In this document: positions 1 to 64,000 of the stretch, piece by piece | Numbering within the stretch: position 1 is the stretch's first letter | Layout: each line of letters begins with the position of its first letter | NCBI GenBank assembly: GCA_903850335.1 | Contig: CAINLJ010000168.1 | Span: 1 to 64,000, forward strand | DNA: 64,000 nt | Source: an uncultured Bacteroidia bacterium | GTDB lineage: Bacteria; Bacteroidota; Bacteroidia; Bacteroidales; Prolixibacteraceae | Reading direction: 5' to 3' | The notes under the pieces: generated by a model | Told to the model about the DNA's origin: nothing | The model's input: the letters and a program-made list of their open reading frames with translations, nothing else | Databases searched by the model: none | Program-made: the position numbers and the translations under genes

Positions 1-73
1 GTTTCACAACTCCCGATTACTCTGCGGTTAAAAACCTTTTAGACAGCCTCTTTTTTAGAGTAAGAATAAACTT

Positions 74-427
74 TTACTTTACTTCATCCTCCTTATCCTG
101 TTTTCGTTGCCAAAGGTTGGCTGCAATAAGGGCAAGACCACCAAAGACAAGCATCATTGACGGATAGGCAGCACCTTCTTCCATTCCGCCCGACGCAAGG
201 AAATAAGCAACGACAATACCCAATCCGATACCAAACAAAAACAACCCAAATTTCATGACTCCACCAGAGCTGGCTTTCTTTCTGGTTTCAAAAAGTGCAG
301 GATCAGCACCTCTTTCGATCAGTGCCATCCGTTCGCGGTTTCTGGATGTAACAATCAAATAAACAATTCCAAAGACCATCGCAAAACAACCGAGGGGAAC
401 TAAAATCCCGACTAGAAAAGGTTCCAT
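74..427 (-). CDS. DUF6249-like small membrane protein
   Basis: A 117-residue protein with three hydrophobic segments at about residues 4-26, 58-78 and 88-105. A short charged cytoplasmic-type stretch follows the first helix (RNRERMALIERGADP), and the C-terminus is charged. The motif MALIERGADP after the first helix is typical of the DUF6249 membrane proteins common in Bacteroidota, whose function is unknown. It is divergent from the ECF sigma factor gene, with about 170 bp between them, so a link to that regulator is possible but not shown. The ATG start gives an uninterrupted first helix. Confidence 0.75.
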   Translation of the reverse strand: MEPFLVGILVPLGCFAMVFGIVYLIVTSRNRERMALIERGADPALFETRKKASSGGVMKFGLFLFGIGLGIVVAYFLASGGMEEGAAYPSMMLVFGGLALIAANLWQRKQDKEDEVK

Positions 428-596
428 ACAATATATTTTAAAGGTTTAACATTTGCCCATTTGACGCAAAGTTTCATAGACAGGTTACAATATCGAAATA
501 AAAAACGCAACAAATTTTTGTTTTTTCCGTCTTTGTTATAATTTTAAAGTCTATTGTTTTGTAACCATTAGCAGACTCCAGACGTCTAATTACCAA

Positions 597-1172
597 ATGG
601 AGAAGAAAACAGATGAGTATTATATTCGGGAGATTCTGAGGGGAGATTCGGGATCATTTTCAATACTTGTTGAAAAGTATTGTCATCTTGCCTTCTCATT
701 GTCTATGAAATTACTAAACCAAAGGGAGGAAGCGGAAGAAGCGGCTCAGGATTCATTTATTAAGGCCTACAATTCACTTAAAAGCTTTCAGAATAATTCG
801 TCGTTTAAGACATGGTTTTTCCGCATAGTTTACAATACGTCTATCTCAAGGCTGAGGAAAAGGAAAAATGCGGAGGTTAGATTAGAGGAGGTAACGATTT
901 CTGATTATGAAATTCAGGCCACAGAGAGTGCTGTTGACCAGTTAAATTTAGAAGACAGGCAAAAATATCTGGGAATCGGCTTATCCAGACTTGATGAAGA
1001 AGAACAGGCTCTTCTGACGATGTATTATTATGATGATTTTTCGATGGAAGAAATAAGTGTTGTAACCGGACTTACGGTCTCAAATGTAAAGGTGAAAATT
1101 CACCGAAGCCGTAAAAGGCTTCTTCGCGAATTAAGATTTGTTTTAAAAGATGAAATAATATCCATATTATGA
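597..1172 (+). CDS. ECF-family RNA polymerase sigma factor
   Basis: A 191-residue sigma-70 family protein with only regions 2 and 4, as in extracytoplasmic-function sigma factors. Region 2 spans roughly residues 18-90 and includes the core-binding and -10 recognition part (AEEAAQDSFIKAYNSL, then FKTWFFRIVYN). Region 4 spans roughly residues 125-180 with the helix-turn-helix FSMEEISVVTGLTVSNVKVK. The stop codon overlaps the ATG of the next gene (ATGA), so the two are probably translationally coupled. The downstream membrane protein is the likely antagonist. The regulon cannot be read from the sequence. Confidence 0.93.
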   Translation: MEKKTDEYYIREILRGDSGSFSILVEKYCHLAFSLSMKLLNQREEAEEAAQDSFIKAYNSLKSFQNNSSFKTWFFRIVYNTSISRLRKRKNAEVRLEEVTISDYEIQATESAVDQLNLEDRQKYLGIGLSRLDEEEQALLTMYYYDDFSMEEISVVTGLTVSNVKVKIHRSRKRLLRELRFVLKDEIISIL

Positions 1173-1573
1173 GTCAGAATGATATCATGAAAAGTTGGTT
1201 TAAGGAGTTACCTCAGGAATATCCTTCACCTGAATTTACGGCCGGAGTGATGAACAAGGTAATGTCAGAATGGACACGTAATCCAATTAAATATCAGCCT
1301 ATTATAAGCAGGCGTAGCTGGTGGATTATGGCCGTTACTGCTATTGGCCTTACAGCACTCTTATTTTTGATCCATTCTTCAATACCGACTGGACCGACTG
1401 CAATAAATCAGACTAAAAGTATTTACGGTATAGATCTGTCGCAACTGATTTCTCCGCTAAGTCAGATTTTTGTAAAATTAAACAACCTTTCGCCAACCAT
1501 TGCAATTGGTACCCTTGCAATTCTTGCACTTTGGTTTTTTGATCAACTCATTGCCAGAACTGTAAAACGCTAA
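1169..1573 (+). CDS. Small membrane protein, putative anti-sigma factor
   Basis: A 134-residue protein with a soluble N-terminus of about 45 residues, a membrane segment near 50-70 (WWIMAVTAIGLTALLFLI) and a second near 110-128. It overlaps the sigma gene by 4 nt, the usual arrangement for a sigma/anti-sigma pair. I see no HxxxCxxC zinc motif of the ZAS type, so if it is an anti-sigma factor it belongs to a non-zinc class. The assignment rests on context and topology, not on a recognised domain. Confidence 0.6.
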   Translation: MSQNDIMKSWFKELPQEYPSPEFTAGVMNKVMSEWTRNPIKYQPIISRRSWWIMAVTAIGLTALLFLIHSSIPTGPTAINQTKSIYGIDLSQLISPLSQIFVKLNNLSPTIAIGTLAILALWFFDQLIARTVKR

Positions 1574-1796
1574 AGCATTTTCAAAAATTCCCTGATTAAG
1601 GATCAGAAAATCACATTCTACTGCGCAGAAATATATTGATCTCGAAGAACGATATTTTCCGAAAGATTGATAATGTCCTGCCTTTCAGGAAGGTATTATT
1701 TATGTTTGAATGTCCCCTTATGTCAACGACCCTATGGTTATGAAAAATGAGTTCATATCTAATAGACATGGATTTGCAGAAATTTTGTTACTAAAG

Positions 1797-1857
1797 AGAT
1801 CGAGGTGCAGACCACTCATGATATTTGTAGGATATTCGAGGCCATACAATATAGAAG
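1797..1857 (+). repeat. Interspersed repeat, copy A
   Basis: This 61-nt stretch matches 16176..16236 at 51 of 61 positions without gaps. The shared core begins AGATCGAGGTGCAGA and continues through ATGATATTTG. Both copies lie in gene-free DNA. The substitutions are scattered, as expected of an old non-coding repeat rather than of a gene. Confidence 0.75.
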
Positions 1858-2081
1858 AGGCTGTATCAAAAGGAAAAAATTTAAACCCTGAGGTCGCAAA
1901 GTGAAGATGCAAAGAATAGCAAAGTGTTGTATATTAAGTCATTAAATCTGAGTGATAGTCTGTTTTCATTATTTTATCCGGCGATAGAAGACTTTTGATA
2001 CTGCCTCGGAATATCATTTCATTGCACTACCAAATGAAAAAAGCACTGAGTTTCTGTATTAGCCATAGTTAAAGGTATTAC

Positions 2082-2149
2082 GGTACGCTGTACCTAATTT
2101 GAATATTTCATTAATGTGCTTTCTACAAATATAAACGGTGTTCTGCACC
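2082..2149. repeat. Pair of short GGT/ACC hairpins
   Basis: Two small inverted repeats, GGTACGCTGTACC and GGTGTTCTGCACC, are spaced about 55 bp apart and separated by AT-rich sequence including CTTTCTACAAATATAAAC. The pattern resembles intergenic repeat families I associate with Bacteroidota genomes. Family membership is a judgement from memory; only the hairpins are seen directly. Confidence 0.4.
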
Positions 2150-2714
2150 TACTATGCATTTATTATCAGGTTTTTTTTGAATAAAATAAGAATTTATCAT
2201 ATGAATTTATCCATAATCTACGACCAGCTGAAAATGAAAGCAGAAAAGCTTTTTCTAATTCAATAACTGCATGAAAAGGCCATGATGGGCAAAATAATTA
2301 CAATATTTCAAAAATTATAAAATATTTACTTACAGTTCCAAAGTAATTTTGGACTTATTAGCATAAATAATACTGAAAGCTCCATAATAACTCAGCAGAA
2401 AATAAAATTTCAAAATTTTATTTTATTGATTTAGTGTATATTAACTTACAAGGAACCCAAAACATGCTGTAAAACATATAGCTTTCATATTGAAAGTATA
2501 TGATGGGTTTTGTTTTCATTTTACAACTAATCACATCCAAATCAATACTACTGACAACATAAAGCAATCCCTTTATATTAAAGGATTTTTTGCCATTTTT
2601 AGAAACTATTTACCGCTCTGAAAATATTCCTCATTTTGAGAAAATAATCGAAAAAAAACAGGTTTCTTTGCAGAATAATTACAAATTGAAAGTAATAATT
2701 TAATATCATTGGAA

Positions 2715-3185
2715 ATGAAAAAAATTGATTGTCTTTTAGGAAGAGTAGTATTGATTTTTGTGTTTATTATCATCACTTTTCACACAAACGTGCGCGGCGA
2801 AGTATCGGCTTCATCAAACAACAATTTCTCAATAACCTCAAATAATACAATAAATTCATCAGGCTGGAACTTAAATTATTCGGCTTCTGAAAATGGATTT
2901 AAGATTACTTTACTTGAGAATAAAGGAGAAAAAGTGTTCACAGTGCGGAGTAAATTCTTCGAAATAGCCTATGTTTTAAACAAAAATGGATTTGGAGCCA
3001 GAATGATTAAAGGAGGTCAGGCCGAGGTTCCTGCTCAGATTCTCAATCAAATACTTAATGAAGACGCACTTAAACAACAAAAAATTATCAGTGATGCTTC
3101 GATAAATGACGAGACAGCCCTTAATCTGATCGCAAGTTATCTCCCTGATTTAATTAATATTAACTACAAACATTTGGTTCGATAA
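2715..3185 (+). CDS. Secreted protein of unknown function
   Basis: A 156-residue protein starting at an ATG that gives a clear signal peptide (basic MKKIDCLLGR, then the hydrophobic VVLIFVFIIITF, with cleavage likely near residue 26). An in-frame TTG two codons upstream is less likely. The mature part is rich in Ser, Asn and Thr at first, then mixed alpha/beta, with no cysteine pair or known motif. It stands alone: 1.1 kb of repeat-bearing DNA precedes it and a terminator follows. I do not recognise the family. Confidence 0.65.
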   Translation: MKKIDCLLGRVVLIFVFIIITFHTNVRGEVSASSNNNFSITSNNTINSSGWNLNYSASENGFKITLLENKGEKVFTVRSKFFEIAYVLNKNGFGARMIKGGQAEVPAQILNQILNEDALKQQKIISDASINDETALNLIASYLPDLININYKHLVR

Positions 3186-3210
3186 CTTCAAATCAAAACA
3201 AAAATCAAAA

Positions 3211-3240
3211 GACCATCCTATTTTCGGATGGTTTTTTTGT
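3211..3240 (+). terminator. Rho-independent terminator
   Basis: A perfect 7-bp stem, ACCATCC / GGATGGT, with loop TATTTTC is followed directly by a T-run (TTTTTTTG). It lies 25 nt after the stop of the secreted protein. Confidence 0.85.
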
Positions 3241-3261
3241 TTATTGTCACCTAAGGTTTGT

Positions 3262-3269
3262 AATTTTGC
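3262..3269 (+). promoter_or_regulatory. -7 box TAATTTTG
   Basis: This is an exact match to the Bacteroidota -7 consensus TAnnTTTG, 17 nt before the nitroreductase ATG. A TTTG about 22 bp upstream, in the terminator tail, could serve as the -33 element. It would transcribe the nitroreductase and Lrp genes together. Confidence 0.6.
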
Positions 3270-3286
3270 ATAAATCCTGATCTAAT

Positions 3287-3823
3287 ATGCTTGAAATCTT
3301 TTACAACCGAAGGAGCACCCGAAAGTTCCTTAACCAGTCAATTGAAGAAGACAAAATTAAAAAACTTCTCACCGCTGCTCTTCTCTCTCCATCATCAAAG
3401 GGTCTTCGTCCCTGGGAATTTATTATTGTTGACGACCCCCTGAAACTTGAAAAACTGGCAATATGCAAGCCTCATGGCGCCTCTCTGCTAAAGCATGCAC
3501 CGCTTGCGATAATAATTGCCGGAGACAAATCAAAGAGTGATGTATGGGTGGAGGATTGCTCTGTTGCTTCAGTATTCATTCAGCTTGAAGCGGAGGCATT
3601 GGGTTTAGGTTCCTGCTGGGTTCAGATAAACCGGCGTTATTATAATGATGATATAACATCAAATGAGTATATTCACGACCAATTTAATATCCCTGAAAGG
3701 CTGGAGGTTCTATCCATTATCGGTATAGGATACAAAGCAGCAGAACGCCAGCGGCTTTCTGATTGCGACTTGTTATGGGACAAGATCTCTATTAACAATT
3801 ATAAGGATCCTAAAATCTTTTAG
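3287..3823 (+). CDS. Nitroreductase-family FMN oxidoreductase
   Basis: A 178-residue protein of the small nitroreductase family, which binds FMN as a dimer and transfers hydride from NAD(P)H. The phosphate-binding RRSTRKF lies at residues 8-14, and SPSSKGLRPWEF at about 35-46 contributes to the flavin pocket. GLGSCWVQI near 108-116 and the late IGIGYKA are further family marks. The Lrp-type regulator follows by 29 nt, suggesting one operon. The natural substrate cannot be predicted. Confidence 0.88.
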   Translation: MLEIFYNRRSTRKFLNQSIEEDKIKKLLTAALLSPSSKGLRPWEFIIVDDPLKLEKLAICKPHGASLLKHAPLAIIIAGDKSKSDVWVEDCSVASVFIQLEAEALGLGSCWVQINRRYYNDDITSNEYIHDQFNIPERLEVLSIIGIGYKAAERQRLSDCDLLWDKISINNYKDPKIF

Positions 3824-3852
3824 ATAAATCAGGGGACAGAAAACACATTACT

Positions 3853-4329
3853 ATGACACTTCGTAATCAGCTGGATGATACAGATTTAAATATACTGGAT
3901 ATTATCACAAAGAATGCAAGAATTCCCTTTAAGGATGTCGCCAACGATTGTGGTATTTCAAGGGCGGCAGTACATCAACGGGTAAACAGAATGATCGAGA
4001 TGGGTGTTATTACCGGCTCAGGATATTATATAAACCCTAAAAAAATTGATTACCGGACTTGTACCTATGTCGGAATCTTTCTTGAAAAAGGGGGCCTGTT
4101 TCATGAGGTTGCTGATCAGTTGCATGCTATTTCAGAAGTCGTTGAATGTCACTATACGACTGGAGAGTATGCTATTTTCATCAAGGTATATGCCCGCGAC
4201 AATGAGCATCTCAAGGAGATTCTAAGTGAAAAGATTCAACGGATTAATGGTGTCTCAAGTACAGAGACTTTTATTTCGCTTGAAGAAACATTTAAACGAG
4301 AGGTTCCTATTTTCTCGTTATCCGTTTAA
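3853..4329 (+). CDS. Lrp/AsnC-family transcriptional regulator
   Basis: A 158-residue protein with an N-terminal AsnC-type helix-turn-helix (LDDTDLNILDII, then FKDVANDCGISRAAVHQRV) and a C-terminal RAM/ligand-binding domain from about residue 70 (TYVGIFLEKGG ... SSTETFISLEE). Such proteins are usually dimers or octamers responding to amino acids. It probably shares the nitroreductase promoter. Its 3' end overlaps the convergent rlmB gene by 12 nt. Confidence 0.9.
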   Translation: MTLRNQLDDTDLNILDIITKNARIPFKDVANDCGISRAAVHQRVNRMIEMGVITGSGYYINPKKIDYRTCTYVGIFLEKGGLFHEVADQLHAISEVVECHYTTGEYAIFIKVYARDNEHLKEILSEKIQRINGVSSTETFISLEETFKREVPIFSLSV

Positions 4330-5061
4330 CGTACGTTGGCGGATTGTTTCAAAAACCAGAATACCCGCTGCAACGGACACATTCAAGGATTGGATCTGTC
4401 CAAACTGAGGAATCTTCGCCCATTCGTCCGAAATTTTGAGTAAGCCCGCCTCAATACCCAAATCTTCAGATCCAAGGATAATCGCTGCCGGATCTCTGAA
4501 ATCGATGGAATTATAGAGTTTTTCCCCTTTATCAGTTGCTGAAATAATTTTTAATCCACTATTTTTTAAGTATTTAACAACAGACAAGAGACTTTTTGTC
4601 CTGCATACAGGGATAAGGTGTAATGCCCCGGCCGAAGTTTTAATAGCATCTGCATTTATTTGAGCTGAGCCCTTTTCCGGAATTATGATTGCATGGACGC
4701 CTGCTACCTCCGCTGTCCTGGCTATAGCACCAAAATTACGTACATCGGTTAACTCATCAAGAATAAGAACCAGCGGGATTTTACCTTCCTCGTATATCCG
4801 TGGTATGATCTCTTCGATATTCTGGTAAATAATTGGTGAAATATAAGCCAAAATACCCTGATGATTTTTACGTGTCACCCTGTCAAGCTTTTCTACCGGA
4901 ACCAGTTGAACAGGAATTTGCATCTGGTGGACCAAATCCATCAGCTCATGGTAAAGGTCGCCTTGTAAACCCTTCTTAATGAGGATTTTTTCAATTTCCT
5001 TACCTGAATTGATTGCTTCGATGATGGTTCTCAACCCAAAAATAAAATCTTTCTTTTCCAT
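4318..5061 (-). CDS. rlmB: 23S rRNA 2'-O-methyltransferase RlmB (TrmH family)
   Basis: A 247-residue SpoU/TrmH-family methyltransferase, expected to methylate the ribose of 23S rRNA G2251. The N-terminal substrate-binding domain begins FIFGLRTIIEAI. The trefoil-knot SPOUT motifs are NFGAIARTAEVAG (about 110-122), IILGSEDLGIEAG (about 195-207) and SLNVSVAAGI (about 225-234). It lies 21 nt downstream of the ABC-F gene in the same direction, so they are likely co-transcribed. TrmH paralogues are hard to separate by eye, so the exact target is moderately certain. Confidence 0.87.
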   Translation of the reverse strand: MEKKDFIFGLRTIIEAINSGKEIEKILIKKGLQGDLYHELMDLVHQMQIPVQLVPVEKLDRVTRKNHQGILAYISPIIYQNIEEIIPRIYEEGKIPLVLILDELTDVRNFGAIARTAEVAGVHAIIIPEKGSAQINADAIKTSAGALHLIPVCRTKSLLSVVKYLKNSGLKIISATDKGEKLYNSIDFRDPAAIILGSEDLGIEAGLLKISDEWAKIPQFGQIQSLNVSVAAGILVFETIRQRTLNG

Positions 5062-5082
5062 ATATTTGGTCCTATATATTTA

Positions 5083-7026
5083 TTACCATGTTCTTTTATT
5101 CTCCCATTCCTTTAATTCGTCATTTAGAGCTTCCCACTCTTTCATTGCCAGCTCAACTTGTTTTTTAGCAGCACCATATCTGTCAAAAAGTGAGCTGTCA
5201 TCCATTAAAGAGGGATCTGCGAGCTTTTTGTCCATATCTGCAATTTCATCCTCGAGTTTTGAGATTTGCCATTCCGCCTCACTAATTTGCTTTTCGAGGC
5301 GGTTAATCATCCGGTTAATCTCCTTTTTGTCCTCAAAACTTACTGCCACGACTTCTTTTACCTCTTCCTTTTTAATTTTTTTCTCAGGTACTGACAATTC
5401 AAGGTCACGTAAGGATTCCATTTTACGTTTTTGTAAAAATTCATATACGCCACCAAGGTGCTGCCTGATCTTTTTATGCCGGAATTCATACACAACATCC
5501 ACGAGTCCATCCATAAACTCCCTGTCGTGGGAAACGACGAGTAAAGTACCATCAAAATTCATCAGAGCCTGTTTAAGTAAACCCTTTGAATGGATGTCGA
5601 GGTGATTTGTTGGCTCATCAAGGACGAGAAAGTTCACCGGCTCAAGCAACAGTCTGATCATTGCCAGGCGGGCACGTTCACCACCGGAAAGTACTTTAAC
5701 CTTTTTATCCGCATCCTGACCCGAAAACATGAAAGCACCAAGAATATCCCGGATTTTGGTTCGGATATCTCCCACTGCAATTTTATCGATTGTCTCAAAA
5801 GCAGTAAGCTCTTCGTCGAGCGAAGAGGCTTGGTTTTGAGCAAAATATCCAATTTTCACATTATGACCAAGCTTATGTTCGCCTGCACATTCCAGTTCCT
5901 GCATGATAATCCGGGCCATTGTACTCTTTCCCTCACCATTTTTACCAACAAAGGCAATCCGGTTTCCCCTTTCCAGTTTGAGGTCAACCTGATCAAGAAC
6001 CAAAAGGTCACCATAGCGCTTAGACACTTCTACTGCCTCAAAAACCACTGTCCCTGAACGTGGAGAAGGCGGAAATTTTATGTTTAATGACCGGGTATCT
6101 TCCTCATCGATCTCAATCCGATCTACCTTATCCAGTTGTTTGATACGCGATTGAACCTGGACTGATTTAGTTGCTTTATACCTGAATCGGGCGATAAAGT
6201 CCTCAGTATCCTGAATCATCTTTTGCTGATTTCGAAAGGAAGCCATCTGCTGCTCACGACGCTCAATACGGAGTTCCAGATATTTTGTATAATTGACTTT
6301 ATAATCATAAATTTTCCCCAGACTAATTTCTACAGTACGGTTTGTAACGTTATCGAGAAACGCCCTGTCGTGCGAAACGAGTACAACCGCACCAGCATAG
6401 TCCTTGAGAAAATTCTCAAGCCATTCAATAGACTCTATGTCAAGGTGATTGGTAGGTTCATCCAGCAGGAAGACATTAGGCTTTTTCAATAGAATTTTAG
6501 CGAGTTCTATTCTCATTCGCCACCCGCCCGAGAACTCTGATGTCTGCCTGTTAAAGTCAGTACGTTCAAAGCCTAGACCGATCATGGTTTGCTCGATGTC
6601 GACATGGAAATTTGTGCCTCCCATTAATTGAAAACGCTCATTTGCCTCATGCATCTCATCTATAATACGATGATACCCGGCCGATTCATAGTCTTCGCGC
6701 TCGCTAAGTTCAATATTCAGAAATTCAATGCGTTTTTCAAGTTCCAGTATCTCTGCAAAGGCCGTCACCGCCTCTTCCATAACAGTTCTTGAATCAGAGA
6801 GCTCCATGTGCTGAGGCAGATATCCAACCATAATATCTTTTGGAAGTACCACTCTTCCTGAAGTTGGCAATTGTTTCCCCGCAAGGATTTTAAGTAATGT
6901 TGATTTGCCAGCTCCGTTTCTTCCGGCTAATCCAATACGATCACGCGGATTTACAATGAAATTCACATGCTTAAAAAGCTCGAAACCTCCAAATTCAACA
7001 TATAATTCTTCAACTGAAATACTCAT
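5083..7026 (-). CDS. ABC-F family ribosome-associated ATPase
   Basis: A 647-residue protein with two ABC ATPase domains and no membrane segments, as in the ABC-F family acting on the ribosomal E site. Domain 1 has Walker A GRNGAGKST, signature FSGGWRMR and Walker B VFLLDEPTNHLD. Domain 2 has GKNGEGKST, LSGGERARL and FLVLDEPTNHLD. The linker between them carries the basic helical arm, and about 90 C-terminal residues form a charged coiled coil. No resistance role can be deduced. It is first in an operon with rlmB. Confidence 0.93.
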   Translation of the reverse strand: MSISVEELYVEFGGFELFKHVNFIVNPRDRIGLAGRNGAGKSTLLKILAGKQLPTSGRVVLPKDIMVGYLPQHMELSDSRTVMEEAVTAFAEILELEKRIEFLNIELSEREDYESAGYHRIIDEMHEANERFQLMGGTNFHVDIEQTMIGLGFERTDFNRQTSEFSGGWRMRIELAKILLKKPNVFLLDEPTNHLDIESIEWLENFLKDYAGAVVLVSHDRAFLDNVTNRTVEISLGKIYDYKVNYTKYLELRIERREQQMASFRNQQKMIQDTEDFIARFRYKATKSVQVQSRIKQLDKVDRIEIDEEDTRSLNIKFPPSPRSGTVVFEAVEVSKRYGDLLVLDQVDLKLERGNRIAFVGKNGEGKSTMARIIMQELECAGEHKLGHNVKIGYFAQNQASSLDEELTAFETIDKIAVGDIRTKIRDILGAFMFSGQDADKKVKVLSGGERARLAMIRLLLEPVNFLVLDEPTNHLDIHSKGLLKQALMNFDGTLLVVSHDREFMDGLVDVVYEFRHKKIRQHLGGVYEFLQKRKMESLRDLELSVPEKKIKKEEVKEVVAVSFEDKKEINRMINRLEKQISEAEWQISKLEDEIADMDKKLADPSLMDDSSLFDRYGAAKKQVELAMKEWEALNDELKEWENKRTW

Positions 7027-7119
7027 GATTCACAAACACATACATAGATGAATACCCTCCCTGAAACCTATCCGGACAAGACAAAAAGTCGGGAACAGGG
7101 AGTATTTTTTAAGACGGCG

Positions 7120-7127
7120 CAAAGATA
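7120..7127 (-). promoter_or_regulatory. -7 box TATCTTTG for the ABC-F/rlmB operon
   Basis: An exact TAnnTTTG match on the minus strand, about 94 nt before the ABC-F start. The -33 region is not clear. Confidence 0.5.
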
Positions 7128-7184
7128 CCAAAAATTAAAGGGTGAGAGGGAATTATTTTTAACTCATTGATAAGAATCAAATTA

Positions 7185-7192
7185 TATCTTTG
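7185..7192 (+). promoter_or_regulatory. -7 box TATCTTTG for rlmD
   Basis: An exact TAnnTTTG match. Its last three bases coincide with the earliest possible TTG start of the rlmD frame, which therefore cannot be translated from this promoter. This points to the next TTG, at 7214, as the real start. Confidence 0.55.
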
Positions 7193-7213
7193 CAGAAATT
7201 CAAAAAGAACATT

Positions 7214-8626
7214 TTGGGAAGAGGAAATAAACCTTTGCCTTTGTACGAAGGGGTTGAAATCATAGATATTGGTGCCGAAGGGAAAGCGGTGGCCAGGGTT
7301 GAAGGTGTAGTGGTTTTTACTACCGGGGTTATTCCCGGTGACATCGTGGACCTTCAGGTAACAAAGAAAAGAGAAAAATATCAGGAAGCCAGAGTCATCA
7401 AAATCAAGTCTGGCTCACCTGACCGGATCACCCCATTTTGTGAGCACTTTGATATTTGCGGGGGATGTAAATGGCAATATCTGACCTACGAAAAACAGCT
7501 TTTTTACAAACAAAAACAAGTTTCAGACCAACTTAGGAGGATAGGAAAAGTAATAGTTCCTGAAATTATTCCTATAAAAGGATCAGCAAATTCGACCTTT
7601 TACCGAAATAAACTTGAATTTACATTCTCGAATCGTCGCTGGCTCACGCTTGAAGAGATACAATCACCAGATCCTGTTAATGACAAGGACGTTCTTGGTT
7701 TTCATGTACAGGGAATGTTTGATAAAGTCCTCGACGTAAGAAAATGCTGGCTTCAGCCTGATCCGTCTAATGCTATCCGTAATGCTGTTAAGGCATATGC
7801 CCTTGAAAATAACCTATCCTTCTACGACCTTAGGAACAAGGAGGGATTTTTACGAAATCTTATTATACGGACAACAAGCACCGGGGAATTGATGGTAATC
7901 GTTAACCTTTTTTCGGAAGACGTTGTAAAAAGAGTCTTATTGCTGGATTTTCTGATTCTTAAATTTCCGGAAATTACTTCCTTGCAATATGTTATCAATC
8001 AAAAGGGAAACGACACGATAACCGATCAGGAGATACATGTATATAAAGGCCGGGAATTTATAGTGGAAGAGATGGAAGGACTAAAATTCAACATCGGTCC
8101 GAAATCATTTTATCAGACAAATTCTCTTCAGGCATATGAGTTGTATAAGATTGCACGCGATTTTGCCTGCCTCCAGGGAGATGAAGTAGTTTATGATCTC
8201 TATACCGGGACTGGCACCATAGCCTGCTTTGTTGCCTCTCGAGCAAAAAGGGTTATTGGAATTGAGTATGTCCCGGAGGCGATTGAAGATGCAAAGATTA
8301 ATGCTCTCAATAATAACATAGCCAACGCAGAATTCTTTGCCGGTGACATGAAGGAAATACTGACAAAGGATTTTATAGCACTGCATGGGCACCCTGATGT
8401 GATTATCACAGATCCGCCCCGGGCTGGAATGCACGAAGAAGTTATTGATATACTGTTATTTGCAGCCCCTGAACGGATAGTATATGTCAGCTGTAACCCT
8501 GCCACTCAGGCTCGTGACATCAGTTTGCTAAACCACGCCTACCAGGTTACAAGAGTACAGCCCGTTGATATGTTCCCACATACCCATCATGTTGAAAATG
8601 TAGTTTTGCTCGAAAAGTTAAAATAA
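7214..8626 (+). CDS. rlmD: 23S rRNA m5U1939 methyltransferase RlmD-like
   Basis: A class I SAM-dependent RNA uracil-C5 methyltransferase of about 470 residues. It has an N-terminal TRAM domain (VEIIDIGAEGKAVARVEG), a 4Fe-4S site (FCEHFDICGGCKW plus a later Cys in RKCWLQPD), a SAM motif (YDLYTGTGTIACF), the DPPRAGM motif and the catalytic cysteine in VSCNPATQARD. TTG at 7214 was chosen because it gives the usual short start (MGRGNKPLPLYEG) and because the upstream TTG at 7190 lies inside a -7 box. RlmD and RlmCD paralogues are close, so the exact uridine is inferred. Confidence 0.88.
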   Translation: MGRGNKPLPLYEGVEIIDIGAEGKAVARVEGVVVFTTGVIPGDIVDLQVTKKREKYQEARVIKIKSGSPDRITPFCEHFDICGGCKWQYLTYEKQLFYKQKQVSDQLRRIGKVIVPEIIPIKGSANSTFYRNKLEFTFSNRRWLTLEEIQSPDPVNDKDVLGFHVQGMFDKVLDVRKCWLQPDPSNAIRNAVKAYALENNLSFYDLRNKEGFLRNLIIRTTSTGELMVIVNLFSEDVVKRVLLLDFLILKFPEITSLQYVINQKGNDTITDQEIHVYKGREFIVEEMEGLKFNIGPKSFYQTNSLQAYELYKIARDFACLQGDEVVYDLYTGTGTIACFVASRAKRVIGIEYVPEAIEDAKINALNNNIANAEFFAGDMKEILTKDFIALHGHPDVIITDPPRAGMHEEVIDILLFAAPERIVYVSCNPATQARDISLLNHAYQVTRVQPVDMFPHTHHVENVVLLEKLK

Positions 8627-8632
8627 AAAAAA

Positions 8633-8715
8633 GCCACTAACATAAAGACTCCAAATGGCTTCAATCTACATCAGGTCTTAATGCAGTTAAGAAATTTAAG
8701 TCTTTATGTTATGGC
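8633..8715. repeat. Imperfect inverted repeat after rlmD
   Basis: The arms GCCACTAACATAAAGACT (8633-8650) and AAGTCTTTATGTTATGGC (8698-8715) are complementary except for one inserted base, with a 47-nt spacer. It begins 7 nt after the rlmD stop. It could act as a transcript-end structure or be an intergenic repeat. Confidence 0.6.
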
Positions 8716-8764
8716 AATAATACTCCCGGGAGGAGGTAGTCCTCTTTACCTTTGCGACTGGTCC

Positions 8765-8968
8765 TTACTCCTTTTTACCAGTATTTAGTCCAATGAGTGT
8801 GTAAAGCGGACAAAAACTGATAAAGCTCGTCACAACAAAGATGGCCGCAAACGCCAATAAGACAATTGCAAGAGTTCCTTCAATAACCTTTGTAAAATAA
8901 AGGACTACAACGATAGCAGCAACTAAAATCCGCAGAATCTTGTCGACGGTTCCCATGTTTTTTTTCAT
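8765..8968 (-). CDS. DUF2892 (YgaP-like) small membrane protein
   Basis: A 67-residue protein starting MKKNMGTVDKILRI, with two membrane helices (ILVAAIVVVLYFTKV and LAIVLLAFAAIFVVTSF) and the ending FCPLYTLIGLNTGKK. The GTVDKILRI start and the CPLY-GLNT end are typical of the DUF2892 domain, found alone or fused to rhodanese domains. The function is unknown. It is monocistronic and faces away from the WG-repeat gene. Confidence 0.85.
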   Translation of the reverse strand: MKKNMGTVDKILRILVAAIVVVLYFTKVIEGTLAIVLLAFAAIFVVTSFISFCPLYTLIGLNTGKKE

Positions 8969-9131
8969 CTTTAATCAATGGTTTTAAGTGGCAGGATGAA
9001 GCTTGCATGTAAGATCACATCCTCGTTTGGGTTTAATGGACATGCCCATTTAGAAATTCACAATTATACTATTTATTACACGTTCAGATAACACTTAACT
9101 GAATAAAAAGTTGCTAAATACTTGACTGGTA

Positions 9132-9599
9132 TTATTTATCCGGAGCAATTTTAATAACCTTCCATTTCCCATTTTGCCGCACATGCGCCATACCTTTGTA
9201 ACAGCAGGTTCCATGATAATTATACCCTTCATCATAAATAATTGGTATCACCTCTTTCCCCTTCTGATCAATGAACCCATATTTTTCATTGAGCTTAACC
9301 GCGGCATAACCCCCGATAAACTTCCAGGTAAAATCGTATTTCAGACTTATAACTTCCTTTCCTTCAATGTTTACATATCCATACTTACCGTTTAGTTTCA
9401 CCGCCGCCAATCCTTCTTCCGGCAAATAGGCAAGATCGTATATGGGAGTCACTACAACTTCTCCCTTTTCGTTTTTATACCCATACCTGTCATTTTGGGC
9501 AGAATAAAAAGGAAATATCTGAGTGACGGGTCGCGACCCGTCTTCTCCGTAACAAATGGATCCCGCAGAAATTAAAAGGATTAATAAAAATATTTTCAT
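9132..9599 (-). CDS. Secreted WG-repeat protein
   Basis: A 155-residue protein with a signal peptide (MKIFLLILLISAGSICYG) and about three WG-type repeats: YGYKNEKGEVVVTPIYD, YGYVNIEGKEVISLKYD and YGFIDQKGKEVIPIIYD. WG repeats form beta folds of unclear function. Codons 20-25 (DGSRPV) are encoded by a perfect 18-bp palindrome of a repeat family also present at the end of the next gene upstream. The start is 16 nt from the GH92 stop, so the two may be co-transcribed. Confidence 0.8.
   Translation of the reverse strand: MKIFLLILLISAGSICYGEDGSRPVTQIFPFYSAQNDRYGYKNEKGEVVVTPIYDLAYLPEEGLAAVKLNGKYGYVNIEGKEVISLKYDFTWKFIGGYAAVKLNEKYGFIDQKGKEVIPIIYDEGYNYHGTCCYKGMAHVRQNGKWKVIKIAPDK
9525..9542. repeat. 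GGTCGCGACC palindrome inside the WG-repeat gene
   Basis: A perfect 18-bp palindrome (GACGGGTCG/CGACCCGTC) within the coding sequence, just after the signal peptide. It shares its core with the palindrome 90 bp away. Confidence 0.8.
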
Positions 9600-9615
9600 T
9601 ATTTATTTGATTTGT

Positions 9616-11883
9616 TTAATGTGATTGTATGGACAGGTCGCGACCTGTCCGTATGATATCGGGGAAGTCCGTGGGATTTATTGCCCACGAACCAGATGGT
9701 TTTTCGCCCATGAAAAGGACCAGATTGCCACCTTTAAGGATATCTTCATGTTTTATGAACGATCGGGTGTAAGCAATTCCATTTAGTGTGGCCCTCTGGA
9801 TATAAATATTTTTCTGACTAAGGTTCTCAGCAGTTACTGTAAATGACTTTCCATTACCAGGAAAGATTGTTGATTGATTTGCCAGCGGTGTACCAAAAAC
9901 ATATTCACCATTCACTGGATTTACGGGATAAAATCCAATGGCACTCAAAACATACCAGGCACTCATTTGACCGCAATCGTCGTTTCCACACAATCCGTTT
10001 GGTTGGTTGCTATAAAAACAAGTCTGGATATGGTTCACCTTCTCGGCTGTCTTCCAGGGTTTTCCAATATAACTATAGAGATACGGGACGTGATGACTTG
10101 GTTCATTTGAGAACTCAGATAATCCATAATACCCATTATTTTTCAAATCACTTTTCTTTGAACTCTTCAAATCGTAGAGTGAATCAAGTTTCATCTCAAA
10201 TTTCTTATCCCCGCCCATGGAAGCGATTAAACCATAAACATCCTGAGGAACATACCAGGAATAGATCCAGGCATTGCCCTCCTGAAAACCAATCGATTCC
10301 TTTGGATTAAAGGGAAGTATCCACCCACCTGTGCTGTCTTTAGACCGAACAAATCCGGATGCTGGATCAAAGAGATTTTTCCAGTATCCACTTCTTTTCA
10401 TAAACTCCCCGTAGTCAGACGTGTTATTGAGACGTTTGGCAGCCTGGGCAATACACCAGTCATCAAAGGCGTATTCTACTGTTTTGGTTACACCCCGTTG
10501 GCGTGGATCGAGATCATCCGGCACATAACCAAATTGTCTGTAAAAATTGGATTCGCGGATATCTTCTCCTGCAGTTACTTTCATGGCTTCAAAGGCAAGG
10601 GCATAATCAAAACCACGGATACCTTTTAGCATGGCATCAGCGATTATTGGCACAGCGTGATAACCAGGCATTACATTAGCCTCGTTGAAAAAAAGTTCCC
10701 AAGAAGGGAGAAGACCATGTTGTTTGTAAAATTCAAGAAATGAATTGATTATAAAGGGCTGACGTTCAGTTTGAGTGAGTGTAAACAAGGGTGCAGCAGC
10801 CCGGTATGTATCCCACAGGGAACTTAAAGTATAAATATCCTTCCCATGATGAATTTTCTTGTCTGCCCCGGTATAATTACCTAAGGCGTCGTCAAAGCGA
10901 AATGGGGCGAAATAACAGTGATAGGCTGATGTATAAAAAGTCTCTTTAAATGATAGATTATCAGATGTGACTTTAATTTTAGCCAGTTCAGTTTCCCAGG
11001 CGTCAGATGCACTTTTTTTTATGGCCTCAAAATCCCAGTCTTTAATATCTTTAAGTCCGGCAAGTGCTCCGTCGATATTGGCGGAACTGATAGCCACCTT
11101 GGTAAGTAGTTGGTTTCCGGATTTTATCTCTGGAAACCGTAACACAGAAACTAACCTGACGGCTCGTGCCTCTTCTTTTGAATTTACCTTAACACTATCA
11201 GCAAAAATGGTAATCTCCCCGACTGGCTCACTTGTCTGTATAGCGAAGAAGACACATCTCTCACCAACAAAGCCGATTGAACGACGAAACCCAACCACTG
11301 TATTGGAATCAATTTTCTTAAAATAACATTCCAGAGGTAAATCACCATTATGCCCGACCCGTGCCTCAATGCCATTTCCTACGCCCAGATCAATTTTCAA
11401 CAGATTGTTTTTATTCTCCGGGAAGGTATAACGGTGAAATCCGCAGTGGACTGTGGCGGTGAGCTCTGCTTTTATATGGGAAGTCTTGAGCCATACAGAA
11501 TAATATCCGGGTTTAGCTTTCTCATCCTGATGGGAGAATTCACTTCGGGTGGCCTTCGGTGATGGATCACTGTTTGGGAGCGGAAACAGGGAAATATCAC
11601 ACAGATCTTCGGCACCTGTTCCGCTATAGTGAGTATGGCTGAATCCACCAATATTTTTACTTGAATAATGGTAACCACTGCACCAGTTATAACCTCTGTC
11701 ACCGTTGTCAGGACTTAGCTGGATCATACCAAAAGGGACAAGGGCGCCTGGGAATGTATGTCCGTCCTCATCGGTTCCTATGAATGGATTAACATAGTCA
11801 GTTAATCGTTCAGACGGACTATGATTGCAGGCTGTTAAAAGGAATAATGCAAGCAGAAAAGGGATAAGTTTTTGTAAGATCAT
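9616..11883 (-). CDS. GH92 family glycosidase (alpha-mannosidase), lipoprotein
   Basis: A 755-residue GH92 enzyme; the family consists of calcium-dependent inverting alpha-mannosidases that mostly trim mannose from yeast and N-glycan mannans. A lipoprotein signal (LFLLTACNHS) suggests a cell-surface or periplasmic anchor. Family motifs are YVNPFIGTDEDGHTFPGA, GFSHTHYSGTGAEDL, SLWDTYRAAAPL, NDDCGQMSAWYVLSAIG (with the Asp pair that acts as base) and a final beta domain. The last residues (GRDLS) are encoded by a 20-bp palindromic repeat, so the original stop may have been replaced. It starts 9 nt after the RluA gene. Confidence 0.92.
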   Translation of the reverse strand: MILQKLIPFLLALFLLTACNHSPSERLTDYVNPFIGTDEDGHTFPGALVPFGMIQLSPDNGDRGYNWCSGYHYSSKNIGGFSHTHYSGTGAEDLCDISLFPLPNSDPSPKATRSEFSHQDEKAKPGYYSVWLKTSHIKAELTATVHCGFHRYTFPENKNNLLKIDLGVGNGIEARVGHNGDLPLECYFKKIDSNTVVGFRRSIGFVGERCVFFAIQTSEPVGEITIFADSVKVNSKEEARAVRLVSVLRFPEIKSGNQLLTKVAISSANIDGALAGLKDIKDWDFEAIKKSASDAWETELAKIKVTSDNLSFKETFYTSAYHCYFAPFRFDDALGNYTGADKKIHHGKDIYTLSSLWDTYRAAAPLFTLTQTERQPFIINSFLEFYKQHGLLPSWELFFNEANVMPGYHAVPIIADAMLKGIRGFDYALAFEAMKVTAGEDIRESNFYRQFGYVPDDLDPRQRGVTKTVEYAFDDWCIAQAAKRLNNTSDYGEFMKRSGYWKNLFDPASGFVRSKDSTGGWILPFNPKESIGFQEGNAWIYSWYVPQDVYGLIASMGGDKKFEMKLDSLYDLKSSKKSDLKNNGYYGLSEFSNEPSHHVPYLYSYIGKPWKTAEKVNHIQTCFYSNQPNGLCGNDDCGQMSAWYVLSAIGFYPVNPVNGEYVFGTPLANQSTIFPGNGKSFTVTAENLSQKNIYIQRATLNGIAYTRSFIKHEDILKGGNLVLFMGEKPSGSWAINPTDFPDIIRTGRDLSIQSH
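9631..9650. repeat. GGTCGCGACC palindrome at the end of the GH92 gene
   Basis: A perfect 20-bp palindrome, GGACAGGTCG/CGACCTGTCC, inside the last codons of the GH92 gene. It has the same core as the palindrome in the neighbouring WG gene. Confidence 0.8.
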
Positions 11884-11892
11884 TTTTTGAAT

Positions 11893-12813
11893 TTATTCTT
11901 TTGTATGCCTTGCAAACACAGACATAAATCTTCCTGGAACGGGTGTCTCATATCGAACCTCATTCCCATTTACAGGGTGGATAAATGCAAGAACCCGGGC
12001 ATGAAGACAAGTTCGTCCAATGAGATTAGTTTTCGCACCGTATTTCTTATCCCCCACGATGGGATGTCCCAGATCTTTCATGTGAACCCTGATCTGATTT
12101 TTCCTGCCTGTATCCAGTTTAACCTCCACAAGTGTTATCGCTTCACCCCGGCGCAAGACTTTATAATGTGTAATTGCCTCATCACCTTCTCCAGGAACTT
12201 TTGTTGAGTACATAACAAGAGCCTTATTCTCCTTTAAAAATGAGCGGATTGTCCCCTGATCATTTTCAACAATTCCTTCCACCACAGCAACATAAGTTCG
12301 TTCAATAACTGCTTCCTGCCAGGCACGCTGCATGGCTGATTGAACCTCTTCGCTTTTTGCAAACACCATGATTCCTGAAGTATCCCTGTCTAACCTGTGA
12401 ACAACAAATATTCGGTTAGACGGATTCTCACGTTTTACATGCCCGCTAAGGATGCTATAGGTTGTCAATAATTTCTCTTTTGCTGTCGCAATAGACAACA
12501 TTCCGGCTTCTTTCTCAATAACAATCAGGTATGGATCCTCAAAAAGGATTCGCAAGCCTTTATATTTTATTTCTTCGGGGATCCTGTCAAGGGTAATTGT
12601 TACCTTCTGACCAGGAAACAGTGAATAATCGAACTGCGTGATTACATGATTATCAACAGACACTTGTCTGTGAGCAAGGAATGCCTTTACAGTTGTCCGG
12701 CTTTTACCCTTTAATTGTTCAAGTAAAAATTTCAGTAATTGAGTATTGCCTTTAACGATAAAAAGAATCTGCTTTGGAGTTCCTTTTGCCGGGCTTGTTG
12801 GTATTTGTTCCAT
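11893..12813 (-). CDS. RluA-family pseudouridine synthase with S4 domain
   Basis: A 306-residue RNA pseudouridine synthase. An S4-type RNA-binding domain occupies about residues 25-75 (LLKFLLEQLKG ... RQVSVDNHVITQFDYSLFPGQ). The catalytic domain has the RluA signature VHRLDRDTSGIMVFAKS with the nucleophilic Asp, then ERTYVAVVEG and GRKNQIRVHMKDLGHPIVGD. The exact rRNA or tRNA position is not predictable. It is followed after 9 nt by the GH92 gene; the co-orientation may be chance. Confidence 0.9.
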   Translation of the reverse strand: MEQIPTSPAKGTPKQILFIVKGNTQLLKFLLEQLKGKSRTTVKAFLAHRQVSVDNHVITQFDYSLFPGQKVTITLDRIPEEIKYKGLRILFEDPYLIVIEKEAGMLSIATAKEKLLTTYSILSGHVKRENPSNRIFVVHRLDRDTSGIMVFAKSEEVQSAMQRAWQEAVIERTYVAVVEGIVENDQGTIRSFLKENKALVMYSTKVPGEGDEAITHYKVLRRGEAITLVEVKLDTGRKNQIRVHMKDLGHPIVGDKKYGAKTNLIGRTCLHARVLAFIHPVNGNEVRYETPVPGRFMSVFARHTKE

Positions 12814-12852
12814 TTATTGTAATTTCAATTTTCATCGACCTGAATAGTCGTT

Positions 12853-12860
12853 CAAAAGTA
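12853..12860 (-). promoter_or_regulatory. -7 box TACTTTTG for the RluA/GH92 operon
   Basis: An exact TAnnTTTG match on the minus strand, 39 nt before the RluA start. The -33 element is unclear. Confidence 0.5.
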
Positions 12861-12877
12861 CAACAATTTATGATGGT

Positions 12878-13789
12878 CTAATTGATTTGATCGGCAACTT
12901 CCTCGCTGAAAACTTTTTGAATAAGAAATGAATCAACTTTTTCGGTGTAATTGTAATTAGCAGACCTCAATAATTCAAGATATGATTTTACTGTTTCTGC
13001 ACTGTGTGTTTGCGGGTTTTTTGTGATAAACATCTCAAGATTTGTTCTGGCACTGTCGCTCAGAACACTAGTTTCCGGATCAAAGACTCTGGAATGATCC
13101 ATTCCCGCCAAAAATGCTCCCAGGTATTGGGCATACCTGTCTTTTGCTGATTTTATTAATAAAAAACCAGGAAATTGGGTTATAAATTTTTCCCATATTA
13201 CGATTCTTAATGCCAGTGAATCGGTCGGGATAAGCATCCTTCCTTCACTTGCGAAGGGCTTGAGCTGATCTGTTGATTCAATTGCAAGAAATTCCCGGTA
13301 GCCTCTGGTTAACATAAATCCATATTTTTCAAGCAGAAAAGAAGAACGTGGCTCAAGAAAATAGGAACCTTCTACTGAATAAAGTAGTAATCCATGATCT
13401 GCAAACATGCGTTTCCAGGCGAGGATATTTTGAAGGGAAGGAGAATTATTCAGTTGAGTAGTAATATTTTCATTATTTTCGAGGTAACTACCCGAGAGAT
13501 GATTCATAAAATCATTAAAGATCAGGAATAATGAATCTTTTGTAAGGCTATCGGCAGCACAATTTTTTAAAAGAATTCCTGCCACCTCCAATGACATTAA
13601 ATCACCTGAATCCAGAGTATCAAGGACCTGACGGAAATCAACAGTCGTGGATATTTTTATCTGAGCTATTCTTTGAGAATCAATCTTTTGGTCTGTTCCA
13701 GATGCAGAACCGGCATTCTTAACATTAGGTTGACTTGTGTTACAAGCAATAAAAACTGTAATGATCAGTAATATAGAAATATATCGCAT
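12878..13789 (-). CDS. Lipoprotein of unknown function
   Basis: A 303-residue protein with a lipoprotein signal (MRYISILLIITVFIACNTS, lipobox Cys at 16). A Ser/Gly-rich linker of about 20 residues leads to an alpha-helical body containing many Leu, Phe and Asp residues. I see no catalytic motif. The helical periods from about 50 to 290 suggest a bundle or repeat fold. It lies alone between the RluA and rhamnosidase genes, both in the same direction. I do not recognise the family. Confidence 0.7.
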   Translation of the reverse strand: MRYISILLIITVFIACNTSQPNVKNAGSASGTDQKIDSQRIAQIKISTTVDFRQVLDTLDSGDLMSLEVAGILLKNCAADSLTKDSLFLIFNDFMNHLSGSYLENNENITTQLNNSPSLQNILAWKRMFADHGLLLYSVEGSYFLEPRSSFLLEKYGFMLTRGYREFLAIESTDQLKPFASEGRMLIPTDSLALRIVIWEKFITQFPGFLLIKSAKDRYAQYLGAFLAGMDHSRVFDPETSVLSDSARTNLEMFITKNPQTHSAETVKSYLELLRSANYNYTEKVDSFLIQKVFSEEVADQIN

Positions 13790-13854
13790 AGAGGACGGAT
13801 TATACCGGTTAATTTAATTGGAATTTGAATCTACGCTAATTAAGTGAAAATATC

Positions 13855-16053
13855 TCAATGAGAATACCCTTTATTTTTTTCTTCAATTACTGAAAAAACG
13901 GTCCTACCTCCCCTCACGCCTTCCATAACAAAAAACTTTCCATCTCTTTTCGCCTGAACCGGACTCCCATTACTTAATAAAACAGCACTTGGTATATCCC
14001 GAACCGGAACGAAAACTACCGCACTCATGTTTAAAGGAATAGTTAGGGCAAGATCGAAATGAGTCACATTATCTGTATTAAATTCACAAAATATCGATCC
14101 ACGGATTGTCGGAACCTTAATTTCAGATGAAATGAGACCACCTGTTTGCGGCTTAATCTGTGCTCGTTGAAATCCGGGTAAAAGTGGAACAATACCCCAG
14201 AAACCTCGTGTAATCATATTTGCAGGAACTGCTCCCCATGCATGATTCCAATCGAGATTTGGTTTAAATTTTGCATCCCAGGCCTCCATAGTTATCGTAG
14301 AACCTAAATTAATCATGTTCCACCAACTTCGTTCACCTTTCGACCGCATCAGATTGAGGGCCGAATTATCCTCTCCGGCAGAGTACAAAGCCTCGAGCAG
14401 ATATTGTGCGCCATATACACTACATGCCATTCCTCTCAGATTAATGAATTTCACGACTTCCGGAATAATATTATCTGGAACTATTCCAAAAGCCAGCGGA
14501 AAAATGTTAGCATGCAGCGAGGAATGGGCAGACCCCTGACCATCGAGATATTTCTTCTCTGTTTGACTAAAGAGTAAATTATTAATCGAGTTTTTTACCC
14601 TCTGCGCCCTCTCTTTAAAAAAGCGTTCATCATCAAATTCTCCAACTGCGTTCGCGATCCGGGCCATTAAAAAAAGTGATTCATAATGAAAGGCATTAAC
14701 CACTGTGCTCACTTCAGGCATCTCATTATTATCCCGTTCTATTGCGGGCCAGTCAACAATATCCTTAATAGGTCCATGAATATGTATGTCATTTAACAGC
14801 GTTTCAGTCAGAAGTCCTGTGCGTGTACTAATCAAGCCATCACTACGAGCCAAAGAAATTAAACTCTTGAATTTAAGGTCCTTATAGAATTTTACAAGAG
14901 ACCGGTTATCTCCTGTATATAAATAATCGGTATAGGCTATCATCACAGATTGCATGATCCATTCCGTTGGCCACGTTGGGTTATTAATTAAATATTCGTG
15001 TGAAAAACGTGCCATACTGTACTCCCTGTCGGTACAATAATGACCAAGCTGGTTGATATAAGCATCCGCTTCATAGGGTATCCGTTCCCTGTCACCATCA
15101 ACATATACACCACAAAAACTGGTTGCCTTAATTGTGTATTTACACAAATCCCAAACCTGATTAAGTACTGTATCGGAACAAGAGAAATAACTCTCATTTT
15201 CCTGCCAGAAATAATTAGTTGCAATCTGTTCAACTGATTTGCAGTGGATTAAGGGAGAATTGATTTCAATTTCGCAATACCTGAACGGGGTAACTTCCCC
15301 TGTCTCTGATGGCATATTGATAGCTGGATATTTTGTATGACGCTGAATATGAGGAATATTTATTGTATACAAATGCGTACCCTTTTCTACATTAAGACTG
15401 AAGTATCTATACCTGATTGTACCACCAGGATTCCTGTTTACCCTTTCCGAAGCTTCTGCTTTTTCACCGAGATGGATACGGATTGAATCTGATTTTTGAC
15501 TTTCAATACACACCCTGACAGTGCCAAATGCTGCCTTCCCAAAATCAACAAAATAATTACCCTTACTATTAATTTTAATCTCCCTAAGGGGTAAAATTGT
15601 GTGTTTAACCAATGGCATAACTGAGCTTCCCGTCCCTTTTGCAAATGATCCTGTTTTGAATTCTTGTATTTCTGAGGTTCCGGTATTATTATTCAGTCCT
15701 ATTTTAACCATGACATTCCAGAAATACGTTGTTAATGGTTTTAAAGGCACACCTCGATATTTCACATTGACCGACTCTTCGGAAATTATTTCACCACTAT
15801 TCCATACATCGGCAAACCCTTTTAAAAGATTCTTTTCGGAAGATGAGACTTTTATCGAATAACTCTTTTGAGCACCCTTAAAGGCATCATTTAATATCCA
15901 GGAAAAATTTGGCAATGGTTCATTAACAAATCCCTGGGATGGATCACGTAAGAATTCCACCATTAAGCCGGTTGGTCCGGCTTTCGTATTACCCCAAAGC
16001 GGAAAGGACGTGATGATCAGGAAAAACGGGAAAAGGAAGATCAGTTTATTCAT
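13855..16053 (-). CDS. GH78-like alpha-L-rhamnosidase
   Basis: A 732-residue secreted protein (signal peptide MNKLIFLFPFFLIITSFPLWG). An N-terminal fibronectin-like domain (GLMVEFLRDP ... PNFSWIL) is followed by a beta-sandwich (VDFGKAAFGTVRVCIES), an (alpha/alpha)6 barrel from about residue 290 (NQVWDLCKYT), and a C-terminal beta domain (GFQRAQIKPQTGG). The motif GVYVDGDRERIPYEADAYI carries the acidic residues expected of the catalytic site in this group of family-78 enzymes. It is shorter than many GH78 proteins and appears to lack the CBM67 module. Activity on rhamnosides is inferred. Confidence 0.85.
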   Translation of the reverse strand: MNKLIFLFPFFLIITSFPLWGNTKAGPTGLMVEFLRDPSQGFVNEPLPNFSWILNDAFKGAQKSYSIKVSSSEKNLLKGFADVWNSGEIISEESVNVKYRGVPLKPLTTYFWNVMVKIGLNNNTGTSEIQEFKTGSFAKGTGSSVMPLVKHTILPLREIKINSKGNYFVDFGKAAFGTVRVCIESQKSDSIRIHLGEKAEASERVNRNPGGTIRYRYFSLNVEKGTHLYTINIPHIQRHTKYPAINMPSETGEVTPFRYCEIEINSPLIHCKSVEQIATNYFWQENESYFSCSDTVLNQVWDLCKYTIKATSFCGVYVDGDRERIPYEADAYINQLGHYCTDREYSMARFSHEYLINNPTWPTEWIMQSVMIAYTDYLYTGDNRSLVKFYKDLKFKSLISLARSDGLISTRTGLLTETLLNDIHIHGPIKDIVDWPAIERDNNEMPEVSTVVNAFHYESLFLMARIANAVGEFDDERFFKERAQRVKNSINNLLFSQTEKKYLDGQGSAHSSLHANIFPLAFGIVPDNIIPEVVKFINLRGMACSVYGAQYLLEALYSAGEDNSALNLMRSKGERSWWNMINLGSTITMEAWDAKFKPNLDWNHAWGAVPANMITRGFWGIVPLLPGFQRAQIKPQTGGLISSEIKVPTIRGSIFCEFNTDNVTHFDLALTIPLNMSAVVFVPVRDIPSAVLLSNGSPVQAKRDGKFFVMEGVRGGRTVFSVIEEKNKGYSH

Positions 16054-16175
16054 AAAACATTAAGAAATAATACGAAATATACCCGAAAGAATTATCGTAT
16101 TCTGTTTTGACTAAGATAATGGTTTTAAACTAAAATCGATGAGAAAAAGTTAATAAGGTTTTATATGCATCAAAC

Positions 16176-16236
16176 AGATCGAGGTGCAGAGCACTGATGA
16201 TATTTGCAGGATGTTCAGGACTATACAACATCGAAG
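16176..16236 (+). repeat. Interspersed repeat, copy B
   Basis: This matches copy A at 1797..1857 at 51 of 61 positions, in the same orientation and without gaps. Confidence 0.75.
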
Positions 16237-16349
16237 GTATATCCTACCGGTATATCAATTCAATCCCATTTAAACACAACAATATGAATTGATCCACTTT
16301 TTCATCCAATCCTAAATGAGGTGAAGGTACTAAATTTCACAAACTAACA

Positions 16350-16375
16350 GAGGCCATCCCGGTAGGGACAGCCTC
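16350..16375 (-). terminator. Terminator hairpin after pgi
   Basis: On the minus strand GAGGCTGTCCC and GGGATGGCCTC pair with one mismatched position around the loop TACC, followed by a T-rich tail. It lies about 28 nt after the pgi stop. Confidence 0.6.
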
Positions 16376-16402
16376 GTTAATATGAACGTTATTTGACAGG
16401 TT

Positions 16403-17749
16403 TTACAACCTCGCTTTGATAGCGGCAGTCTCTTTTTCGAATCCTGGTTTTTCAAGCAGTGCAAACATATTCTTCTTATATGCCTCCACTCCGGGTTGAT
16501 CAAATGGATTAACATCAAGCAGATAACCACTTATTCCACAAGCTATCTCGAAGAAATAGATTAACTGTCCGAGATAATATTCATTCAGGTGTGGTATGTT
16601 TATACGGATATTTGGAACTCCTCCATCGACATGAGCGATACTTGTTCCTAGTTCTGCCATTTTATTTACATAATCAACTCTTTTCCCGGCAAGGAAATTT
16701 AGTTTGTCGAGATCATCTTTATCCTCGGGTACCAGGACTTCGTTGTTCACATTTTCGACTGAGAGCACTGTTTCGAAAAGGATCCGTTCGCCTTCCTGGA
16801 TATACTGTCCCATAGAGTGAAGGTCACTCGAGAAATCCACACTTGCCGGAAAGATACCCTTCAATTCTTTTCCTTCACTTTCTCCATAAAGCTGTTTCCA
16901 CCATTCAGCAAAGAAGTGTAACTTAGGGTTGTAATTAACCATAATCTCCACCTTTTTGCCGATCTTATAAAGTGCATTTCTGGCAGCTGCATATTGGGCG
17001 GCGATGTTGTTTTCGAATGGGACATCAGCGCCACAGGCAATTTCCATTGATTTGGCACCACTGATAAGTTCGCGGATATTGAATCCAGCGATAGCAATTG
17101 CGATAAGTCCAACAGGCGTTAAAACGGAGTAACGGCCACCTACATCATCAGGAATAACAAAGGTTTTATAACCTTCCTCTTTGGCAAGGGTTTTTAAAGC
17201 CCCGCGTTGTTCGTCCGTAATTGCGATGATTCGTTTTCGTGCTTCGTCTACTCCATACTTGTCTTCCAGATCCTGCTTAAGGAGTCTGAATGCAAGAGCA
17301 GGCTCTGTGGTAGTTCCTGATTTTGAGATAATTGCACAGGCCCATTCTTTATATTCAAGCAGGTCACGAAGTTCAAAAAGATAATCTTCACTTATATTCT
17401 GTCCTGCAAAGAGAACCAAAGGAGCTTCAAAGCTTCCCTTAATATGTGCAAAAGAATCTGAGAGAGCATCAATAACAGCCTTACTTCCGAGATAGGAACC
17501 TCCAATACCGATCACAACGAATACCTCAAGGTGTTTCGATTGAAGTTTAAGGGCAACTTTTTCAACTTCTTCCAGATGTGCTTCAGAAATGGAAGAAGGC
17601 AAGTCTACCCAACCCAGAAAATCGTTTCCCTTACCGGTTTTATCACGAAGGGTAGCATTTTTTTGTTCAGCAGCGGTTTTGTATGCTGCAATGGCATCTG
17701 AAGGGACAAAGCTGTAGACTTTATCAAGATGTAATGAAATATTTTCCAT
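16403..17749 (-). CDS. pgi: Glucose-6-phosphate isomerase
   Basis: A 448-residue enzyme of the short (Bacillus-like) PGI type that interconverts glucose-6-phosphate and fructose-6-phosphate in the cytoplasm. The two SIS-type sugar isomerase domains are visible: [45 protein letters not shown], and the late [13 protein letters not shown] with the catalytic region. It is last of the lysS-gpsA-pgi set, with 12-nt spacers, an arrangement I associate with Bacteroidales. The hairpin downstream is the likely operon end. Confidence 0.96.
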
Positions 17750-17761
17750 AAAAAGATTGAT

Positions 17762-18766
17762 TTAACGCAAATGTTCTGTTAATAACCGTATTTCAATTGC
17801 CGGTGAGATATTTTCGTAGATAATATTGTATACTGAATCGGTGATCGGCATATTTATATGATACTGAAGATTAAGCTCTTTAATACATTTTGTGGCATAA
17901 TATCCTTCGGCAATCATATCCATTTCGAGCATTGCCGAGCGAACCGTATATCCTTTACCGATCATAGTTCCGAAGGCACGGTTTCGCGAAAAATGCGAAT
18001 ATCCTGTTACAAGCAAGTCACCGAGGTATGCTGATGATTTTATATCACGGGTTATTGGATGCACGGTATCGACAAAACGCTTAATTTCCTGAATTGCGTT
18101 TGACATAAGTACTGCCTGAAAGTTGTCACCGTACCGCAGGCTGTGGGAAATACCTGCGGCAATAGCCATAATATTTTTCAATACGGCCGAATATTCTGTT
18201 CCCCAGATATCATCAGAGATATGAGTTCGAATGGATGGGCTCTCCAGTAACATGGCGAATTGTCTGGCACGCTTCACGTCTGGACTCGCAATCGTCAGAT
18301 AGGAAAGCAAATCACGTGCAACCTCTTCTGCGTGACAAGGGCCTGCAATAACCCCAAACTGATCGAAGGGAACATCATAAAATTCATGAAAAAACTCTCC
18401 TACCACGAGATTATCATCCGGGATAATCCCTTTTATTGCTGAGATTACATAGCGGTCGCCAATATCTACTTTAAGATGACTAAGTGTATCTTTTAAAAAG
18501 GCAGATGGAGTAACGAAAACCAGTATATCTGAGTTAAGTACGATCTCGTTGATGTCTGTGTAAAAATTTATTCTGGACATCTCGAACTCAACGGATCGAA
18601 GGTAGTTGGGATTGTGTCTGAATTTTTTAAAGAGTTCTATGTTCTCCTCAGTACGGATAAACCAGTTTAGTTCAGGGAGGTTATAAATCAAAATCTTGGC
18701 AAGTGCAGTTGCCCAACTTCCACTTCCGATTATGGCTACCCTGCTTTTCTCGTTAATTTCAGTCAT
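17762..18766 (-). CDS. gpsA: Glycerol-3-phosphate dehydrogenase (NAD(P)+)
   Basis: A 334-residue GpsA, which reduces dihydroxyacetone phosphate to sn-glycerol-3-phosphate for phospholipid synthesis. The Rossmann motif is VAIIGSGSWATALAKIL at residues 10-26. The catalytic region includes AVLKNIMAIAAGI (with the conserved Lys) and GDLLVTGYSHFSRNRAFG. It is the middle gene of an operon with lysS upstream and pgi downstream, each 12 nt away. Confidence 0.95.
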   Translation of the reverse strand: MTEINEKSRVAIIGSGSWATALAKILIYNLPELNWFIRTEENIELFKKFRHNPNYLRSVEFEMSRINFYTDINEIVLNSDILVFVTPSAFLKDTLSHLKVDIGDRYVISAIKGIIPDDNLVVGEFFHEFYDVPFDQFGVIAGPCHAEEVARDLLSYLTIASPDVKRARQFAMLLESPSIRTHISDDIWGTEYSAVLKNIMAIAAGISHSLRYGDNFQAVLMSNAIQEIKRFVDTVHPITRDIKSSAYLGDLLVTGYSHFSRNRAFGTMIGKGYTVRSAMLEMDMIAEGYYATKCIKELNLQYHINMPITDSVYNIIYENISPAIEIRLLTEHLR

Positions 18767-18778
18767 TTTGCCGACGTA

Positions 18779-20500
18779 TTAATTTAACCAATTTGACACA
18801 TCGTTAGCCGATGGATTTGGTAATCCAAGCTGATTCTTCTTGTTGAAACCACACAAATCATTGAATAATTTACCTGGTTTCACCTCTTTTAACTGAGATA
18901 CTTTTTTATACCCCATTTTCAGAAGTACCTCTACCCACTCGACAGGAATACCCAATTCTGTATATTTTTCGGCCGGATCTTCCTCGGCCCGCTTTTCAGG
19001 TTTCATTTGAGGGAACAAGAGGACGTCCTGAATCGAAACTGAGTTTGTCATCAGCATTGTTAACCTGTCAATCCCAATACCCATTCCCGATGTCGGAGGC
19101 ATACCATATTCAAGTGCCCTGACAAAATCCATGTCAATAAACATCGCCTCGACATCCCCTTTTTGAGATAGACGCAACTGTTCCTGAAACCTTTCCAGCT
19201 GATCTATGGGGTCATTAAGTTCTGAGTAGGCATTGCAAAGTTCCTTCCCGTTTACCATCAGTTCAAACCGCTCGGTAAGTTCCGGATTATTGCGGTGTTT
19301 TTTGCATAAAGGAGACATCTCTACCGGGTAATCGGTAATAAATGTGGGCTGTATATAGTGACCTTCGCATTTTTCACCAAAAATCTCATCAATCAGTTTG
19401 CCCTTGCCCATCGTATTGTCACATTCGATGCCGAGTTTGAGACAAACCTCCCGCAACTCTTCTTCATTCATTTCTGAAATATCGAATCCGGTATGTTCCT
19501 TAATTGACTCATACATCGTAATGCGTTTGAACGGCCTTTTGAAATCTATCAATTTCTCACCAACGGTCACTAAGGTCTTACTATGAAGGGACAAGGCGAC
19601 CCTTTCAATCATCTCCTCAGTAAAATCCATCATCCAGTTGTAATCCTTATAGGCAACATAGATTTCCATAACCGTAAATTCAGGATTATGGGTCCTGTCC
19701 ATTCCCTCGTTCCGGAAGTCTTTTGAAAACTCATAAACACCTTCAAAACCGCCGACAATTAATCTTTTCAGATATAGCTCATTGGCAACACGAAGATAAA
19801 GCGGAATATTTAATGCATTGTGATGAGTAACAAAAGGGCGTGCTGCTGCCCCACCCGGAATAGGTTGGAGAATTGGGGTTTCCACTTCAACATAGCCACG
19901 TTCATTGAATAAATCCCGCATTTGGTTGATGATCTTCGTCCTTTTCAGGAAGACCTCTTTTACGCCCGGGTTGACAATCAGGTCCAAATATCGCTGACGA
20001 TAACGTTGTTCAGGATCGGTAAATGCATCAAATGTTTTGCCGTCTTTTTCCTTAACAACAGGTAAAGGCTTAATTGATTTGCTAAGTAATGTAAATTCTC
20101 TAACGTGAATAGTAATTTCTCCCATCTGGGTTACAAAAACATAGCCTTTAACACCTAGAATATCACCTATATCCAGCAATTTTTTAAAAACCTCGTTATA
20201 AAGTGTTTTATCCTCGCCAGGGCAGATTTCGTCGCGACTTATATAAATCTGGATACGTCCTGATTCGTCCTGAAGTTCTCCAAAAGATACCTTACCCATA
20301 ATCCGCTGGCTCATAAGTCGGCCGGCAAAAATCACGTCCTGAAAATTTCCGGTTTCAGGGTCAAATGAAGTAAGTATTTGGTTAGCTGTAGCGTTGATTT
20401 TGAATTCATTAGCCGGATAAGGATTAATTCCCAGGTCACGCAGTTTCTGCAATGAACCTCGACGAATCAATTCCTGCTCACTTAATTCTATATTGCTCAT
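18779..20500 (-). CDS. lysS: Lysyl-tRNA synthetase, class II
   Basis: A 573-residue class IIb lysine-tRNA ligase. The N-terminal OB-fold anticodon domain spans about residues 50-170 (VIFAGRLMSQRIMGKVSFGEL). Motif 2 is FSKDFRNEGMDRTHNPEFT and motif 3 is GMGIGIDRLTMLMT. About 75 extra C-terminal residues after motif 3 are typical of the Bacteroidota form and longer than the E. coli enzyme. It is the first gene of the operon with gpsA and pgi. Confidence 0.97.
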   Translation of the reverse strand: MSNIELSEQELIRRGSLQKLRDLGINPYPANEFKINATANQILTSFDPETGNFQDVIFAGRLMSQRIMGKVSFGELQDESGRIQIYISRDEICPGEDKTLYNEVFKKLLDIGDILGVKGYVFVTQMGEITIHVREFTLLSKSIKPLPVVKEKDGKTFDAFTDPEQRYRQRYLDLIVNPGVKEVFLKRTKIINQMRDLFNERGYVEVETPILQPIPGGAAARPFVTHHNALNIPLYLRVANELYLKRLIVGGFEGVYEFSKDFRNEGMDRTHNPEFTVMEIYVAYKDYNWMMDFTEEMIERVALSLHSKTLVTVGEKLIDFKRPFKRITMYESIKEHTGFDISEMNEEELREVCLKLGIECDNTMGKGKLIDEIFGEKCEGHYIQPTFITDYPVEMSPLCKKHRNNPELTERFELMVNGKELCNAYSELNDPIDQLERFQEQLRLSQKGDVEAMFIDMDFVRALEYGMPPTSGMGIGIDRLTMLMTNSVSIQDVLLFPQMKPEKRAEEDPAEKYTELGIPVEWVEVLLKMGYKKVSQLKEVKPGKLFNDLCGFNKKNQLGLPNPSANDVSNWLN

Positions 20501-20528
20501 TCTCTTCAGTTAATTCGAAAAATATGCG

Positions 20529-20536
20529 CAAAGGTA
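20529..20536 (-). promoter_or_regulatory. -7 box TACCTTTG for lysS-gpsA-pgi
   Basis: An exact TAnnTTTG on the minus strand, 28 nt before the lysS start. It is back to back with the recJ promoter. Confidence 0.6.
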
Positions 20537-20549
20537 CAAAAAGTTATCC

Positions 20550-20580
20550 TTTTGGGAATAGGTACTTTTTAGTATATTTG
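20550..20580 (+). promoter_or_regulatory. recJ promoter, TTTTG-N18-TATATTTG
   Basis: A -33-like TTTTG, 18 bp, then an exact -7 box TATATTTG. This agrees with the Bacteroidota housekeeping promoter layout. The start codon is 41 nt downstream. Confidence 0.65.
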
Positions 20581-20621
20581 AGGAAAATATTTTGAACCGA
20601 AGCCTCACATAAGAAGTTTGT

Positions 20622-22355
20622 ATGCAAAAATCGTGGAAATTAAAGAAACCTGCTGATAATAATGATCTTAAGCACCTTTCAGCAGCGTTGAATATAGATA
20701 TTGCAATAGCAAATTTACTTATTCAAAGAGGGATTAGAACCTTTGCCGAGGCTCGTACTTTTTTTCGTCCCAAGCTATCAGACCTTCACGATCCGTTTCT
20801 GATGAAAAATATGGATAAGGCAGTAGCACGTATAAAAAGTGCTATTGAGAAAAATGAGAAGGTGATGATTTATGGGGATTATGATGTTGACGGGACAACA
20901 TCCGTTGCCCTTATGTACTCATTTTTAAGGACAAGGCTCACCAATATTGATTATTACATTCCTGACAGGTATATGGAGGGATATGGGATCTCGAGAATAA
21001 GTATAGAATATGCCGCAGAAAATAATTTCTCTCTTGTAATCGTACTGGATTGCGGTATTAAAGCCACTGATAAGATTGCCTATGCAAAAGAGCTTGGAAT
21101 AGATTTTATAATCTGTGATCATCATAATCCGGATGAGATTATCCCGGATGCTGTAGCTGTTCTCGATCCCAAACAGCCCGATTGTAATTATCCTTACAAA
21201 GAGCTATCAGGTTGTGGCGTAGGGTTTAAGCTTATACAAGCGTTCTGTATTCACGAAGGAATTCCTGAAGAGGTAGCTATGGAATTACTTGATTTAGTAG
21301 TGGTTAGTATCGCTTCAGATATTGTTCCATTAACCGGCGAAAATCGTGTTTTAGCCTATTACGGACTTCAGAAACTAAACTCCAACCCATCTATCGGACT
21401 TAAAACTATCATTAAGTATGCAGGAATGGCGGGTGAATTTAAGATTAATGATATAGTATTTAAGATCGGACCGCGGTTAAATGCATCCGGCAGGATTGAA
21501 CACGGGAAAAAATCTGTTGCAATATTGTTGGCTAAGGATGCTAAAGAGCTTGAAGATCTGGGAATTGAAATCAATTCGTATAATGAAATCAGAAAGACTC
21601 TTGACCGGGAGATTACGCAGGAAGCACTGGATATAATTGGTAAAAGTGAATTTTATGAAGGCAGGGTCACTACTGTGATCTATAATCGAGACTGGCATAA
21701 AGGTGTTGTTGGTATCGTAGCATCCCGGTTAACAGAACATTATTACAGGCCAACCGTAGTTCTTACTGAGTCGAATGGATTAGCGACCGGCTCCGCCAGA
21801 TCAGTCGGTGAATTTGATTTGTACGAAGCCATCAGTGCCTGTTCCGACTTACTCGAATCATACGGCGGACACATGTACGCAGCAGGATTGTCAATGAAAC
21901 TGGAAAATGTAGCGGAGTTCTCTCGCAGATTTGAACAGGTTGTTCGTGATACAATATCCAAGGAACAACAAAAACAGACAATTGAGATTGATGCCAGGAT
22001 TTCATTATCTGACCTTACTCCAAAATTTCTAAGATTACTAAATCAATTTGAACCTTACGGACCTCATAACATGATGCCCGTATTTCTAACCGAAAATGTT
22101 CTGGATTATGGAACAAGCAGATTGGTTGGCAAGAACAATGAACACCTTAAGCTTGACCTGATGGAAGCAAACCGCTCCTCTGCTGTATTTTCAGGAATTG
22201 CCTTTTCACAGGCCGACCATCTGGATGTAATTAAAAGATCTATGCCATTTGATATCTGTTATTCTGTGACTGAAAATGAATATCGCGGGAAAACTTATAT
22301 GCAGCTTAATGTCAGAGATATACAGTATCGTCACGAAGAAGGAGACAGCCACTAA
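20622..22355 (+). CDS. recJ: Single-strand-specific exonuclease RecJ
   Basis: A 577-residue 5'-3' single-strand DNA exonuclease of recombination and mismatch repair, of the DHH phosphoesterase family. Motif I is YGDYDVDGTTSVA, the DHH motif is ICDHHNPDE, and the DHHA1 motif is YGGHMYAAGLSM. An OB-like domain and C-terminal extension follow. The NUDIX gene starts 12 nt downstream and is probably co-transcribed. Confidence 0.95.
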   Translation: MQKSWKLKKPADNNDLKHLSAALNIDIAIANLLIQRGIRTFAEARTFFRPKLSDLHDPFLMKNMDKAVARIKSAIEKNEKVMIYGDYDVDGTTSVALMYSFLRTRLTNIDYYIPDRYMEGYGISRISIEYAAENNFSLVIVLDCGIKATDKIAYAKELGIDFIICDHHNPDEIIPDAVAVLDPKQPDCNYPYKELSGCGVGFKLIQAFCIHEGIPEEVAMELLDLVVVSIASDIVPLTGENRVLAYYGLQKLNSNPSIGLKTIIKYAGMAGEFKINDIVFKIGPRLNASGRIEHGKKSVAILLAKDAKELEDLGIEINSYNEIRKTLDREITQEALDIIGKSEFYEGRVTTVIYNRDWHKGVVGIVASRLTEHYYRPTVVLTESNGLATGSARSVGEFDLYEAISACSDLLESYGGHMYAAGLSMKLENVAEFSRRFEQVVRDTISKEQQKQTIEIDARISLSDLTPKFLRLLNQFEPYGPHNMMPVFLTENVLDYGTSRLVGKNNEHLKLDLMEANRSSAVFSGIAFSQADHLDVIKRSMPFDICYSVTENEYRGKTYMQLNVRDIQYRHEEGDSH

Positions 22356-22367
22356 ATTCAGTTTCAT

Positions 22368-23024
22368 GTGATAGTTTCCGAACCATTACATATTAAAAAT
22401 AGTCTGATCGAGGCTCTTCAAAAAAAGTTGCCGGGAGAAGATGCGCATCGGCGTATGCTACCTAACGGGCGTAAATTGCATCCGGAAAAAGGATTGACCA
22501 ATATGATTCAGAGCAGTGTATTAATGCTGATCTTTCCTGAAAATGGCGAACTGAAGACGTGTCTTATCAGACGACCTGCCAACATGAGAAACCACGGAGG
22601 GCAGATTGCCTTTCCGGGAGGAAGGTTTGAGCCTTCGGATAATGATCTTGTCTATACTGCATTAAGAGAATCTTTCGAGGAGATCGGACTAAAAGACAAT
22701 TTAATTGAAGTGCTCGGATTACTAACCCCTATCTATATACAGGTTAGTAATTTCACAATTAATCCGATTATTGGGTGGTGTGAGCGATTACCTTTACTAA
22801 AAATAGACAGGCACGAAGTTGACGAGTTGTTCATAATTCCATTTGCACAATTATTTCACCCAACGAACTTTCTATCAAAAGAGGTAACGACCCCACGCGG
22901 GAATTTTCAGGCACCGGGCTATTTCATTGAACCCTTGTTTATCTGGGGGGCGACGGCAATGATACTTTCTGAATTTAAAGAAATATATACCTCAATTCAA
23001 GGCCTGTCATCAGGGATGATATGA
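22368..23024 (+). CDS. NUDIX hydrolase, CoA pyrophosphatase-like
   Basis: A 218-residue NUDIX protein. The Nudix box lies in GGRFEPSDNDLVYTALRE followed by SFEEIGL, matching GX5EX7REUXEEXGU. The preceding NHGGQIAFPGG is the NuCoA-type signature seen in coenzyme A pyrophosphatases (YeaB/NudL group). The start is GTG, 12 nt after recJ; no in-frame ATG is better placed. The substrate is inferred from the signature only. Confidence 0.85.
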   Translation: MIVSEPLHIKNSLIEALQKKLPGEDAHRRMLPNGRKLHPEKGLTNMIQSSVLMLIFPENGELKTCLIRRPANMRNHGGQIAFPGGRFEPSDNDLVYTALRESFEEIGLKDNLIEVLGLLTPIYIQVSNFTINPIIGWCERLPLLKIDRHEVDELFIIPFAQLFHPTNFLSKEVTTPRGNFQAPGYFIEPLFIWGATAMILSEFKEIYTSIQGLSSGMI

Positions 23025-23081
23025 ATAGCAAAATCCGTTATGAATTCTAAAATCCGAAATTTGGTATTTAATAGAATTTGT

Positions 23082-25154
23082 CTAATTATAAAACGACCAG
23101 GATAGACCAAAGGCAAGGGAAGCCACTTGTGCCGCATAGGTTGGAGTTGTGTAATACCGTCTGGCTACCAGCTTACTCCCAATATTTGAGTACTTTACAT
23201 AGAAGCGAGTCCGCTTTAATTTTAGGTTTATAAAAGCATCCAGCCACGGATAATCACCAATTTTTTCGTTATGCTGAACATAAAACATACCCAGAGCAGG
23301 GCTATAATAATCCCCATAATATCCGGTATCATAACGCATATCCACTCCTATCTGTAATGCAAGAACCTTAGATACTAAACCGGAAAGAAAAACTGTGTTC
23401 CGTGTTGAGATTTCGGGTATATGTAAATATTTATCCGTTGTCGATTTCTGATACATAACCGAATTCTCCAGGTTCAGAGGCCCGAATTTAAAATCCTTTC
23501 TAATAAAAAACTGAGCCACAGAGAATTCTGAACTTGCCTGACCAGGAAGAGAAGATTCGTTCCAATAAATATATTTATTTACAATCGAGTATTTAAACCC
23601 AAATTTTAACCTTCTGAATGGCTTTTCGTATGCAGCTCCTACCTTCAATTCATAGGTCCGGTCGAAGCTATTATCCCATTTAAAATGATTAGAATAATAG
23701 TGCTTATAAAAATAATCCGGTGTAGAATTTGTCATGCTACCGGTCAGGCGGACGAATGATGTATCTCTGGATGTTCTGATTGGTTTTTCGATCTTTCCGG
23801 TTAATTCAAAATCCCCGGCTCTGTATCCCTGGATGTAATATCTGCCTGAAGCATTCCAGTTTAGAAATTTAGCATTTGATCTGAATATTGAACCACCCAC
23901 AAAAGTATTTGAGATACTCCTGGTCTGTGTAAGTCCCAATGGAGGTTTCATCAGACCTGGTGTATAGATTAATGCCTCACGAGGATAATACATATTTATT
24001 AAGTCATTCCCTATATAGGCCTGTTTACCAAAGGTATATTTCCTGTCCGGTGCCTCAACACCCTTGAGGTAAAACAGGTTTGTAAATCGTTTCATCCCTG
24101 TTTTATCCTGGGTTCCTGGCAATGTTGTTGACCCTTTGGCACTGTTAATATATGGAAGATGTTGAGTTCCATAAAAATAAACTGTCCCACGGGAATCGGT
24201 AAAGTCATTGGAAGGGTTCGGATCAATTTCATGGAAATTACGGGTATTATCGGAATATTCCAGAGTATGCATTATTGTAAATCGTGGGATGAATTTTTGA
24301 AATTCCTCATCCTTTTCCTTTACTTTGATCCATTTGCCAAATTTATACTGGTGTGCTATAACGGCGAAGGAGTTGTTTGATTCAGCAGCAGCACCGGTAA
24401 ACCAAACAGGCATATTCTCAGGTTTGAGGTCAGGATTTTTAATATCTGAAGGATTTAACAATCCCCCGTTTTCCTGATTTGTTGATTTATTCTTTCCTAT
24501 AATAAACCATAAATCGTACCGGTCGATGTTATAACTCGCAAACAAGTTCAGTGAATTATCCTTGGCTTCCTGATTAAGATACTTGCCCTGAGAAGAAATC
24601 GAGTTGTAACTAAAACCAAAATTCAATGCAGGATTAATATTTTGTGTCTGGAAAACTTTTAACCAGGATTCACCTACAGGTTTATTTACAAACCACTGAC
24701 CATAGTCGAGCAATGTAAACGGTTTTGTCGTATTGTAAAAATGAATATCCTTAGGGAGAGTTAAATATGATTGATAGTTACGAAGAAATAAGAATTCATT
24801 GGAATCAAAAGAGCGCTGGAAAAAATCGTTACTCTGCGCCGATGCTCCAAGATTACCAAGTGTCTGAGCCGATATGGACTTCTTATAGACTGGGTTATAG
24901 TTTTGAAAATCAGCAAATACTGTATCGAGCCGGCTTTCCTTGATGCGTGAATACCCGTCCTGGAATTCAAATACTTTCATTTTAAACACAATGGTGTCTT
25001 TTTTAGCATCCGTTTTCTTCCTGCCAGAGGCATTATTACTGCCTCCCCGGCTTTGGCCGGAGGTATTGGGACTGTAATTTCCCCTCTGCGCAAAGGCTAA
25101 ACCACAGTTGACTAGCAATATACCAAGAATAACGAACTTCAGCTTAATTCTCAT
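23082..25154 (-). CDS. Putative porin (Bacteroidota outer-membrane beta-barrel)
   Basis: About 690 residues from the chosen ATG, with signal peptide MRIKLKFVILGILLVNCGLAFAQ. A Gly/Ser/Asn-rich linker leads to a long series of alternating aromatic/polar strands ending with aromatic Phe-Tyr-Asn (LSWSFYN), as in outer-membrane barrels. The pattern fits the Bacteroidota putative-porin family. An in-frame ATG 15 codons upstream is rejected because a -7 box lies between the two and the signal peptide begins at the second. It lies 67 nt downstream of the regulator gene, and its own -7 box is only 6 nt from the ATG. Confidence 0.8.
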   Translation of the reverse strand: MRIKLKFVILGILLVNCGLAFAQRGNYSPNTSGQSRGGSNNASGRKKTDAKKDTIVFKMKVFEFQDGYSRIKESRLDTVFADFQNYNPVYKKSISAQTLGNLGASAQSNDFFQRSFDSNEFLFLRNYQSYLTLPKDIHFYNTTKPFTLLDYGQWFVNKPVGESWLKVFQTQNINPALNFGFSYNSISSQGKYLNQEAKDNSLNLFASYNIDRYDLWFIIGKNKSTNQENGGLLNPSDIKNPDLKPENMPVWFTGAAAESNNSFAVIAHQYKFGKWIKVKEKDEEFQKFIPRFTIMHTLEYSDNTRNFHEIDPNPSNDFTDSRGTVYFYGTQHLPYINSAKGSTTLPGTQDKTGMKRFTNLFYLKGVEAPDRKYTFGKQAYIGNDLINMYYPREALIYTPGLMKPPLGLTQTRSISNTFVGGSIFRSNAKFLNWNASGRYYIQGYRAGDFELTGKIEKPIRTSRDTSFVRLTGSMTNSTPDYFYKHYYSNHFKWDNSFDRTYELKVGAAYEKPFRRLKFGFKYSIVNKYIYWNESSLPGQASSEFSVAQFFIRKDFKFGPLNLENSVMYQKSTTDKYLHIPEISTRNTVFLSGLVSKVLALQIGVDMRYDTGYYGDYYSPALGMFYVQHNEKIGDYPWLDAFINLKLKRTRFYVKYSNIGSKLVARRYYTTPTYAAQVASLAFGLSWSFYN

Positions 25155-25160
25155 AGCCGG

Positions 25161-25168
25161 CAAAGATA
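25161..25168 (-). promoter_or_regulatory. -7 box TATCTTTG almost touching a start codon
   Basis: An exact TAnnTTTG on the minus strand, followed by six bases and the ATG of the putative porin. If used, the mRNA would have essentially no leader. No good -33 element is visible at the expected distance. Confidence 0.45.
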
Positions 25169-25221
25169 GGAATTTCCATTCAAAAGGTAAGACAGACATT
25201 TGGGATGTTTCAATTCTCTTG

Positions 25222-27819
25222 TCACTCCTCTTTCCTTATAAATGATTTAAAACTCATTGGAAATTGAATCCCATACATTTTTTCATATCCTTTGGTAAAA
25301 TAGGTGTAATCAAAAAATGCCTGATTATGATTTTTAAGTTTAATAAGTGCTTCAATCTTCAACTTGAAGGCTTCTTCATTCAGGGGATCGGATTTTAAAA
25401 TGAGGTCTGCGATCTTATAGATTGCTTCTGGGTTCTTATCCTTCTCGAACGAATCGGTCAGGAGGAAAAGATAATCGAGAAGTGATGACAGAAAATGACT
25501 GTTAAACGGATCAAGCCACGGAGTACGTTCGTCTGCTACAAATATGCCCTGGGTAAGGACAAGAATGATCTTCTCAAAATCTTCACGTGTCAGTGGCTGG
25601 AAGGTCCCCTTCATTTTTTTCAGAAGAAACTGATAGTCACAGAATACTTCGTTACTAAACTTCAAGACCCAGCTACCATCATTATGCAAAATTTGAACAC
25701 CGTTCAGACTCAGTAACAGATCCCTTAATTTCTTAAGGTTTACATTTCGGTTGTTCTTCGCACTCTCAGGGGAATGATAAGTCCAGTGAATACTATTTAA
25801 TTTTTCGTTTGTAATACCTTTTTCATCTGTTCCCAGGAGTAATATGGATAAGAAAAGCTGACGGATCTTTGTTGGAAACCTTGAACTAATCTCAATTCCC
25901 TCACTGTTATAGACCCGAAACTCGCCAAAAAGGTAAATAGCGTTTCTCTTTGGAAGTTCCACATGTTTTTTATCGTGATGTTCATTCCTGACCGGCACCT
26001 TCTCATTTACGAGCGAATTTAGCTGCTGGTCATCCTCAAGACTCTCTTCCGCTGTATGTAGTTCCCGCAATAATAATATCAGAACATAAATAAATACGAG
26101 AGAAAAGATACCAACCATCCAAAATACCTTTATTATCCAATTACCAGGGTTGGAAAGCACTGTCTTAAATGTAATTGCAAGCATCGAACGGTTTACAGGG
26201 GGGTAATTAAGCGTAAACACCTTATAAGTTGTCGAATCAGGACCAACCGGTGTCTTGATTACTGCAAAAAACTCGCGGGTCTTATCAAAAAAAGATAGGG
26301 ATGCTTTTGAACGTTCCTCGTCAAAATAAAAATGCATCGTGTCACTGACCGCTGAATACTCCGGCTTTTCGAGTGAAATACGATAAAGTTTGAGATATGT
26401 ACCATTTAAAAATGGAGGAAACCCCAGAATATAAAGTGCCGGTGTAGGCTCCGAAACAGTTGTTGAACCCATAGGGATAAAATTCTCCGAAACACTCTCA
26501 ATATTCCATTTTTTCTTAAGTAAAGAATCATTCGTATTCAAATGGTAAAGGTCATACAAACATTGCGGACCCAGTTCCTGCTGACCTGAAGCATTACCAT
26601 AGCCTCCAAAAATCAGATATTCTCCAGGTAAATTAGTTTTTGCGATGGCTGCATACGACCGGGGCACCAACTTATCACCCTTTAACAAAATCTGTTTCCA
26701 GTTTTTATCCGTGAAATTATAGCGCATTAAAAAGTCATTGTATCTGTAATTATGGTAACCACCAAGAGAATAGGCGACATTGCCCTGATCGTTTAAGAAA
26801 AATGTAGAGTTAACAGATTGCGTTGTATTAACTTCAAGGGCAGCTTTTTCCCATTCATTTTTGTTCTCATCATAAACATTTACTTCATTTGGGACAGTTC
26901 CTATGCAATATATCTTCCCCGTCTTGTATGAATAATAATACGATTCGGACTTTGTATTTGAAGGTTTGTTGTTAAGGACCTTCAGTGTGGTTATTTCGGA
27001 ATTAACAATGTCATAAACCAAGATTTTATGCTTTCCTATAAAAAGAATTCTGTTTTGTGCCGTATCGAATGCAATTCCTGAAGATGCTTCCATACGTAAT
27101 TCTTCTTTTTTCGTCCAGTAAAAGTGATTATTAATCAGCCAGTTTGGGTTAGTTGAATGTGCTGTTAAATTCCCAACCAGATCGGAAGCTTTCTCTCCTT
27201 CTGACTCATTCAACAACCAGTTATGTGCAGTTTTATTGTTATAATCAGCGATCCGTATGTTGCGGACTGCCATGCGAGGCACATCAGTAGTGGGAAAATA
27301 AATTGACCTGTTGGCACCAAAGATAATGTTAAGTTTTCTAAAGCCTGTTAAAACCACCTGATTGTCAGTAAAAACAGTATCACCCAAACTGACATCTATT
27401 TTCCCCTGCTTCAGATTAAACGACAATAAAAGATGAAGCCATGTATTGCGTACAAGGTCCTTTTCAACAAGAGGAATATTTATCGTGGTCGGCAAACCGT
27501 TAACAACGAGTTTTAATACAGCCAGCGTACTGCTTTCAGGAATGTAAACCAGATCAATATTGTGATGTTCCTTGTCAAAAATCCGGAAAACATATCCGAA
27601 CTGATCCCGTTTCCAGATAGAGAGATCGAATTCAAGATTAAGTTTATTTCGCGCTGTTACAAGTGAATTGGACGTCAGGTCAAGAGAAGTACGTTCCTCC
27701 TTTGCATTCGGAGCTGCTGTAAATAAGAGCCCGGAATGAAATAAATTCTGGGAAACTGACTTTAATGAAGGAAAAATCAATAAAACTAGTCCCAGAAATA
27801 TTAACGACCGATTTCTCAT
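25222..27819 (-). CDS. Membrane-spanning SARP-like regulator with periplasmic LamG/Kelch-like sensor
   Basis: 865 residues with an unusual order. A signal peptide (about 1-24) is followed by a LamG/concanavalin-like domain (about 28-225), then beta-propeller repeats of Kelch type (about 240-530; YSLGGYHNYRYND, EYLIFGGYGNASG). One transmembrane helix spans about 558-585 (VFWMVGIFSLVFIYVLIL). The cytoplasmic part has an OmpR-type winged helix (about 623-715; IYLFGEFRVYNSEGIEI, NNRNVNLKKLRDLL) and a BTAD-like helical domain (about 725-865; ILKSDPLNEEAFKLKIEAL). Winged helix plus BTAD is the SARP layout of actinobacterial activators. I infer a one-component sensor that binds a ligand outside the membrane and DNA inside. 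It lies between symporter and porin genes. Confidence 0.8.
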   Translation of the reverse strand: MRNRSLIFLGLVLLIFPSLKSVSQNLFHSGLLFTAAPNAKEERTSLDLTSNSLVTARNKLNLEFDLSIWKRDQFGYVFRIFDKEHHNIDLVYIPESSTLAVLKLVVNGLPTTINIPLVEKDLVRNTWLHLLLSFNLKQGKIDVSLGDTVFTDNQVVLTGFRKLNIIFGANRSIYFPTTDVPRMAVRNIRIADYNNKTAHNWLLNESEGEKASDLVGNLTAHSTNPNWLINNHFYWTKKEELRMEASSGIAFDTAQNRILFIGKHKILVYDIVNSEITTLKVLNNKPSNTKSESYYYSYKTGKIYCIGTVPNEVNVYDENKNEWEKAALEVNTTQSVNSTFFLNDQGNVAYSLGGYHNYRYNDFLMRYNFTDKNWKQILLKGDKLVPRSYAAIAKTNLPGEYLIFGGYGNASGQQELGPQCLYDLYHLNTNDSLLKKKWNIESVSENFIPMGSTTVSEPTPALYILGFPPFLNGTYLKLYRISLEKPEYSAVSDTMHFYFDEERSKASLSFFDKTREFFAVIKTPVGPDSTTYKVFTLNYPPVNRSMLAITFKTVLSNPGNWIIKVFWMVGIFSLVFIYVLILLLRELHTAEESLEDDQQLNSLVNEKVPVRNEHHDKKHVELPKRNAIYLFGEFRVYNSEGIEISSRFPTKIRQLFLSILLLGTDEKGITNEKLNSIHWTYHSPESAKNNRNVNLKKLRDLLLSLNGVQILHNDGSWVLKFSNEVFCDYQFLLKKMKGTFQPLTREDFEKIILVLTQGIFVADERTPWLDPFNSHFLSSLLDYLFLLTDSFEKDKNPEAIYKIADLILKSDPLNEEAFKLKIEALIKLKNHNQAFFDYTYFTKGYEKMYGIQFPMSFKSFIRKEE

Positions 27820-27847
27820 ATTCGACCTAATTAGTAGTAAAAAAAAC

Positions 27848-27889
27848 CTAATCGAAGGTCAAATATATAAATTAATCTTCTATTAATCG
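27848..27889 (-). promoter_or_regulatory. Promoter of the regulator gene with CGATTAA-like sites
   Basis: An exact -7 box TATATTTG (27860-27867, minus strand). Just upstream on the minus strand are AGATTAA and CGATTAA at 11-bp spacing. A CTAATCG (plus strand) lies just downstream at 27848. These resemble the heptamers before susC. Confidence 0.45.
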
Positions 27890-28023
27890 GTTAATTAGTT
27901 AAAATGAGTTAAGGGCCTGAGTATCCAATTAAATAAGCCCCGCTGAAAAGTATTGAATTAAGGCAAAAGAAGATTTAATTAAGCAGCAATCAATCAAACA
28001 CATAAGAATAAATTTGGATAGTC

Positions 28024-29844
28024 CTAATCTTCCAGTTTGTCGTACCAGTATATTTTCAGCAGGAACGAAGTAACAAGAAAAACGCCAAGGGTAACGGCAA
28101 GCGAAATATATTCCCGAATGACAAGATAAATTGGCATTACTAACATTGACATCTGCCAGGCGATTCCTATAATGCTGTTAGCCATATCTCTTTTAAAATT
28201 TGTATTCTTTTTAAAATCCGGCTGGTCGGTTAATACTTTTTTATAGATTGGGTCCCAAAATCCCCATGGGCGTACTGTTGAATAAAAATTCTTAAGAACA
28301 TTATCATTGTCAGGGGCGGTTAACAAACTACCCGCAACTGAGCCGGCAGAAGAGATGAGTAAGATTATAGGGAATGTATTTAAGGCAGAAGCTTCAGGGA
28401 AGAACAACGGGATAAAAATGGAAGTTACCAAACCGCTTAACATTCCCCAGAAATATCCATATCCGTTAAAGCGCCACCAGATCCATTTTAAAACGTTGGC
28501 AGCCGTATAACCACCATATAAGGATGAAACAATCCATTTAGTAGCAGAATCAATTGAATGAATAAATATTCCAAAACAAACTCCGACAATTACAACGATA
28601 AATGAAACCCAGTAACTTAATCTGATATATCTTCTGTTAGTGGCATTTGGGTTAATGTATTTTTTGTAAATATCATTGACAATATACGCGGGACCGGCAT
28701 TCACGTAAGCTGAAAAAGTCGACATAAAAGCTGCAATGAGCCCAATAAGAAGTATACCTAACAGACCTGTTGGAATGAAATTACTTACTGCATAGGGGAA
28801 TATCATCTCAAAGTCAATATCGGCTCCCATGGAATTAAGTTTGGGACTAAAATAAACAAGTACCAAAACGGTTATTCCGGCAACGAGCAAAAAACGGGGA
28901 AAAAATAATACAAGTGAAGTGAATCCCGTCATTCGTGCTGCATCCCGGGGACTTCTTGTTGAAAGGATCCGCTGAAGGTCATAACTAGGCACGGGTCCGG
29001 CAATACTCACAAGTATGCCTTTGAAAATCATGATCATGAAAATAATTGAGAAAAACTCATATCCGTCGGCCGAAATCTTACTTTTTACAGTAGGAATAAG
29101 ATTACTCCAGTCGAGATTCAGTTTCCATCCAAAGAAAAGGTCCTTCCAGCCAGCAGGGATAACCGCATTTAATTGCACCGGTGTTACAAGGTTCATCGCG
29201 ATAACACCGACAATAAAACACGAAATAATCATCACGAGATACTGCATAATTTCGGTTGCAACAACACTATACATACCTCCTTTTATTGTGTAAAGGGTTG
29301 TAAAGCCGATAATCAAAAGGGCATACATGTTTTCTGAAGAAATTATCCGGTTGCCGACCTCCGTTGTCAGGTCCCAGGGGAAAAAAGATGTTGCAAATTT
29401 CCCAATTCCCGAAAATGTATAAGCTATAAATCCAATAACACTAAATATTGCGAAGATTACGATGATAAGATGTGAAAGACGTCCTCCCCGGTCCTCGCCA
29501 AAACGGGTCTTTAACCATTCAGCACCTGTCATTGCATTGGATCGTCTTAACCAACCGGCCAGGAATACCATTAGAAAAACTTGATTCCAGATTGGCCACA
29601 TCCAGGGTAACCAGGCCCCTTTTAACCCATAAATAAATAAAATGGAAACAAACCACATTGTTCCGGTAATATCAAACATACCGGAGGCATTTGATATAGC
29701 GAGAATATACCAGGGAATTTTCCTCCCGCCCAAAAAATATGAATCAAGATTTTTGCTTGCACGATTGGAAATAAGAAAACCAATTACCAGGGTAAGAACC
29801 AAATATCCAATAACGATTCCAATGTCCAGAGGTTGCAGATTCAT
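28024..29844 (-). CDS. Sodium:solute symporter (SSS family)
   Basis: A 606-residue inner-membrane transporter with about 13-14 hydrophobic helices. Family features are the first-helix region IGYLVLTLVIGFLISNR, then NLDSYFLGGRKIPWY, the ASGMFDITGTMWF stretch after helix 2, and GLIAAFMSTFSAYVNAGPAYIVNDIY, where sodium-site Ser/Thr residues are expected. The substrate (sugar, amino acid or other) cannot be told. Its place after SusC and SusD suggests it takes the imported solute across the inner membrane. Confidence 0.9.
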   Translation of the reverse strand: MNLQPLDIGIVIGYLVLTLVIGFLISNRASKNLDSYFLGGRKIPWYILAISNASGMFDITGTMWFVSILFIYGLKGAWLPWMWPIWNQVFLMVFLAGWLRRSNAMTGAEWLKTRFGEDRGGRLSHLIIVIFAIFSVIGFIAYTFSGIGKFATSFFPWDLTTEVGNRIISSENMYALLIIGFTTLYTIKGGMYSVVATEIMQYLVMIISCFIVGVIAMNLVTPVQLNAVIPAGWKDLFFGWKLNLDWSNLIPTVKSKISADGYEFFSIIFMIMIFKGILVSIAGPVPSYDLQRILSTRSPRDAARMTGFTSLVLFFPRFLLVAGITVLVLVYFSPKLNSMGADIDFEMIFPYAVSNFIPTGLLGILLIGLIAAFMSTFSAYVNAGPAYIVNDIYKKYINPNATNRRYIRLSYWVSFIVVIVGVCFGIFIHSIDSATKWIVSSLYGGYTAANVLKWIWWRFNGYGYFWGMLSGLVTSIFIPLFFPEASALNTFPIILLISSAGSVAGSLLTAPDNDNVLKNFYSTVRPWGFWDPIYKKVLTDQPDFKKNTNFKRDMANSIIGIAWQMSMLVMPIYLVIREYISLAVTLGVFLVTSFLLKIYWYDKLED

Positions 29845-29972
29845 AAAATATAGTAATTCGTTTTATTGAAATCGAAAACTTAATGAAATAGTATTTCGAA
29901 TTGGGGTAATTTAACTCGCAAATAATAAACCAGAAATTCAAATATTTTGGATTGACAATTCTATAAAAAATA

Positions 29973-30010
29973 GAAAATACCCCCCTACATCACTGTAAAA
30001 GGGTATTTTC
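29973..30010 (-). terminator. Terminator after susD
   Basis: A perfect 10-bp stem, GAAAATACCC/GGGTATTTTC, with an 18-nt loop, followed on the minus strand by a T-rich tail (TATTTTTTATAG). It lies 27 nt after the SusD stop and separates SusCD from the symporter gene. Confidence 0.75.
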
Positions 30011-30036
30011 ATATTTAATTTATCCAAGTATTTGGA

Positions 30037-31608
30037 TTAGAAGTTTGGACCGCCGGTATCCCACCATAAACGTGTAGCGATATCGTCCTTAGCTCCGGCA
30101 CCCATAGTAGAAACTGCAGCAGCAACAGCAGCAGCATTACCATTTCTTTCGCCTGTGGTGAATGGCATTCTCTTAATCCACTGGTCAGCAGGTATAACAC
30201 CCCAGTCAGGACTACTGTCATTCTTGGCAACATGGGGAATCTTAGGATAACCTGTTCTGCGGAAGTCAACCCAAGCCTCAAGAGTGTTCGTGAAGTTATT
30301 CAGATATTTCTGAGTAATAATCTTCTCTAATTTCAGTTCATTGCTATCGCCTTCATTCCATGCTACAGTAATTGTAGAACGTGCAGTAAAGCTGTTACGT
30401 GCATCCTTTGGATCAACATAATTGATTGGTGTACTTGTTGCATCAGCAATATAAGAATCGGCACCACTTGCACCCCAGTCAGCAAAAGAAAGTGATATAC
30501 CAGCTTCGTAGTTGGCTTTTGCACTTCCAGCTCCGGCCCAGCCTCTAAGAGCGGCTTCCGCCTTCAGGAATTTAACTTCAGCAGCGGTAAAAGACCTTCT
30601 TGTCTGAACGCTATTAAAGTCATAGGATACCCTTGAATAAGGCACCTTGTCGATTTTAGCATCGCAATACGCACCGTTACGAATTCCTTTATAAGGAACA
30701 GAAGGGTGGTCAGCATACAGGTTCGGGAAGTCAGCAGCAGAGAAATATTTAGAAATACGACCGTCTTTTAAACCTACCATGAAAGATTCCATCGCAGCAC
30801 CCATACGTGTATCATCCCACTGGAAGCAAATCATAGCGACAGGAATTAAATTACCTAATAAGGAAACATTGAAGTTATCACCATTAGTTTCAATCAAACC
30901 ATTTGCATCAGCCATAGCCTTCTCACCTTGTGCCTTTGCAAGAGCAGGAGCCACATTGGTCAAACGCATTGCTAACCTTAAACGCATTGAGTTGATAAGT
31001 TTACTCCATGCAGACATGTTACCATTGTAACTTGGGTCAAATTTCTTGAATCCTACGTAAGATTTATTAGCAGAAAAATCGGTCTGAAAGGAATCCAACT
31101 GAGCAAAGAATGTGTTGTAAAGAGTAGATTCACTGTCATAACCAATTGAAGCATCAGTTGATCCATATTTAGAATAAATAACTGGTCCATGATAAGCAGT
31201 CAGCTTCGAAATGGAAAGAAGTCTGATAAATTTAGCCCAGCTGGCAAACAGAGGTAAATTATTCTTTTTAGCCAGATCAATAACCTGTTTTGAAGGAGAC
31301 ATTACAGAACCATAAACACGATCCCAATAAACGTTCCAACGAATATAATAGGTTGTATTGTTTACGTTACCCACGAATGGAGTAGGAGTATTCATATAGC
31401 CCATAAAAGAATCATGAACCAGATCCTCTTCAATCTGATGTCCGAAAAGATTGAATAATAATCCGGAGAAGGGAGATCCCAATAAGTTAAAGTCTTGCGT
31501 AAGCATCTGATCAGTAATCTGATACGGATTCTGATTCTCATTTACAAAATTCGATGTGCACGCAGCGAGACTACACATGAACAGAAATGCAATAAATATC
31601 TTTTTCAT
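30037..31608 (-). CDS. SusD/RagB-like nutrient-binding lipoprotein
   Basis: A 523-residue surface lipoprotein (MKKIFIAFLFMCSLAACTS, lipobox Cys at 17). The start FVNENQNPYQITDQML and later features (RLAMRLTNVAPALAK, FTAAEVKFLKAEAALRG, FTNTLEAWVDFRRTGYPKI) fit the SusD-like_2 branch of TPR-based SusD homologues. It should form a lid over the SusC channel encoded 20 nt upstream. No substrate can be inferred. Confidence 0.92.
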   Translation of the reverse strand: MKKIFIAFLFMCSLAACTSNFVNENQNPYQITDQMLTQDFNLLGSPFSGLLFNLFGHQIEEDLVHDSFMGYMNTPTPFVGNVNNTTYYIRWNVYWDRVYGSVMSPSKQVIDLAKKNNLPLFASWAKFIRLLSISKLTAYHGPVIYSKYGSTDASIGYDSESTLYNTFFAQLDSFQTDFSANKSYVGFKKFDPSYNGNMSAWSKLINSMRLRLAMRLTNVAPALAKAQGEKAMADANGLIETNGDNFNVSLLGNLIPVAMICFQWDDTRMGAAMESFMVGLKDGRISKYFSAADFPNLYADHPSVPYKGIRNGAYCDAKIDKVPYSRVSYDFNSVQTRRSFTAAEVKFLKAEAALRGWAGAGSAKANYEAGISLSFADWGASGADSYIADATSTPINYVDPKDARNSFTARSTITVAWNEGDSNELKLEKIITQKYLNNFTNTLEAWVDFRRTGYPKIPHVAKNDSSPDWGVIPADQWIKRMPFTTGERNGNAAAVAAAVSTMGAGAKDDIATRLWWDTGGPNF

Positions 31609-31628
31609 ACTAAATAAATTTTAAGATT

Positions 31629-34600
31629 TTAGAAAGTGACCTTTAAGTTAAACCCATAAGTCCTTGTGTTAGGAACACTAAATACGTCGTTTGACTGCAT
31701 AGAATTTCCTGTGCTCATTGCCTGCTCAGGATCGTAAGGAGCTTTTTTGTAGAAGAAGAACAAATTCCTTCCAATCAAAGAGAAAGAAGCTTCCTTTACA
31801 GGTAATTTAAGTTTTTTAACATTAAAGTTATAGCCAAGAACCAACTGACCTAATCTTACGTTTGTTCTGGAATAGATATAAGGTTCCATGATTCTGTTTC
31901 TATCACCGACTGCTCTGTAATAAACTTCAGGATCAATAGAAGTTACAGGTGTAGTTCCCTTAATAGCATTGATTGGCATAGTGCTGTTAGCTCTTGCATC
32001 AGCTGTTCTTTTACTCACACCATAAGAATCAAGGAAGGCCTCAGTTTTAGAGAATGCAACACCACCAAACTTAGCATTGATAAGTGCGCTCAGGTAGAAG
32101 TCCTTATAAGTAACCGTGTTGTTCCATCCCAGGATAAAATCAGGATTTACATTACCAACTTTAACTTGTTTTGCAGCTTTTGTAGGATTGCCATTTGCAT
32201 CGAGGATGATCTGACCTGCATCATTACGGTTAAATTTGTAAATGTAAACATCGTTAAATGAACCACCTGCCTTGATAATAGAAGCAAAACCCTCGTCATC
32301 ACCACCAACCTGATAATTAGGCTGAGATGCAATAAGTTCGTTGATCTTGTTCTTATTCTGAGAAAGGTTGATTGAAGTCTTCCAGCTTGTTGTTGTAGAT
32401 CTTACCGGTTCGGCATCAATTGTAAGTTCGAAACCCTTATTGGTGATCTTACCAGCATTAACATAGAAATAAGTGTAGCCTGAACCTGATGGGGCACCTA
32501 AAGTAAGGAACTGGTTAGTACTTACGTCATCATAATATGTAAACTCAAGTCCTGCTCTGCCATGGAAAAATCTCCACTCGGTACCAATTTCATTTGATGT
32601 AATTACTTCAGGTTTTAAGTTTGTAAAAGGAACCTGGGTATTTCTGCCGATACCGCCAATACCACTAGGTGTTCCTGCACCATTGATACTATTTGCAGGG
32701 TTTACTACGTTAAATGGAACCTCGTTTGCAGTCTGAGAAGAGGATACTCTAAACTTAGCAAAAGAAATTGGTTCAGGAAGAGAAACACTCTGGCTAAGAA
32801 TCCACGAAAGACCAACTGCAGGATACAAATAAGATTGGTTTCCTGTTAAAGCCAATGTAGAAGCCCAGTCGTTACGAGCGGATAAATCTAAGAAAAGCTG
32901 TTCCTTGTATCCAAGTTGAACGTTTGCAAATGCGCCTTGTTTGATTACCTTGTTGATTCCCTGGTTGAACATTACATTGTAAGGCATGTTCGCAAAGGAG
33001 AAGAAGTTAGGATACATCAAAGAAACAGTTCCGTTTCCTACAGACATTCCATCACTAAAGGTATTGTGCTGGTAGCTGGCTCCTGCGATAGCATTCACGC
33101 TGAATTTACCGAATGTATTGTTGTAGCTTAAGATACCGTCAGTATATAATGCCTGGTCTGTATATTTACTGTATGACCATGTTCCGTTTGGACTAACGCT
33201 TACAGAGTTACCTCCGGCAGCATATCTGTTGTCATTTAATTTATTAGCGTAGTCAATGTTTCCTCTGACTTCGAATTTAAGATGCTTTGCAACGTCCCAT
33301 GCTAATTTCACACTGGCAATAGCACGTTTTGTAGTAGAGAGTTTAGGATCTTTATTGATCTCCCAGTAAGGGTTGTTTTGTTTTTCTTCTGTGGAATACC
33401 AGTTCATCACATCCATATTCCTGTCTTTGTTGAAAGTGGCATAGTGAGTCTTGTAGCTTCCAAAATCCCTTTCACGTGCAAATAAGTAAAGACCTGTAAG
33501 TGGGTTATTGTAGTAACCTGCGCCCGGACGGTTACGGGAAACCTCATCAGAAAACATTACATTCGAACTGATAGTTACCTTGTCGTCAAACAATTTTGTA
33601 GACTGGTTGAATGTGAAGTTGTTTTTCTGATAGGTATTGGTTGGCATCACACCCTTTGCAGAGGTGTTAGAATAAGAGAAATATACTGTAGTCTTGTCAT
33701 TTCCTCCACTGATTGAGAGAGAATTTGTCTCGTTAACACCAGTCTGGAAGAAATTCTTGATATAATCTCTCTGATAATTTCCCTTTGTTTTAGACCAGTT
33801 ATAATCTGAATTGTTAACTGCGCCGTAATCATACTGGAAATCCGGAAGGCCTGAAACCTGATCAAGCATTGTGCTTGAGCTGATAGTTACAGTTGTTTTT
33901 TCTGCTTTACCTTTTTTGGTTGTAATCAAAACAACACCATTGGCACCCTGGCTACCATAAAGGATAGAAGCGTTCGCACCTTTAAGTACGTTGATGCTTT
34001 CGATATCACCCGGGTTAATCTGTGAAAGACCATCACCACCGTCAACACCTCCGTAAGAACCAGGCTGACCACCTTTATTGTTTACCATTGGAATACCATC
34101 GATAACATAAAGAGGTTCGCTAAGACCTACAAGAGATTTATTACCTCTCAATACCGCTTTTGTAGAACCACCTGCACCAGAGTTGCTGGTCTTGATATCA
34201 ATACCTGCAGCTTTTCCACTCATAGCCTCCATAAAGTTGTTGTTGGCAGCTACACGAAGTTCTGTGCCCGATACCTGCTGAGAAGCATAGGTCAGCGTTT
34301 TCTTCTCACGCTGGATACCCAAAGCCGTTACGACAACCTCATTGATACCAACACTTTCTGATTTCATCTTCAGGTTGATGACAGAACGACCATTTAAGGC
34401 CTCCGTTACCGTTGTCATACCCACAAAAGAGAATTGCAAGTCTGCGTTCGCGGAACTTACGCTTAACGAGTACTTCCCATCCGCATCGGTTGTAGTTCCA
34501 TTCGTCGTCCCTTTCTGAACAACAGATACACCAGGAATACTGATCCCTTCCGGATCAGTAACAGTTCCGCTTACTTTCACCTGAGCCATAACGCCCGAAA

Positions 34601-34646
34601 ATGAAGCAAACAGTACGATCAAAATAAGGTACAATCTTTTCTTCAT
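31629..34646 (-). CDS. SusC/RagA-like TonB-linked outer-membrane transporter
   Basis: A 1005-residue protein with signal peptide (MKKRLYLILIVLFASFSGVMA). A carboxypeptidase-regulatory-like domain occupies about 22-100 (VSGTVTDPEGISIPGVSVVQ). The SusC-type plug signature EPLYVIDGIPMVNN and GDIESINVLKGANASILYGS come next, then a barrel of about 750 residues ending TRTYGFNLKVTF. It imports ligands with energy from TonB and pairs with the SusD gene that follows. Operator-like repeats precede it. Confidence 0.95.
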   Translation of the reverse strand: MKKRLYLILIVLFASFSGVMAQVKVSGTVTDPEGISIPGVSVVQKGTTNGTTTDADGKYSLSVSSANADLQFSFVGMTTVTEALNGRSVINLKMKSESVGINEVVVTALGIQREKKTLTYASQQVSGTELRVAANNNFMEAMSGKAAGIDIKTSNSGAGGSTKAVLRGNKSLVGLSEPLYVIDGIPMVNNKGGQPGSYGGVDGGDGLSQINPGDIESINVLKGANASILYGSQGANGVVLITTKKGKAEKTTVTISSSTMLDQVSGLPDFQYDYGAVNNSDYNWSKTKGNYQRDYIKNFFQTGVNETNSLSISGGNDKTTVYFSYSNTSAKGVMPTNTYQKNNFTFNQSTKLFDDKVTISSNVMFSDEVSRNRPGAGYYNNPLTGLYLFARERDFGSYKTHYATFNKDRNMDVMNWYSTEEKQNNPYWEINKDPKLSTTKRAIASVKLAWDVAKHLKFEVRGNIDYANKLNDNRYAAGGNSVSVSPNGTWSYSKYTDQALYTDGILSYNNTFGKFSVNAIAGASYQHNTFSDGMSVGNGTVSLMYPNFFSFANMPYNVMFNQGINKVIKQGAFANVQLGYKEQLFLDLSARNDWASTLALTGNQSYLYPAVGLSWILSQSVSLPEPISFAKFRVSSSQTANEVPFNVVNPANSINGAGTPSGIGGIGRNTQVPFTNLKPEVITSNEIGTEWRFFHGRAGLEFTYYDDVSTNQFLTLGAPSGSGYTYFYVNAGKITNKGFELTIDAEPVRSTTTSWKTSINLSQNKNKINELIASQPNYQVGGDDEGFASIIKAGGSFNDVYIYKFNRNDAGQIILDANGNPTKAAKQVKVGNVNPDFILGWNNTVTYKDFYLSALINAKFGGVAFSKTEAFLDSYGVSKRTADARANSTMPINAIKGTTPVTSIDPEVYYRAVGDRNRIMEPYIYSRTNVRLGQLVLGYNFNVKKLKLPVKEASFSLIGRNLFFFYKKAPYDPEQAMSTGNSMQSNDVFSVPNTRTYGFNLKVTF

Positions 34647-34707
34647 AATGATAATATTAGTTTAAAATTAACAAGCCTTCGGAATTTGGATTTAGGAAGA
34701 CCTGACA

Positions 34708-34715
34708 CAAAAGTA
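34708..34715 (-). promoter_or_regulatory. -7 box TACTTTTG for susC
   Basis: An exact TAnnTTTG on the minus strand, about 61 nt before the susC ATG. Exactly 8 bp separate it from the nearest CGATTAA heptamer. Confidence 0.65.
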
Positions 34716-34723
34716 CGCGGGGT

Positions 34724-34754
34724 CGATTAACAGAGCGATTAATTTTACGATTAA
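34724..34754. promoter_or_regulatory. Three CGATTAA direct repeats at 12-bp spacing (putative operator)
   Basis: CGATTAA occurs exactly at 34724, 34736 and 34748, with a weaker GTATTAA at 34758. It covers the region where the susC -33 element should be. Direct heptamer repeats a few bases upstream of the -10 box are the known form of SARP activator sites. Confidence 0.65.
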
Positions 34755-34960
34755 TTTGTATTAATTTAACAAATATTTACAAAATATTTTTAAACGGTCT
34801 AAATAAGAATTTTTCCTAAAATCAAATTTATCATGCTAATAATGAATATAATACGAAATTATCCAATGTGAATACCAATCAAAAATCAAAAAAACGACTA
34901 AAATAATGCAATTTCAAAGTGTTAAAAAATTTAAAAATAACCTTTAAAAGAATCACACAC

Positions 34961-34998
34961 CGATTAATTCCTGGAGAAAGGAAAAATTGCCGATTAAT
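34961..34998. promoter_or_regulatory. Two distal CGATTAAT copies
   Basis: CCGATTAATT occurs twice, 30 bp apart, on the same strand as the promoter-proximal repeats, about 210-240 bp further from susC. Confidence 0.45.
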
Positions 34999-35140
34999 TG
35001 TATTGCAGAAGGGTATTACGGCATATCAAACAGGTAATTTCAATTATCATACGAATGGGTGATAGCCGGGATTATGCAAAAAATTACGACGGATGATAGG
35101 AGGAAACTAATGTTACCGGAGAAAAATGATTTTAAAATTT

Positions 35141-35184
35141 CCTCTGTGTACCTCTGTTCTCTCTGTGCCTCCGTGGTTAAAAAA
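35141..35184. repeat. Intergenic repeat of the CCTCTGTG...CCGTGGTTAAA type
   Basis: The sequence CTCTGTGTACCTCTGTTCTC followed by CTGTGCCTCCGTGGTTAAAA is made of short CTCTGTG-like units. I associate this pattern with intergenic repeats in many bacterial genomes. A partial relative (CTCTGCGGTTAAAA) lies at the left window edge near 20-33. It begins 16 nt after the pstB stop. Confidence 0.45.
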
Positions 35185-35199
35185 AGGAAGGAACTGACT

Positions 35200-36033
35200 T
35201 TAACTAAATCCCCCGCTTATGTACTCCCTTGTAAGCTTATGTTTCGGATGATTAAACACCTGATCAGCCGTTCCGAATTCAATGAGTTCACCCATATACA
35301 TAAATGCGACATAATCGGCAATACGCTTTGCCTGTCGCAATGTATGAGTAACTAAAACGATTGTATATTTATCCTTGATGGAAAGGAAGAGTTCCTCAAT
35401 TGTCTTTGAGGAGATTGGATCCAGTGCTGAGGTGGCCTCATCACCAAGTATAATCTCAGGCTCAACAGCCAAACCTCTGGCGAGGCAGAGACGTTGCTGC
35501 TGACCAATTGAAAGTTTTGAAGCAGGTGATTTTAGGCGGTCTTTTACCTCTTCCCACAAACCAACAGCATTTAACTGATGACGTGCGATAGCATATAATT
35601 TTCTGCGTCCTCTCACACCATGGATGCGCGGACCATAAACCACATTGTCGATAATTGACATTGGAAGAGAACAGGGACGCTGAGCCAGCAGGCCCATCTT
35701 CTTGCGTATATGAGTAACCTCAGTATCTTTCGCGTAAATATCCTCGCAATCGACAAAAAGCTTTCCGGTTATCTTTACATCCACAGAGTCATCATGCAAT
35801 CGGTTAAACGTACGCAGCAAGGTGGTCTTGCCACACCCGGAAGGACCAATTATGCAGGTGATACTCTTATCCGGAATAGCCATATTGATATTTTTAAGAA
35901 TATGATTACCCTGAATATAAAGGTTCAGATTTTCCACTTCAATATGAGGCTTCTCACATCCTGAAGAATTCTTTACTTTAGTTTTTGGTTGTTCAGCAAT
36001 CATAGGTTCTGTCATCAATTCCATTTGATTCAA
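35200..36033 (-). CDS. pstB: Phosphate ABC transporter ATP-binding protein
   Basis: A 277-residue PstB that powers phosphate uptake by the PstSCAB transporter. Walker A is GPSGCGKTTLLR, the Q-loop region is LAQRPCSLPMSI, and the switch His lies in VLVTHTLRQAKR. The signature reads LSIGQQQRL instead of LSGGQQQRL, and Walker B reads IILGDEATSALDP instead of the usual xDEPxSALDP. An extra 25 N-terminal residues precede the domain. It overlaps pstA by 4 nt. No phoU follows. Confidence 0.93.
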   Translation of the reverse strand: MNQMELMTEPMIAEQPKTKVKNSSGCEKPHIEVENLNLYIQGNHILKNINMAIPDKSITCIIGPSGCGKTTLLRTFNRLHDDSVDVKITGKLFVDCEDIYAKDTEVTHIRKKMGLLAQRPCSLPMSIIDNVVYGPRIHGVRGRRKLYAIARHQLNAVGLWEEVKDRLKSPASKLSIGQQQRLCLARGLAVEPEIILGDEATSALDPISSKTIEELFLSIKDKYTIVLVTHTLRQAKRIADYVAFMYMGELIEFGTADQVFNHPKHKLTREYISGGFS

Positions 36034-36869
36034 ATTTTATTTTTTGAGAGTCTTCTGCTAAAAAATCTTGCTGCAAAACTCAGTATGAGGATTATTATTG
36101 TCAGAACAAGTGCCGCAGCATACGCCCTGTTCTGTACTTCTTCGACGGGACTGCTAAGCTGGAAAAATATTGCCAGAGGCAGTGATGCTGTTGGCTGCAG
36201 AAGAGAAGTGGGGATACTGTCTGTGTATCCTGCAGTGAATAGTACCGTCGCAGCGTCACCAATTCCACGACCCACCGACAAGAGCACTGCCGTTGATATA
36301 CCGGGTAACAGCTGTCGGGTTATTACCTTTATTGTCTCGTAATTCGTTGCTCCGAGCGACTTAGTTGCCTCTACAAGTTCATTAGGAATCAATATGGCCA
36401 CTTCGTCAATAGACCGGATCATTACCGGAATAATTAATAGACTGATTGCGATGATACCCCCTAATAATGATGCCTGCAGACCAAAATAGATCATCACAGT
36501 AAATCCAAAGGCTCCATAGACTATCGAAGGAATTCCAAATAAAACATCGAATGTTAACCTTGCGAAAGAGGCAAGCTTACTTTTGCGTCGAAGGGTAAAA
36601 TTCAGATACATAACCACCGGCACGCTAATCATCAGGCTTATTATAACTGAAAAGAAAATCAGATAAAGCGAACCAATTATCGCATTTAAAATGCCACCCT
36701 CCTTCCCAAGGTAAAATCCGCCGCTGGGTATTTTTGAGATTATATCCCATGAAAGTGAGGGTAATCCTTTTTTTAATATTACGTAAAGAATAAAAATCAA
36801 TACACTAAATATCAATACCGTAGAGCCTATCATTAAAAATCTGAAGATTTTTTCCTCTAACTTTTTCAT
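36030..36869 (-). CDS. pstA: Phosphate ABC transporter permease PstA
   Basis: A 279-residue inner-membrane permease with six helices. The binding-protein-dependent transport motif is EATKSLGATNYETIKVITRQ (about 165-185), which contacts PstB. Family features include KKGLPSLSWDII near the N-terminus and GIPSIVYGAFGF. Four-nt overlaps with pstC and pstB show one tightly coupled operon. Confidence 0.94.
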   Translation of the reverse strand: MKKLEEKIFRFLMIGSTVLIFSVLIFILYVILKKGLPSLSWDIISKIPSGGFYLGKEGGILNAIIGSLYLIFFSVIISLMISVPVVMYLNFTLRRKSKLASFARLTFDVLFGIPSIVYGAFGFTVMIYFGLQASLLGGIIAISLLIIPVMIRSIDEVAILIPNELVEATKSLGATNYETIKVITRQLLPGISTAVLLSVGRGIGDAATVLFTAGYTDSIPTSLLQPTASLPLAIFFQLSSPVEEVQNRAYAAALVLTIIILILSFAARFFSRRLSKNKI

Positions 36870-37762
36870 AATTGATATCTTTTGTCGATCTGGATAAGCA
36901 CCAGTCGTGAAATAATATTGAATATTACGATGATAAAGAAAAGTAAAAATGCCGCAAACATAAGTGCTGATTCGTATTTAGGTACGGACATCATTTCGCC
37001 ATAGTTATTCGCAATTAGTGCCGGTAAGGGATAACATGCATCGAAGATTGATTTGGGCAAATCTGTAAAATTTCCGCAAACCATCAGTACGGCTATTGTT
37101 TCGCCAAATGCTCTTGAAATTGCCAAAACTGTCGCAGCTACGATTCCAGGGAATGATTTTCGTATCACGACCTTTTTTACTGTTTGCCATTTTGTGGCTC
37201 CCAAAGACATTGAAGCCTCCCTCATCTCCTTAGGAACAGCCGAAAAAACTTCGATAAGAATACTAATAATAAGCGGGATTATCATAATTGCCAAAACAAT
37301 TCCGCCTGCCAGGACGCTGTATCCGGTTGAGAATTCAACAAAATGAGGTGCCAGATTTTCTGAGATGAATGGTACAATTGTAAGAGTTCCCCATACTCCG
37401 TAAATGACAGGTGGAATCCCTGAAAGCAAATCCACTACTGCACTAAAATAGCGTAAAATCGTTGGTGAGGCATATTCAATTATATAAATTGAAGTAAGCA
37501 AAGAAAGAGGTAAGGCAATAAGTATTGCAATACCTGTGACAGAAAGAGTGCTTAATATATAGGATGCGAAACCAAAGTCGCCTTTAAACGGGCGCCAATT
37601 ACTTGTTGTCAGGAGAGTCCAGAGACTCTTCTCCTGCAGAATAGGCAAAGATTTATAAAATAACCCTCCGCCAATAAGGAAAAGCACGAATATCGATACT
37701 ACAGTCGCCGTTAACATGTAGTGTCTGGCAATTTTATCTTTTAGCAGTCTTCCTCTCAACAT
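36866..37762 (-). CDS. pstC: Phosphate ABC transporter permease PstC
   Basis: A 298-residue inner-membrane permease pairing with PstA. It has the signature GIPPVIYGVWGTL, the EAA loop EASMSLGATKWQTVKKVVI, and ISRAFGETIAVLMVCGN, typical of PstC. It starts 1 nt after the PstS stop and overlaps pstA by 4 nt. Confidence 0.94.
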   Translation of the reverse strand: MLRGRLLKDKIARHYMLTATVVSIFVLFLIGGGLFYKSLPILQEKSLWTLLTTSNWRPFKGDFGFASYILSTLSVTGIAILIALPLSLLTSIYIIEYASPTILRYFSAVVDLLSGIPPVIYGVWGTLTIVPFISENLAPHFVEFSTGYSVLAGGIVLAIMIIPLIISILIEVFSAVPKEMREASMSLGATKWQTVKKVVIRKSFPGIVAATVLAISRAFGETIAVLMVCGNFTDLPKSIFDACYPLPALIANNYGEMMSVPKYESALMFAAFLLFFIIVIFNIISRLVLIQIDKRYQL

Positions 37763-37763
37763 C

Positions 37764-38714
37764 CTAATTCAAATTTTTAAGCCCTTTTTGGATTATATCG
37801 TTAGACAAATTTATATATCCTGTTTCATTAACAAACTTTTGTCCATCGGCAAGGACCCATTTTAGAAATTCAATTACAAGTTTATTGGATGGTTTCCCAT
37901 GTGTAACAAAGTAAAGATCCCGGGCAGGTGGGGAAGGATATTTTCCCTTTGCTATTGCATCAATCAAATCGTTCATCGATGAGTAAAAATCTTCTTCAGG
38001 ATCAATCTTCCCGTTTTTATTCAGATCAATAGGTACTACCCGAATACCCTGTATTTGTTTTTTTGTATTAAAGTCATAAGCATATCCAATATTATTATAT
38101 CCTATACCAATAGGATCCTTTTTAACGGCCAAAGCCAGACCAGGGTCACCAAAGACACCGCTTCCAAGGAGATCCTCCTGTTTCTTACCAAAATATTTTG
38201 CCCAGACCTCTGCAGCGCCACAAGCGTCGGAACGAGTATAGATATGCATTGGTGTTTGTGATTTGGAATGGAAGGCCTGACCCCAGGTTTTATCTTTACC
38301 GGTGATCCAGATGTCGGTACCAGCCTCTTCAGTTAATCCTGTGGCAAGAATTTCTTTCAATGCAGGGTTTTGATCACTTATTACAGCCACTACTGCATCC
38401 TTTGTCACAGCAAACCCAAAAGCACCTTTTTTTGCCTCTTCGGGGTTGATATCACGTGAAACCATACCCAGATCAACCATATTATTTAACACGTCAGTCA
38501 TTCCCTTTCCTGCCCCACCGGCAGATATATCTATTTTAACGTCAGGATTCAATTTTTTAAACTCCTCAGCCCATTTAACTGCCATCGGATATAATGCAAA
38601 TGCACCTGACAATGATAGTCGGCCTTCTAATTTTCCCTGGCAATAAGCCTGATAAGGGAATAAAACATTACAAACTAAAATAATTATAATCAAATAAAAT
38701 AATTTATTCTTCAT
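37764..38714 (-). CDS. pstS: Phosphate-binding protein PstS
   Basis: A 316-residue periplasmic phosphate-binding protein. Signal peptide (MKNKLFYLIIIILVCNVLFP), then the phosphate-contacting LSGAFALYPMAVKW, ISAGGAGKGMTDVLN (Ser/Gly loop) and TRSDACGAAEVWAKY. Residues about 229-240 (DLNKNGKIDPEE) form a perfect EF-hand-type calcium loop, not a standard PstS feature that I know. It lies 38 nt downstream of the phosphate-porin gene and directly before pstC. Confidence 0.92.
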   Translation of the reverse strand: MKNKLFYLIIIILVCNVLFPYQAYCQGKLEGRLSLSGAFALYPMAVKWAEEFKKLNPDVKIDISAGGAGKGMTDVLNNMVDLGMVSRDINPEEAKKGAFGFAVTKDAVVAVISDQNPALKEILATGLTEEAGTDIWITGKDKTWGQAFHSKSQTPMHIYTRSDACGAAEVWAKYFGKKQEDLLGSGVFGDPGLALAVKKDPIGIGYNNIGYAYDFNTKKQIQGIRVVPIDLNKNGKIDPEEDFYSSMNDLIDAIAKGKYPSPPARDLYFVTHGKPSNKLVIEFLKWVLADGQKFVNETGYINLSNDIIQKGLKNLN

Positions 38715-38752
38715 TGCCCTTTTTATTAAAAATCTTATTGTTAAAAAACTTC

Positions 38753-39865
38753 TTAGAAACTGATTTGATATTGAATAACCCCTGTGTTATTTGTCTTTGA
38801 GGCTGATTCCTTTTTTATTGTTGTAAATAACGCCTGAATTTTTGACCAGCTGTTAAAATGATATGTTGCACCTGCCTGGTATAGAGTAACTGTATTATTG
38901 GAGAGTGACCTGTTTGGATCATAAATGTCGTACCTCAGGACGAATTGCAATTTTGAAGGAATTACAAAACAGCCGGTTTCGGCATACCATCCGTTTCGGC
39001 CAACTGCTCCATCTTTACCTTCAATATATTCTGACCTTGCAAAAAATACCTTATTCTCATAATTCGCTTCTAAACCCACACGATTTCGCACATGATTTGC
39101 AGCAGCCGGTGTTCCATAGAATCCATTACCCGAATAAAATGATCCACCCAAAGTCAATTCACTAAGCGGATGAGCCACCAATCTCCCTGCAATATCCTTA
39201 TTGTTGTTATTGTCTGAGATATTAATTCCGGCGCCATTAAATACTCCAAATTTATACTCAAAAATAAACCTTTTAGCGTGTTTCCAGGCAAAACCACCAA
39301 GTTGAACTCCTACATCCCGTCCGTTTTGGTTTCCTATCACATCTGTCGAACGAGAAACAAGTGCCTCAACGACCTGAGACCTGTCAGGCATCTCCAATTT
39401 AGAGTCTGAAAGCAGATTTTCGAACGAAAAAGGCAATTTTGCCTCACCCACTGTAAAATTTATATAGTTATTAATTTTGATCTCAGCATAAGCTTCCAAT
39501 ATTTTGGGACTTCCTGCAAAATCAGTCAGCAATTTGTAAGAAAAATATGGACTTACATTTCCCTGAAGATCAATTCTGGCCCGTCTGATATCGAAACCAT
39601 CCACCTTCCCTGTCTGCTGTAAAAACTGATACCGAACCTGTGTATATCCGCTTAATTGCACCGGACGGGAAGCAGAAACCAAAAATGACTTCCTGTTTGC
39701 ATCAGTCTCCTGTTGTTTTATTGCAGCTTCTGCCCTGATGGAATCCGCCTCACCCTGAGTGATTGTCTTGTTTTTAATCAACAGGTTGAGCACATCATTC
39801 GTTGTTTGGGCATAATTATTCAAATTCATCACTAAAAGTATAATTGCTGCTATAATCCTCTTCAT
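38753..39865 (-). CDS. OprP/OprO-like phosphate-selective porin
   Basis: About 370 residues from the chosen ATG, with signal peptide MKRIIAAIILLVMNLNNYAQ. A short helical region (KTITQGEADSIRAEAAIKQQ) precedes a 16-strand-like barrel starting VQLSGYTQVRYQF and ending GVIQYQISF. The fold and motifs (FDIRRARIDLQGN, FTVGEAKLPFSFENL) fit the phosphate-selective porin O/P family. A TTG start 12 codons upstream is less likely. Its place first in the pst operon supports outer-membrane phosphate uptake. Confidence 0.85.
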   Translation of the reverse strand: MKRIIAAIILLVMNLNNYAQTTNDVLNLLIKNKTITQGEADSIRAEAAIKQQETDANRKSFLVSASRPVQLSGYTQVRYQFLQQTGKVDGFDIRRARIDLQGNVSPYFSYKLLTDFAGSPKILEAYAEIKINNYINFTVGEAKLPFSFENLLSDSKLEMPDRSQVVEALVSRSTDVIGNQNGRDVGVQLGGFAWKHAKRFIFEYKFGVFNGAGINISDNNNNKDIAGRLVAHPLSELTLGGSFYSGNGFYGTPAAANHVRNRVGLEANYENKVFFARSEYIEGKDGAVGRNGWYAETGCFVIPSKLQFVLRYDIYDPNRSLSNNTVTLYQAGATYHFNSWSKIQALFTTIKKESASKTNNTGVIQYQISF

Positions 39866-40159
39866 ATAATTTCTTTTTTTACCAATATAATCTAAGTTCA
39901 AAATAACCTTTAATCCTGAACCTCTAACTACATTATAATATGAGAAGATAGTATCAAAAGCATTAAATATTTAATGTTTAAACCAATATTATTTAATCTG
40001 AACAAAAGGTCAGAGTAAGAAATGAGGAAAATATTCCAATATTTCCGGATACAAAAGTGTCAGGATAATAATTAAACGGCAATACCGCAAATTATGTATT
40101 TATTCTAACCGTATATAGGTATATCTGCGAGTGATGCCAAAAGGACACATTAGAGGGAA
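39866..40159. other. Intergenic region before the phosphate operon
   Basis: Nearly 300 bp of AT-rich DNA that should hold the promoter of the porin-pst operon. I see no exact TAnnTTTG on the minus strand and no clear E. coli-like Pho box. It also lies beyond the 3' end of the CDF gene. Confidence 0.4.
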
Positions 40160-41065
40160 TCAATGATCCAGATTGTTGATAAGAGATTTCTCATCGGCTC
40201 TCTCCCATTCAGGTTGAATATTAAAATGGTGAATATTAAATTCATCCAGAACATCATCGACCTTTTCGAGAATCTGCTCAAAGCTTGAAATTGTAAAATC
40301 TTCCTTAAGATCCATATGTGCTTCAAACATCATTTCGTGATCGTCGAGTTTCCAAACATGAACATGATGAATATTTTTTACCCCTTCGAGCGAGGCAATT
40401 TTTGCAGCAATATCTTCAATATTAATGTGCAAGGGTGTAAATTGCATGAAGATCCGAAGAGAAGAATAAAAAATTCCCCAACTACTAAAAATCAGATAAA
40501 TAGAAATAGCGATTGTAATTACACCATCTATCCAGTACCAATCAAGATATTTAATGGCAAAACCTCCGATGAAAACCCCTATTGATGTGAGCATATCGGT
40601 AAAGAGATGCAAATAGGCCGAGCGCATATTTGTATCAGTCTCAGCCCCTTTCTTTACCAACAGTGCACTTATGCCATTAAAAATAATTCCAACCGCTGCC
40701 AGATAAATAACAATATTCCCCTCGATGGGTTTAGGATGCATAAGCCTGTCGATAGCCTGATCAACGAGTATTGAAGCAACTATCATAAGGGTAGCAGAAT
40801 TCGTAAACGCTGCAAAGATGCCTGCCCTCTTGTACCCAAATGTTTGTCTCAGTGTACGTTTACGGCCTGAGAGTTTATCGGCGATATAACTAAACAGAAG
40901 GGCCAGCACATCACTGAAATTATGGGCGGCATCCGACAGCAGCGCCATGCTCCCGGATACCAATCCACCAATGATCTGTGCAACAGTAATCGCCACATTT
41001 AGGATTATGGAGAATATCAGGCTTTTGCTGTTTGCAGGATGATGATGATAATGGTCGTTACTCAT
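40160..41065 (-). CDS. Cation diffusion facilitator family transporter
   Basis: About 301 residues from the chosen ATG. A His-rich N-terminus (DHYHHHPANSK) precedes six membrane helices. Helix 2 carries LLSDAAHNFSDVLALLFSY and helix 5 LHLFTDMLTSIGVFIGG, giving the two HxxxD metal-site pairs of zinc-type CDF exporters. The C-terminal cytoplasmic domain has GVKNIHHVHVWKLDDHEMMFE. A TTG start 20 codons upstream is possible but the ATG fits better. It is expected to export Zn2+, Co2+ or Cd2+ by proton exchange. Confidence 0.93.
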   Translation of the reverse strand: MSNDHYHHHPANSKSLIFSIILNVAITVAQIIGGLVSGSMALLSDAAHNFSDVLALLFSYIADKLSGRKRTLRQTFGYKRAGIFAAFTNSATLMIVASILVDQAIDRLMHPKPIEGNIVIYLAAVGIIFNGISALLVKKGAETDTNMRSAYLHLFTDMLTSIGVFIGGFAIKYLDWYWIDGVITIAISIYLIFSSWGIFYSSLRIFMQFTPLHINIEDIAAKIASLEGVKNIHHVHVWKLDDHEMMFEAHMDLKEDFTISSFEQILEKVDDVLDEFNIHHFNIQPEWERADEKSLINNLDH

Positions 41066-41262
41066 ATTCTTTGTTTGGTTTACGGATTGAATCTTAATAT
41101 CCTGTTCTGTAACAATGAAGAGCAAAAGATGTTCAACGAGTCATTCCAACAACCTCATAATTTGGCATTTAGATTAAAACGATTACCGGAAAGGCTTAAT
41201 ATTGGACAAATTACTTTTTACCTCAGACCGGACAAGAGTACATGAATTAATCATTATTCCGA

Positions 41263-41270
41263 TATATTTG
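41263..41270 (+). promoter_or_regulatory. -7 box TATATTTG for the HAD gene
   Basis: An exact TAnnTTTG, 17 nt before the ATG of the HAD phosphatase. Confidence 0.55.
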
Positions 41271-41287
41271 CATTTTATAAATAAACC

Positions 41288-41926
41288 ATGGAGAATAAAC
41301 CAATTCGCAACATAATTTTTGACCTTGGAGGTGTAATCCTAAACATTGATCCTCAGCGTACTATACAAGAGTTTAGGAACCTTGGCTGGAGTAATTTTTA
41401 TGAGGAGAATAATAAATTTCTTGCCAGGGAGCTCTTTTTTCATCTCGAACAAGGAAGCTATTCCCCGGAAACTTTTCGGGATTCTGTCAGAAAAATGATC
41501 GATGAGTCGATTGAAGATACAGCTATAGATAAGGCATGGTGTGCTATGATTCTTGATATTCCTGAAGACAGGATAAAATATCTGATGGAATTGAAAAAAG
41601 ATTACCGGATTTTCCTTTTGAGCAACACGAATGAGATTCACCGGTTGAAGTTTCACGCAGATTTTGAGCGGGATTTTGGATTTTCATTTTATGACCTGTT
41701 TGAACAGAACTTTTATTCGCACGAGATGCTAACACGAAAACCTAATCCTGAGATTTACACTCAGGCGTTAAATGTCGCAGGCTTAAATGCAGGCGAAACT
41801 TTGTTCATAGATGATATGGAAGCGAATACTGAAGCTGCGAAATCATTGGGAATGAAGGTACTACACATACAACCAGGAACTCTGCTCGAAAGATTACCCG
41901 ATTTCCTGGATAGTGAGAAGCACTGA
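41288..41926 (+). CDS. HAD-superfamily phosphatase (subfamily IA)
   Basis: A 212-residue HAD hydrolase. Motif I is IIFDLGGVILNID with the nucleophilic Asp and the DxGG form common in this subfamily. Motif II is LLSNTNEIH, motif III is RKPNPEIYTQAL and motif IV is LFIDDMEANTEAA. The helical cap spans about residues 20-85. The substrate is probably a small phosphorylated metabolite but cannot be named. Confidence 0.9.
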   Translation: MENKPIRNIIFDLGGVILNIDPQRTIQEFRNLGWSNFYEENNKFLARELFFHLEQGSYSPETFRDSVRKMIDESIEDTAIDKAWCAMILDIPEDRIKYLMELKKDYRIFLLSNTNEIHRLKFHADFERDFGFSFYDLFEQNFYSHEMLTRKPNPEIYTQALNVAGLNAGETLFIDDMEANTEAAKSLGMKVLHIQPGTLLERLPDFLDSEKH

Positions 41927-41935
41927 AGGTTCTCA

Positions 41936-41966
41936 GTTCGGACACGACTTTAAGTCGCACCCGAAC
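41936..41966. repeat. Palindromic repeat after the HAD gene
   Basis: GTTCGG...CGACTTTAAGTCG...CCGAAC forms a nested stem: outer GTTCGG/CCGAAC, inner CGACTT/AAGTCG, with small internal loops. It starts 10 nt after the stop and could also end transcription, though only a short T-run follows. Confidence 0.65.
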
Positions 41967-41994
41967 TTTTAGACACACACGCTCTAAGCTTTTA

Positions 41995-42633
41995 TTATTT
42001 ATTTAATTTCCAAAACATCCAGGCTACTGATATCTGGAAAACTTTGTTCTTAAATGTTGCAGGTATTGTAGAATTGGAATTCAGGTTTAACAGACCCAGC
42101 TCGTAATTCAGACTGGCAACAAGCGGGCCCATTTCGACACCTGCCCCGGCACCTACTCCATAATCATATGTATTAAGATTGTGGTATTGGAAAACTTCCT
42201 GTATCGGTATACCAGGTTTTTTAATTGTGCCACCAGAACTCAGACCAACGTAAGGTCCTGCCTGTATAAGAAATTTGTATTTGGTTTTAACGGGAATTTT
42301 AAAGGTTATGTTGACAGGGAGTTCAAAGTAACTAAGTTTTGATTTTCCGTTAAAAAAAGAGGCATCCTGCAACTGATCATCATTAACTGATTTCAAATTA
42401 AAGCCTTTCAACGAATAAAGCACTCCTGTATTCAAATAAACATTACCTGTAAGTTTAAAATCGACGACTGGTCCAAATTGAAATCCTGTTAGCATCGAAG
42501 GAGAATATGCAGTACCGCTTTCAGAAAAAGTCATATTGGATAGATTTAGTCCTCCTTTAATTCCAAATGTCTGGGCTTTAGAGATTTGTGCTACCAGAAC
42601 AATTGCGATTGCATAAATTAGTCTTGTTTTCAT
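41995..42633 (-). CDS. Porin-family outer-membrane beta-barrel protein
   Basis: A 212-residue protein with signal peptide (MKTRLIYAIAIVLVAQISKA) and an eight-stranded barrel of the PorT/OMP_b-brl type: FGIKGGLNLSNMTFS at the start, FQFGPVVDFKL, FLIQAGPYVGLSSGG and GVGAGAGVEMGPL inside, ending VFQISVAWMFWKLN. Such small barrels are common in Bacteroidota and mostly uncharacterised. It is monocistronic. Confidence 0.85.
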   Translation of the reverse strand: MKTRLIYAIAIVLVAQISKAQTFGIKGGLNLSNMTFSESGTAYSPSMLTGFQFGPVVDFKLTGNVYLNTGVLYSLKGFNLKSVNDDQLQDASFFNGKSKLSYFELPVNITFKIPVKTKYKFLIQAGPYVGLSSGGTIKKPGIPIQEVFQYHNLNTYDYGVGAGAGVEMGPLVASLNYELGLLNLNSNSTIPATFKNKVFQISVAWMFWKLNK

Positions 42634-42756
42634 TCAGTAAAATTAATTTTAGACACTTATTTTGTTACCATATTGTATTCGGCCGAATCTTCATTATAGC
42701 CTTAACAAGGTTTTTTACAATAATAATGCCGAATTATAATTCATGAGAATGAAAAT

Positions 42757-43449
42757 TCACGCGTCAACCAACTTAACAAAAAAGTCCCAAACCGGATCAG
42801 CCGGAGGCCGTGCGATAACAGATATATCTTCTCCTGTCACGGGGTGGGTAAATTCAATTTTACGGGCGTGAAGATGTATTCCGCCATCATGGTTTGAGCG
42901 GGGAAAGCCATACTTAAGGTCACCTTTGATATGTAGGCCAATAGCTGCAAGCTGCGCCCTGATCTGATGATGACGACCAGTATACAGCTCTATTTCGATC
43001 AGGTGAAATTTGTCGGACGAACCCAGATAATTATAACTAAGGCTGGCTTTTTTTGAATCCTTATGTTCTGTTGAATATCCAAAGGATTTATTTTGCCTGG
43101 TGTCCCGAACGAGCCAGTGGTTAAGCTGACCTGACAATGGTTCCGGTTTTTTATCTGTAATTGCCCAATACGTTTTGTGAATAGCGTGTTCTTCTTTAAA
43201 CAACTCGTTGAGCCGGGAAAGTGCTTTCGATGTTTTGGCAAATAAAACGGCGCCACTTGTAGGTCTGTCCAGACGATGAGTGACGCCAAGAAACACATTG
43301 CCGGGCTTGTTATATCTGGTTTTGATATAATCTTTTACTGCATCACCAAGAGTCTTGTCACCGGTTTTATCGCCGTGCACAATATCACCGCATTGCTTAT
43401 TGATTGCGATGATATGATTATCTTCAAAAAGGATTGATAATGTTGTCAT
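42757..43449 (-). CDS. RluA-family pseudouridine synthase without S4 domain
   Basis: A 230-residue RNA pseudouridine synthase with catalytic motif VTHRLDRPTSGAVLFAKTS (nucleophilic Asp in HRLD), then HKTYWAITDKKPEP and GRHHQIRAQLAAIGLHIKGD. There is no N-terminal S4 domain, so it resembles the short RluA/RluC-like single-domain group. The target uridine is unknown. Confidence 0.9.
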   Translation of the reverse strand: MTTLSILFEDNHIIAINKQCGDIVHGDKTGDKTLGDAVKDYIKTRYNKPGNVFLGVTHRLDRPTSGAVLFAKTSKALSRLNELFKEEHAIHKTYWAITDKKPEPLSGQLNHWLVRDTRQNKSFGYSTEHKDSKKASLSYNYLGSSDKFHLIEIELYTGRHHQIRAQLAAIGLHIKGDLKYGFPRSNHDGGIHLHARKIEFTHPVTGEDISVIARPPADPVWDFFVKLVDA

Positions 43450-43506
43450 TAGATTCTAATCGGGAAATACGGGTGCGGCTTTTCATCAATAAAAATCTAT
43501 CCTGAC

Positions 43507-43514
43507 CAAAATTA
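43507..43514 (-). promoter_or_regulatory. -7 box TAATTTTG for the short RluA gene
   Basis: An exact TAnnTTTG on the minus strand, about 57 nt before the RluA start and just after the panB stop. Confidence 0.45.
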
Positions 43515-43530
43515 AAGAGCCTGGAATTGA

Positions 43531-44349
43531 TTAATTATACTGTTCTTTCTCGTTAGGGAAGTCGCGGGATTTAACGTCAGCGACATAATTCCCGACTGCG
43601 CCCTTGATCTCGGAGGCAAGATTCAGATATCGCCTTAAAAACCTTGGGGAGAACTCCTGTGTAAGGCCCAGCATATCGTGTATGACCAGTACCTGACCGT
43701 CAACACCCCCACCGGCCCCTATGCCGATTACCGGAATTTTTAATTCTTCGGCTACCTGTTTTCCCAACTTAGCCGGTATTTTCTCGAGAACGATAGCAAA
43801 GCATCCGGCTTGTTCTAGTAAACGGGCATCTTCGAGCAATTTTTGGGCCTCAAGTTCCTCCTTAGCCCTTACTGTGTATGTTCCATACTTATGAATCGAC
43901 TGGGGCATAAGGCCAAGATGACCCATGACCGGAATTCCGGCCAAAACGATCCGTTCAACAGATTCAATAATCTCTTTACCCCCTTCAAGTTTTACCGCAT
44001 CGGCATGTGTAATTTTCATAATCCGGATTGCAGAACTCAGGGCTTCAAGTGAATTGCCCTGATAGGATCCAAATGGCATGTCTACGACAACCAAAGCACG
44101 GGTGACTCCCTTAACGACAGACTTGCCATGATAAATCATCTGGTCAAGGGTGATTGGCAGGGTAGTTTCGTTACCTGCCATAACGTTGGATGCCGAATCT
44201 CCAACAAGAATTACATCGATGCCGGCCTGGTCGACCAGTTTAGCCATGCTGTAATCGTATGCTGTGAGCATCGAAATTTTCTCACCATGTAGCTTCATCT
44301 CAGCCAGTACATGGGTAGTAACCCTTTTCACCTCTTTTTGAACAGACAT
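43531..44349 (-). CDS. panB: 3-methyl-2-oxobutanoate hydroxymethyltransferase
   Basis: A 272-residue PanB, which makes ketopantoate for pantothenate and coenzyme A synthesis, using methylene-tetrahydrofolate. Family motifs: [40 protein letters not shown] (metal-binding Asp), [28 protein letters not shown], and [18 protein letters not shown]. No other pan gene is adjacent. Confidence 0.96.
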
Positions 44350-44381
44350 AATTTTAAATTTCTACAGTGATTTAAACGGAT

Positions 44382-44389
44382 CAAAAGTA
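44382..44389 (-). promoter_or_regulatory. -7 box TACTTTTG for panB
   Basis: An exact TAnnTTTG on the minus strand, 32 nt before the panB start and directly after the terminator hairpin of the preceding gene. Confidence 0.55.
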
Positions 44390-44394
44390 GAAAA

Positions 44395-44446
44395 ATCAGT
44401 GGATTTCCCGAGCAAACGAATTTTTTCGTTTAAGAAATCCACTGAT
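44395..44446 (-). terminator. Large terminator hairpin after the acyltransferase gene
   Basis: A perfect 13-bp outer stem ATCAGTGGATTTC/GAAATCCACTGAT encloses a second stem AAACGAA/TTCGTTT. On the minus strand it is followed by TTTTTC. It starts 13 nt after the acyltransferase stop. Confidence 0.85.
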
Positions 44447-44459
44447 CTTGATTTTGTAA

Positions 44460-45596
44460 TTAAACCCGAAGGAAAATTTTCTTTTGATACAAATAATAAA
44501 GGAGTAACCATTCAATCACTATTGATCCAAGAATAACGATCCATTCTCCCAGTGGTGCAGAGAGGCAACCCAGGAAAAAATGGGAAGCGTGATCAAAATC
44601 AATAATTGAATGGCCTAAATATATCGTGATTGAATTCATTCCTATAACCTTAAAAAACAATACTTTATATGAAAGTATTCCATTCGTCCACTCTTTTACA
44701 TCGATTGAAAAGTAGAATAATGCCAGTAAAATTGAACTTATACCTGCTGTAAGCATGTTGAATGGCACTGTCCAGCAAGCCTTGATAATTGGATAAAATG
44801 GTGAGAGAATCAAAGCGACTATAACTAAAGCTGCTCCTCCTAAGGCGAGCGTCGCAGCCTTGCGCTGTGAGGCTGGTTCGCCATCCCGTAAGACAGATCC
44901 TGCAAGGGCGCCCATTAAAGTTACGGTAATGGCAGAAACAATACATAACAATCCTTCAGGGTCATAGATTGTACCATGCAATCTGCCCGGCATAAGCATA
45001 CGATCGAGATATGCGTTCATGCACCACTCCCGGTCGAGTAAAAGGCCAGCTCCATGTCCGGGAACCGGAACAGCAAGCTGAAGAATTGCAATGCCTGCCA
45101 TAATGCCAATCAGCCAAGTAATTCTCGTTTTAAATGATTTGGTATATAAAACAATAGTTGCAGCAAATAAATACCCAAGCCCGATCTGCCCCAGCACACT
45201 TGCGATACGCATGTCAGAAAAACCATCAAAATCCCGTCTTAGATTGCCATTGTAAATGACACCCAGCAGAACTAAAAGTAAACCACGTTTGAGAATCTTA
45301 TTAAACAGTGATTTACGGTTTACTCCCTGTTCAACCTTTGCAGTTACGGCATAGGGAATTGCAACACCGGAAATAAACATGAACATCGGGAAAATAAGAT
45401 CCTCGAAGTGAAAACCTTCCCAGCTAACGTGTTCGAGTTGACCGGCAATTGCATGCAACCATCCCCAGTCTGTGGTCTTGGCCAATGCAGCAACCAGACT
45501 TCCTCCTCCTACGATCCATAACATGTCAAATCCACGCAATACATCCAGCGATTGCAGCCGGGAAGATTGTTTTACTTCATTCTTTTTTGTCTTCAT
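44460..45596 (-). CDS. DUF5009/heparan-glucosaminide acetyltransferase-like membrane protein
   Basis: A 378-residue multi-pass membrane protein (about 10 helices). The start SSRLQSLDVLRGFDMLWIVG is typical of the YeiB/DUF5009/HGSNAT acyltransferase families; LDVLRG is the hallmark. HVSWEGFHFEDLIFPMFMFISG contains the conserved DLIFPxF motif, and MNSITIYLGHSIIDF follows late. The family includes enzymes that acetylate glycan sugars across membranes, but the substrate here is unknown. Confidence 0.85.
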   Translation of the reverse strand: MKTKKNEVKQSSRLQSLDVLRGFDMLWIVGGGSLVAALAKTTDWGWLHAIAGQLEHVSWEGFHFEDLIFPMFMFISGVAIPYAVTAKVEQGVNRKSLFNKILKRGLLLVLLGVIYNGNLRRDFDGFSDMRIASVLGQIGLGYLFAATIVLYTKSFKTRITWLIGIMAGIAILQLAVPVPGHGAGLLLDREWCMNAYLDRMLMPGRLHGTIYDPEGLLCIVSAITVTLMGALAGSVLRDGEPASQRKAATLALGGAALVIVALILSPFYPIIKACWTVPFNMLTAGISSILLALFYFSIDVKEWTNGILSYKVLFFKVIGMNSITIYLGHSIIDFDHASHFFLGCLSAPLGEWIVILGSIVIEWLLLYYLYQKKIFLRV

Positions 45597-45629
45597 CGAT
45601 GATTATTTATGGGATTAATATAGTTCGCT

Positions 45630-45659
45630 CAAAGTTATATATTTTGACTTAAGTTGCAA
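45630..45659 (-). promoter_or_regulatory. Promoter TTG-N19-TAACTTTG for the acyltransferase gene
   Basis: On the minus strand a TTG lies 19 bp before an exact -7 box TAACTTTG, the spacing expected for Bacteroidota promoters. The start codon is about 33 nt downstream. Confidence 0.65.
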
Positions 45660-45843
45660 GTTTGAACATGTCCGATTGGAAATTAATTTAAAGCTATATC
45701 GTTTTAGTTCTATGATTCAGGCTGGAAGGTTCCGGGCGTTACGATTATTTTGTTCAATACCGGGGATTATCAGAGCACAAACTCGCAATTCACCTTCAAC
45801 AAAGGCTCCTTTTGGCATCAGATATTTCGTACTTATTCTGTCG

Positions 45844-45875
45844 TTTTGTCACAAATTATGACAACCGAATCTTTG
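45844..45875 (+). promoter_or_regulatory. Putative dnaK promoter TTTTG-N19-AATCTTTG
   Basis: A -33-like TTTTG and, 19 bp on, AATCTTTG, one base off the -7 consensus. It would give a leader of about 115 nt before the dnaK ATG. Confidence 0.45.
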
Positions 45876-45998
45876 GATCGTCAGAATATTATGCCAATAT
45901 TACCAATAAAAGCTAATTCTAATTCTTGGCACAACGATTGGGGAGAATGAATAGTCAGAAAAATATTGAATCAACAGTTTAAATATAACTATAAAAAA

Positions 45999-47915
45999 AT
46001 GGGAAAGATTATTGGAATTGATTTAGGAACAACCAACTCCTGTGTTGCTGTGATGGAAGGCAACGAACCGGTGGTTATACCCAACAGTGAAGGAAAGCGT
46101 ACTACTCCATCGGTGGTTGCTTTTGTTGAAAACAGCGAGCGAAAAGTTGGTGATCCTGCTAAACGTCAGGCGATCACGAATCCCAACAAAACGATCTCTT
46201 CGATCAAACGCTTTATGGGTGAACCCTATACGAGTCTGTCGAAAGAAATTAAGAGAGTACCGTTTACGGTTATTCAGGGAGATCATGATACGCCCAGGGT
46301 TAAGATTGACGATCGTTTCTATTCGCCTCAGGAAATTTCGGCTATGGTACTTCAAAAAATGAAGAAGACCGCTGAAGATTACCTGGGACAAGAAGTTACT
46401 GAAGCGGTAATTACTGTACCCGCATACTTCAACGATTCGCAGCGTCAGGCTACTAAAGAAGCTGGCGAGATCGCGGGTTTAAAGGTTCGAAGGATCATCA
46501 ATGAACCTACTGCAGCCTCTCTTGCCTATGGTCTCGACAAGATGCATAAAGATATGAAAATTGCCGTTTTTGACCTTGGCGGAGGAACGTTTGATATTTC
46601 AATCCTTGAGCTGGGTGACGGCGTTTTCGAGGTAAAATCAACGGATGGAGATACTCATCTGGGTGGTGATGATTTTGATCAGGCTATAGTCGACTGGCTG
46701 ACTGATGAGTTCAAAAAAGACGAAGGTGTTGATTTGCATAAGGATGCAATGGCACTCCAACGTCTTAAAGAAGCTGCTGAGAAAGCTAAGATCGAACTCT
46801 CGAGCTCGACACAAACTGAAATTAATCTGCCATACATCATGCCTGTCAACGGGGTTCCAAAGCATCTTGTAAAGACACTTACCCGTGCAAAATTCGAGCA
46901 GTTGTGTGATAAATTAATCAATGCGACTATTGAACCTTGTCGTAAGGCATTGCAAAATGCAGGGATGACAATTAAAGATATTGATGAAGTTATACTTGTT
47001 GGAGGATCTACAAGGATCCCATCAATCCAGGAGAAAGTTCAGAGTTTCTTTGGTAAGGTTCCATCAAAAGGTGTAAATCCGGATGAGGTTGTTGCTGTAG
47101 GTGCTGCCATCCAGGGAGGTGTACTTTCTGGTGAAGTTACGGATGTATTATTACTCGATGTAACACCATTATCGCTGGGTATTGAAACAATGGGTGGTGT
47201 CATGACAAAACTTATTGAGGCTAATACAACAATCCCAACCAAAAAAGCAGAAACATTCACAACTGCAGCCGATAGTCAGCCTTCTGTTGAAATTCATGTG
47301 CTTCAGGGTGAGAGACCAATGGCCTCCGGAAATAAGACAATTGGCAGGTTCCACCTTGACGGACTTCCTCCTGCACCCCGTGGTGTTCCACAGATTGAAG
47401 TTGCCTTTGATATTGATGCAAATGGTATTTTACATGTAACAGCAAAGGATAAAGCGACAAATAAGGAACAATCAATCAGAATAGAAGCTACAACAGGTCT
47501 GACAGATGAAGAGATCAGAAGGATGAGAGATGAGGCTGCAGCAAATGCAGAATCTGACAAACAGGCTAAAGAAAAAGTTGAAAAGTTAAATCATGCCGAT
47601 ACCCTGATCTTCCAGACTGAAAAACAGTTGAAAGAGTTTGGAGACAAACTTCCTGCTGATAAAAAGGGTCCTATTGAAGCGGCTTTAACTAAATTAAAAG
47701 ACGCTCATAAGATTCAGGATCTTGCAGGCATAGATGCTGCAACAACTGAGCTTAACACTGTTTTCCAGGCTGCATCCCAGGAGATGTATAATGCGGCAAG
47801 TGCACAACCAGGGCCGGATGGAGCCGCAGGACACCAAGCCAATCCCGGATCCCATCAACAGGGACCCAAAGGAGATGGTGAAGTAACAGACGTCGATTTT
47901 GAAGAAGTAAAATAG
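45999..47915 (+). CDS. dnaK: Molecular chaperone DnaK (Hsp70)
   Basis: A 638-residue Hsp70 from the ATG giving [21 protein letters not shown]; an in-frame TTG 11 codons upstream adds an atypical extension. The ATPase domain has [17 protein letters not shown] and [17 protein letters not shown]. The substrate domain includes [14 protein letters not shown], and the C-terminus ends [11 protein letters not shown] as in other bacterial DnaK. grpE and dnaJ are not adjacent. Two palindromic repeats and a terminator follow. Confidence 0.98.
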
Positions 47916-47925
47916 ATTCATTAAC

Positions 47926-48005
47926 ACAGGTAGAGACGCAAGATCTTGCGTCTCAGGATGGGAAGATATATTGTCAACAGGTAGAGATGCAAGATCTCGC
48001 GTCTT
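47926..48005. repeat. Two tandem copies of a palindromic repeat
   Basis: ACAGGTAGAGACGCAAGATC is followed by TTGCGTCTC (47926-47954) and recurs at 47977-48005 with three differences. The core of copy 1, GAGACGCAAGA/TCTTGCGTCTC, is a perfect 22-bp palindrome. It starts 10 nt after the dnaK stop. Confidence 0.8.
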
Positions 48006-48109
48006 GAATGGGCGGATGGAGAGATAATTTCCAGGCAAACCACCAGTCCTGACAGATAAATCCAAATATATCCTACCTATCTGTTAATCAATAATATTAG
48101 AATTTTTTT

Positions 48110-48137
48110 AAGCCCGTTTATTAACTTAAGCGGGCTT
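48110..48137. terminator. Bidirectional terminator between dnaK and the plug gene
   Basis: A 7-bp stem AAGCCCG/CGGGCTT, loop of 14 nt, with T-runs on both strands (TTTTAATTTTT on plus, AAAAAAA before it on plus). It sits between convergent genes. Confidence 0.8.
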
Positions 48138-48144
48138 TTAATTT

Positions 48145-49458
48145 TTACCTTTTGACCGAATTTATTGTCCTGTACCCTATAAGCTTGTCATACCTGGAGG
48201 AGAAACCATGATAATAAACAAACAGGTTATATTCGTTTTCTGTCTCTACGTGACTTCCCTCAATCAGAGTGTTATCAATTTTCGAATCTCCGCTTTGGAC
48301 ATAAACATATTGATAATCGTAAAATCCCTGCTTTAAAGTAACTGTAGCCTCATATCGTTTCAGGTCAAAATTCCAGATCATCCTGTTTGCCGGCAAACAT
48401 TGCCAGTCAGACAAGCCACCAAATACATATACCTGACCTGAGGATAACGGTTCAGGCATCTCCAGGGAAAAAAGAACATCAATATAATCAGACTCAAGAT
48501 CTGCATCATTCGCACGGTTATTTTTTACAAGATAACGTCCATTCATATCATTTTCAGTCAGATAACCGGTATTCTGACGGGGTTGGTCTGTGCGTAATGT
48601 AACCTTATAATACGGATCATTGAATACAATATTAGCCACTCCAAAGCCATTAATACGTAAATCTTTTGTATCAAAGTTCCTGAACTCGTTTCCACCTGGA
48701 AAAGTATTCTCCCGGCTAAGGTCATAGATAAGCTCTGCGTCCCTTATAAAAGTTGGTTTCAGATTTCCAAGACAATTATCCTCCCTGTTATTTTGTTTGA
48801 GTATTACCTTTACCTCATTACGCGGATCCGAAATAGGTATATGTAAATAACTTACGTTAAAATCAACCTCCTGGTCACGACCACGGTATCCTTCGTAGGT
48901 CGATTTTTTAACCTCTCCATTGATTTCCGCGATAGGTTCAAGAACATAAAACCTTCGTGTAAGTATGGGGGTATCTCTCTTTCCATCCTCGAAAACAGTA
49001 ATCACATAATTTCCTGAAATCAGAAACCGGACCTGTTCATTAGGCAACATAAGCTGGTAATTTGTGTATCTTATTGTTGTATTAACGGATGGCGCATAAT
49101 CGTTAACCGGGTTCTCGATGAACCCTTCCATATATTCTGCCTGCACGAGTCTGGAAGGAAACCATTCAGCATCGCAGTGAGTTATGATATATGAGAAACT
49201 GGTTGTCCCTTCCGATAATTCATCAAACTTCAGAATTAGTTGCTGATCTGTTCCAAGATCAATAACCGGATTTGAAAATTCCCAACCCTTCCTGAAAAAC
49301 TGTACACTTCTGATATTATCACGGAAAATACTATTTTTCATCGGATCCAGACCACTTGCTGAAGCAGCTAACGGCTCTGATAATCCCGAAATAATTAAAA
49401 TTAAAACAGAGAAAAGTGTTTTAACATTCTTTTGGGACAAGGCATTTATTACTGACAT
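48145..49458 (-). CDS. Type IX secretion plug-domain protein (DUF5103)
   Basis: A 437-residue secreted protein (signal-like LFSVLILIISGLSEPLAASA). The conserved start (IFRDNIRSVQFFRKGWEFSN), QLILKFDELSEG, YIITHCDAEWFPS and VNTTIRYTNYQLMLPNEQV fit the DUF5103 family, whose Flavobacterium member (Plug) closes the SprA translocon of the type IX system. It starts 25 nt after the DUF3810 gene, so they may be co-transcribed. The presence of T9SS in this organism is inferred from this. Confidence 0.88.
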   Translation of the reverse strand: MSVINALSQKNVKTLFSVLILIISGLSEPLAASASGLDPMKNSIFRDNIRSVQFFRKGWEFSNPVIDLGTDQQLILKFDELSEGTTSFSYIITHCDAEWFPSRLVQAEYMEGFIENPVNDYAPSVNTTIRYTNYQLMLPNEQVRFLISGNYVITVFEDGKRDTPILTRRFYVLEPIAEINGEVKKSTYEGYRGRDQEVDFNVSYLHIPISDPRNEVKVILKQNNREDNCLGNLKPTFIRDAELIYDLSRENTFPGGNEFRNFDTKDLRINGFGVANIVFNDPYYKVTLRTDQPRQNTGYLTENDMNGRYLVKNNRANDADLESDYIDVLFSLEMPEPLSSGQVYVFGGLSDWQCLPANRMIWNFDLKRYEATVTLKQGFYDYQYVYVQSGDSKIDNTLIEGSHVETENEYNLFVYYHGFSSRYDKLIGYRTINSVKR

Positions 49459-49483
49459 TTTTAAAATTATTAAATAAACTAAA

Positions 49484-50575
49484 TCATTTGACCTTTTGGC
49501 TCTGATTGTAATACCAGCTTAATACCAGACCGACAACCTGGCTGTAGTTTTTCACCCCTTCGTCAATATGATTGGTTTTAAGATATGCATTATTCGCGGC
49601 AGTCTGAACCTCATCCAGCGCAGTATTCCGAAGTCCCTGCCAATGGCTCCTTTGAAACCGCAAATTGTGGATTACCGGTTTATTAATTTTCCGGATAAAC
49701 TCTTTTGTATCTTTTAAGCTGCCGGCATCCGACAGGAAATACACCAGGAGATTTACATATCCGGAATATTGTAAACGCTGATCTTCAGAGGTAGTGCAAA
49801 CAATGAATGCTGCCAGATTTGCTTCCGCCTCATTTGTAATTCCAAATTGATGAGCTTTTTCATGGGCGAGCACAAACGGATACTCCATGGGAAGCAAATA
49901 GTAATTAAGATGAATTTCATTGAAAAATGGGCCGAAATAGCCGCTAACTCCGGATTTTGCAAAGAGCGAACTAAAAAGCGTTGTTTTTGGACGACGCAGT
50001 CCATTCGGGTAGTTTATTCCCAAAGTTGAGCTGTTTTTTGAATAGGAAAGCTCAACCAGGCTGTCAATTGCCGGATAATCATCACTGAGGATTTTAATAA
50101 AACTTGAGTTTGTGTGACTAATCATCGAATCGAGTACTGAACGAAAGACCTTCGCGTCAGGTTTATGTTTTTTCCAGCCGATTCTGTTCTCAAGTCCGGG
50201 TCTGAAATAATTTAACCCCCATACCAAATAAAATATTGTATAAAGAACCGCAAGTACCTGAGCAATCCGCAGACCAAACCAAATGATCTTAACTCTTTGA
50301 ATAACAACCAATACAATACCAAAAATAATCAACAGAATGAATATCACCCAAAAGATATCCCACAAAGAGAATGGAATCAGGTTACTTATGCCGGAGAATA
50401 AAATGGCAACTTTGGGATAAACACTTTTCGAATAGTGCTCTTCAACCATTTGGGGATGTCGGACAGCAAAACTGACAAGGATGAAAACAAGCAATGCTGC
50501 AATAAATGGCCACGAAATCAACGCAGTTTTTTTAATTCCAGGGAGTGATTTATAAGAAAGGAATCTAATTTTCAT
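49484..50575 (-). CDS. DUF3810 membrane-anchored zinc metalloprotease-like protein
   Basis: A 363-residue protein with three N-terminal membrane helices (about 20-40, 68-90 and 100-122) and a large outward domain. The zinc-protease motif HEKAHQ (HExxH) lies in FVLAHEKAHQFGITNEAEANL at about residue 240, with a downstream Glu as possible third ligand. The DUF3810 family is common in Bacteroidota. The substrate is unknown; proteolytic activity is inferred from the motif. Confidence 0.87.
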   Translation of the reverse strand: MKIRFLSYKSLPGIKKTALISWPFIAALLVFILVSFAVRHPQMVEEHYSKSVYPKVAILFSGISNLIPFSLWDIFWVIFILLIIFGIVLVVIQRVKIIWFGLRIAQVLAVLYTIFYLVWGLNYFRPGLENRIGWKKHKPDAKVFRSVLDSMISHTNSSFIKILSDDYPAIDSLVELSYSKNSSTLGINYPNGLRRPKTTLFSSLFAKSGVSGYFGPFFNEIHLNYYLLPMEYPFVLAHEKAHQFGITNEAEANLAAFIVCTTSEDQRLQYSGYVNLLVYFLSDAGSLKDTKEFIRKINKPVIHNLRFQRSHWQGLRNTALDEVQTAANNAYLKTNHIDEGVKNYSQVVGLVLSWYYNQSQKVK

Positions 50576-50680
50576 TATTCAGAATTCTATTGGTATCAGT
50601 CAAACTGATGGCTTAAAAAGAAAATCAGGTTGATTCGCTAAAATTATTGTTTGTAAAACTACAAAATGATTACCAATGTT

Positions 50681-50688
50681 TAACTTTG
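50681..50688 (+). promoter_or_regulatory. -7 box TAACTTTG almost touching the xseA start
   Basis: An exact TAnnTTTG followed by GGG and then ATGATG. If it is used, xseA mRNA would be leaderless or nearly so. No convincing -33 element lies 19 bp upstream. Confidence 0.45.
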
Positions 50689-50691
50689 GGG

Positions 50692-52143
50692 ATGATGAAT
50701 GAGCATGTAAAGTTATCTGAATTAAACGGGCGTGTGAAGAAAGCAATAGGTGAAACTTTCGCGGCTCCGGTATGGGTTATTGCTGAAATATCAGAATTAA
50801 AGATTAACCGAAATGGTCATTGCTATCTGGTTCTCATTGAAAAGGAAGAAAATGGCGATGCAATTTTAGCTCAGGCAAAGGCAACAATCTGGTCCTACAC
50901 ATTTAGGATGGTAAAACCGTTTTTTGAATCGATGACGGGGCAGCATCTGACTGAGGGTATAAAAATTCTGGTGAGCGTATCTGTAGAATTTCACGAATTA
51001 TACGGTTACAGTCTGAACATTCGTGATATTGATCCCACCTACACCTTAGGAGATATGGCGAGGCGAAGGCGTGAAATTATTTCCCGCTTACAATCCGAGG
51101 GAGTAGCTGAGATGAATAAAGAGCTCGAACTTCCGCTGGTTCCTCAAAGAATAGCCATTATATCATCTCCCACCGCTGCAGGTTACGAGGATTTTTCCGA
51201 ACAATTGAAGAATAATGTGGCCGGATATCATTTTTATGTCCGGCTGTTTCCGGCCATCATGCAGGGAAATCAGGCTGAATCATCAATTATTGCAGCACTA
51301 GAGCAGATTTATATTTACGAGAGTTTTTTTGATGCTGTAGTCATTATTCGTGGAGGAGGTTCGCAGGCCGATTTAAGTTGTTTCGACAACTATAATCTGG
51401 CCTATTTTATCACACAATTCCCACTCCCTGTAATTACAGGAATAGGCCACGAAAAAGATGATTCTATAGTTGATCTTGTCGCTCATACAAGGCTTAAAAC
51501 ACCTACTGCAGTTGCTGAGTTTCTGATAGGGGGAGTTTTCAGGTTTGACACCCATCTAAATGACTTGAACAATCGCTTTATATCCGTTATTAAGACCTTA
51601 CTTGAATCCGAAGGAAAAATTATAGACGGGTATACCCACAAGATTATACCGCTTGTACAGGACAAAATTTCCAGAGTCAATAAGCGGTTCGACCAGACAA
51701 TCTGGAGATTTGATAATCATGTTAAGGTTTTTGTTAATAATCAATCCATTAAATTGACAAGAACAGAAGAAGCGTTACAGCATAGATTTAAAAACTTCTC
51801 TCAACAGCAATTAAGATTACTTGAAAAAATAACCCATGCATTATCTTCCGTATCACAACGGGTCAACCAGTTAAATAAGGATATATTGTCCCGTAAAATC
51901 CAGCGTACAGAGAAACTGGCAAGAAAATTCCTGTCAGACAAAACGCATTACATTGAATTATCCCGTCAGAAGGCGCTGTTAATGGATCCGTCCAGAATTC
52001 TTGAACGAGGCTTTTCAATTACAACTTTCAATGGAAGAGCCTTAAAAGATATGGATAGGATATCTCCGGATGCTCTAATTAAAACAAGACTATATAAAGG
52101 CAGCTTAATCAGCCAGGTAAAAACAATAATTAATGAAGAATGA
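50692..52143 (+). CDS. xseA: Exodeoxyribonuclease VII large subunit
   Basis: About 483 residues from the first ATG of an ATGATG pair. N-terminal OB-fold (VKLSELNGRVKKAIGETFAA), catalytic core with ISSPTAAGYEDFSEQL, VVIIRGGGSQADLSCFDNY and PVITGIGHEKDDSIVDLVA, then a long coiled coil (about 290-440) and a C-terminal RGFSITTFNGR motif. It degrades single-stranded DNA with XseB. An upstream in-frame TTG is rejected because it would put a -7 box inside the gene. Confidence 0.95.
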   Translation: MMNEHVKLSELNGRVKKAIGETFAAPVWVIAEISELKINRNGHCYLVLIEKEENGDAILAQAKATIWSYTFRMVKPFFESMTGQHLTEGIKILVSVSVEFHELYGYSLNIRDIDPTYTLGDMARRRREIISRLQSEGVAEMNKELELPLVPQRIAIISSPTAAGYEDFSEQLKNNVAGYHFYVRLFPAIMQGNQAESSIIAALEQIYIYESFFDAVVIIRGGGSQADLSCFDNYNLAYFITQFPLPVITGIGHEKDDSIVDLVAHTRLKTPTAVAEFLIGGVFRFDTHLNDLNNRFISVIKTLLESEGKIIDGYTHKIIPLVQDKISRVNKRFDQTIWRFDNHVKVFVNNQSIKLTRTEEALQHRFKNFSQQQLRLLEKITHALSSVSQRVNQLNKDILSRKIQRTEKLARKFLSDKTHYIELSRQKALLMDPSRILERGFSITTFNGRALKDMDRISPDALIKTRLYKGSLISQVKTIINEE

Positions 52144-52360
52144 AATGAACGTAAGTAAAAAAAATACCTCTTACAAAGAGGCTATAACAGAAATCGAAGA
52201 GATACTCAATCAGTTAGATAATAATGAATTAGACGTTGATGAGCTTTCAGATAAGGTGAAAAGAGTTTCACAATTAGTTACTTTATGTAAGGAAAAGCTC
52301 CACAATACAGAGCAGGAAATTGACAAAATCCTAAAAGAAATGGATAATAATTTTCAGTAA
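52133..52360 (+). CDS. xseB: Exodeoxyribonuclease VII small subunit
   Basis: A 75-residue XseB, all helical, with the family's YKEAITEIEEILNQLDNNEL start and a coiled hairpin ending in acidic residues. Its ATG overlaps the end of xseA by 11 nt, as is usual for the xseA-xseB pair. Confidence 0.93.
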   Translation: MKNEMNVSKKNTSYKEAITEIEEILNQLDNNELDVDELSDKVKRVSQLVTLCKEKLHNTEQEIDKILKEMDNNFQ

Positions 52361-52443
52361 ATCTCAATTATATGAATTTTATCATCTTCCCTTTTCTAAA
52401 TTATCTCTAATTTTATAGCTTATATTTTTTGAAAATAAATAAG

Positions 52444-52989
52444 ATGGCTGAATCAAAAATCGATTTTTCGTTTGACAATCTTCACTTTTCTTGTGAAGGA
52501 GATAAGGAATGGGTAGAAAACCAATTAAATCAGATACTTAGCCGAATACCCGGGCTAAATAAATCTGAAGCGTTTATCAAATCCGGGAAGAAACCTTCAC
52601 TGGTAAAGGATAGCTTTACGGGGAAAATACAATCTTCCGGGAAAAAAGAGCTAAGTAAGGACGGAAGAAAGCACCGTTCAGATAATAATTCTAAATCTGA
52701 TTCATCAGCTGGTGATCCGCTTTATGAATTTCTCAGGGAGAAAAATGCAGATAAGAATCAGGTAAGGAAGTTCCTTGCTACGGCAGTTTATCTTCATTCG
52801 CAAGGAGTAGAAAAATTCTCAACTCCAATTGTCTCCAAATTGCTTAAATCTTCACAGATCGAAAAACTTATAAACGCCAGTGATTGTCTAAACAAAAACG
52901 AAAAGAAAGGATTTTGTATCAAGGATGATAAGGAATTTATTCTTACTGAATCTGGAATCCGTTCAATTATAGGCTCCAACGAGGGATAA
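52444..52989 (+). CDS. Uncharacterised protein, possibly winged-helix
   Basis: About 181 residues from an ATG; an in-frame TTG 5 codons upstream is less likely. The N-terminus (IDFSFDNLHFSCEGDKEWVE) resembles a small beta domain. A charged Lys/Ser linker (about 55-92) follows. The C-terminal half (FLREKNADKNQVRKFLATAV, KLLKSSQIEKL, NEKKGFCIKDDKEFILTESG) is spaced like a winged helix with an antiparallel wing. It lies 83 nt after xseB. I do not recognise the family, and the winged-helix idea is inference. Confidence 0.6.
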   Translation: MAESKIDFSFDNLHFSCEGDKEWVENQLNQILSRIPGLNKSEAFIKSGKKPSLVKDSFTGKIQSSGKKELSKDGRKHRSDNNSKSDSSAGDPLYEFLREKNADKNQVRKFLATAVYLHSQGVEKFSTPIVSKLLKSSQIEKLINASDCLNKNEKKGFCIKDDKEFILTESGIRSIIGSNEG

Positions 52990-52996
52990 GATCACC

Positions 52997-53039
52997 CAGG
53001 GTTGTATTAAAAGAGGAAAATGCTTTTGATACAACCCTG
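52997..53039. terminator. Bidirectional terminator-like hairpin
   Basis: A 17-bp stem CAGGGTTGTATTAAAAG/CTTTTGATACAACCCTG with one G-T pair and a 9-nt loop. It lies between convergent genes, 7 nt after one stop and 11 nt from the other. Confidence 0.75.
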
Positions 53040-53050
53040 ATTTAAATCTC

Positions 53051-55492
53051 CTAGAATCCTAGATTTAAACTAAGGATAAAATTCGTACCTGCCTGGGGGA
53101 AATATCCGTCCATTTTGTTGCGTGTACCTTCATAGAGATAGGAATAAACCCATGCATTGCTTTCGTAATGCTGATCAAGAAGGTTATTAATTAGCATGCT
53201 TAATTTCACTTCCCTAAAGAGTTTCTGCCTAACCGAATATTCAATTCGCAGATTATTAACCAGATAAGCATTTAGCTTACGGTCATTTCCGGATGTATTA
53301 TCGATATACTGCTTCCCTACATAATTGGTAAGAATGTTTATTTCCAAAAACTTAACCGGACTATATTTTAAAATACTATTGGCAACGATTTGCGGTGAAA
53401 AAGCCAGATCTGTTTTGCCTAATACATTTGCTTTCAAACCTCCATTATCCCAATCTTCAATAAATTCCGTAAAATTACTGATCTTATTTCTGCTCAATGT
53501 GGCATTTACATTCCATTTGAATTTCTTTAGAAATGTCATACCTCCTGTTAATTCAAAGCCCATTCTTGAGCTCTTATCCACATTTGTCATGACAGGCGCC
53601 CCGACAGAATTGATCTGTCCGGTATGAACCAACTGATTATTATAGTACATATAATACAGATTCGTTCCAATTTGAAGGCCTGCAGATTTAAACTTATAAC
53701 CTAATTCATAATCATTTAACGTCTCAAAAGTTGGCTGTTTTCCGGTTTTATCAGCATCGACAAAATTGTCACGGTTCGGCTCCCGGTTAGCACGGCCATA
53801 GCTCAGGTAAGCATCCTGATTGGCCGTGGGTGAATATACCAATCCAAACTTAGGATTGAAAAAATTATACCTGTGAGTTTGGTCAATATTTCTGATCTTT
53901 TCATCGGTTCCACCGATTTCATAATTGATTGACCGGTACTGAAGATCAGCCGTAGCATTCAGATTATCAATAAGATTAACACTGTATCTTGCGTAGACAT
54001 TAAAGTCCTTTTTCAATCCCGTTCCGCGGTACCATTCGTAATCCAGATTTGCTTCACCAGCTGTTTTAGCCCATATAATTCTTCCAAAATGCTGACCATC
54101 ATAGATATTGCCACTTCCACCAATATTCAGTGATGTGATTCCCTGCTTATAAACCATTGAAAATACAGTTCCATAGAAACTGTTATCCAGCCATTTGCGT
54201 GTAATCATATCCGTGTTTTCAATTGTCTGACCGTTAACTTCAGGATTAGCCAGTTTATAGTCGGCATAGCTTTGATTTGACTCATACTCCTCGTAATAAC
54301 CACGGCCATAGACAAAAAAAGCAGATGCATTCAAATTTAAATATGGATTAAACTTATGTGAGAACTGAAGCTGGTAGTTATCCTGCTGGTAATGATCTAC
54401 CTGATTCTTATATGTATAGAGATTATAGGTCCTGCTATTCGAATTAAGCATATTAAGTGTCTGTTCATGGGAATAGAGGCCATCAGTTTCATACTTGTTC
54501 ATTCCTGCAATATCGTTGTTCAGTCTAACAGAAGGAACACCATTCCAGGCCTGGTAGGTCTGCTCGAATCCTGAGAAGATAGCTGCCTTCAGGATAGTAT
54601 TGGCAGTAAAATAACCACCTGAAATGTTGAAGGATTTCAGGTCTGACTTTGCCCTGTCAATAAATCCGGCAGAATTGATCTTCGACAATGAGACATCAAC
54701 AGCAAATTTCCCATTCAAAAGACCGGAACTGGCACTCAGATTATTTCGAAATGTACTAAAAGAACCGGCGGACGATTTAAATTCAGCCTTTGCCTCCGGA
54801 TTGAGCTTACTCGTTTGCAGATCGATGCTTGCACCAAAGGCGCTGGCTCCATTCGTTGAATTTCCTACTCCCCTCTGAATCTGAATATTTTCAGTAGAAG
54901 CTGCCATATCCGGAATATCGACAAAATAGGTGATCTGTGATTCTGCATCCGACATTGGGATACCATTTATCGTTACATTTATCCGCGTCGGATCGGTCCC
55001 TCTAATCCGAAAACCAGTATAACCTATTCCATTTCCAGCATCCGAAGTTGCAACAAATGAGGGTGTATAATTTAGTAAATAAGGAATATCCTGACCAGTA
55101 TTTAAGGATTTAAGCTCTTCCTTTCCGATATTTGAATAGGCCAACGGAGATTTTTCTCCTGCACGTGCAGCGGATACAAGCACCTCCTCAGTCAAAATGC
55201 TTGATGGATCAAGCACAACATTAATATCTGTTGACTGATTCAGGTTCAACTCCTTACTGAAAGTTTTATAACCGACATAAGTTATAAGGAGATTGTGATC
55301 TCCATTTCTAATGTCTTTAATCTTAAATTCTCCCTTCAGTCCTGTCGATGCGACTAAGCTGTTGTCAATATATACATTCGCTCCAATTAAAAGTTCCCCC
55401 TTTACATCCTTTACGGTTCCTGTCAAATTTTCCTGCCCGTAAATTAATGTTGCAAAAAACTGCATTACCAAAAATAATCTGATTCGTTTCAT
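53051..55492 (-). CDS. TonB-dependent receptor under TPP-riboswitch control
   Basis: About 813 residues from the ATG giving a signal peptide (MKRIRLFLVMQFFATLIYG). A carboxypeptidase-like domain (LTGTVKDVKGELLIGANVYI, about 25-105) leads to the plug (GFRIRGTDPTRINVTINGIP, IQIQRGVGNSTNGASAFG) and barrel, ending AGTNFILSLNLGF. An earlier in-frame ATG at 55564 lies inside the riboswitch and is rejected. TPP riboswitch control suggests uptake of thiamine or a precursor; TonB receptors of this kind have been predicted for Bacteroidota. Confidence 0.9.
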   Translation of the reverse strand: MKRIRLFLVMQFFATLIYGQENLTGTVKDVKGELLIGANVYIDNSLVASTGLKGEFKIKDIRNGDHNLLITYVGYKTFSKELNLNQSTDINVVLDPSSILTEEVLVSAARAGEKSPLAYSNIGKEELKSLNTGQDIPYLLNYTPSFVATSDAGNGIGYTGFRIRGTDPTRINVTINGIPMSDAESQITYFVDIPDMAASTENIQIQRGVGNSTNGASAFGASIDLQTSKLNPEAKAEFKSSAGSFSTFRNNLSASSGLLNGKFAVDVSLSKINSAGFIDRAKSDLKSFNISGGYFTANTILKAAIFSGFEQTYQAWNGVPSVRLNNDIAGMNKYETDGLYSHEQTLNMLNSNSRTYNLYTYKNQVDHYQQDNYQLQFSHKFNPYLNLNASAFFVYGRGYYEEYESNQSYADYKLANPEVNGQTIENTDMITRKWLDNSFYGTVFSMVYKQGITSLNIGGSGNIYDGQHFGRIIWAKTAGEANLDYEWYRGTGLKKDFNVYARYSVNLIDNLNATADLQYRSINYEIGGTDEKIRNIDQTHRYNFFNPKFGLVYSPTANQDAYLSYGRANREPNRDNFVDADKTGKQPTFETLNDYELGYKFKSAGLQIGTNLYYMYYNNQLVHTGQINSVGAPVMTNVDKSSRMGFELTGGMTFLKKFKWNVNATLSRNKISNFTEFIEDWDNGGLKANVLGKTDLAFSPQIVANSILKYSPVKFLEINILTNYVGKQYIDNTSGNDRKLNAYLVNNLRIEYSVRQKLFREVKLSMLINNLLDQHYESNAWVYSYLYEGTRNKMDGYFPQAGTNFILSLNLGF

Positions 55493-55567
55493 TAAAATGA
55501 TTCGTAAAATGGTTAATACTAACCAATGAGGGGGAGAATCTATTTTTACAACGTGATTATTCATTTT

Positions 55568-55640
55568 CCCTTTCCGGCATTACCCGGACAGGTTCGATGG
55601 GTTTGATCTCAGCCTGAAATTTTAGGCACCCCTTATTGTT
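55568..55640 (-). ncRNA. TPP (thiamine pyrophosphate) riboswitch
   Basis: On the minus strand the conserved THI-element blocks appear in order: GGGGTGCC (55632-55625), CTGAGA (55612-55607), ACCC, GAACCTG (55595-55589) and GGGTAATGCCGG (55585-55574). The pairing GGGGTGCC...GGCTGAGA and the GAACCTGTCCGGGTAATGCC core are the classic TPP aptamer. It lies in the leader of the TonB receptor, about 75 nt before its ATG. Low TPP should switch the gene on. Confidence 0.93.
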
Positions 55641-55647
55641 TCGTGTG

Positions 55648-55655
55648 CAAATGTA
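55648..55655 (-). promoter_or_regulatory. -7 box TACATTTG before the riboswitch
   Basis: An exact TAnnTTTG on the minus strand, just upstream of the first riboswitch stem, so the transcript would begin at the aptamer. Confidence 0.7.
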
Positions 55656-55741
55656 AGAAAAAATGGATTAAAACATGATCAGGTCAGCATAAATACTAAT
55701 ACAATCTCTTAAAACAGGATAAAGGTGCCTTTCATTGGGTT

Positions 55742-57209
55742 CTATTTTATAACCGGTAAAACCCGAAACTTCAAAAAACATATCGATGCAGCGGGAACAC
55801 TAACATCAAAACCTTCTTTTGAAAATGAATGCGGGACAATCGTTTTCTCTTTAACATTATTCTCACCAAAAGTATTTGTGACATTCAGGGATTTTGCTGT
55901 ATAGCTAATCATTTCCTGAAATTCCAGCTGGCTATTTTCAGGGAGATGAACAAATCCTATATTTGTTGAGACTGCCTTTCTTTCTGCCAGGTTTAACAAT
56001 GAAATGACTAATTCTGTCTTGTCTTGAGATATCGAAGTGGTGGCATCCAGGGTTTCAAGACCAGATTCAAGCATGGGGGAATTTACTTTAACCGGGATAT
56101 TTTGGGATAGCGTGTATTTTCGAAAGGCCTGCAAAGGAGTATAAACAGTCTGTCGGAAGGAACCATCCTGGTTTGTCATGATGGGAGCCAGATTATTTAC
56201 GCTTTGTGCCCAGCTTGCCAGGCCCGTAATATCTGCATTTCGCTGTAAAATATTGAGAAATTTGCCTGTTGCGAGAGCATGTGACCACTCATAAGAATAT
56301 TCAAGCTGATAGGCACCTCTGCCCTTCCCTGAATTAGCATCCCAGATACCCCATTCATCCACTGCAATCTTTACAGGAAATTGTCTGCCTTGAAACCGAA
56401 ACCATGGGGAAAAATCTGCCGCTTTTGCCGGGATTTTATGGAGTAATATTCTTAATGAATCGAAACTGGCATTGAAATTCTCAACACTTCGGAGCAGACT
56501 CAAGTAACCGGAATCAGCAGGCATTACATAAAGATGCAGAGATATAAAATCGCAAACCGGGTTCATTTCACCTAATATTTTTCCGGCACGGTTCAAATCA
56601 GATGAATTTCCGTCCAGGATGATTTTAATGGAAGGATCCTGAAGTTTCATTAATTTGACAAATTGCCAGGCGTCTTCGATGTATCTGTTAACATTTTGAT
56701 CTTTGCCGGCGTCGGGTACTGCACTTTCTTCGTTACCAATTGCCCAATATTTTACATTAAATGGCTTTTCCTAGCCGTGCGAACGTCTTAGATTCGCGTA
56801 AAAGGTATCGGCAGTTCCATTGCAGTATTCTACCCAGTTTGAGGCCTCCTCGGGTGTTCCTGTAGCCATATTCACTACAAGAAAAGGTTCTGCTTCAATC
56901 TGATGACAGTAATCGACAAACTCTGCTGTTCCAAAATGATTATCGTTGGTTCCTCCCCAGATCAGATTTCTGCGTTTGGGTCGGTCACTTTTATTTCCAA
57001 TACCATCCTGCCAGTGATAGATTTTTGTGACCGTTCCTCCTGGAAATCGCAGAACAGGGATTTTTAAGTCTTTCATCGACTCCAGCACATCGGTTCTAAA
57101 TCCATTTGATCCGGATAAATGAGAACCCTCCTGATAAATTCCTCCGTCGATACAACGTCCCAAACACTATCAATTGGAAAACCGTAACGAACGCTATATT
57201 TTTAATCAT
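55742..57209 (-). pseudogene. Broken GH51-like alpha-L-arabinofuranosidase
   Basis: The two reading pieces 57163-56771 and 56770-55742 are in one frame, split by a single TAG (56773-56771). Across it the sequence reads FYANLRRSHG, stop, EKPFNVKYWAIGNEE, so nothing else is lost there. Both catalytic Glu regions survive: YWAIGNEE (acid/base) and IAVDEWGIWD (nucleophile). The 5' end is also damaged: a signal peptide (MIKNIAFVTVFQLIVFG, starting at 57209) is in a different frame from the body, and the usual segment before LGRCIDGGIY is missing. I judge it inactive, though readthrough is not excluded. Confidence 0.82.
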
Positions 57210-57220
57210 CTTATCATTTA

Positions 57221-59872
57221 TTATATCGAAAACCAATAATTAAATTTAATCAGGAAAATATTATTTGGTGATGTATTTAACAATCTGTCTGCTGCACTTC
57301 GCAGGGGTTCACTTCCTGGATTTAACCAATCTGTACGTTCATTCGACCAAACCAGGAAAATCTGAGATCCGGGTTTGTATTCCCAACGGAAAACCATATT
57401 CGAACGAAATTGATTAAAATTAAAATTGGGATTTTTAAAATTGTAAACAGGATTATTAACAGTATTTTCATAAACCTGATATTCACTACTGTTAACCAGA
57501 ACAGGGTCGGCTGGTTTGAACCGGTTTCTGTAATCTGAGGCTTTTGCGTTTGTGATTACTTTAAAATCCTGGTATTTACCTAAGGTGGCAAAGGGGCTGC
57601 CATAATACTGAAGTGAAATTTCGGGAGTAATATTGTAATCGATCCGAAAAGTGAATCCAAGGGTTTCCTGATTAAGCTGACCGAGAATATATTTGTCAAC
57701 GTGGTTAATTTGCTTTTTATCAACGTATTGCAGATCATCGACCTTTTTTGAATAATCGCAATTCATCGAAATAAGGAGTGTATTTACCGGTCGAAATGTC
57801 AGTCCTGCGATATACTCATAGAAATTAAATGAATTTTCAGCTGAGAATGAAGTTGTTGCCGATAAGTTTGCCGTAACTTTTTTGGATTGATCACTTCGGA
57901 TAAGAAATGTCTCCGACCAGTTTGCAGGCACCAGCATTGCACTGCCACCACGGAGGATATAATTGTCGAGTGTCTGTCCCTTATATTTCAGGATACTATT
58001 GACTCCCCACTTATTTTTAAAGTCGGCTGCGATATTCAGTGTGGCATCCGATGAGGAGTAATGTCCGCTAAAATCCCAGTTATTTTTCTGTTCCAATGCA
58101 ATAGAATAGGTACGGAAAACCAGGGCAGGTTTATTGATAAAATAGGATATCATATTTTTCTGGCGAATCAAATCGGCTGTTTGCAGATATCCTAAGTCAT
58201 TTAAGTCCAATCCTGTTGAACGCCAGCTTACTTCACTTGAATACTTCCATAATCCTTTGCTTCCTCTACCAATTTTTATCTTTCCCCCATATCCTGAAAG
58301 AGAGGTAAGTGTACTGTCGAACATTGGATGCCCACCGTCAGGCCGTTGAAAATAGCGGGCCGGGGAAAGTTGCAAATTACTGATCGCCTCTGTCTTGCCA
58401 TTAATATCACTTCCTATGACCTTTGCCTCAAGATAGTACTTTTTATCTTTCCAGTAATGTAAAAGGTCCAATCCTCCAGTAAAGGCGTTCTGATTGAGGA
58501 AACTAAGTTCGGAACTTGATATTGAACGATTTGCGGAGGTTAAAATCCCCCCGAACAGTGTGTTGCCCTGATTGCAGTCCTGTTGGATTCTGGCAACCGC
58601 GTAATTTGTAAATGGTTCAACACTTACTTTGCGATCACCTGAAGGAGAATTTATCGTTGCTTTCTCGTTCGCCGTAAAACTCTGAAGTACACCGACAGAC
58701 AATCCATCACCAGTTTTTCCGCTAAATTTCAGTGCACTTAGTATTGTCGTTTTATCCGGAGTCTTTAGAAACTCGTGCTCATTTAACATGGGTTGGTATG
58801 ATGGTGAATGACCAATCCTTCTGCTGTAAAAGACTGTGGCGTCGTCAAAATCAAAATTGAAGATACTTTTCCCTTCAAGAAAAAACGGTCGTTTTTCCTC
58901 ATAAAAAGTCTCAAAAGCAGTAAGGTTCATTACGGACGGATCAGATTCGACTTGTCCGAAATCGGGATTTACAGTTAAGTCTACAGTAAAATTACTTCCG
59001 ACACCTATTTTTGCATCCAAACCGATATTACCCGTCATCTGGTGCCCCTTGCTTGCAAAAGGGTTGCCTTGTTCTTTTTTAAAAGTCTTTAGTTCACCAA
59101 GAGAATATGGCATTAGTTCAATCCTTTGCGACTTTTTGAGTCCCTTAATTCCGCGAAGTTCGCCAAACAAATATAGCATCCCGGGACCGGTAGATGATTG
59201 TTTCTCCCAATCGCTCTCCTCCTGCAAACGATCGATCCATCGCCATACATGCAGGCCCCAGACCTGCTCATACTGATTGCTATAGCGTAATTGATTAAGA
59301 GGGATTTCGAGTTCCTGAACCCATGCTGAATCCTCATAGGCGACCTTACCGAGCCAAACTGCATTCCAGTTCAGATCTCCAAAACCGGAATTTGGGAGGA
59401 TAGCATCAATTTTCTGCCTTCCGGCAGTCATGTCGAACTCGAAACCCGTGCGATGATCATGATAGCTATCAAATGTTATACCAGCCATATCACCTGTCAT
59501 TTCATCCCTTCTTCCTGCTTTTTTGCTGATTTTATGTGGTTCTTTATCAACGGCCCGGATGGCGACATATAGATTTTTGTCATCATATAATATCTTCACA
59601 TAGGTTGGATGAGAAGGTTTGGCACCTTCATTAGGAATCCACTGGACAAAATCACCGGCCCAGATTCCGGTTTTCCAGCATGCATCATTTAAAACACCAT
59701 CTATCACCGGTTTTTCTGTAGTTAACCGTTGGGTTGTGTACACCCTCAATCCATTAAGTGTCTTTAAAGGAATAGTATCTCCTGTTAATCTGTCATCAGC
59801 TAAAGAGATTTTCACAAATGCAAAAAGAATAAGTATAGACCAACCAACGACAAAAACTGCTCTGTGAGGCAT
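57221..59872 (-). CDS. DUF5916 outer-membrane protein with CBM9-like domain
   Basis: About 883 residues from an ATG giving signal peptide MPHRAVFVVGWSILILFAFV; a TTG further upstream is less likely. A CBM9-like sandwich covers about 40-230 (KPVIDGVLNDACWKTGIWAG, VKILYDDKNLYVAIRAVD). A DUF5916 barrel-like region follows (VDLTVNPDFGQVESDPSVMN, FETFYEEKRPFFLEG) and ends in aromatic strands (FLIKFNYWFSI). This pairing is common in Bacteroidota and possibly glycan-linked. Its function is not established. Confidence 0.88.
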   Translation of the reverse strand: MPHRAVFVVGWSILILFAFVKISLADDRLTGDTIPLKTLNGLRVYTTQRLTTEKPVIDGVLNDACWKTGIWAGDFVQWIPNEGAKPSHPTYVKILYDDKNLYVAIRAVDKEPHKISKKAGRRDEMTGDMAGITFDSYHDHRTGFEFDMTAGRQKIDAILPNSGFGDLNWNAVWLGKVAYEDSAWVQELEIPLNQLRYSNQYEQVWGLHVWRWIDRLQEESDWEKQSSTGPGMLYLFGELRGIKGLKKSQRIELMPYSLGELKTFKKEQGNPFASKGHQMTGNIGLDAKIGVGSNFTVDLTVNPDFGQVESDPSVMNLTAFETFYEEKRPFFLEGKSIFNFDFDDATVFYSRRIGHSPSYQPMLNEHEFLKTPDKTTILSALKFSGKTGDGLSVGVLQSFTANEKATINSPSGDRKVSVEPFTNYAVARIQQDCNQGNTLFGGILTSANRSISSSELSFLNQNAFTGGLDLLHYWKDKKYYLEAKVIGSDINGKTEAISNLQLSPARYFQRPDGGHPMFDSTLTSLSGYGGKIKIGRGSKGLWKYSSEVSWRSTGLDLNDLGYLQTADLIRQKNMISYFINKPALVFRTYSIALEQKNNWDFSGHYSSSDATLNIAADFKNKWGVNSILKYKGQTLDNYILRGGSAMLVPANWSETFLIRSDQSKKVTANLSATTSFSAENSFNFYEYIAGLTFRPVNTLLISMNCDYSKKVDDLQYVDKKQINHVDKYILGQLNQETLGFTFRIDYNITPEISLQYYGSPFATLGKYQDFKVITNAKASDYRNRFKPADPVLVNSSEYQVYENTVNNPVYNFKNPNFNFNQFRSNMVFRWEYKPGSQIFLVWSNERTDWLNPGSEPLRSAADRLLNTSPNNIFLIKFNYWFSI

Positions 59873-60084
59873 TTGTTTTTGAAAGAATTTAATTTTAAAC
59901 CGGAAAAACAATCAGAAAATTAAATCTTGCAAGATATCATTTTGGAATGGCAACTGAAAAGAAAAACATCATAATTCTGAACATGTTTACTTAAAATTCA
60001 GGTAAAAATCATTCACAGGATACTTTTATTCCATTGTCCAGACGAATAATTTATTTGGGATGAAAACCATTTACGGACTCTTAT

Positions 60085-60092
60085 TAACTTTG
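60085..60092 (+). promoter_or_regulatory. -7 box TAACTTTG for recR
   Basis: An exact TAnnTTTG, 18 nt before the preferred recR ATG and inside the longest possible reading frame, which argues for the shorter start. Confidence 0.6.
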
Positions 60093-60110
60093 GAAAAATT
60101 AAATATTGGA

Positions 60111-60734
60111 ATGACCCTAGATAATTTCCCTTCCAAGTTATTGGAAAATGCAGTGAATGAATTCTCTAAACTTCCGGGGATAGGAAAAAAAACTGCCTTG
60201 CGACTTGTGCTTCATTTACTCAAAAAAGAAACTGATGAAGTTTTGCGATTCAGTCGTTCATTAACGCAACTTCGTGAGGAGGTAAAACACTGTCGTATTT
60301 GCCGCAATATCTCCGACAATGACAAGTGCAATATTTGCAGTAATCCTTCACGCGATCACCGCATTGTTTGTGTAGTCGAGAATATCCGGGATGTTATGTC
60401 GATTGAAAATACACAGCAATACAGAGGTGTCTATCATGTGCTTGGGGGGATTATTTCTCCCATGGACGGTGTGGGTCCTTCGGATCTTGAGATCGAATCA
60501 CTGTTGGCGCGCGTGGCAAAGGGAGAGACCGATGAGGTGATCTTTGCGTTAAGCACGACAATGGAGGGGGACAGTACGAATTTTTATATCTTCAAAAAAT
60601 TAAAAGATTTTCCTGTCAGGATTACTACACTTGCACGCGGAGTGTCCATCGGGGATGAAATAGAATATACGGACGAGATAACCCTGGGGCGATCGATTGT
60701 TAACCGGATGCTATTCGAAAACTTTATGGGATAA
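60111..60734 (+). CDS. recR: Recombination protein RecR
   Basis: A 207-residue RecR of the RecFOR pathway from the ATG giving [15 protein letters not shown], the usual N-terminus; the longer frame adds 17 atypical residues and includes a -7 box. Helix-hairpin-helix ([14 protein letters not shown]), C4 zinc finger ([16 protein letters not shown]) and Toprim domain ([14 protein letters not shown]) are in order. The GNAT gene follows after 4 nt. Confidence 0.95.
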
Positions 60735-60738
60735 ACTG

Positions 60739-61266
60739 ATGGAAAAATACCTTTCAAACAATCTGGTATCGCTAAGGGCTTTAGAACCAGAAGATGTTGA
60801 TTTATTGTATTCATGGGAAAACGATCCTGAGGTTTGGGAAGTCAGTCATACACTTGTTCCCTATTCCCGGTATATCCTTGCCTTGTACATCAAAAATTCA
60901 GATAAGGATATTTTTGAGAGCAAACAATTACGTCTTATGATTGATTCTTTTGAAGGAAAGACTATCGGTGCAATCGATCTTTTCGATTTTGATCCATATA
61001 ATTCGCGTGTTGGAATTGGGTTATTAATCCATGCAAAGGAAGACCGGTCAAGAGGATTTGCTACGGCGGCGTTGGATCTTTTGATTGAATATTGTTTTCA
61101 AAAGCTGAATATTCATCAGGTTTATGCCAATATTGAAACCGGGAATAAAATAAGTCTATCACTATTCGAAAAACATTCGTTCACAATCATTGGCACCAAA
61201 AAGGAGTGGCTCCGTTCAAATTCAGGTTGGAAAGATGAGGTTTTACTCCAACTGATTAAGGCTTGA
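60739..61266 (+). CDS. GNAT-family N-acetyltransferase (RimJ/RimL-like)
   Basis: A 175-residue acetyltransferase from an ATG 4 nt after recR. The acetyl-CoA loop is AKEDRSRGFATAALDLLIEY (R-x-x-G/A-like), preceded by TIGAIDLFDFDP and followed by VYANIETGNKISLSLFEKHS with the conserved Asn. The start LVSLRALEPEDVDLLYSWEN is typical of the RimJ/RimL group that acetylates protein N-termini or small molecules. The target is unknown. Confidence 0.88.
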   Translation: MEKYLSNNLVSLRALEPEDVDLLYSWENDPEVWEVSHTLVPYSRYILALYIKNSDKDIFESKQLRLMIDSFEGKTIGAIDLFDFDPYNSRVGIGLLIHAKEDRSRGFATAALDLLIEYCFQKLNIHQVYANIETGNKISLSLFEKHSFTIIGTKKEWLRSNSGWKDEVLLQLIKA

Positions 61267-61312
61267 AAATTAATCTTGGGAGCACTAAAAAATAAATCAG
61301 TTTCATCACTTT

Positions 61313-61765
61313 TTATTGTTCCATTTGTAAAAAATCAGGGATCTCCTGCAAGAAGGAGTAGGTCAACTGAGTCTTGTCGAACTGGCAGCAATAGTGGTTT
61401 AAACCGTTTGTAACGATAAGGTACGATACCCTAAGCTCAAGATTATAACGTGCTATCTGATCGAAAACCTGTTGTGATATTTTGACGTCAGGAGCCTTAC
61501 ATTCAACAATTACAGATGGTTTTCCTGATCTTGAAAACAGTACGATATCAGCCCGAAAGTCATGCTGATTAATCCTTAATGATCGTTCCAATGCTACTAG
61601 AGAGGCCGGATAATGTTTAATTTCAGTAAGATAACTTGCAAAATTTTGCCTGACCCATTCCTCAGGAGTTAGAATGACCCACCTCCTCCTGAAATTATCA
61701 AAAATTAACTTCTTTCCATTTTGTTCTTTGATTCGAAAGGAAAAGGAGGGAAGGTTGAGATCCAT
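61313..61765 (-). CDS. HsdR-N-type PD-(D/E)XK nuclease-like protein
   Basis: A 150-residue protein with the type I restriction HsdR N-terminal fold. RRWVILTPEEWVRQNFASYL is the common start, followed by FRADIVLFSRSGKPSVIVEC and then KAP. This gives the D...E-x-K catalytic set. No hsdM, hsdS or helicase is nearby, so it is a stand-alone domain, widespread in Bacteroidota. Its role is unknown. Confidence 0.85.
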   Translation of the reverse strand: MDLNLPSFSFRIKEQNGKKLIFDNFRRRWVILTPEEWVRQNFASYLTEIKHYPASLVALERSLRINQHDFRADIVLFSRSGKPSVIVECKAPDVKISQQVFDQIARYNLELRVSYLIVTNGLNHYCCQFDKTQLTYSFLQEIPDFLQMEQ

Positions 61766-61802
61766 TGCTGATTTTTAGTTATTCAAAACTAATTTTTATT
61801 TT

Positions 61803-62840
61803 TCAATATTCATACGGTAATTGATCTCCAATTCGTTGGGTATTCATGTCGCCTTCCCATTTTATACCCATTTTATCAAAATATCCTTCCTCATTAAAGC
61901 CTACCTTATCCTTAATAAAAATTATTGTAGTCGACTTTAAGTAATCTTCAATTGGCTTTGTCTCTAATACGCCTTCCCAGGATTTTAAGTAATAAATTTG
62001 CAGGTAATCCGTGTATTTTAGAAATTTAATGAAACTTTTAATGGAGTCTGCAGGAGTATTTTGGGTAACTACAATATCCATATACTCCAGATAATTATTA
62101 TCCGGACTTTTGACAGTAAATCTGGCTAATTCTAATTCATCGGACCAAAGAGACCTAAAAAAATGCATTCTTGATCCTTCAAATGCCTCCTTTCTTCTTT
62201 GCTCAAAGTATCTTTTATGCTTATCTCCTATCGCCAGATCTTTATCGAAGAACATATTACCTTTATAAAAGAAGGCTTTGGATTTTTTATAATATTCAAA
62301 TTTGTCCAGACTAAATATGACCTGGTAGCCTAACGCCTTGTTATTTATGAGGATTGGCTTAGAAGCAAATGCTTTAAGTGTATCCATGTCAGAGTTATAA
62401 TTAAACGTAATGTCGTTTTCATTTAAAATGTCACAATTGTGACCATTCTCAGTAATACCAAGAAATTCATTTTTAAATAATTTTAGATTTGCTTTTCTTT
62501 TCTTCACAAGGGATTTAGAAGAAATGACAACTTCCTGTATTTCATATACTTTCGGTGTTAAGTAAACTATCACCGGTTTATCTGATGAAAAAGATGTTAA
62601 AGTTTCAGAATAATATCCGATTCCGCTTATAATTAATGACATTGAGCGCTGCCCGGAAATGTCCAGCTCAAAATCTCCATTCATATTTGAGTGAGTTCCG
62701 ATAAACGTTCCGTTAAAATATATTAATGCAAAACTAATTGGACTATTGGTTTCCTTCTCTGCGACTTTCCCTTTAATTACCTGACTATAAGATACTATAC
62801 AGAGGGTGGTTAATACAAATAAAAGAATTAATTTAATCAT
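61803..62840 (-). CDS. Carboxypeptidase-like regulatory domain protein
   Basis: A 345-residue secreted protein: signal peptide (MIKLILLFVLTTLCIVSYSQ), then a CarboxypepD_reg-like beta-sandwich (IKGKVAEKETNSPISFALIY, NGDFELDISG, about 22-105). A mixed alpha/beta C-terminal region (about 115-345) has no motif I know; KRYFEQRRKEAFEGSRMHFF is its most distinctive segment. It is not fused to a TonB receptor. The function is unknown. Confidence 0.75.
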   Translation of the reverse strand: MIKLILLFVLTTLCIVSYSQVIKGKVAEKETNSPISFALIYFNGTFIGTHSNMNGDFELDISGQRSMSLIISGIGYYSETLTSFSSDKPVIVYLTPKVYEIQEVVISSKSLVKKRKANLKLFKNEFLGITENGHNCDILNENDITFNYNSDMDTLKAFASKPILINNKALGYQVIFSLDKFEYYKKSKAFFYKGNMFFDKDLAIGDKHKRYFEQRRKEAFEGSRMHFFRSLWSDELELARFTVKSPDNNYLEYMDIVVTQNTPADSIKSFIKFLKYTDYLQIYYLKSWEGVLETKPIEDYLKSTTIIFIKDKVGFNEEGYFDKMGIKWEGDMNTQRIGDQLPYEY

Positions 62841-63062
62841 AAAGTTGCATTAAGATTTCTTTGTCTATCCAGGTCATAACTTGCGAAGTAGATTCGTAAA
62901 CCCGAAGAATCCATTATAAAGCAAAAAATTCTTCAATTTTTTGGTCCTGAATACGTTCATTGCAATTTATAATTTATTTTACATTTTTACACTCAAATAT
63001 ACAAAATGTAAATATTTTTTAAGTCACATCGACTTATTTATCCCTGAAGTCAAAATTTACTC

Positions 63063-63719
63063 AATTCTTCTGGTTTTGGTTTTCCTGGAAATGAACCGGT
63101 AATTGTTCAATGGAATGTACTCCGTTCGAATGATCTGGCACCTTTAGTGATTAAAAGGGAATCATTAGAATAATTGTTTATTAAATTGATTCGTAATGCG
63201 GATAGAGAAACAATACCGCAATAACAATGGGGTCAGATTTTTAATTAAGAAGAGACAGATCGAACCTTTGTTTGGGCTTGGAGATCAATCATTTCTTGGA
63301 TTAATTGAAGATTTACCAAGATTAAATGCCAAAGATGGTTGTTTTGTTGTTCAGGTAATGGGAGAATCCGGAAGTGCTGCCGGAATAAATTCTTACGCAG
63401 AAGTACGTTTTTTGCGCTGGGAATGATTAAAAGTCCTGTTGCTGCTGAAGCACTTCTGAATTGTCTTAAAAGCAGTGATAAAATCATTCGATATAATTCG
63501 GTCATTGCACTTGCCGAGATTGGATGTAAAAAAGCAGATAGTGAACCCGTAAAGGATCCGATGGCAGTTAACAGCGACATATTAAACTTTTTTAAGGTAT
63601 CTGAGAAGGAAGAAAAAGATAATTCCTTGATTCCTGAAAGTCCGCAGATTAAAGATTATAACAAAAACAAATCTTTGTCAGAATTCTCAATCGGAGGTTC
63701 CCTGCGGAGTATGAAATAA
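63063..63719 (+). pseudogene. Decayed HEAT-repeat gene
   Basis: Pieces in different frames look like parts of one protein. They are IVQWNVLRSNDLAPLVIKRE (ending TAA at 63171), a frame with VMGESGSAAGINSYAEVRFL (63196-63426), and a frame with FFALGMIKSPVAAEALLNCL and IIRYNSVIALAEIG (63339-63719). The last two resemble successive HEAT repeats but lie about 10 residues too close, so a deletion plus frameshift is likely. The final 60 codons are polar and may be a tail. No intact start was found. Confidence 0.5.
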
Positions 63720-63870
63720 GGACATTCAGTATCGAAACGACCCAAATTTTCAATACAAATTCCCTGGGTTTTATTTGTTATACCAGATTAACCAGTTGCC
63801 GGATCAGAGACCTGTTTCTCATAATCCGGAAAAAATTAAATTCTATTCACAAAATCAAATACCGTTTAAT

Positions 63871-63878
63871 TACATTTG
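63871..63878 (+). promoter_or_regulatory. -7 box TACATTTG before AMP nucleosidase
   Basis: An exact TAnnTTTG, 47 nt before the ATG of the gene that runs off the window. Confidence 0.55.
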
Positions 63879-63925
63879 TTAAATTAAATTAGCAGATCAA
63901 AAATATTTTTGAGTAATATCAATTT

Positions 63926-64000
63926 ATGAAAACGAAGGAAGAGATTGTCAGAAACTGGCTTCCACGCTATACTGGCAGAGAACTTGGAGAATTTACACAG
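63926..64000 (+). CDS. amn: AMP nucleosidase, N-terminal fragment (cut by window end)
   Basis: Only 25 codons are present, reading MKTKEEIVRNWLPRYTG and on. This start matches the very conserved N-terminus of the Bacteroidota AMP nucleosidase, which splits AMP to adenine and ribose-5-phosphate. The call rests on these residues alone. Confidence 0.7.
   Translation, partial: MKTKEEIVRNWLPRYTGRELGEFTQ

Follow-up and report, generated by a model that had tools for sequence, protein, structure and literature searches.

How is a sugar-uptake (Sus) locus controlled when the protein encoded beside it carries a DNA-binding module of a kind familiar from antibiotic control in actinomycetes, but placed behind a membrane helix? 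The question arises from a 64,000-nucleotide stretch of DNA (hereafter, the window) from an uncultured Bacteroidia bacterium of the family Prolixibacteraceae. We propose that this protein (the regulator) activates the susCD operon from the membrane as a one-component system, with no phosphotransfer involved, a reading to which we give a probability of roughly 0.7.

Architecture of the regulator

The coordinates given for the gene by the sequence-only reading are correct, and the strand, which it did not state, is minus. The predicted parts of the protein are listed below.

25222..27819, minus strand: regulator gene, 865 aa, ATG start, with the order sensor, transmembrane helix, SARP-like module (ORF reading, orthologues, hhalign)
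27748..27819, minus strand: Sec-type signal peptide, residues 1-24 (hydropathy peak 5-23; end ...SVSQ)
27115..27744, minus strand: LamG-like region, residues about 26-235 (weak profile match; no Pfam match in the regulator)
26185..27084, minus strand: Kelch-type beta-propeller, residues about 246-545 (PF24681 and PF24981; outer limits estimated)
26071..26127, minus strand: transmembrane helix, residues 565-583 (strong hydrophobic helix)
25654..25950, minus strand: OmpR-type winged helix, residues about 624-722 (hhalign against SARPs; W679, R699)
25234..25650, minus strand: BTAD-like all-helical domain, residues about 724-862 (hhalign against SARPs; BTAD match in relatives)

The gene is present once in its own genome. 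It has eight orthologues within the genus at 67-86% identity, so the open reading frame is not a chance one. A frame artefact was rejected because the reading frame is maintained in the orthologues; the one in genome G002 has a single TAA within the match and an ORF three residues shorter at the end (862 aa).

Kelch repeats are matched by PF24681 at residues 307-495 (E 8.2e-12; 45.3 bits, slightly below the curated Pfam cut-off of 50) and by PF24981 at residues 264-430 (E 3.2e-8). For LamG, the regulator protein has no Pfam match. When the N-terminal part of 45 Kelch-type family members was compared with the other sensor class of the family (see below), hhalign gave a weak alignment (Prob 31.5, P 5e-4; reversed control, P 0.4) that falls on the last ~190 columns of that class, the site of its LamG domain. 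We therefore call the N-terminal region LamG-like at best. The signal peptide, the Kelch-like repeats and the single transmembrane helix (placed near 558-585) that had been read from the letters are all recovered here, and the LamG-like domain is kept as a weak profile match with no counterpart in Pfam.

Structure prediction, with alignment rows from the window and five related loci (78-86% identical), had low confidence (mean pLDDT 43.5 for the C-terminus and 34 for the full length). Sequence searches of the PDB gave no significant match; the best E values were 0.04, 0.03 and 0.04, to proteins that are not regulators of such a kind, and SaeR winged helices appeared at E 0.1-0.5.

A SARP-like module behind a membrane helix

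The C-terminal region after the helix spans ~240 residues and, searched alone, has no Pfam match, neither Trans_reg_C nor BTAD. We aligned 71 such regions, including relatives from the same genus, family, order and phylum, and compared the resulting profile with nine actinobacterial SARPs from annotated plasmids. The two are collinear end to end over 248 columns (hhalign Prob 96.5, P 9.3e-10), and the reversed family profile gives P 0.73. Among the 71 members scanned singly, BTAD is the commonest Pfam match (11 at E<=0.1, best 0.0013), followed by Trans_reg_C (nine, best 2.5e-4); the NCBIfam AfsR/SARP model BagI/FevR matches one of 57 full-length members (8.3e-5). The regulator's own genome has no BTAD match at E<=0.01 anywhere, and the BTAD model therefore cannot find this family. 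The winged helix and BTAD domain proposed earlier are thus blank in a single-sequence Pfam search and emerge from the family profile, which points to an OmpR-type winged helix directly followed by BTAD, the arrangement that marks SARPs such as AfsR, ActII-ORF4 and EmbR.

Residue correspondences were traced with AfsR numbering taken from our own count along its chain. W74 and R94 of AfsR are named among the conserved DNA-contacting residues in PMC10936776. The first corresponds without gaps to W679 of the regulator and is W in 71/71 members; the second corresponds to R699, at a spacing equal to that in AfsR, and is R in 62 members and K in the other nine. AfsR P79 is not conserved (P in 14/71), the position of T88 is V in 56/71 and T in 14, and the sigma-contacting E76/E77 are, by our own count, Y681/H682 in the regulator. 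The lack of conservation at P79 and the different residues at E76/E77 count against the membrane-activator reading.

At E<=1e-5 the module turns up in 91 of 140 Prolixibacteraceae genomes, in at least 9 of 198 genomes of the order and in at least 24 of 392 genomes of the phylum; the last two counts may be low because at most 13 (order) and 6 (phylum) candidates were scored per genome. The phylum matches comprise at least 13 below 1e-40 (own count) and at least 11 remote ones at 1e-9 to 1e-15, several of them partial. For 86 members with their genes, the regulator included, the sensor is LamG-like/Kelch in 49, of a second class in 35 and unassigned in two. Pfam finds Laminin_G_3 in 28 of the 57 full-length members and the commonest Kelch model in 27. 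The second class appears to consist of a PLC-like part plus LamG, where the PLC label is weak because PI-PLC-X matches only one and a TIM-barrel model two of the 57.

The same 86 members served for the analysis of topology. A transmembrane helix precedes the module in 84 of them, at a median of 20 residues from the matched profile start (range 5 to 56), and eight have an additional hydrophobic stretch. A crude hydropathy rule flagged a signal peptide in 66; inspection by eye of the other 20 shows, in most of them, either a signal-like beginning or an N-terminus that is truncated or wrongly placed. In 15-residue flanks of the 84 helices the mean charge is +3.45 on the module side and +0.35 on the sensor side, with the module side higher in 65 and equal in eight. 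Because of the signal peptide and the positive-inside charge over the family, we infer that the C-terminus is cytoplasmic, with the sensor outside and the DNA-binding end inside. The regulator's own helix is a local exception to the positive-inside pattern (12-residue flanks: sensor side +1, module side -3), and this counts against the membrane-activator reading. A membrane-spanning one-component sensor, as originally suggested, is in keeping with the SARP-type module, the helix and the predicted topology, and is at odds with the charge around this one helix.

The SARP-like module is complete in itself and stands at a variable distance, 5 to 56 residues, from the helix, and at one locus (L178) a stand-alone copy of 271 aa that lacks a transmembrane helix adjoins a full-length member. 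These features would also suit a mechanism in which the ligand, or its absence, triggers intramembrane proteolysis and frees a soluble fragment that behaves as an ordinary cytoplasmic SARP. We consider such release quite improbable: published descriptions have both SusR-like proteins and hybrid two-component regulators anchored in the membrane (PMC3878776), and there is no protease among 20 Pfam-scanned representatives of neighbour clusters, which cover part of the neighbours only.

Gene neighbourhood and the repeats before susC

The genes around the regulator and the two predicted operators are as follows.

34725..34755, minus strand: predicted operator of three TTAATC repeats (two ATTAATC, one GTTAATC) at a 12-bp step, 78 bp upstream of the susC start codon
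31629..34646, minus strand: susC (TonB-linked receptor), the predicted target (TIGR04056, 1.1e-189)
30037..31608, minus strand: susD (SusD-like lipoprotein; PF12741, 1.6e-136)
28024..29844, minus strand: sodium:solute symporter family transporter (PF00474, 5.3e-28)
27872..27888, plus strand: predicted autoregulatory operator of two TTAATC repeats at an 11-bp step, in the regulator promoter and in opposite orientation to the gene
23082..25199, minus strand: Porin_10 putative porin (PF14121, 4.1e-136)

The operon order in the window is susC, susD, symporter, regulator, Porin_10; the porin gene starts 22 bp downstream of the regulator and lies downstream of it in several orthologues too. Across the family, 18 of 86 members have susC as the next gene, versus 1 of 101 control genes (Fisher 3e-6); the count is 11 of 52 members after dereplication at 50% identity versus the same 1 of 101 (Fisher 3e-5); within five genes the counts are 34/86 and 4/101. 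The controls were drawn from 20 arbitrary regions in 18 of the same genomes, with three full-length susC in 400 kb. The placement of the regulator in a Sus locus is supported. From one Pfam-scanned representative per neighbour cluster (the 20 mentioned above), recurrent glycoside hydrolase neighbours are GH92, GH76, GH43, GH3 and GH130; ECF sigma and FecR, a GFO/IDH/MocA oxidoreductase and a 3-keto-disaccharide hydrolase recur as well.

We suggest that the LamG-like/Kelch half would bind its ligand in the periplasm, most likely an oligosaccharide imported by its own SusCD. This might be a manno-oligosaccharide, since some orthologous loci carry a GH130 mannoside phosphorylase: it lies between symporter and regulator in three of the eight genus loci with this interval (L220, L223 and L224) and is present also in the more distant L125 and L140. 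The window locus has no GH130 in that interval. Kelch propellers often bind proteins, and some members adjoin genes not evidently for glycan uptake (for example one for a protein with both NapC/NirT and FGE-sulfatase domains, and one for a TPR protein), so the cue might instead be envelope state or a partner protein, with the propeller as a protein-binding platform. The susC and glycoside hydrolase neighbours, together with the GH130 genes just described, speak against a non-glycan cue, and we hold it to be unlikely. Such a cue would be compatible with the other parts of the membrane-activator reading.

The triple repeat is kept in five aligned susC promoters (the window and L220-L223), where much of the flanking sequence diverges on both sides. 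At L140, where the regulator is 36% identical, TTAATC-TTAACC-TTAATC precedes susC with the same steps. In the 5.5-Mb genome a search that tolerates one mismatch finds the triple at a single place and its backward control nowhere, and two exact ATTAATC copies at its spacing occur in that genome only at the triple site. Nine of 18 genomes of the genus have a regulator orthologue at 67% identity or better. In eight of these nine, the window's own genome included, the triple stands 73-78 bp before a susC (seven exact, one mismatch in G014), and it precedes a matching susC in none of the nine genomes that lack the orthologue (Fisher 8/9 vs 0/9, 2e-4). The ninth orthologue genome (G017, 78% complete) has a contig that stops about 620 bases past susD, before the promoter. 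Triples are also present in three genomes without the orthologue (G001, G003 and G004), with no ORF matching the window susC within 400 bp, and four orthologue genomes have six extra one-mismatch triples, none preceding such a susC. In G010 the triple and the regulator share a contig, with about 43 kb between the regulator and the susC behind the triple; this susC is 45% identical to that of the window over the available fragment.

In the regulator promoter the pair at the 11-bp step is found in six of eight aligned sequences and is followed by a TATATTTG-like box that resembles the Bacteroides -7 element. Both arrays have the syntax of a SARP operator, and we regard them as predicted operators. 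Operators of SARPs are built from direct repeats of a heptamer, in some cases three of them, with 11 bp as the classical step (PMC10972967, PMC10936776).

Under the membrane-activator reading, ligand binding would alter or dimerise the regulator through its transmembrane helix, and the cytoplasmic SARP modules would then dock side by side on the three 12-bp-spaced TTAATC repeats and recruit RNA polymerase to the susC-susD-symporter operon. The second, inverted pair in the regulator's promoter would provide autoregulation. The link between repeat and regulator is one of co-presence, and genomes without the regulator may be without the whole locus; this counts against the reading.

Does the repeat extend to the family? 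Searching the intergenic sequence beside the regulator for TTAAYC pairs at 10-12 bp, we found them in 16 of 52 dereplicated members versus 0 of 70 control positions, all at a spacing of 11 or 12; because L178, with two members, is counted twice, the distinct places are 15. Composition-preserving shuffles (n=50) gave a mean of 0.28 and at most 2. By spacing, the counts are nine at 11 bp, seven at 12 and six at 24; each remaining spacing between 6 and 35 has 0-2. TTAAYC ranks first of 180 letter permutations (the runner-up scores 7), and pairs occur in 21 of 178 regions near the regulator versus 3 of 304 at least four genes away. The 16 pair-bearing members are 14 Kelch-type (of 33), one PLC-type (of 17) and one unassigned; in four PLC-type loci TTACCCC or near variants of it, spaced by 12 bp, take the place of TTAAYC.

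A scan for triple repeats without a preset word, in 20 dereplicated susC upstream regions, found no period with at least 7/8 matching columns. TTAAYC was noticed in the output of that scan, so the pattern was partly chosen on loci later counted, and held-out tests were therefore made. In the 36 members without a strict pair the matrix score is above controls (P 9e-5) and above the same loci at spacing 8/9 (P 0.006), a signal driven by the PLC-type; the 19 Kelch-type members among them alone give P 0.02 and 0.06. In a validation set of 20 later regions with 22 matches, strict pairs occur in 3/22 members (P 0.012 vs 0/70 controls); one of these three shares 83% identity with a member used for training, and without it the count is 2/21 (P 0.051). 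The matrix test on these 22 was not significant (P 0.10 vs controls, 0.52 vs the same loci at spacing 8/9), and genome G728 has no strict pair at any of six member loci. Validation is thus weak and the family-wide generality of the repeat limited, which counts against the generality of the membrane-activator reading.

The repeats could belong to another transcription factor, with the regulator acting on genes elsewhere or otherwise. The co-presence nature of the link, the 3/22 and 0/6 (G728) counts of strict pairs and the lack of a strongly outstanding period in the unbiased scan would fit this. It is opposed by the repeat standing before both susC and the regulator gene with SARP syntax, by the enrichment of the pair beside dereplicated members (16/52 vs 0/70) and by the G010 site, which precedes a susC at a distance from the regulator. 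We rate foreign ownership as marginally less probable even than proteolytic release.

Relation to known regulators

The regulator shares with SARPs the collinear winged helix and BTAD, and its predicted operator, like theirs, has direct repeats spaced by roughly a turn of the DNA helix. It differs in that the module is C-terminal, behind a transmembrane helix (565-583) and an extracytoplasmic sensor, whereas the SARP domain is N-terminal in SARPs, with no preceding membrane helix, and in that its family was found here in Bacteroidota and lies partly in sugar-uptake loci. In large SARPs it is the additional domains that are C-terminal (PMC10936776).

In domain order the regulator resembles SusR. 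According to PMC3878776, SusR is a membrane protein whose sensor lies in the periplasm and whose DNA-binding domain, near the carboxy terminus, is cytoplasmic and without significant similarity to known factors; its predicted sites have a 67- or 77-bp tandem spacing. SusR (PF19904/DUF6377) and the regulator appear to share a signal peptide, a periplasmic sensor, a transmembrane helix and a C-terminal DNA-binding domain, as well as placement in a Sus locus and the absence of phosphotransfer; the regulator is thus predicted to have the SusR-like order. They differ in that the SusR sensor is TPR-like and its C-terminal domain is unrelated to the SARP module. A SusR homologue at L188, beside GH13, GH97, susC and susD, has a signal peptide, a TPR-like part, a transmembrane helix and DUF6377. 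Compared with the family profile, this one SusR homologue has no similarity (hhalign Prob 0.7, P 0.077), and DUF6377 is absent from the Pfam matches of the regulator and of the full-length members; membership in the SusR family was rejected on these two grounds. SusR is nonetheless a functional precedent for regulating a Sus locus without phosphotransfer, by a membrane-spanning protein whose DNA-binding domain is C-terminal.

Hybrid two-component systems of Bacteroides likewise combine a large periplasmic sensing domain, a membrane span and a DNA-binding part on the same chain in the control of Sus loci (PMC3878776), and the regulator shares the sensor, the span, the DNA-binding part and the placement. 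No kinase, receiver or AraC domain is among its Pfam matches, and we rejected membership because a histidine kinase or receiver match is lacking.

ToxR and CadC have an N-terminal cytoplasmic winged helix and a C-terminal periplasmic domain. They share with the regulator an OmpR-type winged helix on a membrane-integrated one-component protein; the regulator is sensor-first, with a signal peptide and an added BTAD. Membership was rejected for this reversed domain order, which the sequence-only reading had already recognised. Its proposal of a phosphotransfer-free counterpart to the usual Sus regulators agrees with the missing kinase and receiver matches and is not unprecedented, SusR having been overlooked. 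It named no characterised member, and we found no description of a membrane-spanning SARP architecture in the open-access literature. A survey of transmembrane transcription regulators reports Bacteroidota to be rich in them, and its text does not contain the word BTAD (PMC10269533). The new element is a SARP module in the role of a SusR-like, membrane-spanning Sus regulator.

We lean, at somewhat better than even odds, to the broader view that membrane-spanning SARP activators form a large class in Bacteroidota, with at least two exchangeable sensor types (LamG-like/Kelch; PLC-like part plus LamG), and that they recognise, from the membrane, tandem repeats of TTAAYC or TTACCCC with 11-12-bp steps. 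If true, this would be a further solution to the control of glycan uptake, in addition to SusR, to hybrid two-component systems and to ECF sigma/anti-sigma pairs. It would give many sugar-uptake loci of Bacteroidota a candidate regulator, missed by Pfam in the window protein and weakly matched in relatives, together with a predicted operator. It would also place the SARP module of actinomycete antibiotic control in membrane-bound nutrient sensing, and raise the question of how proteins that are individually tethered to the membrane come to fill three neighbouring repeats.

Further genes and repeats in the window

The regulator is the 865-aa protein that joins a LamG-like/Kelch sensor, a transmembrane helix and a SARP-like module (winged helix plus BTAD), and the following features lie in the same window.

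5301-5320, both strands: TTAACC/TTAATC pairs that overlap one another, each with a 12-bp step, within an ORF
9616-16053: two glycoside hydrolase genes, one of family GH92 (about 13 kb from the regulator) and one for a GH78 rhamnosidase (about 9 kb)
35200-39901: an ABC transporter set and a Porin_O_P gene, directly upstream of the sus operon

Besides the two predicted operators, before susC and at the regulator promoter, the first of these is the only place in the window with such pairs. The ABC transporter set comprises an ATPase, two permeases and a PBP-like binding protein, which we read as phosphate-type.

Variant architectures and a recurrent neighbour block

A 464-aa relative is encoded at L021:763-2154, in a genome of the same genus as the window (G007), and has a Kelch part, a transmembrane helix and no more than a short C-terminal region. 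This last region has no Pfam match and looks like a winged helix without BTAD, and the protein is possibly a minimal version. At L178:7849-11573, a full-length family member precedes a free-standing SARP-like module of 271 aa that has no transmembrane helix.

Elsewhere (for example, loci L115, L119, L143 and L147), family members adjoin a recurrent block, located downstream of them or divergent from them, that encodes a NapC/NirT plus FGE-sulfatase domain protein, a GFO/IDH/MocA oxidoreductase, a glycosyltransferase 2 and a TPR protein.

Repeat word at four loci of the PLC-like/LamG sensor class

In four loci whose regulators carry the PLC-like (a weak label) plus LamG sensor (L126, L127, L138 and L180), TTACCCC or close forms recur at 12-bp steps upstream of the gene that follows the regulator. 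This word is related to, yet different from, TTAAYC, as if DNA specificity changed along with the sensor class.
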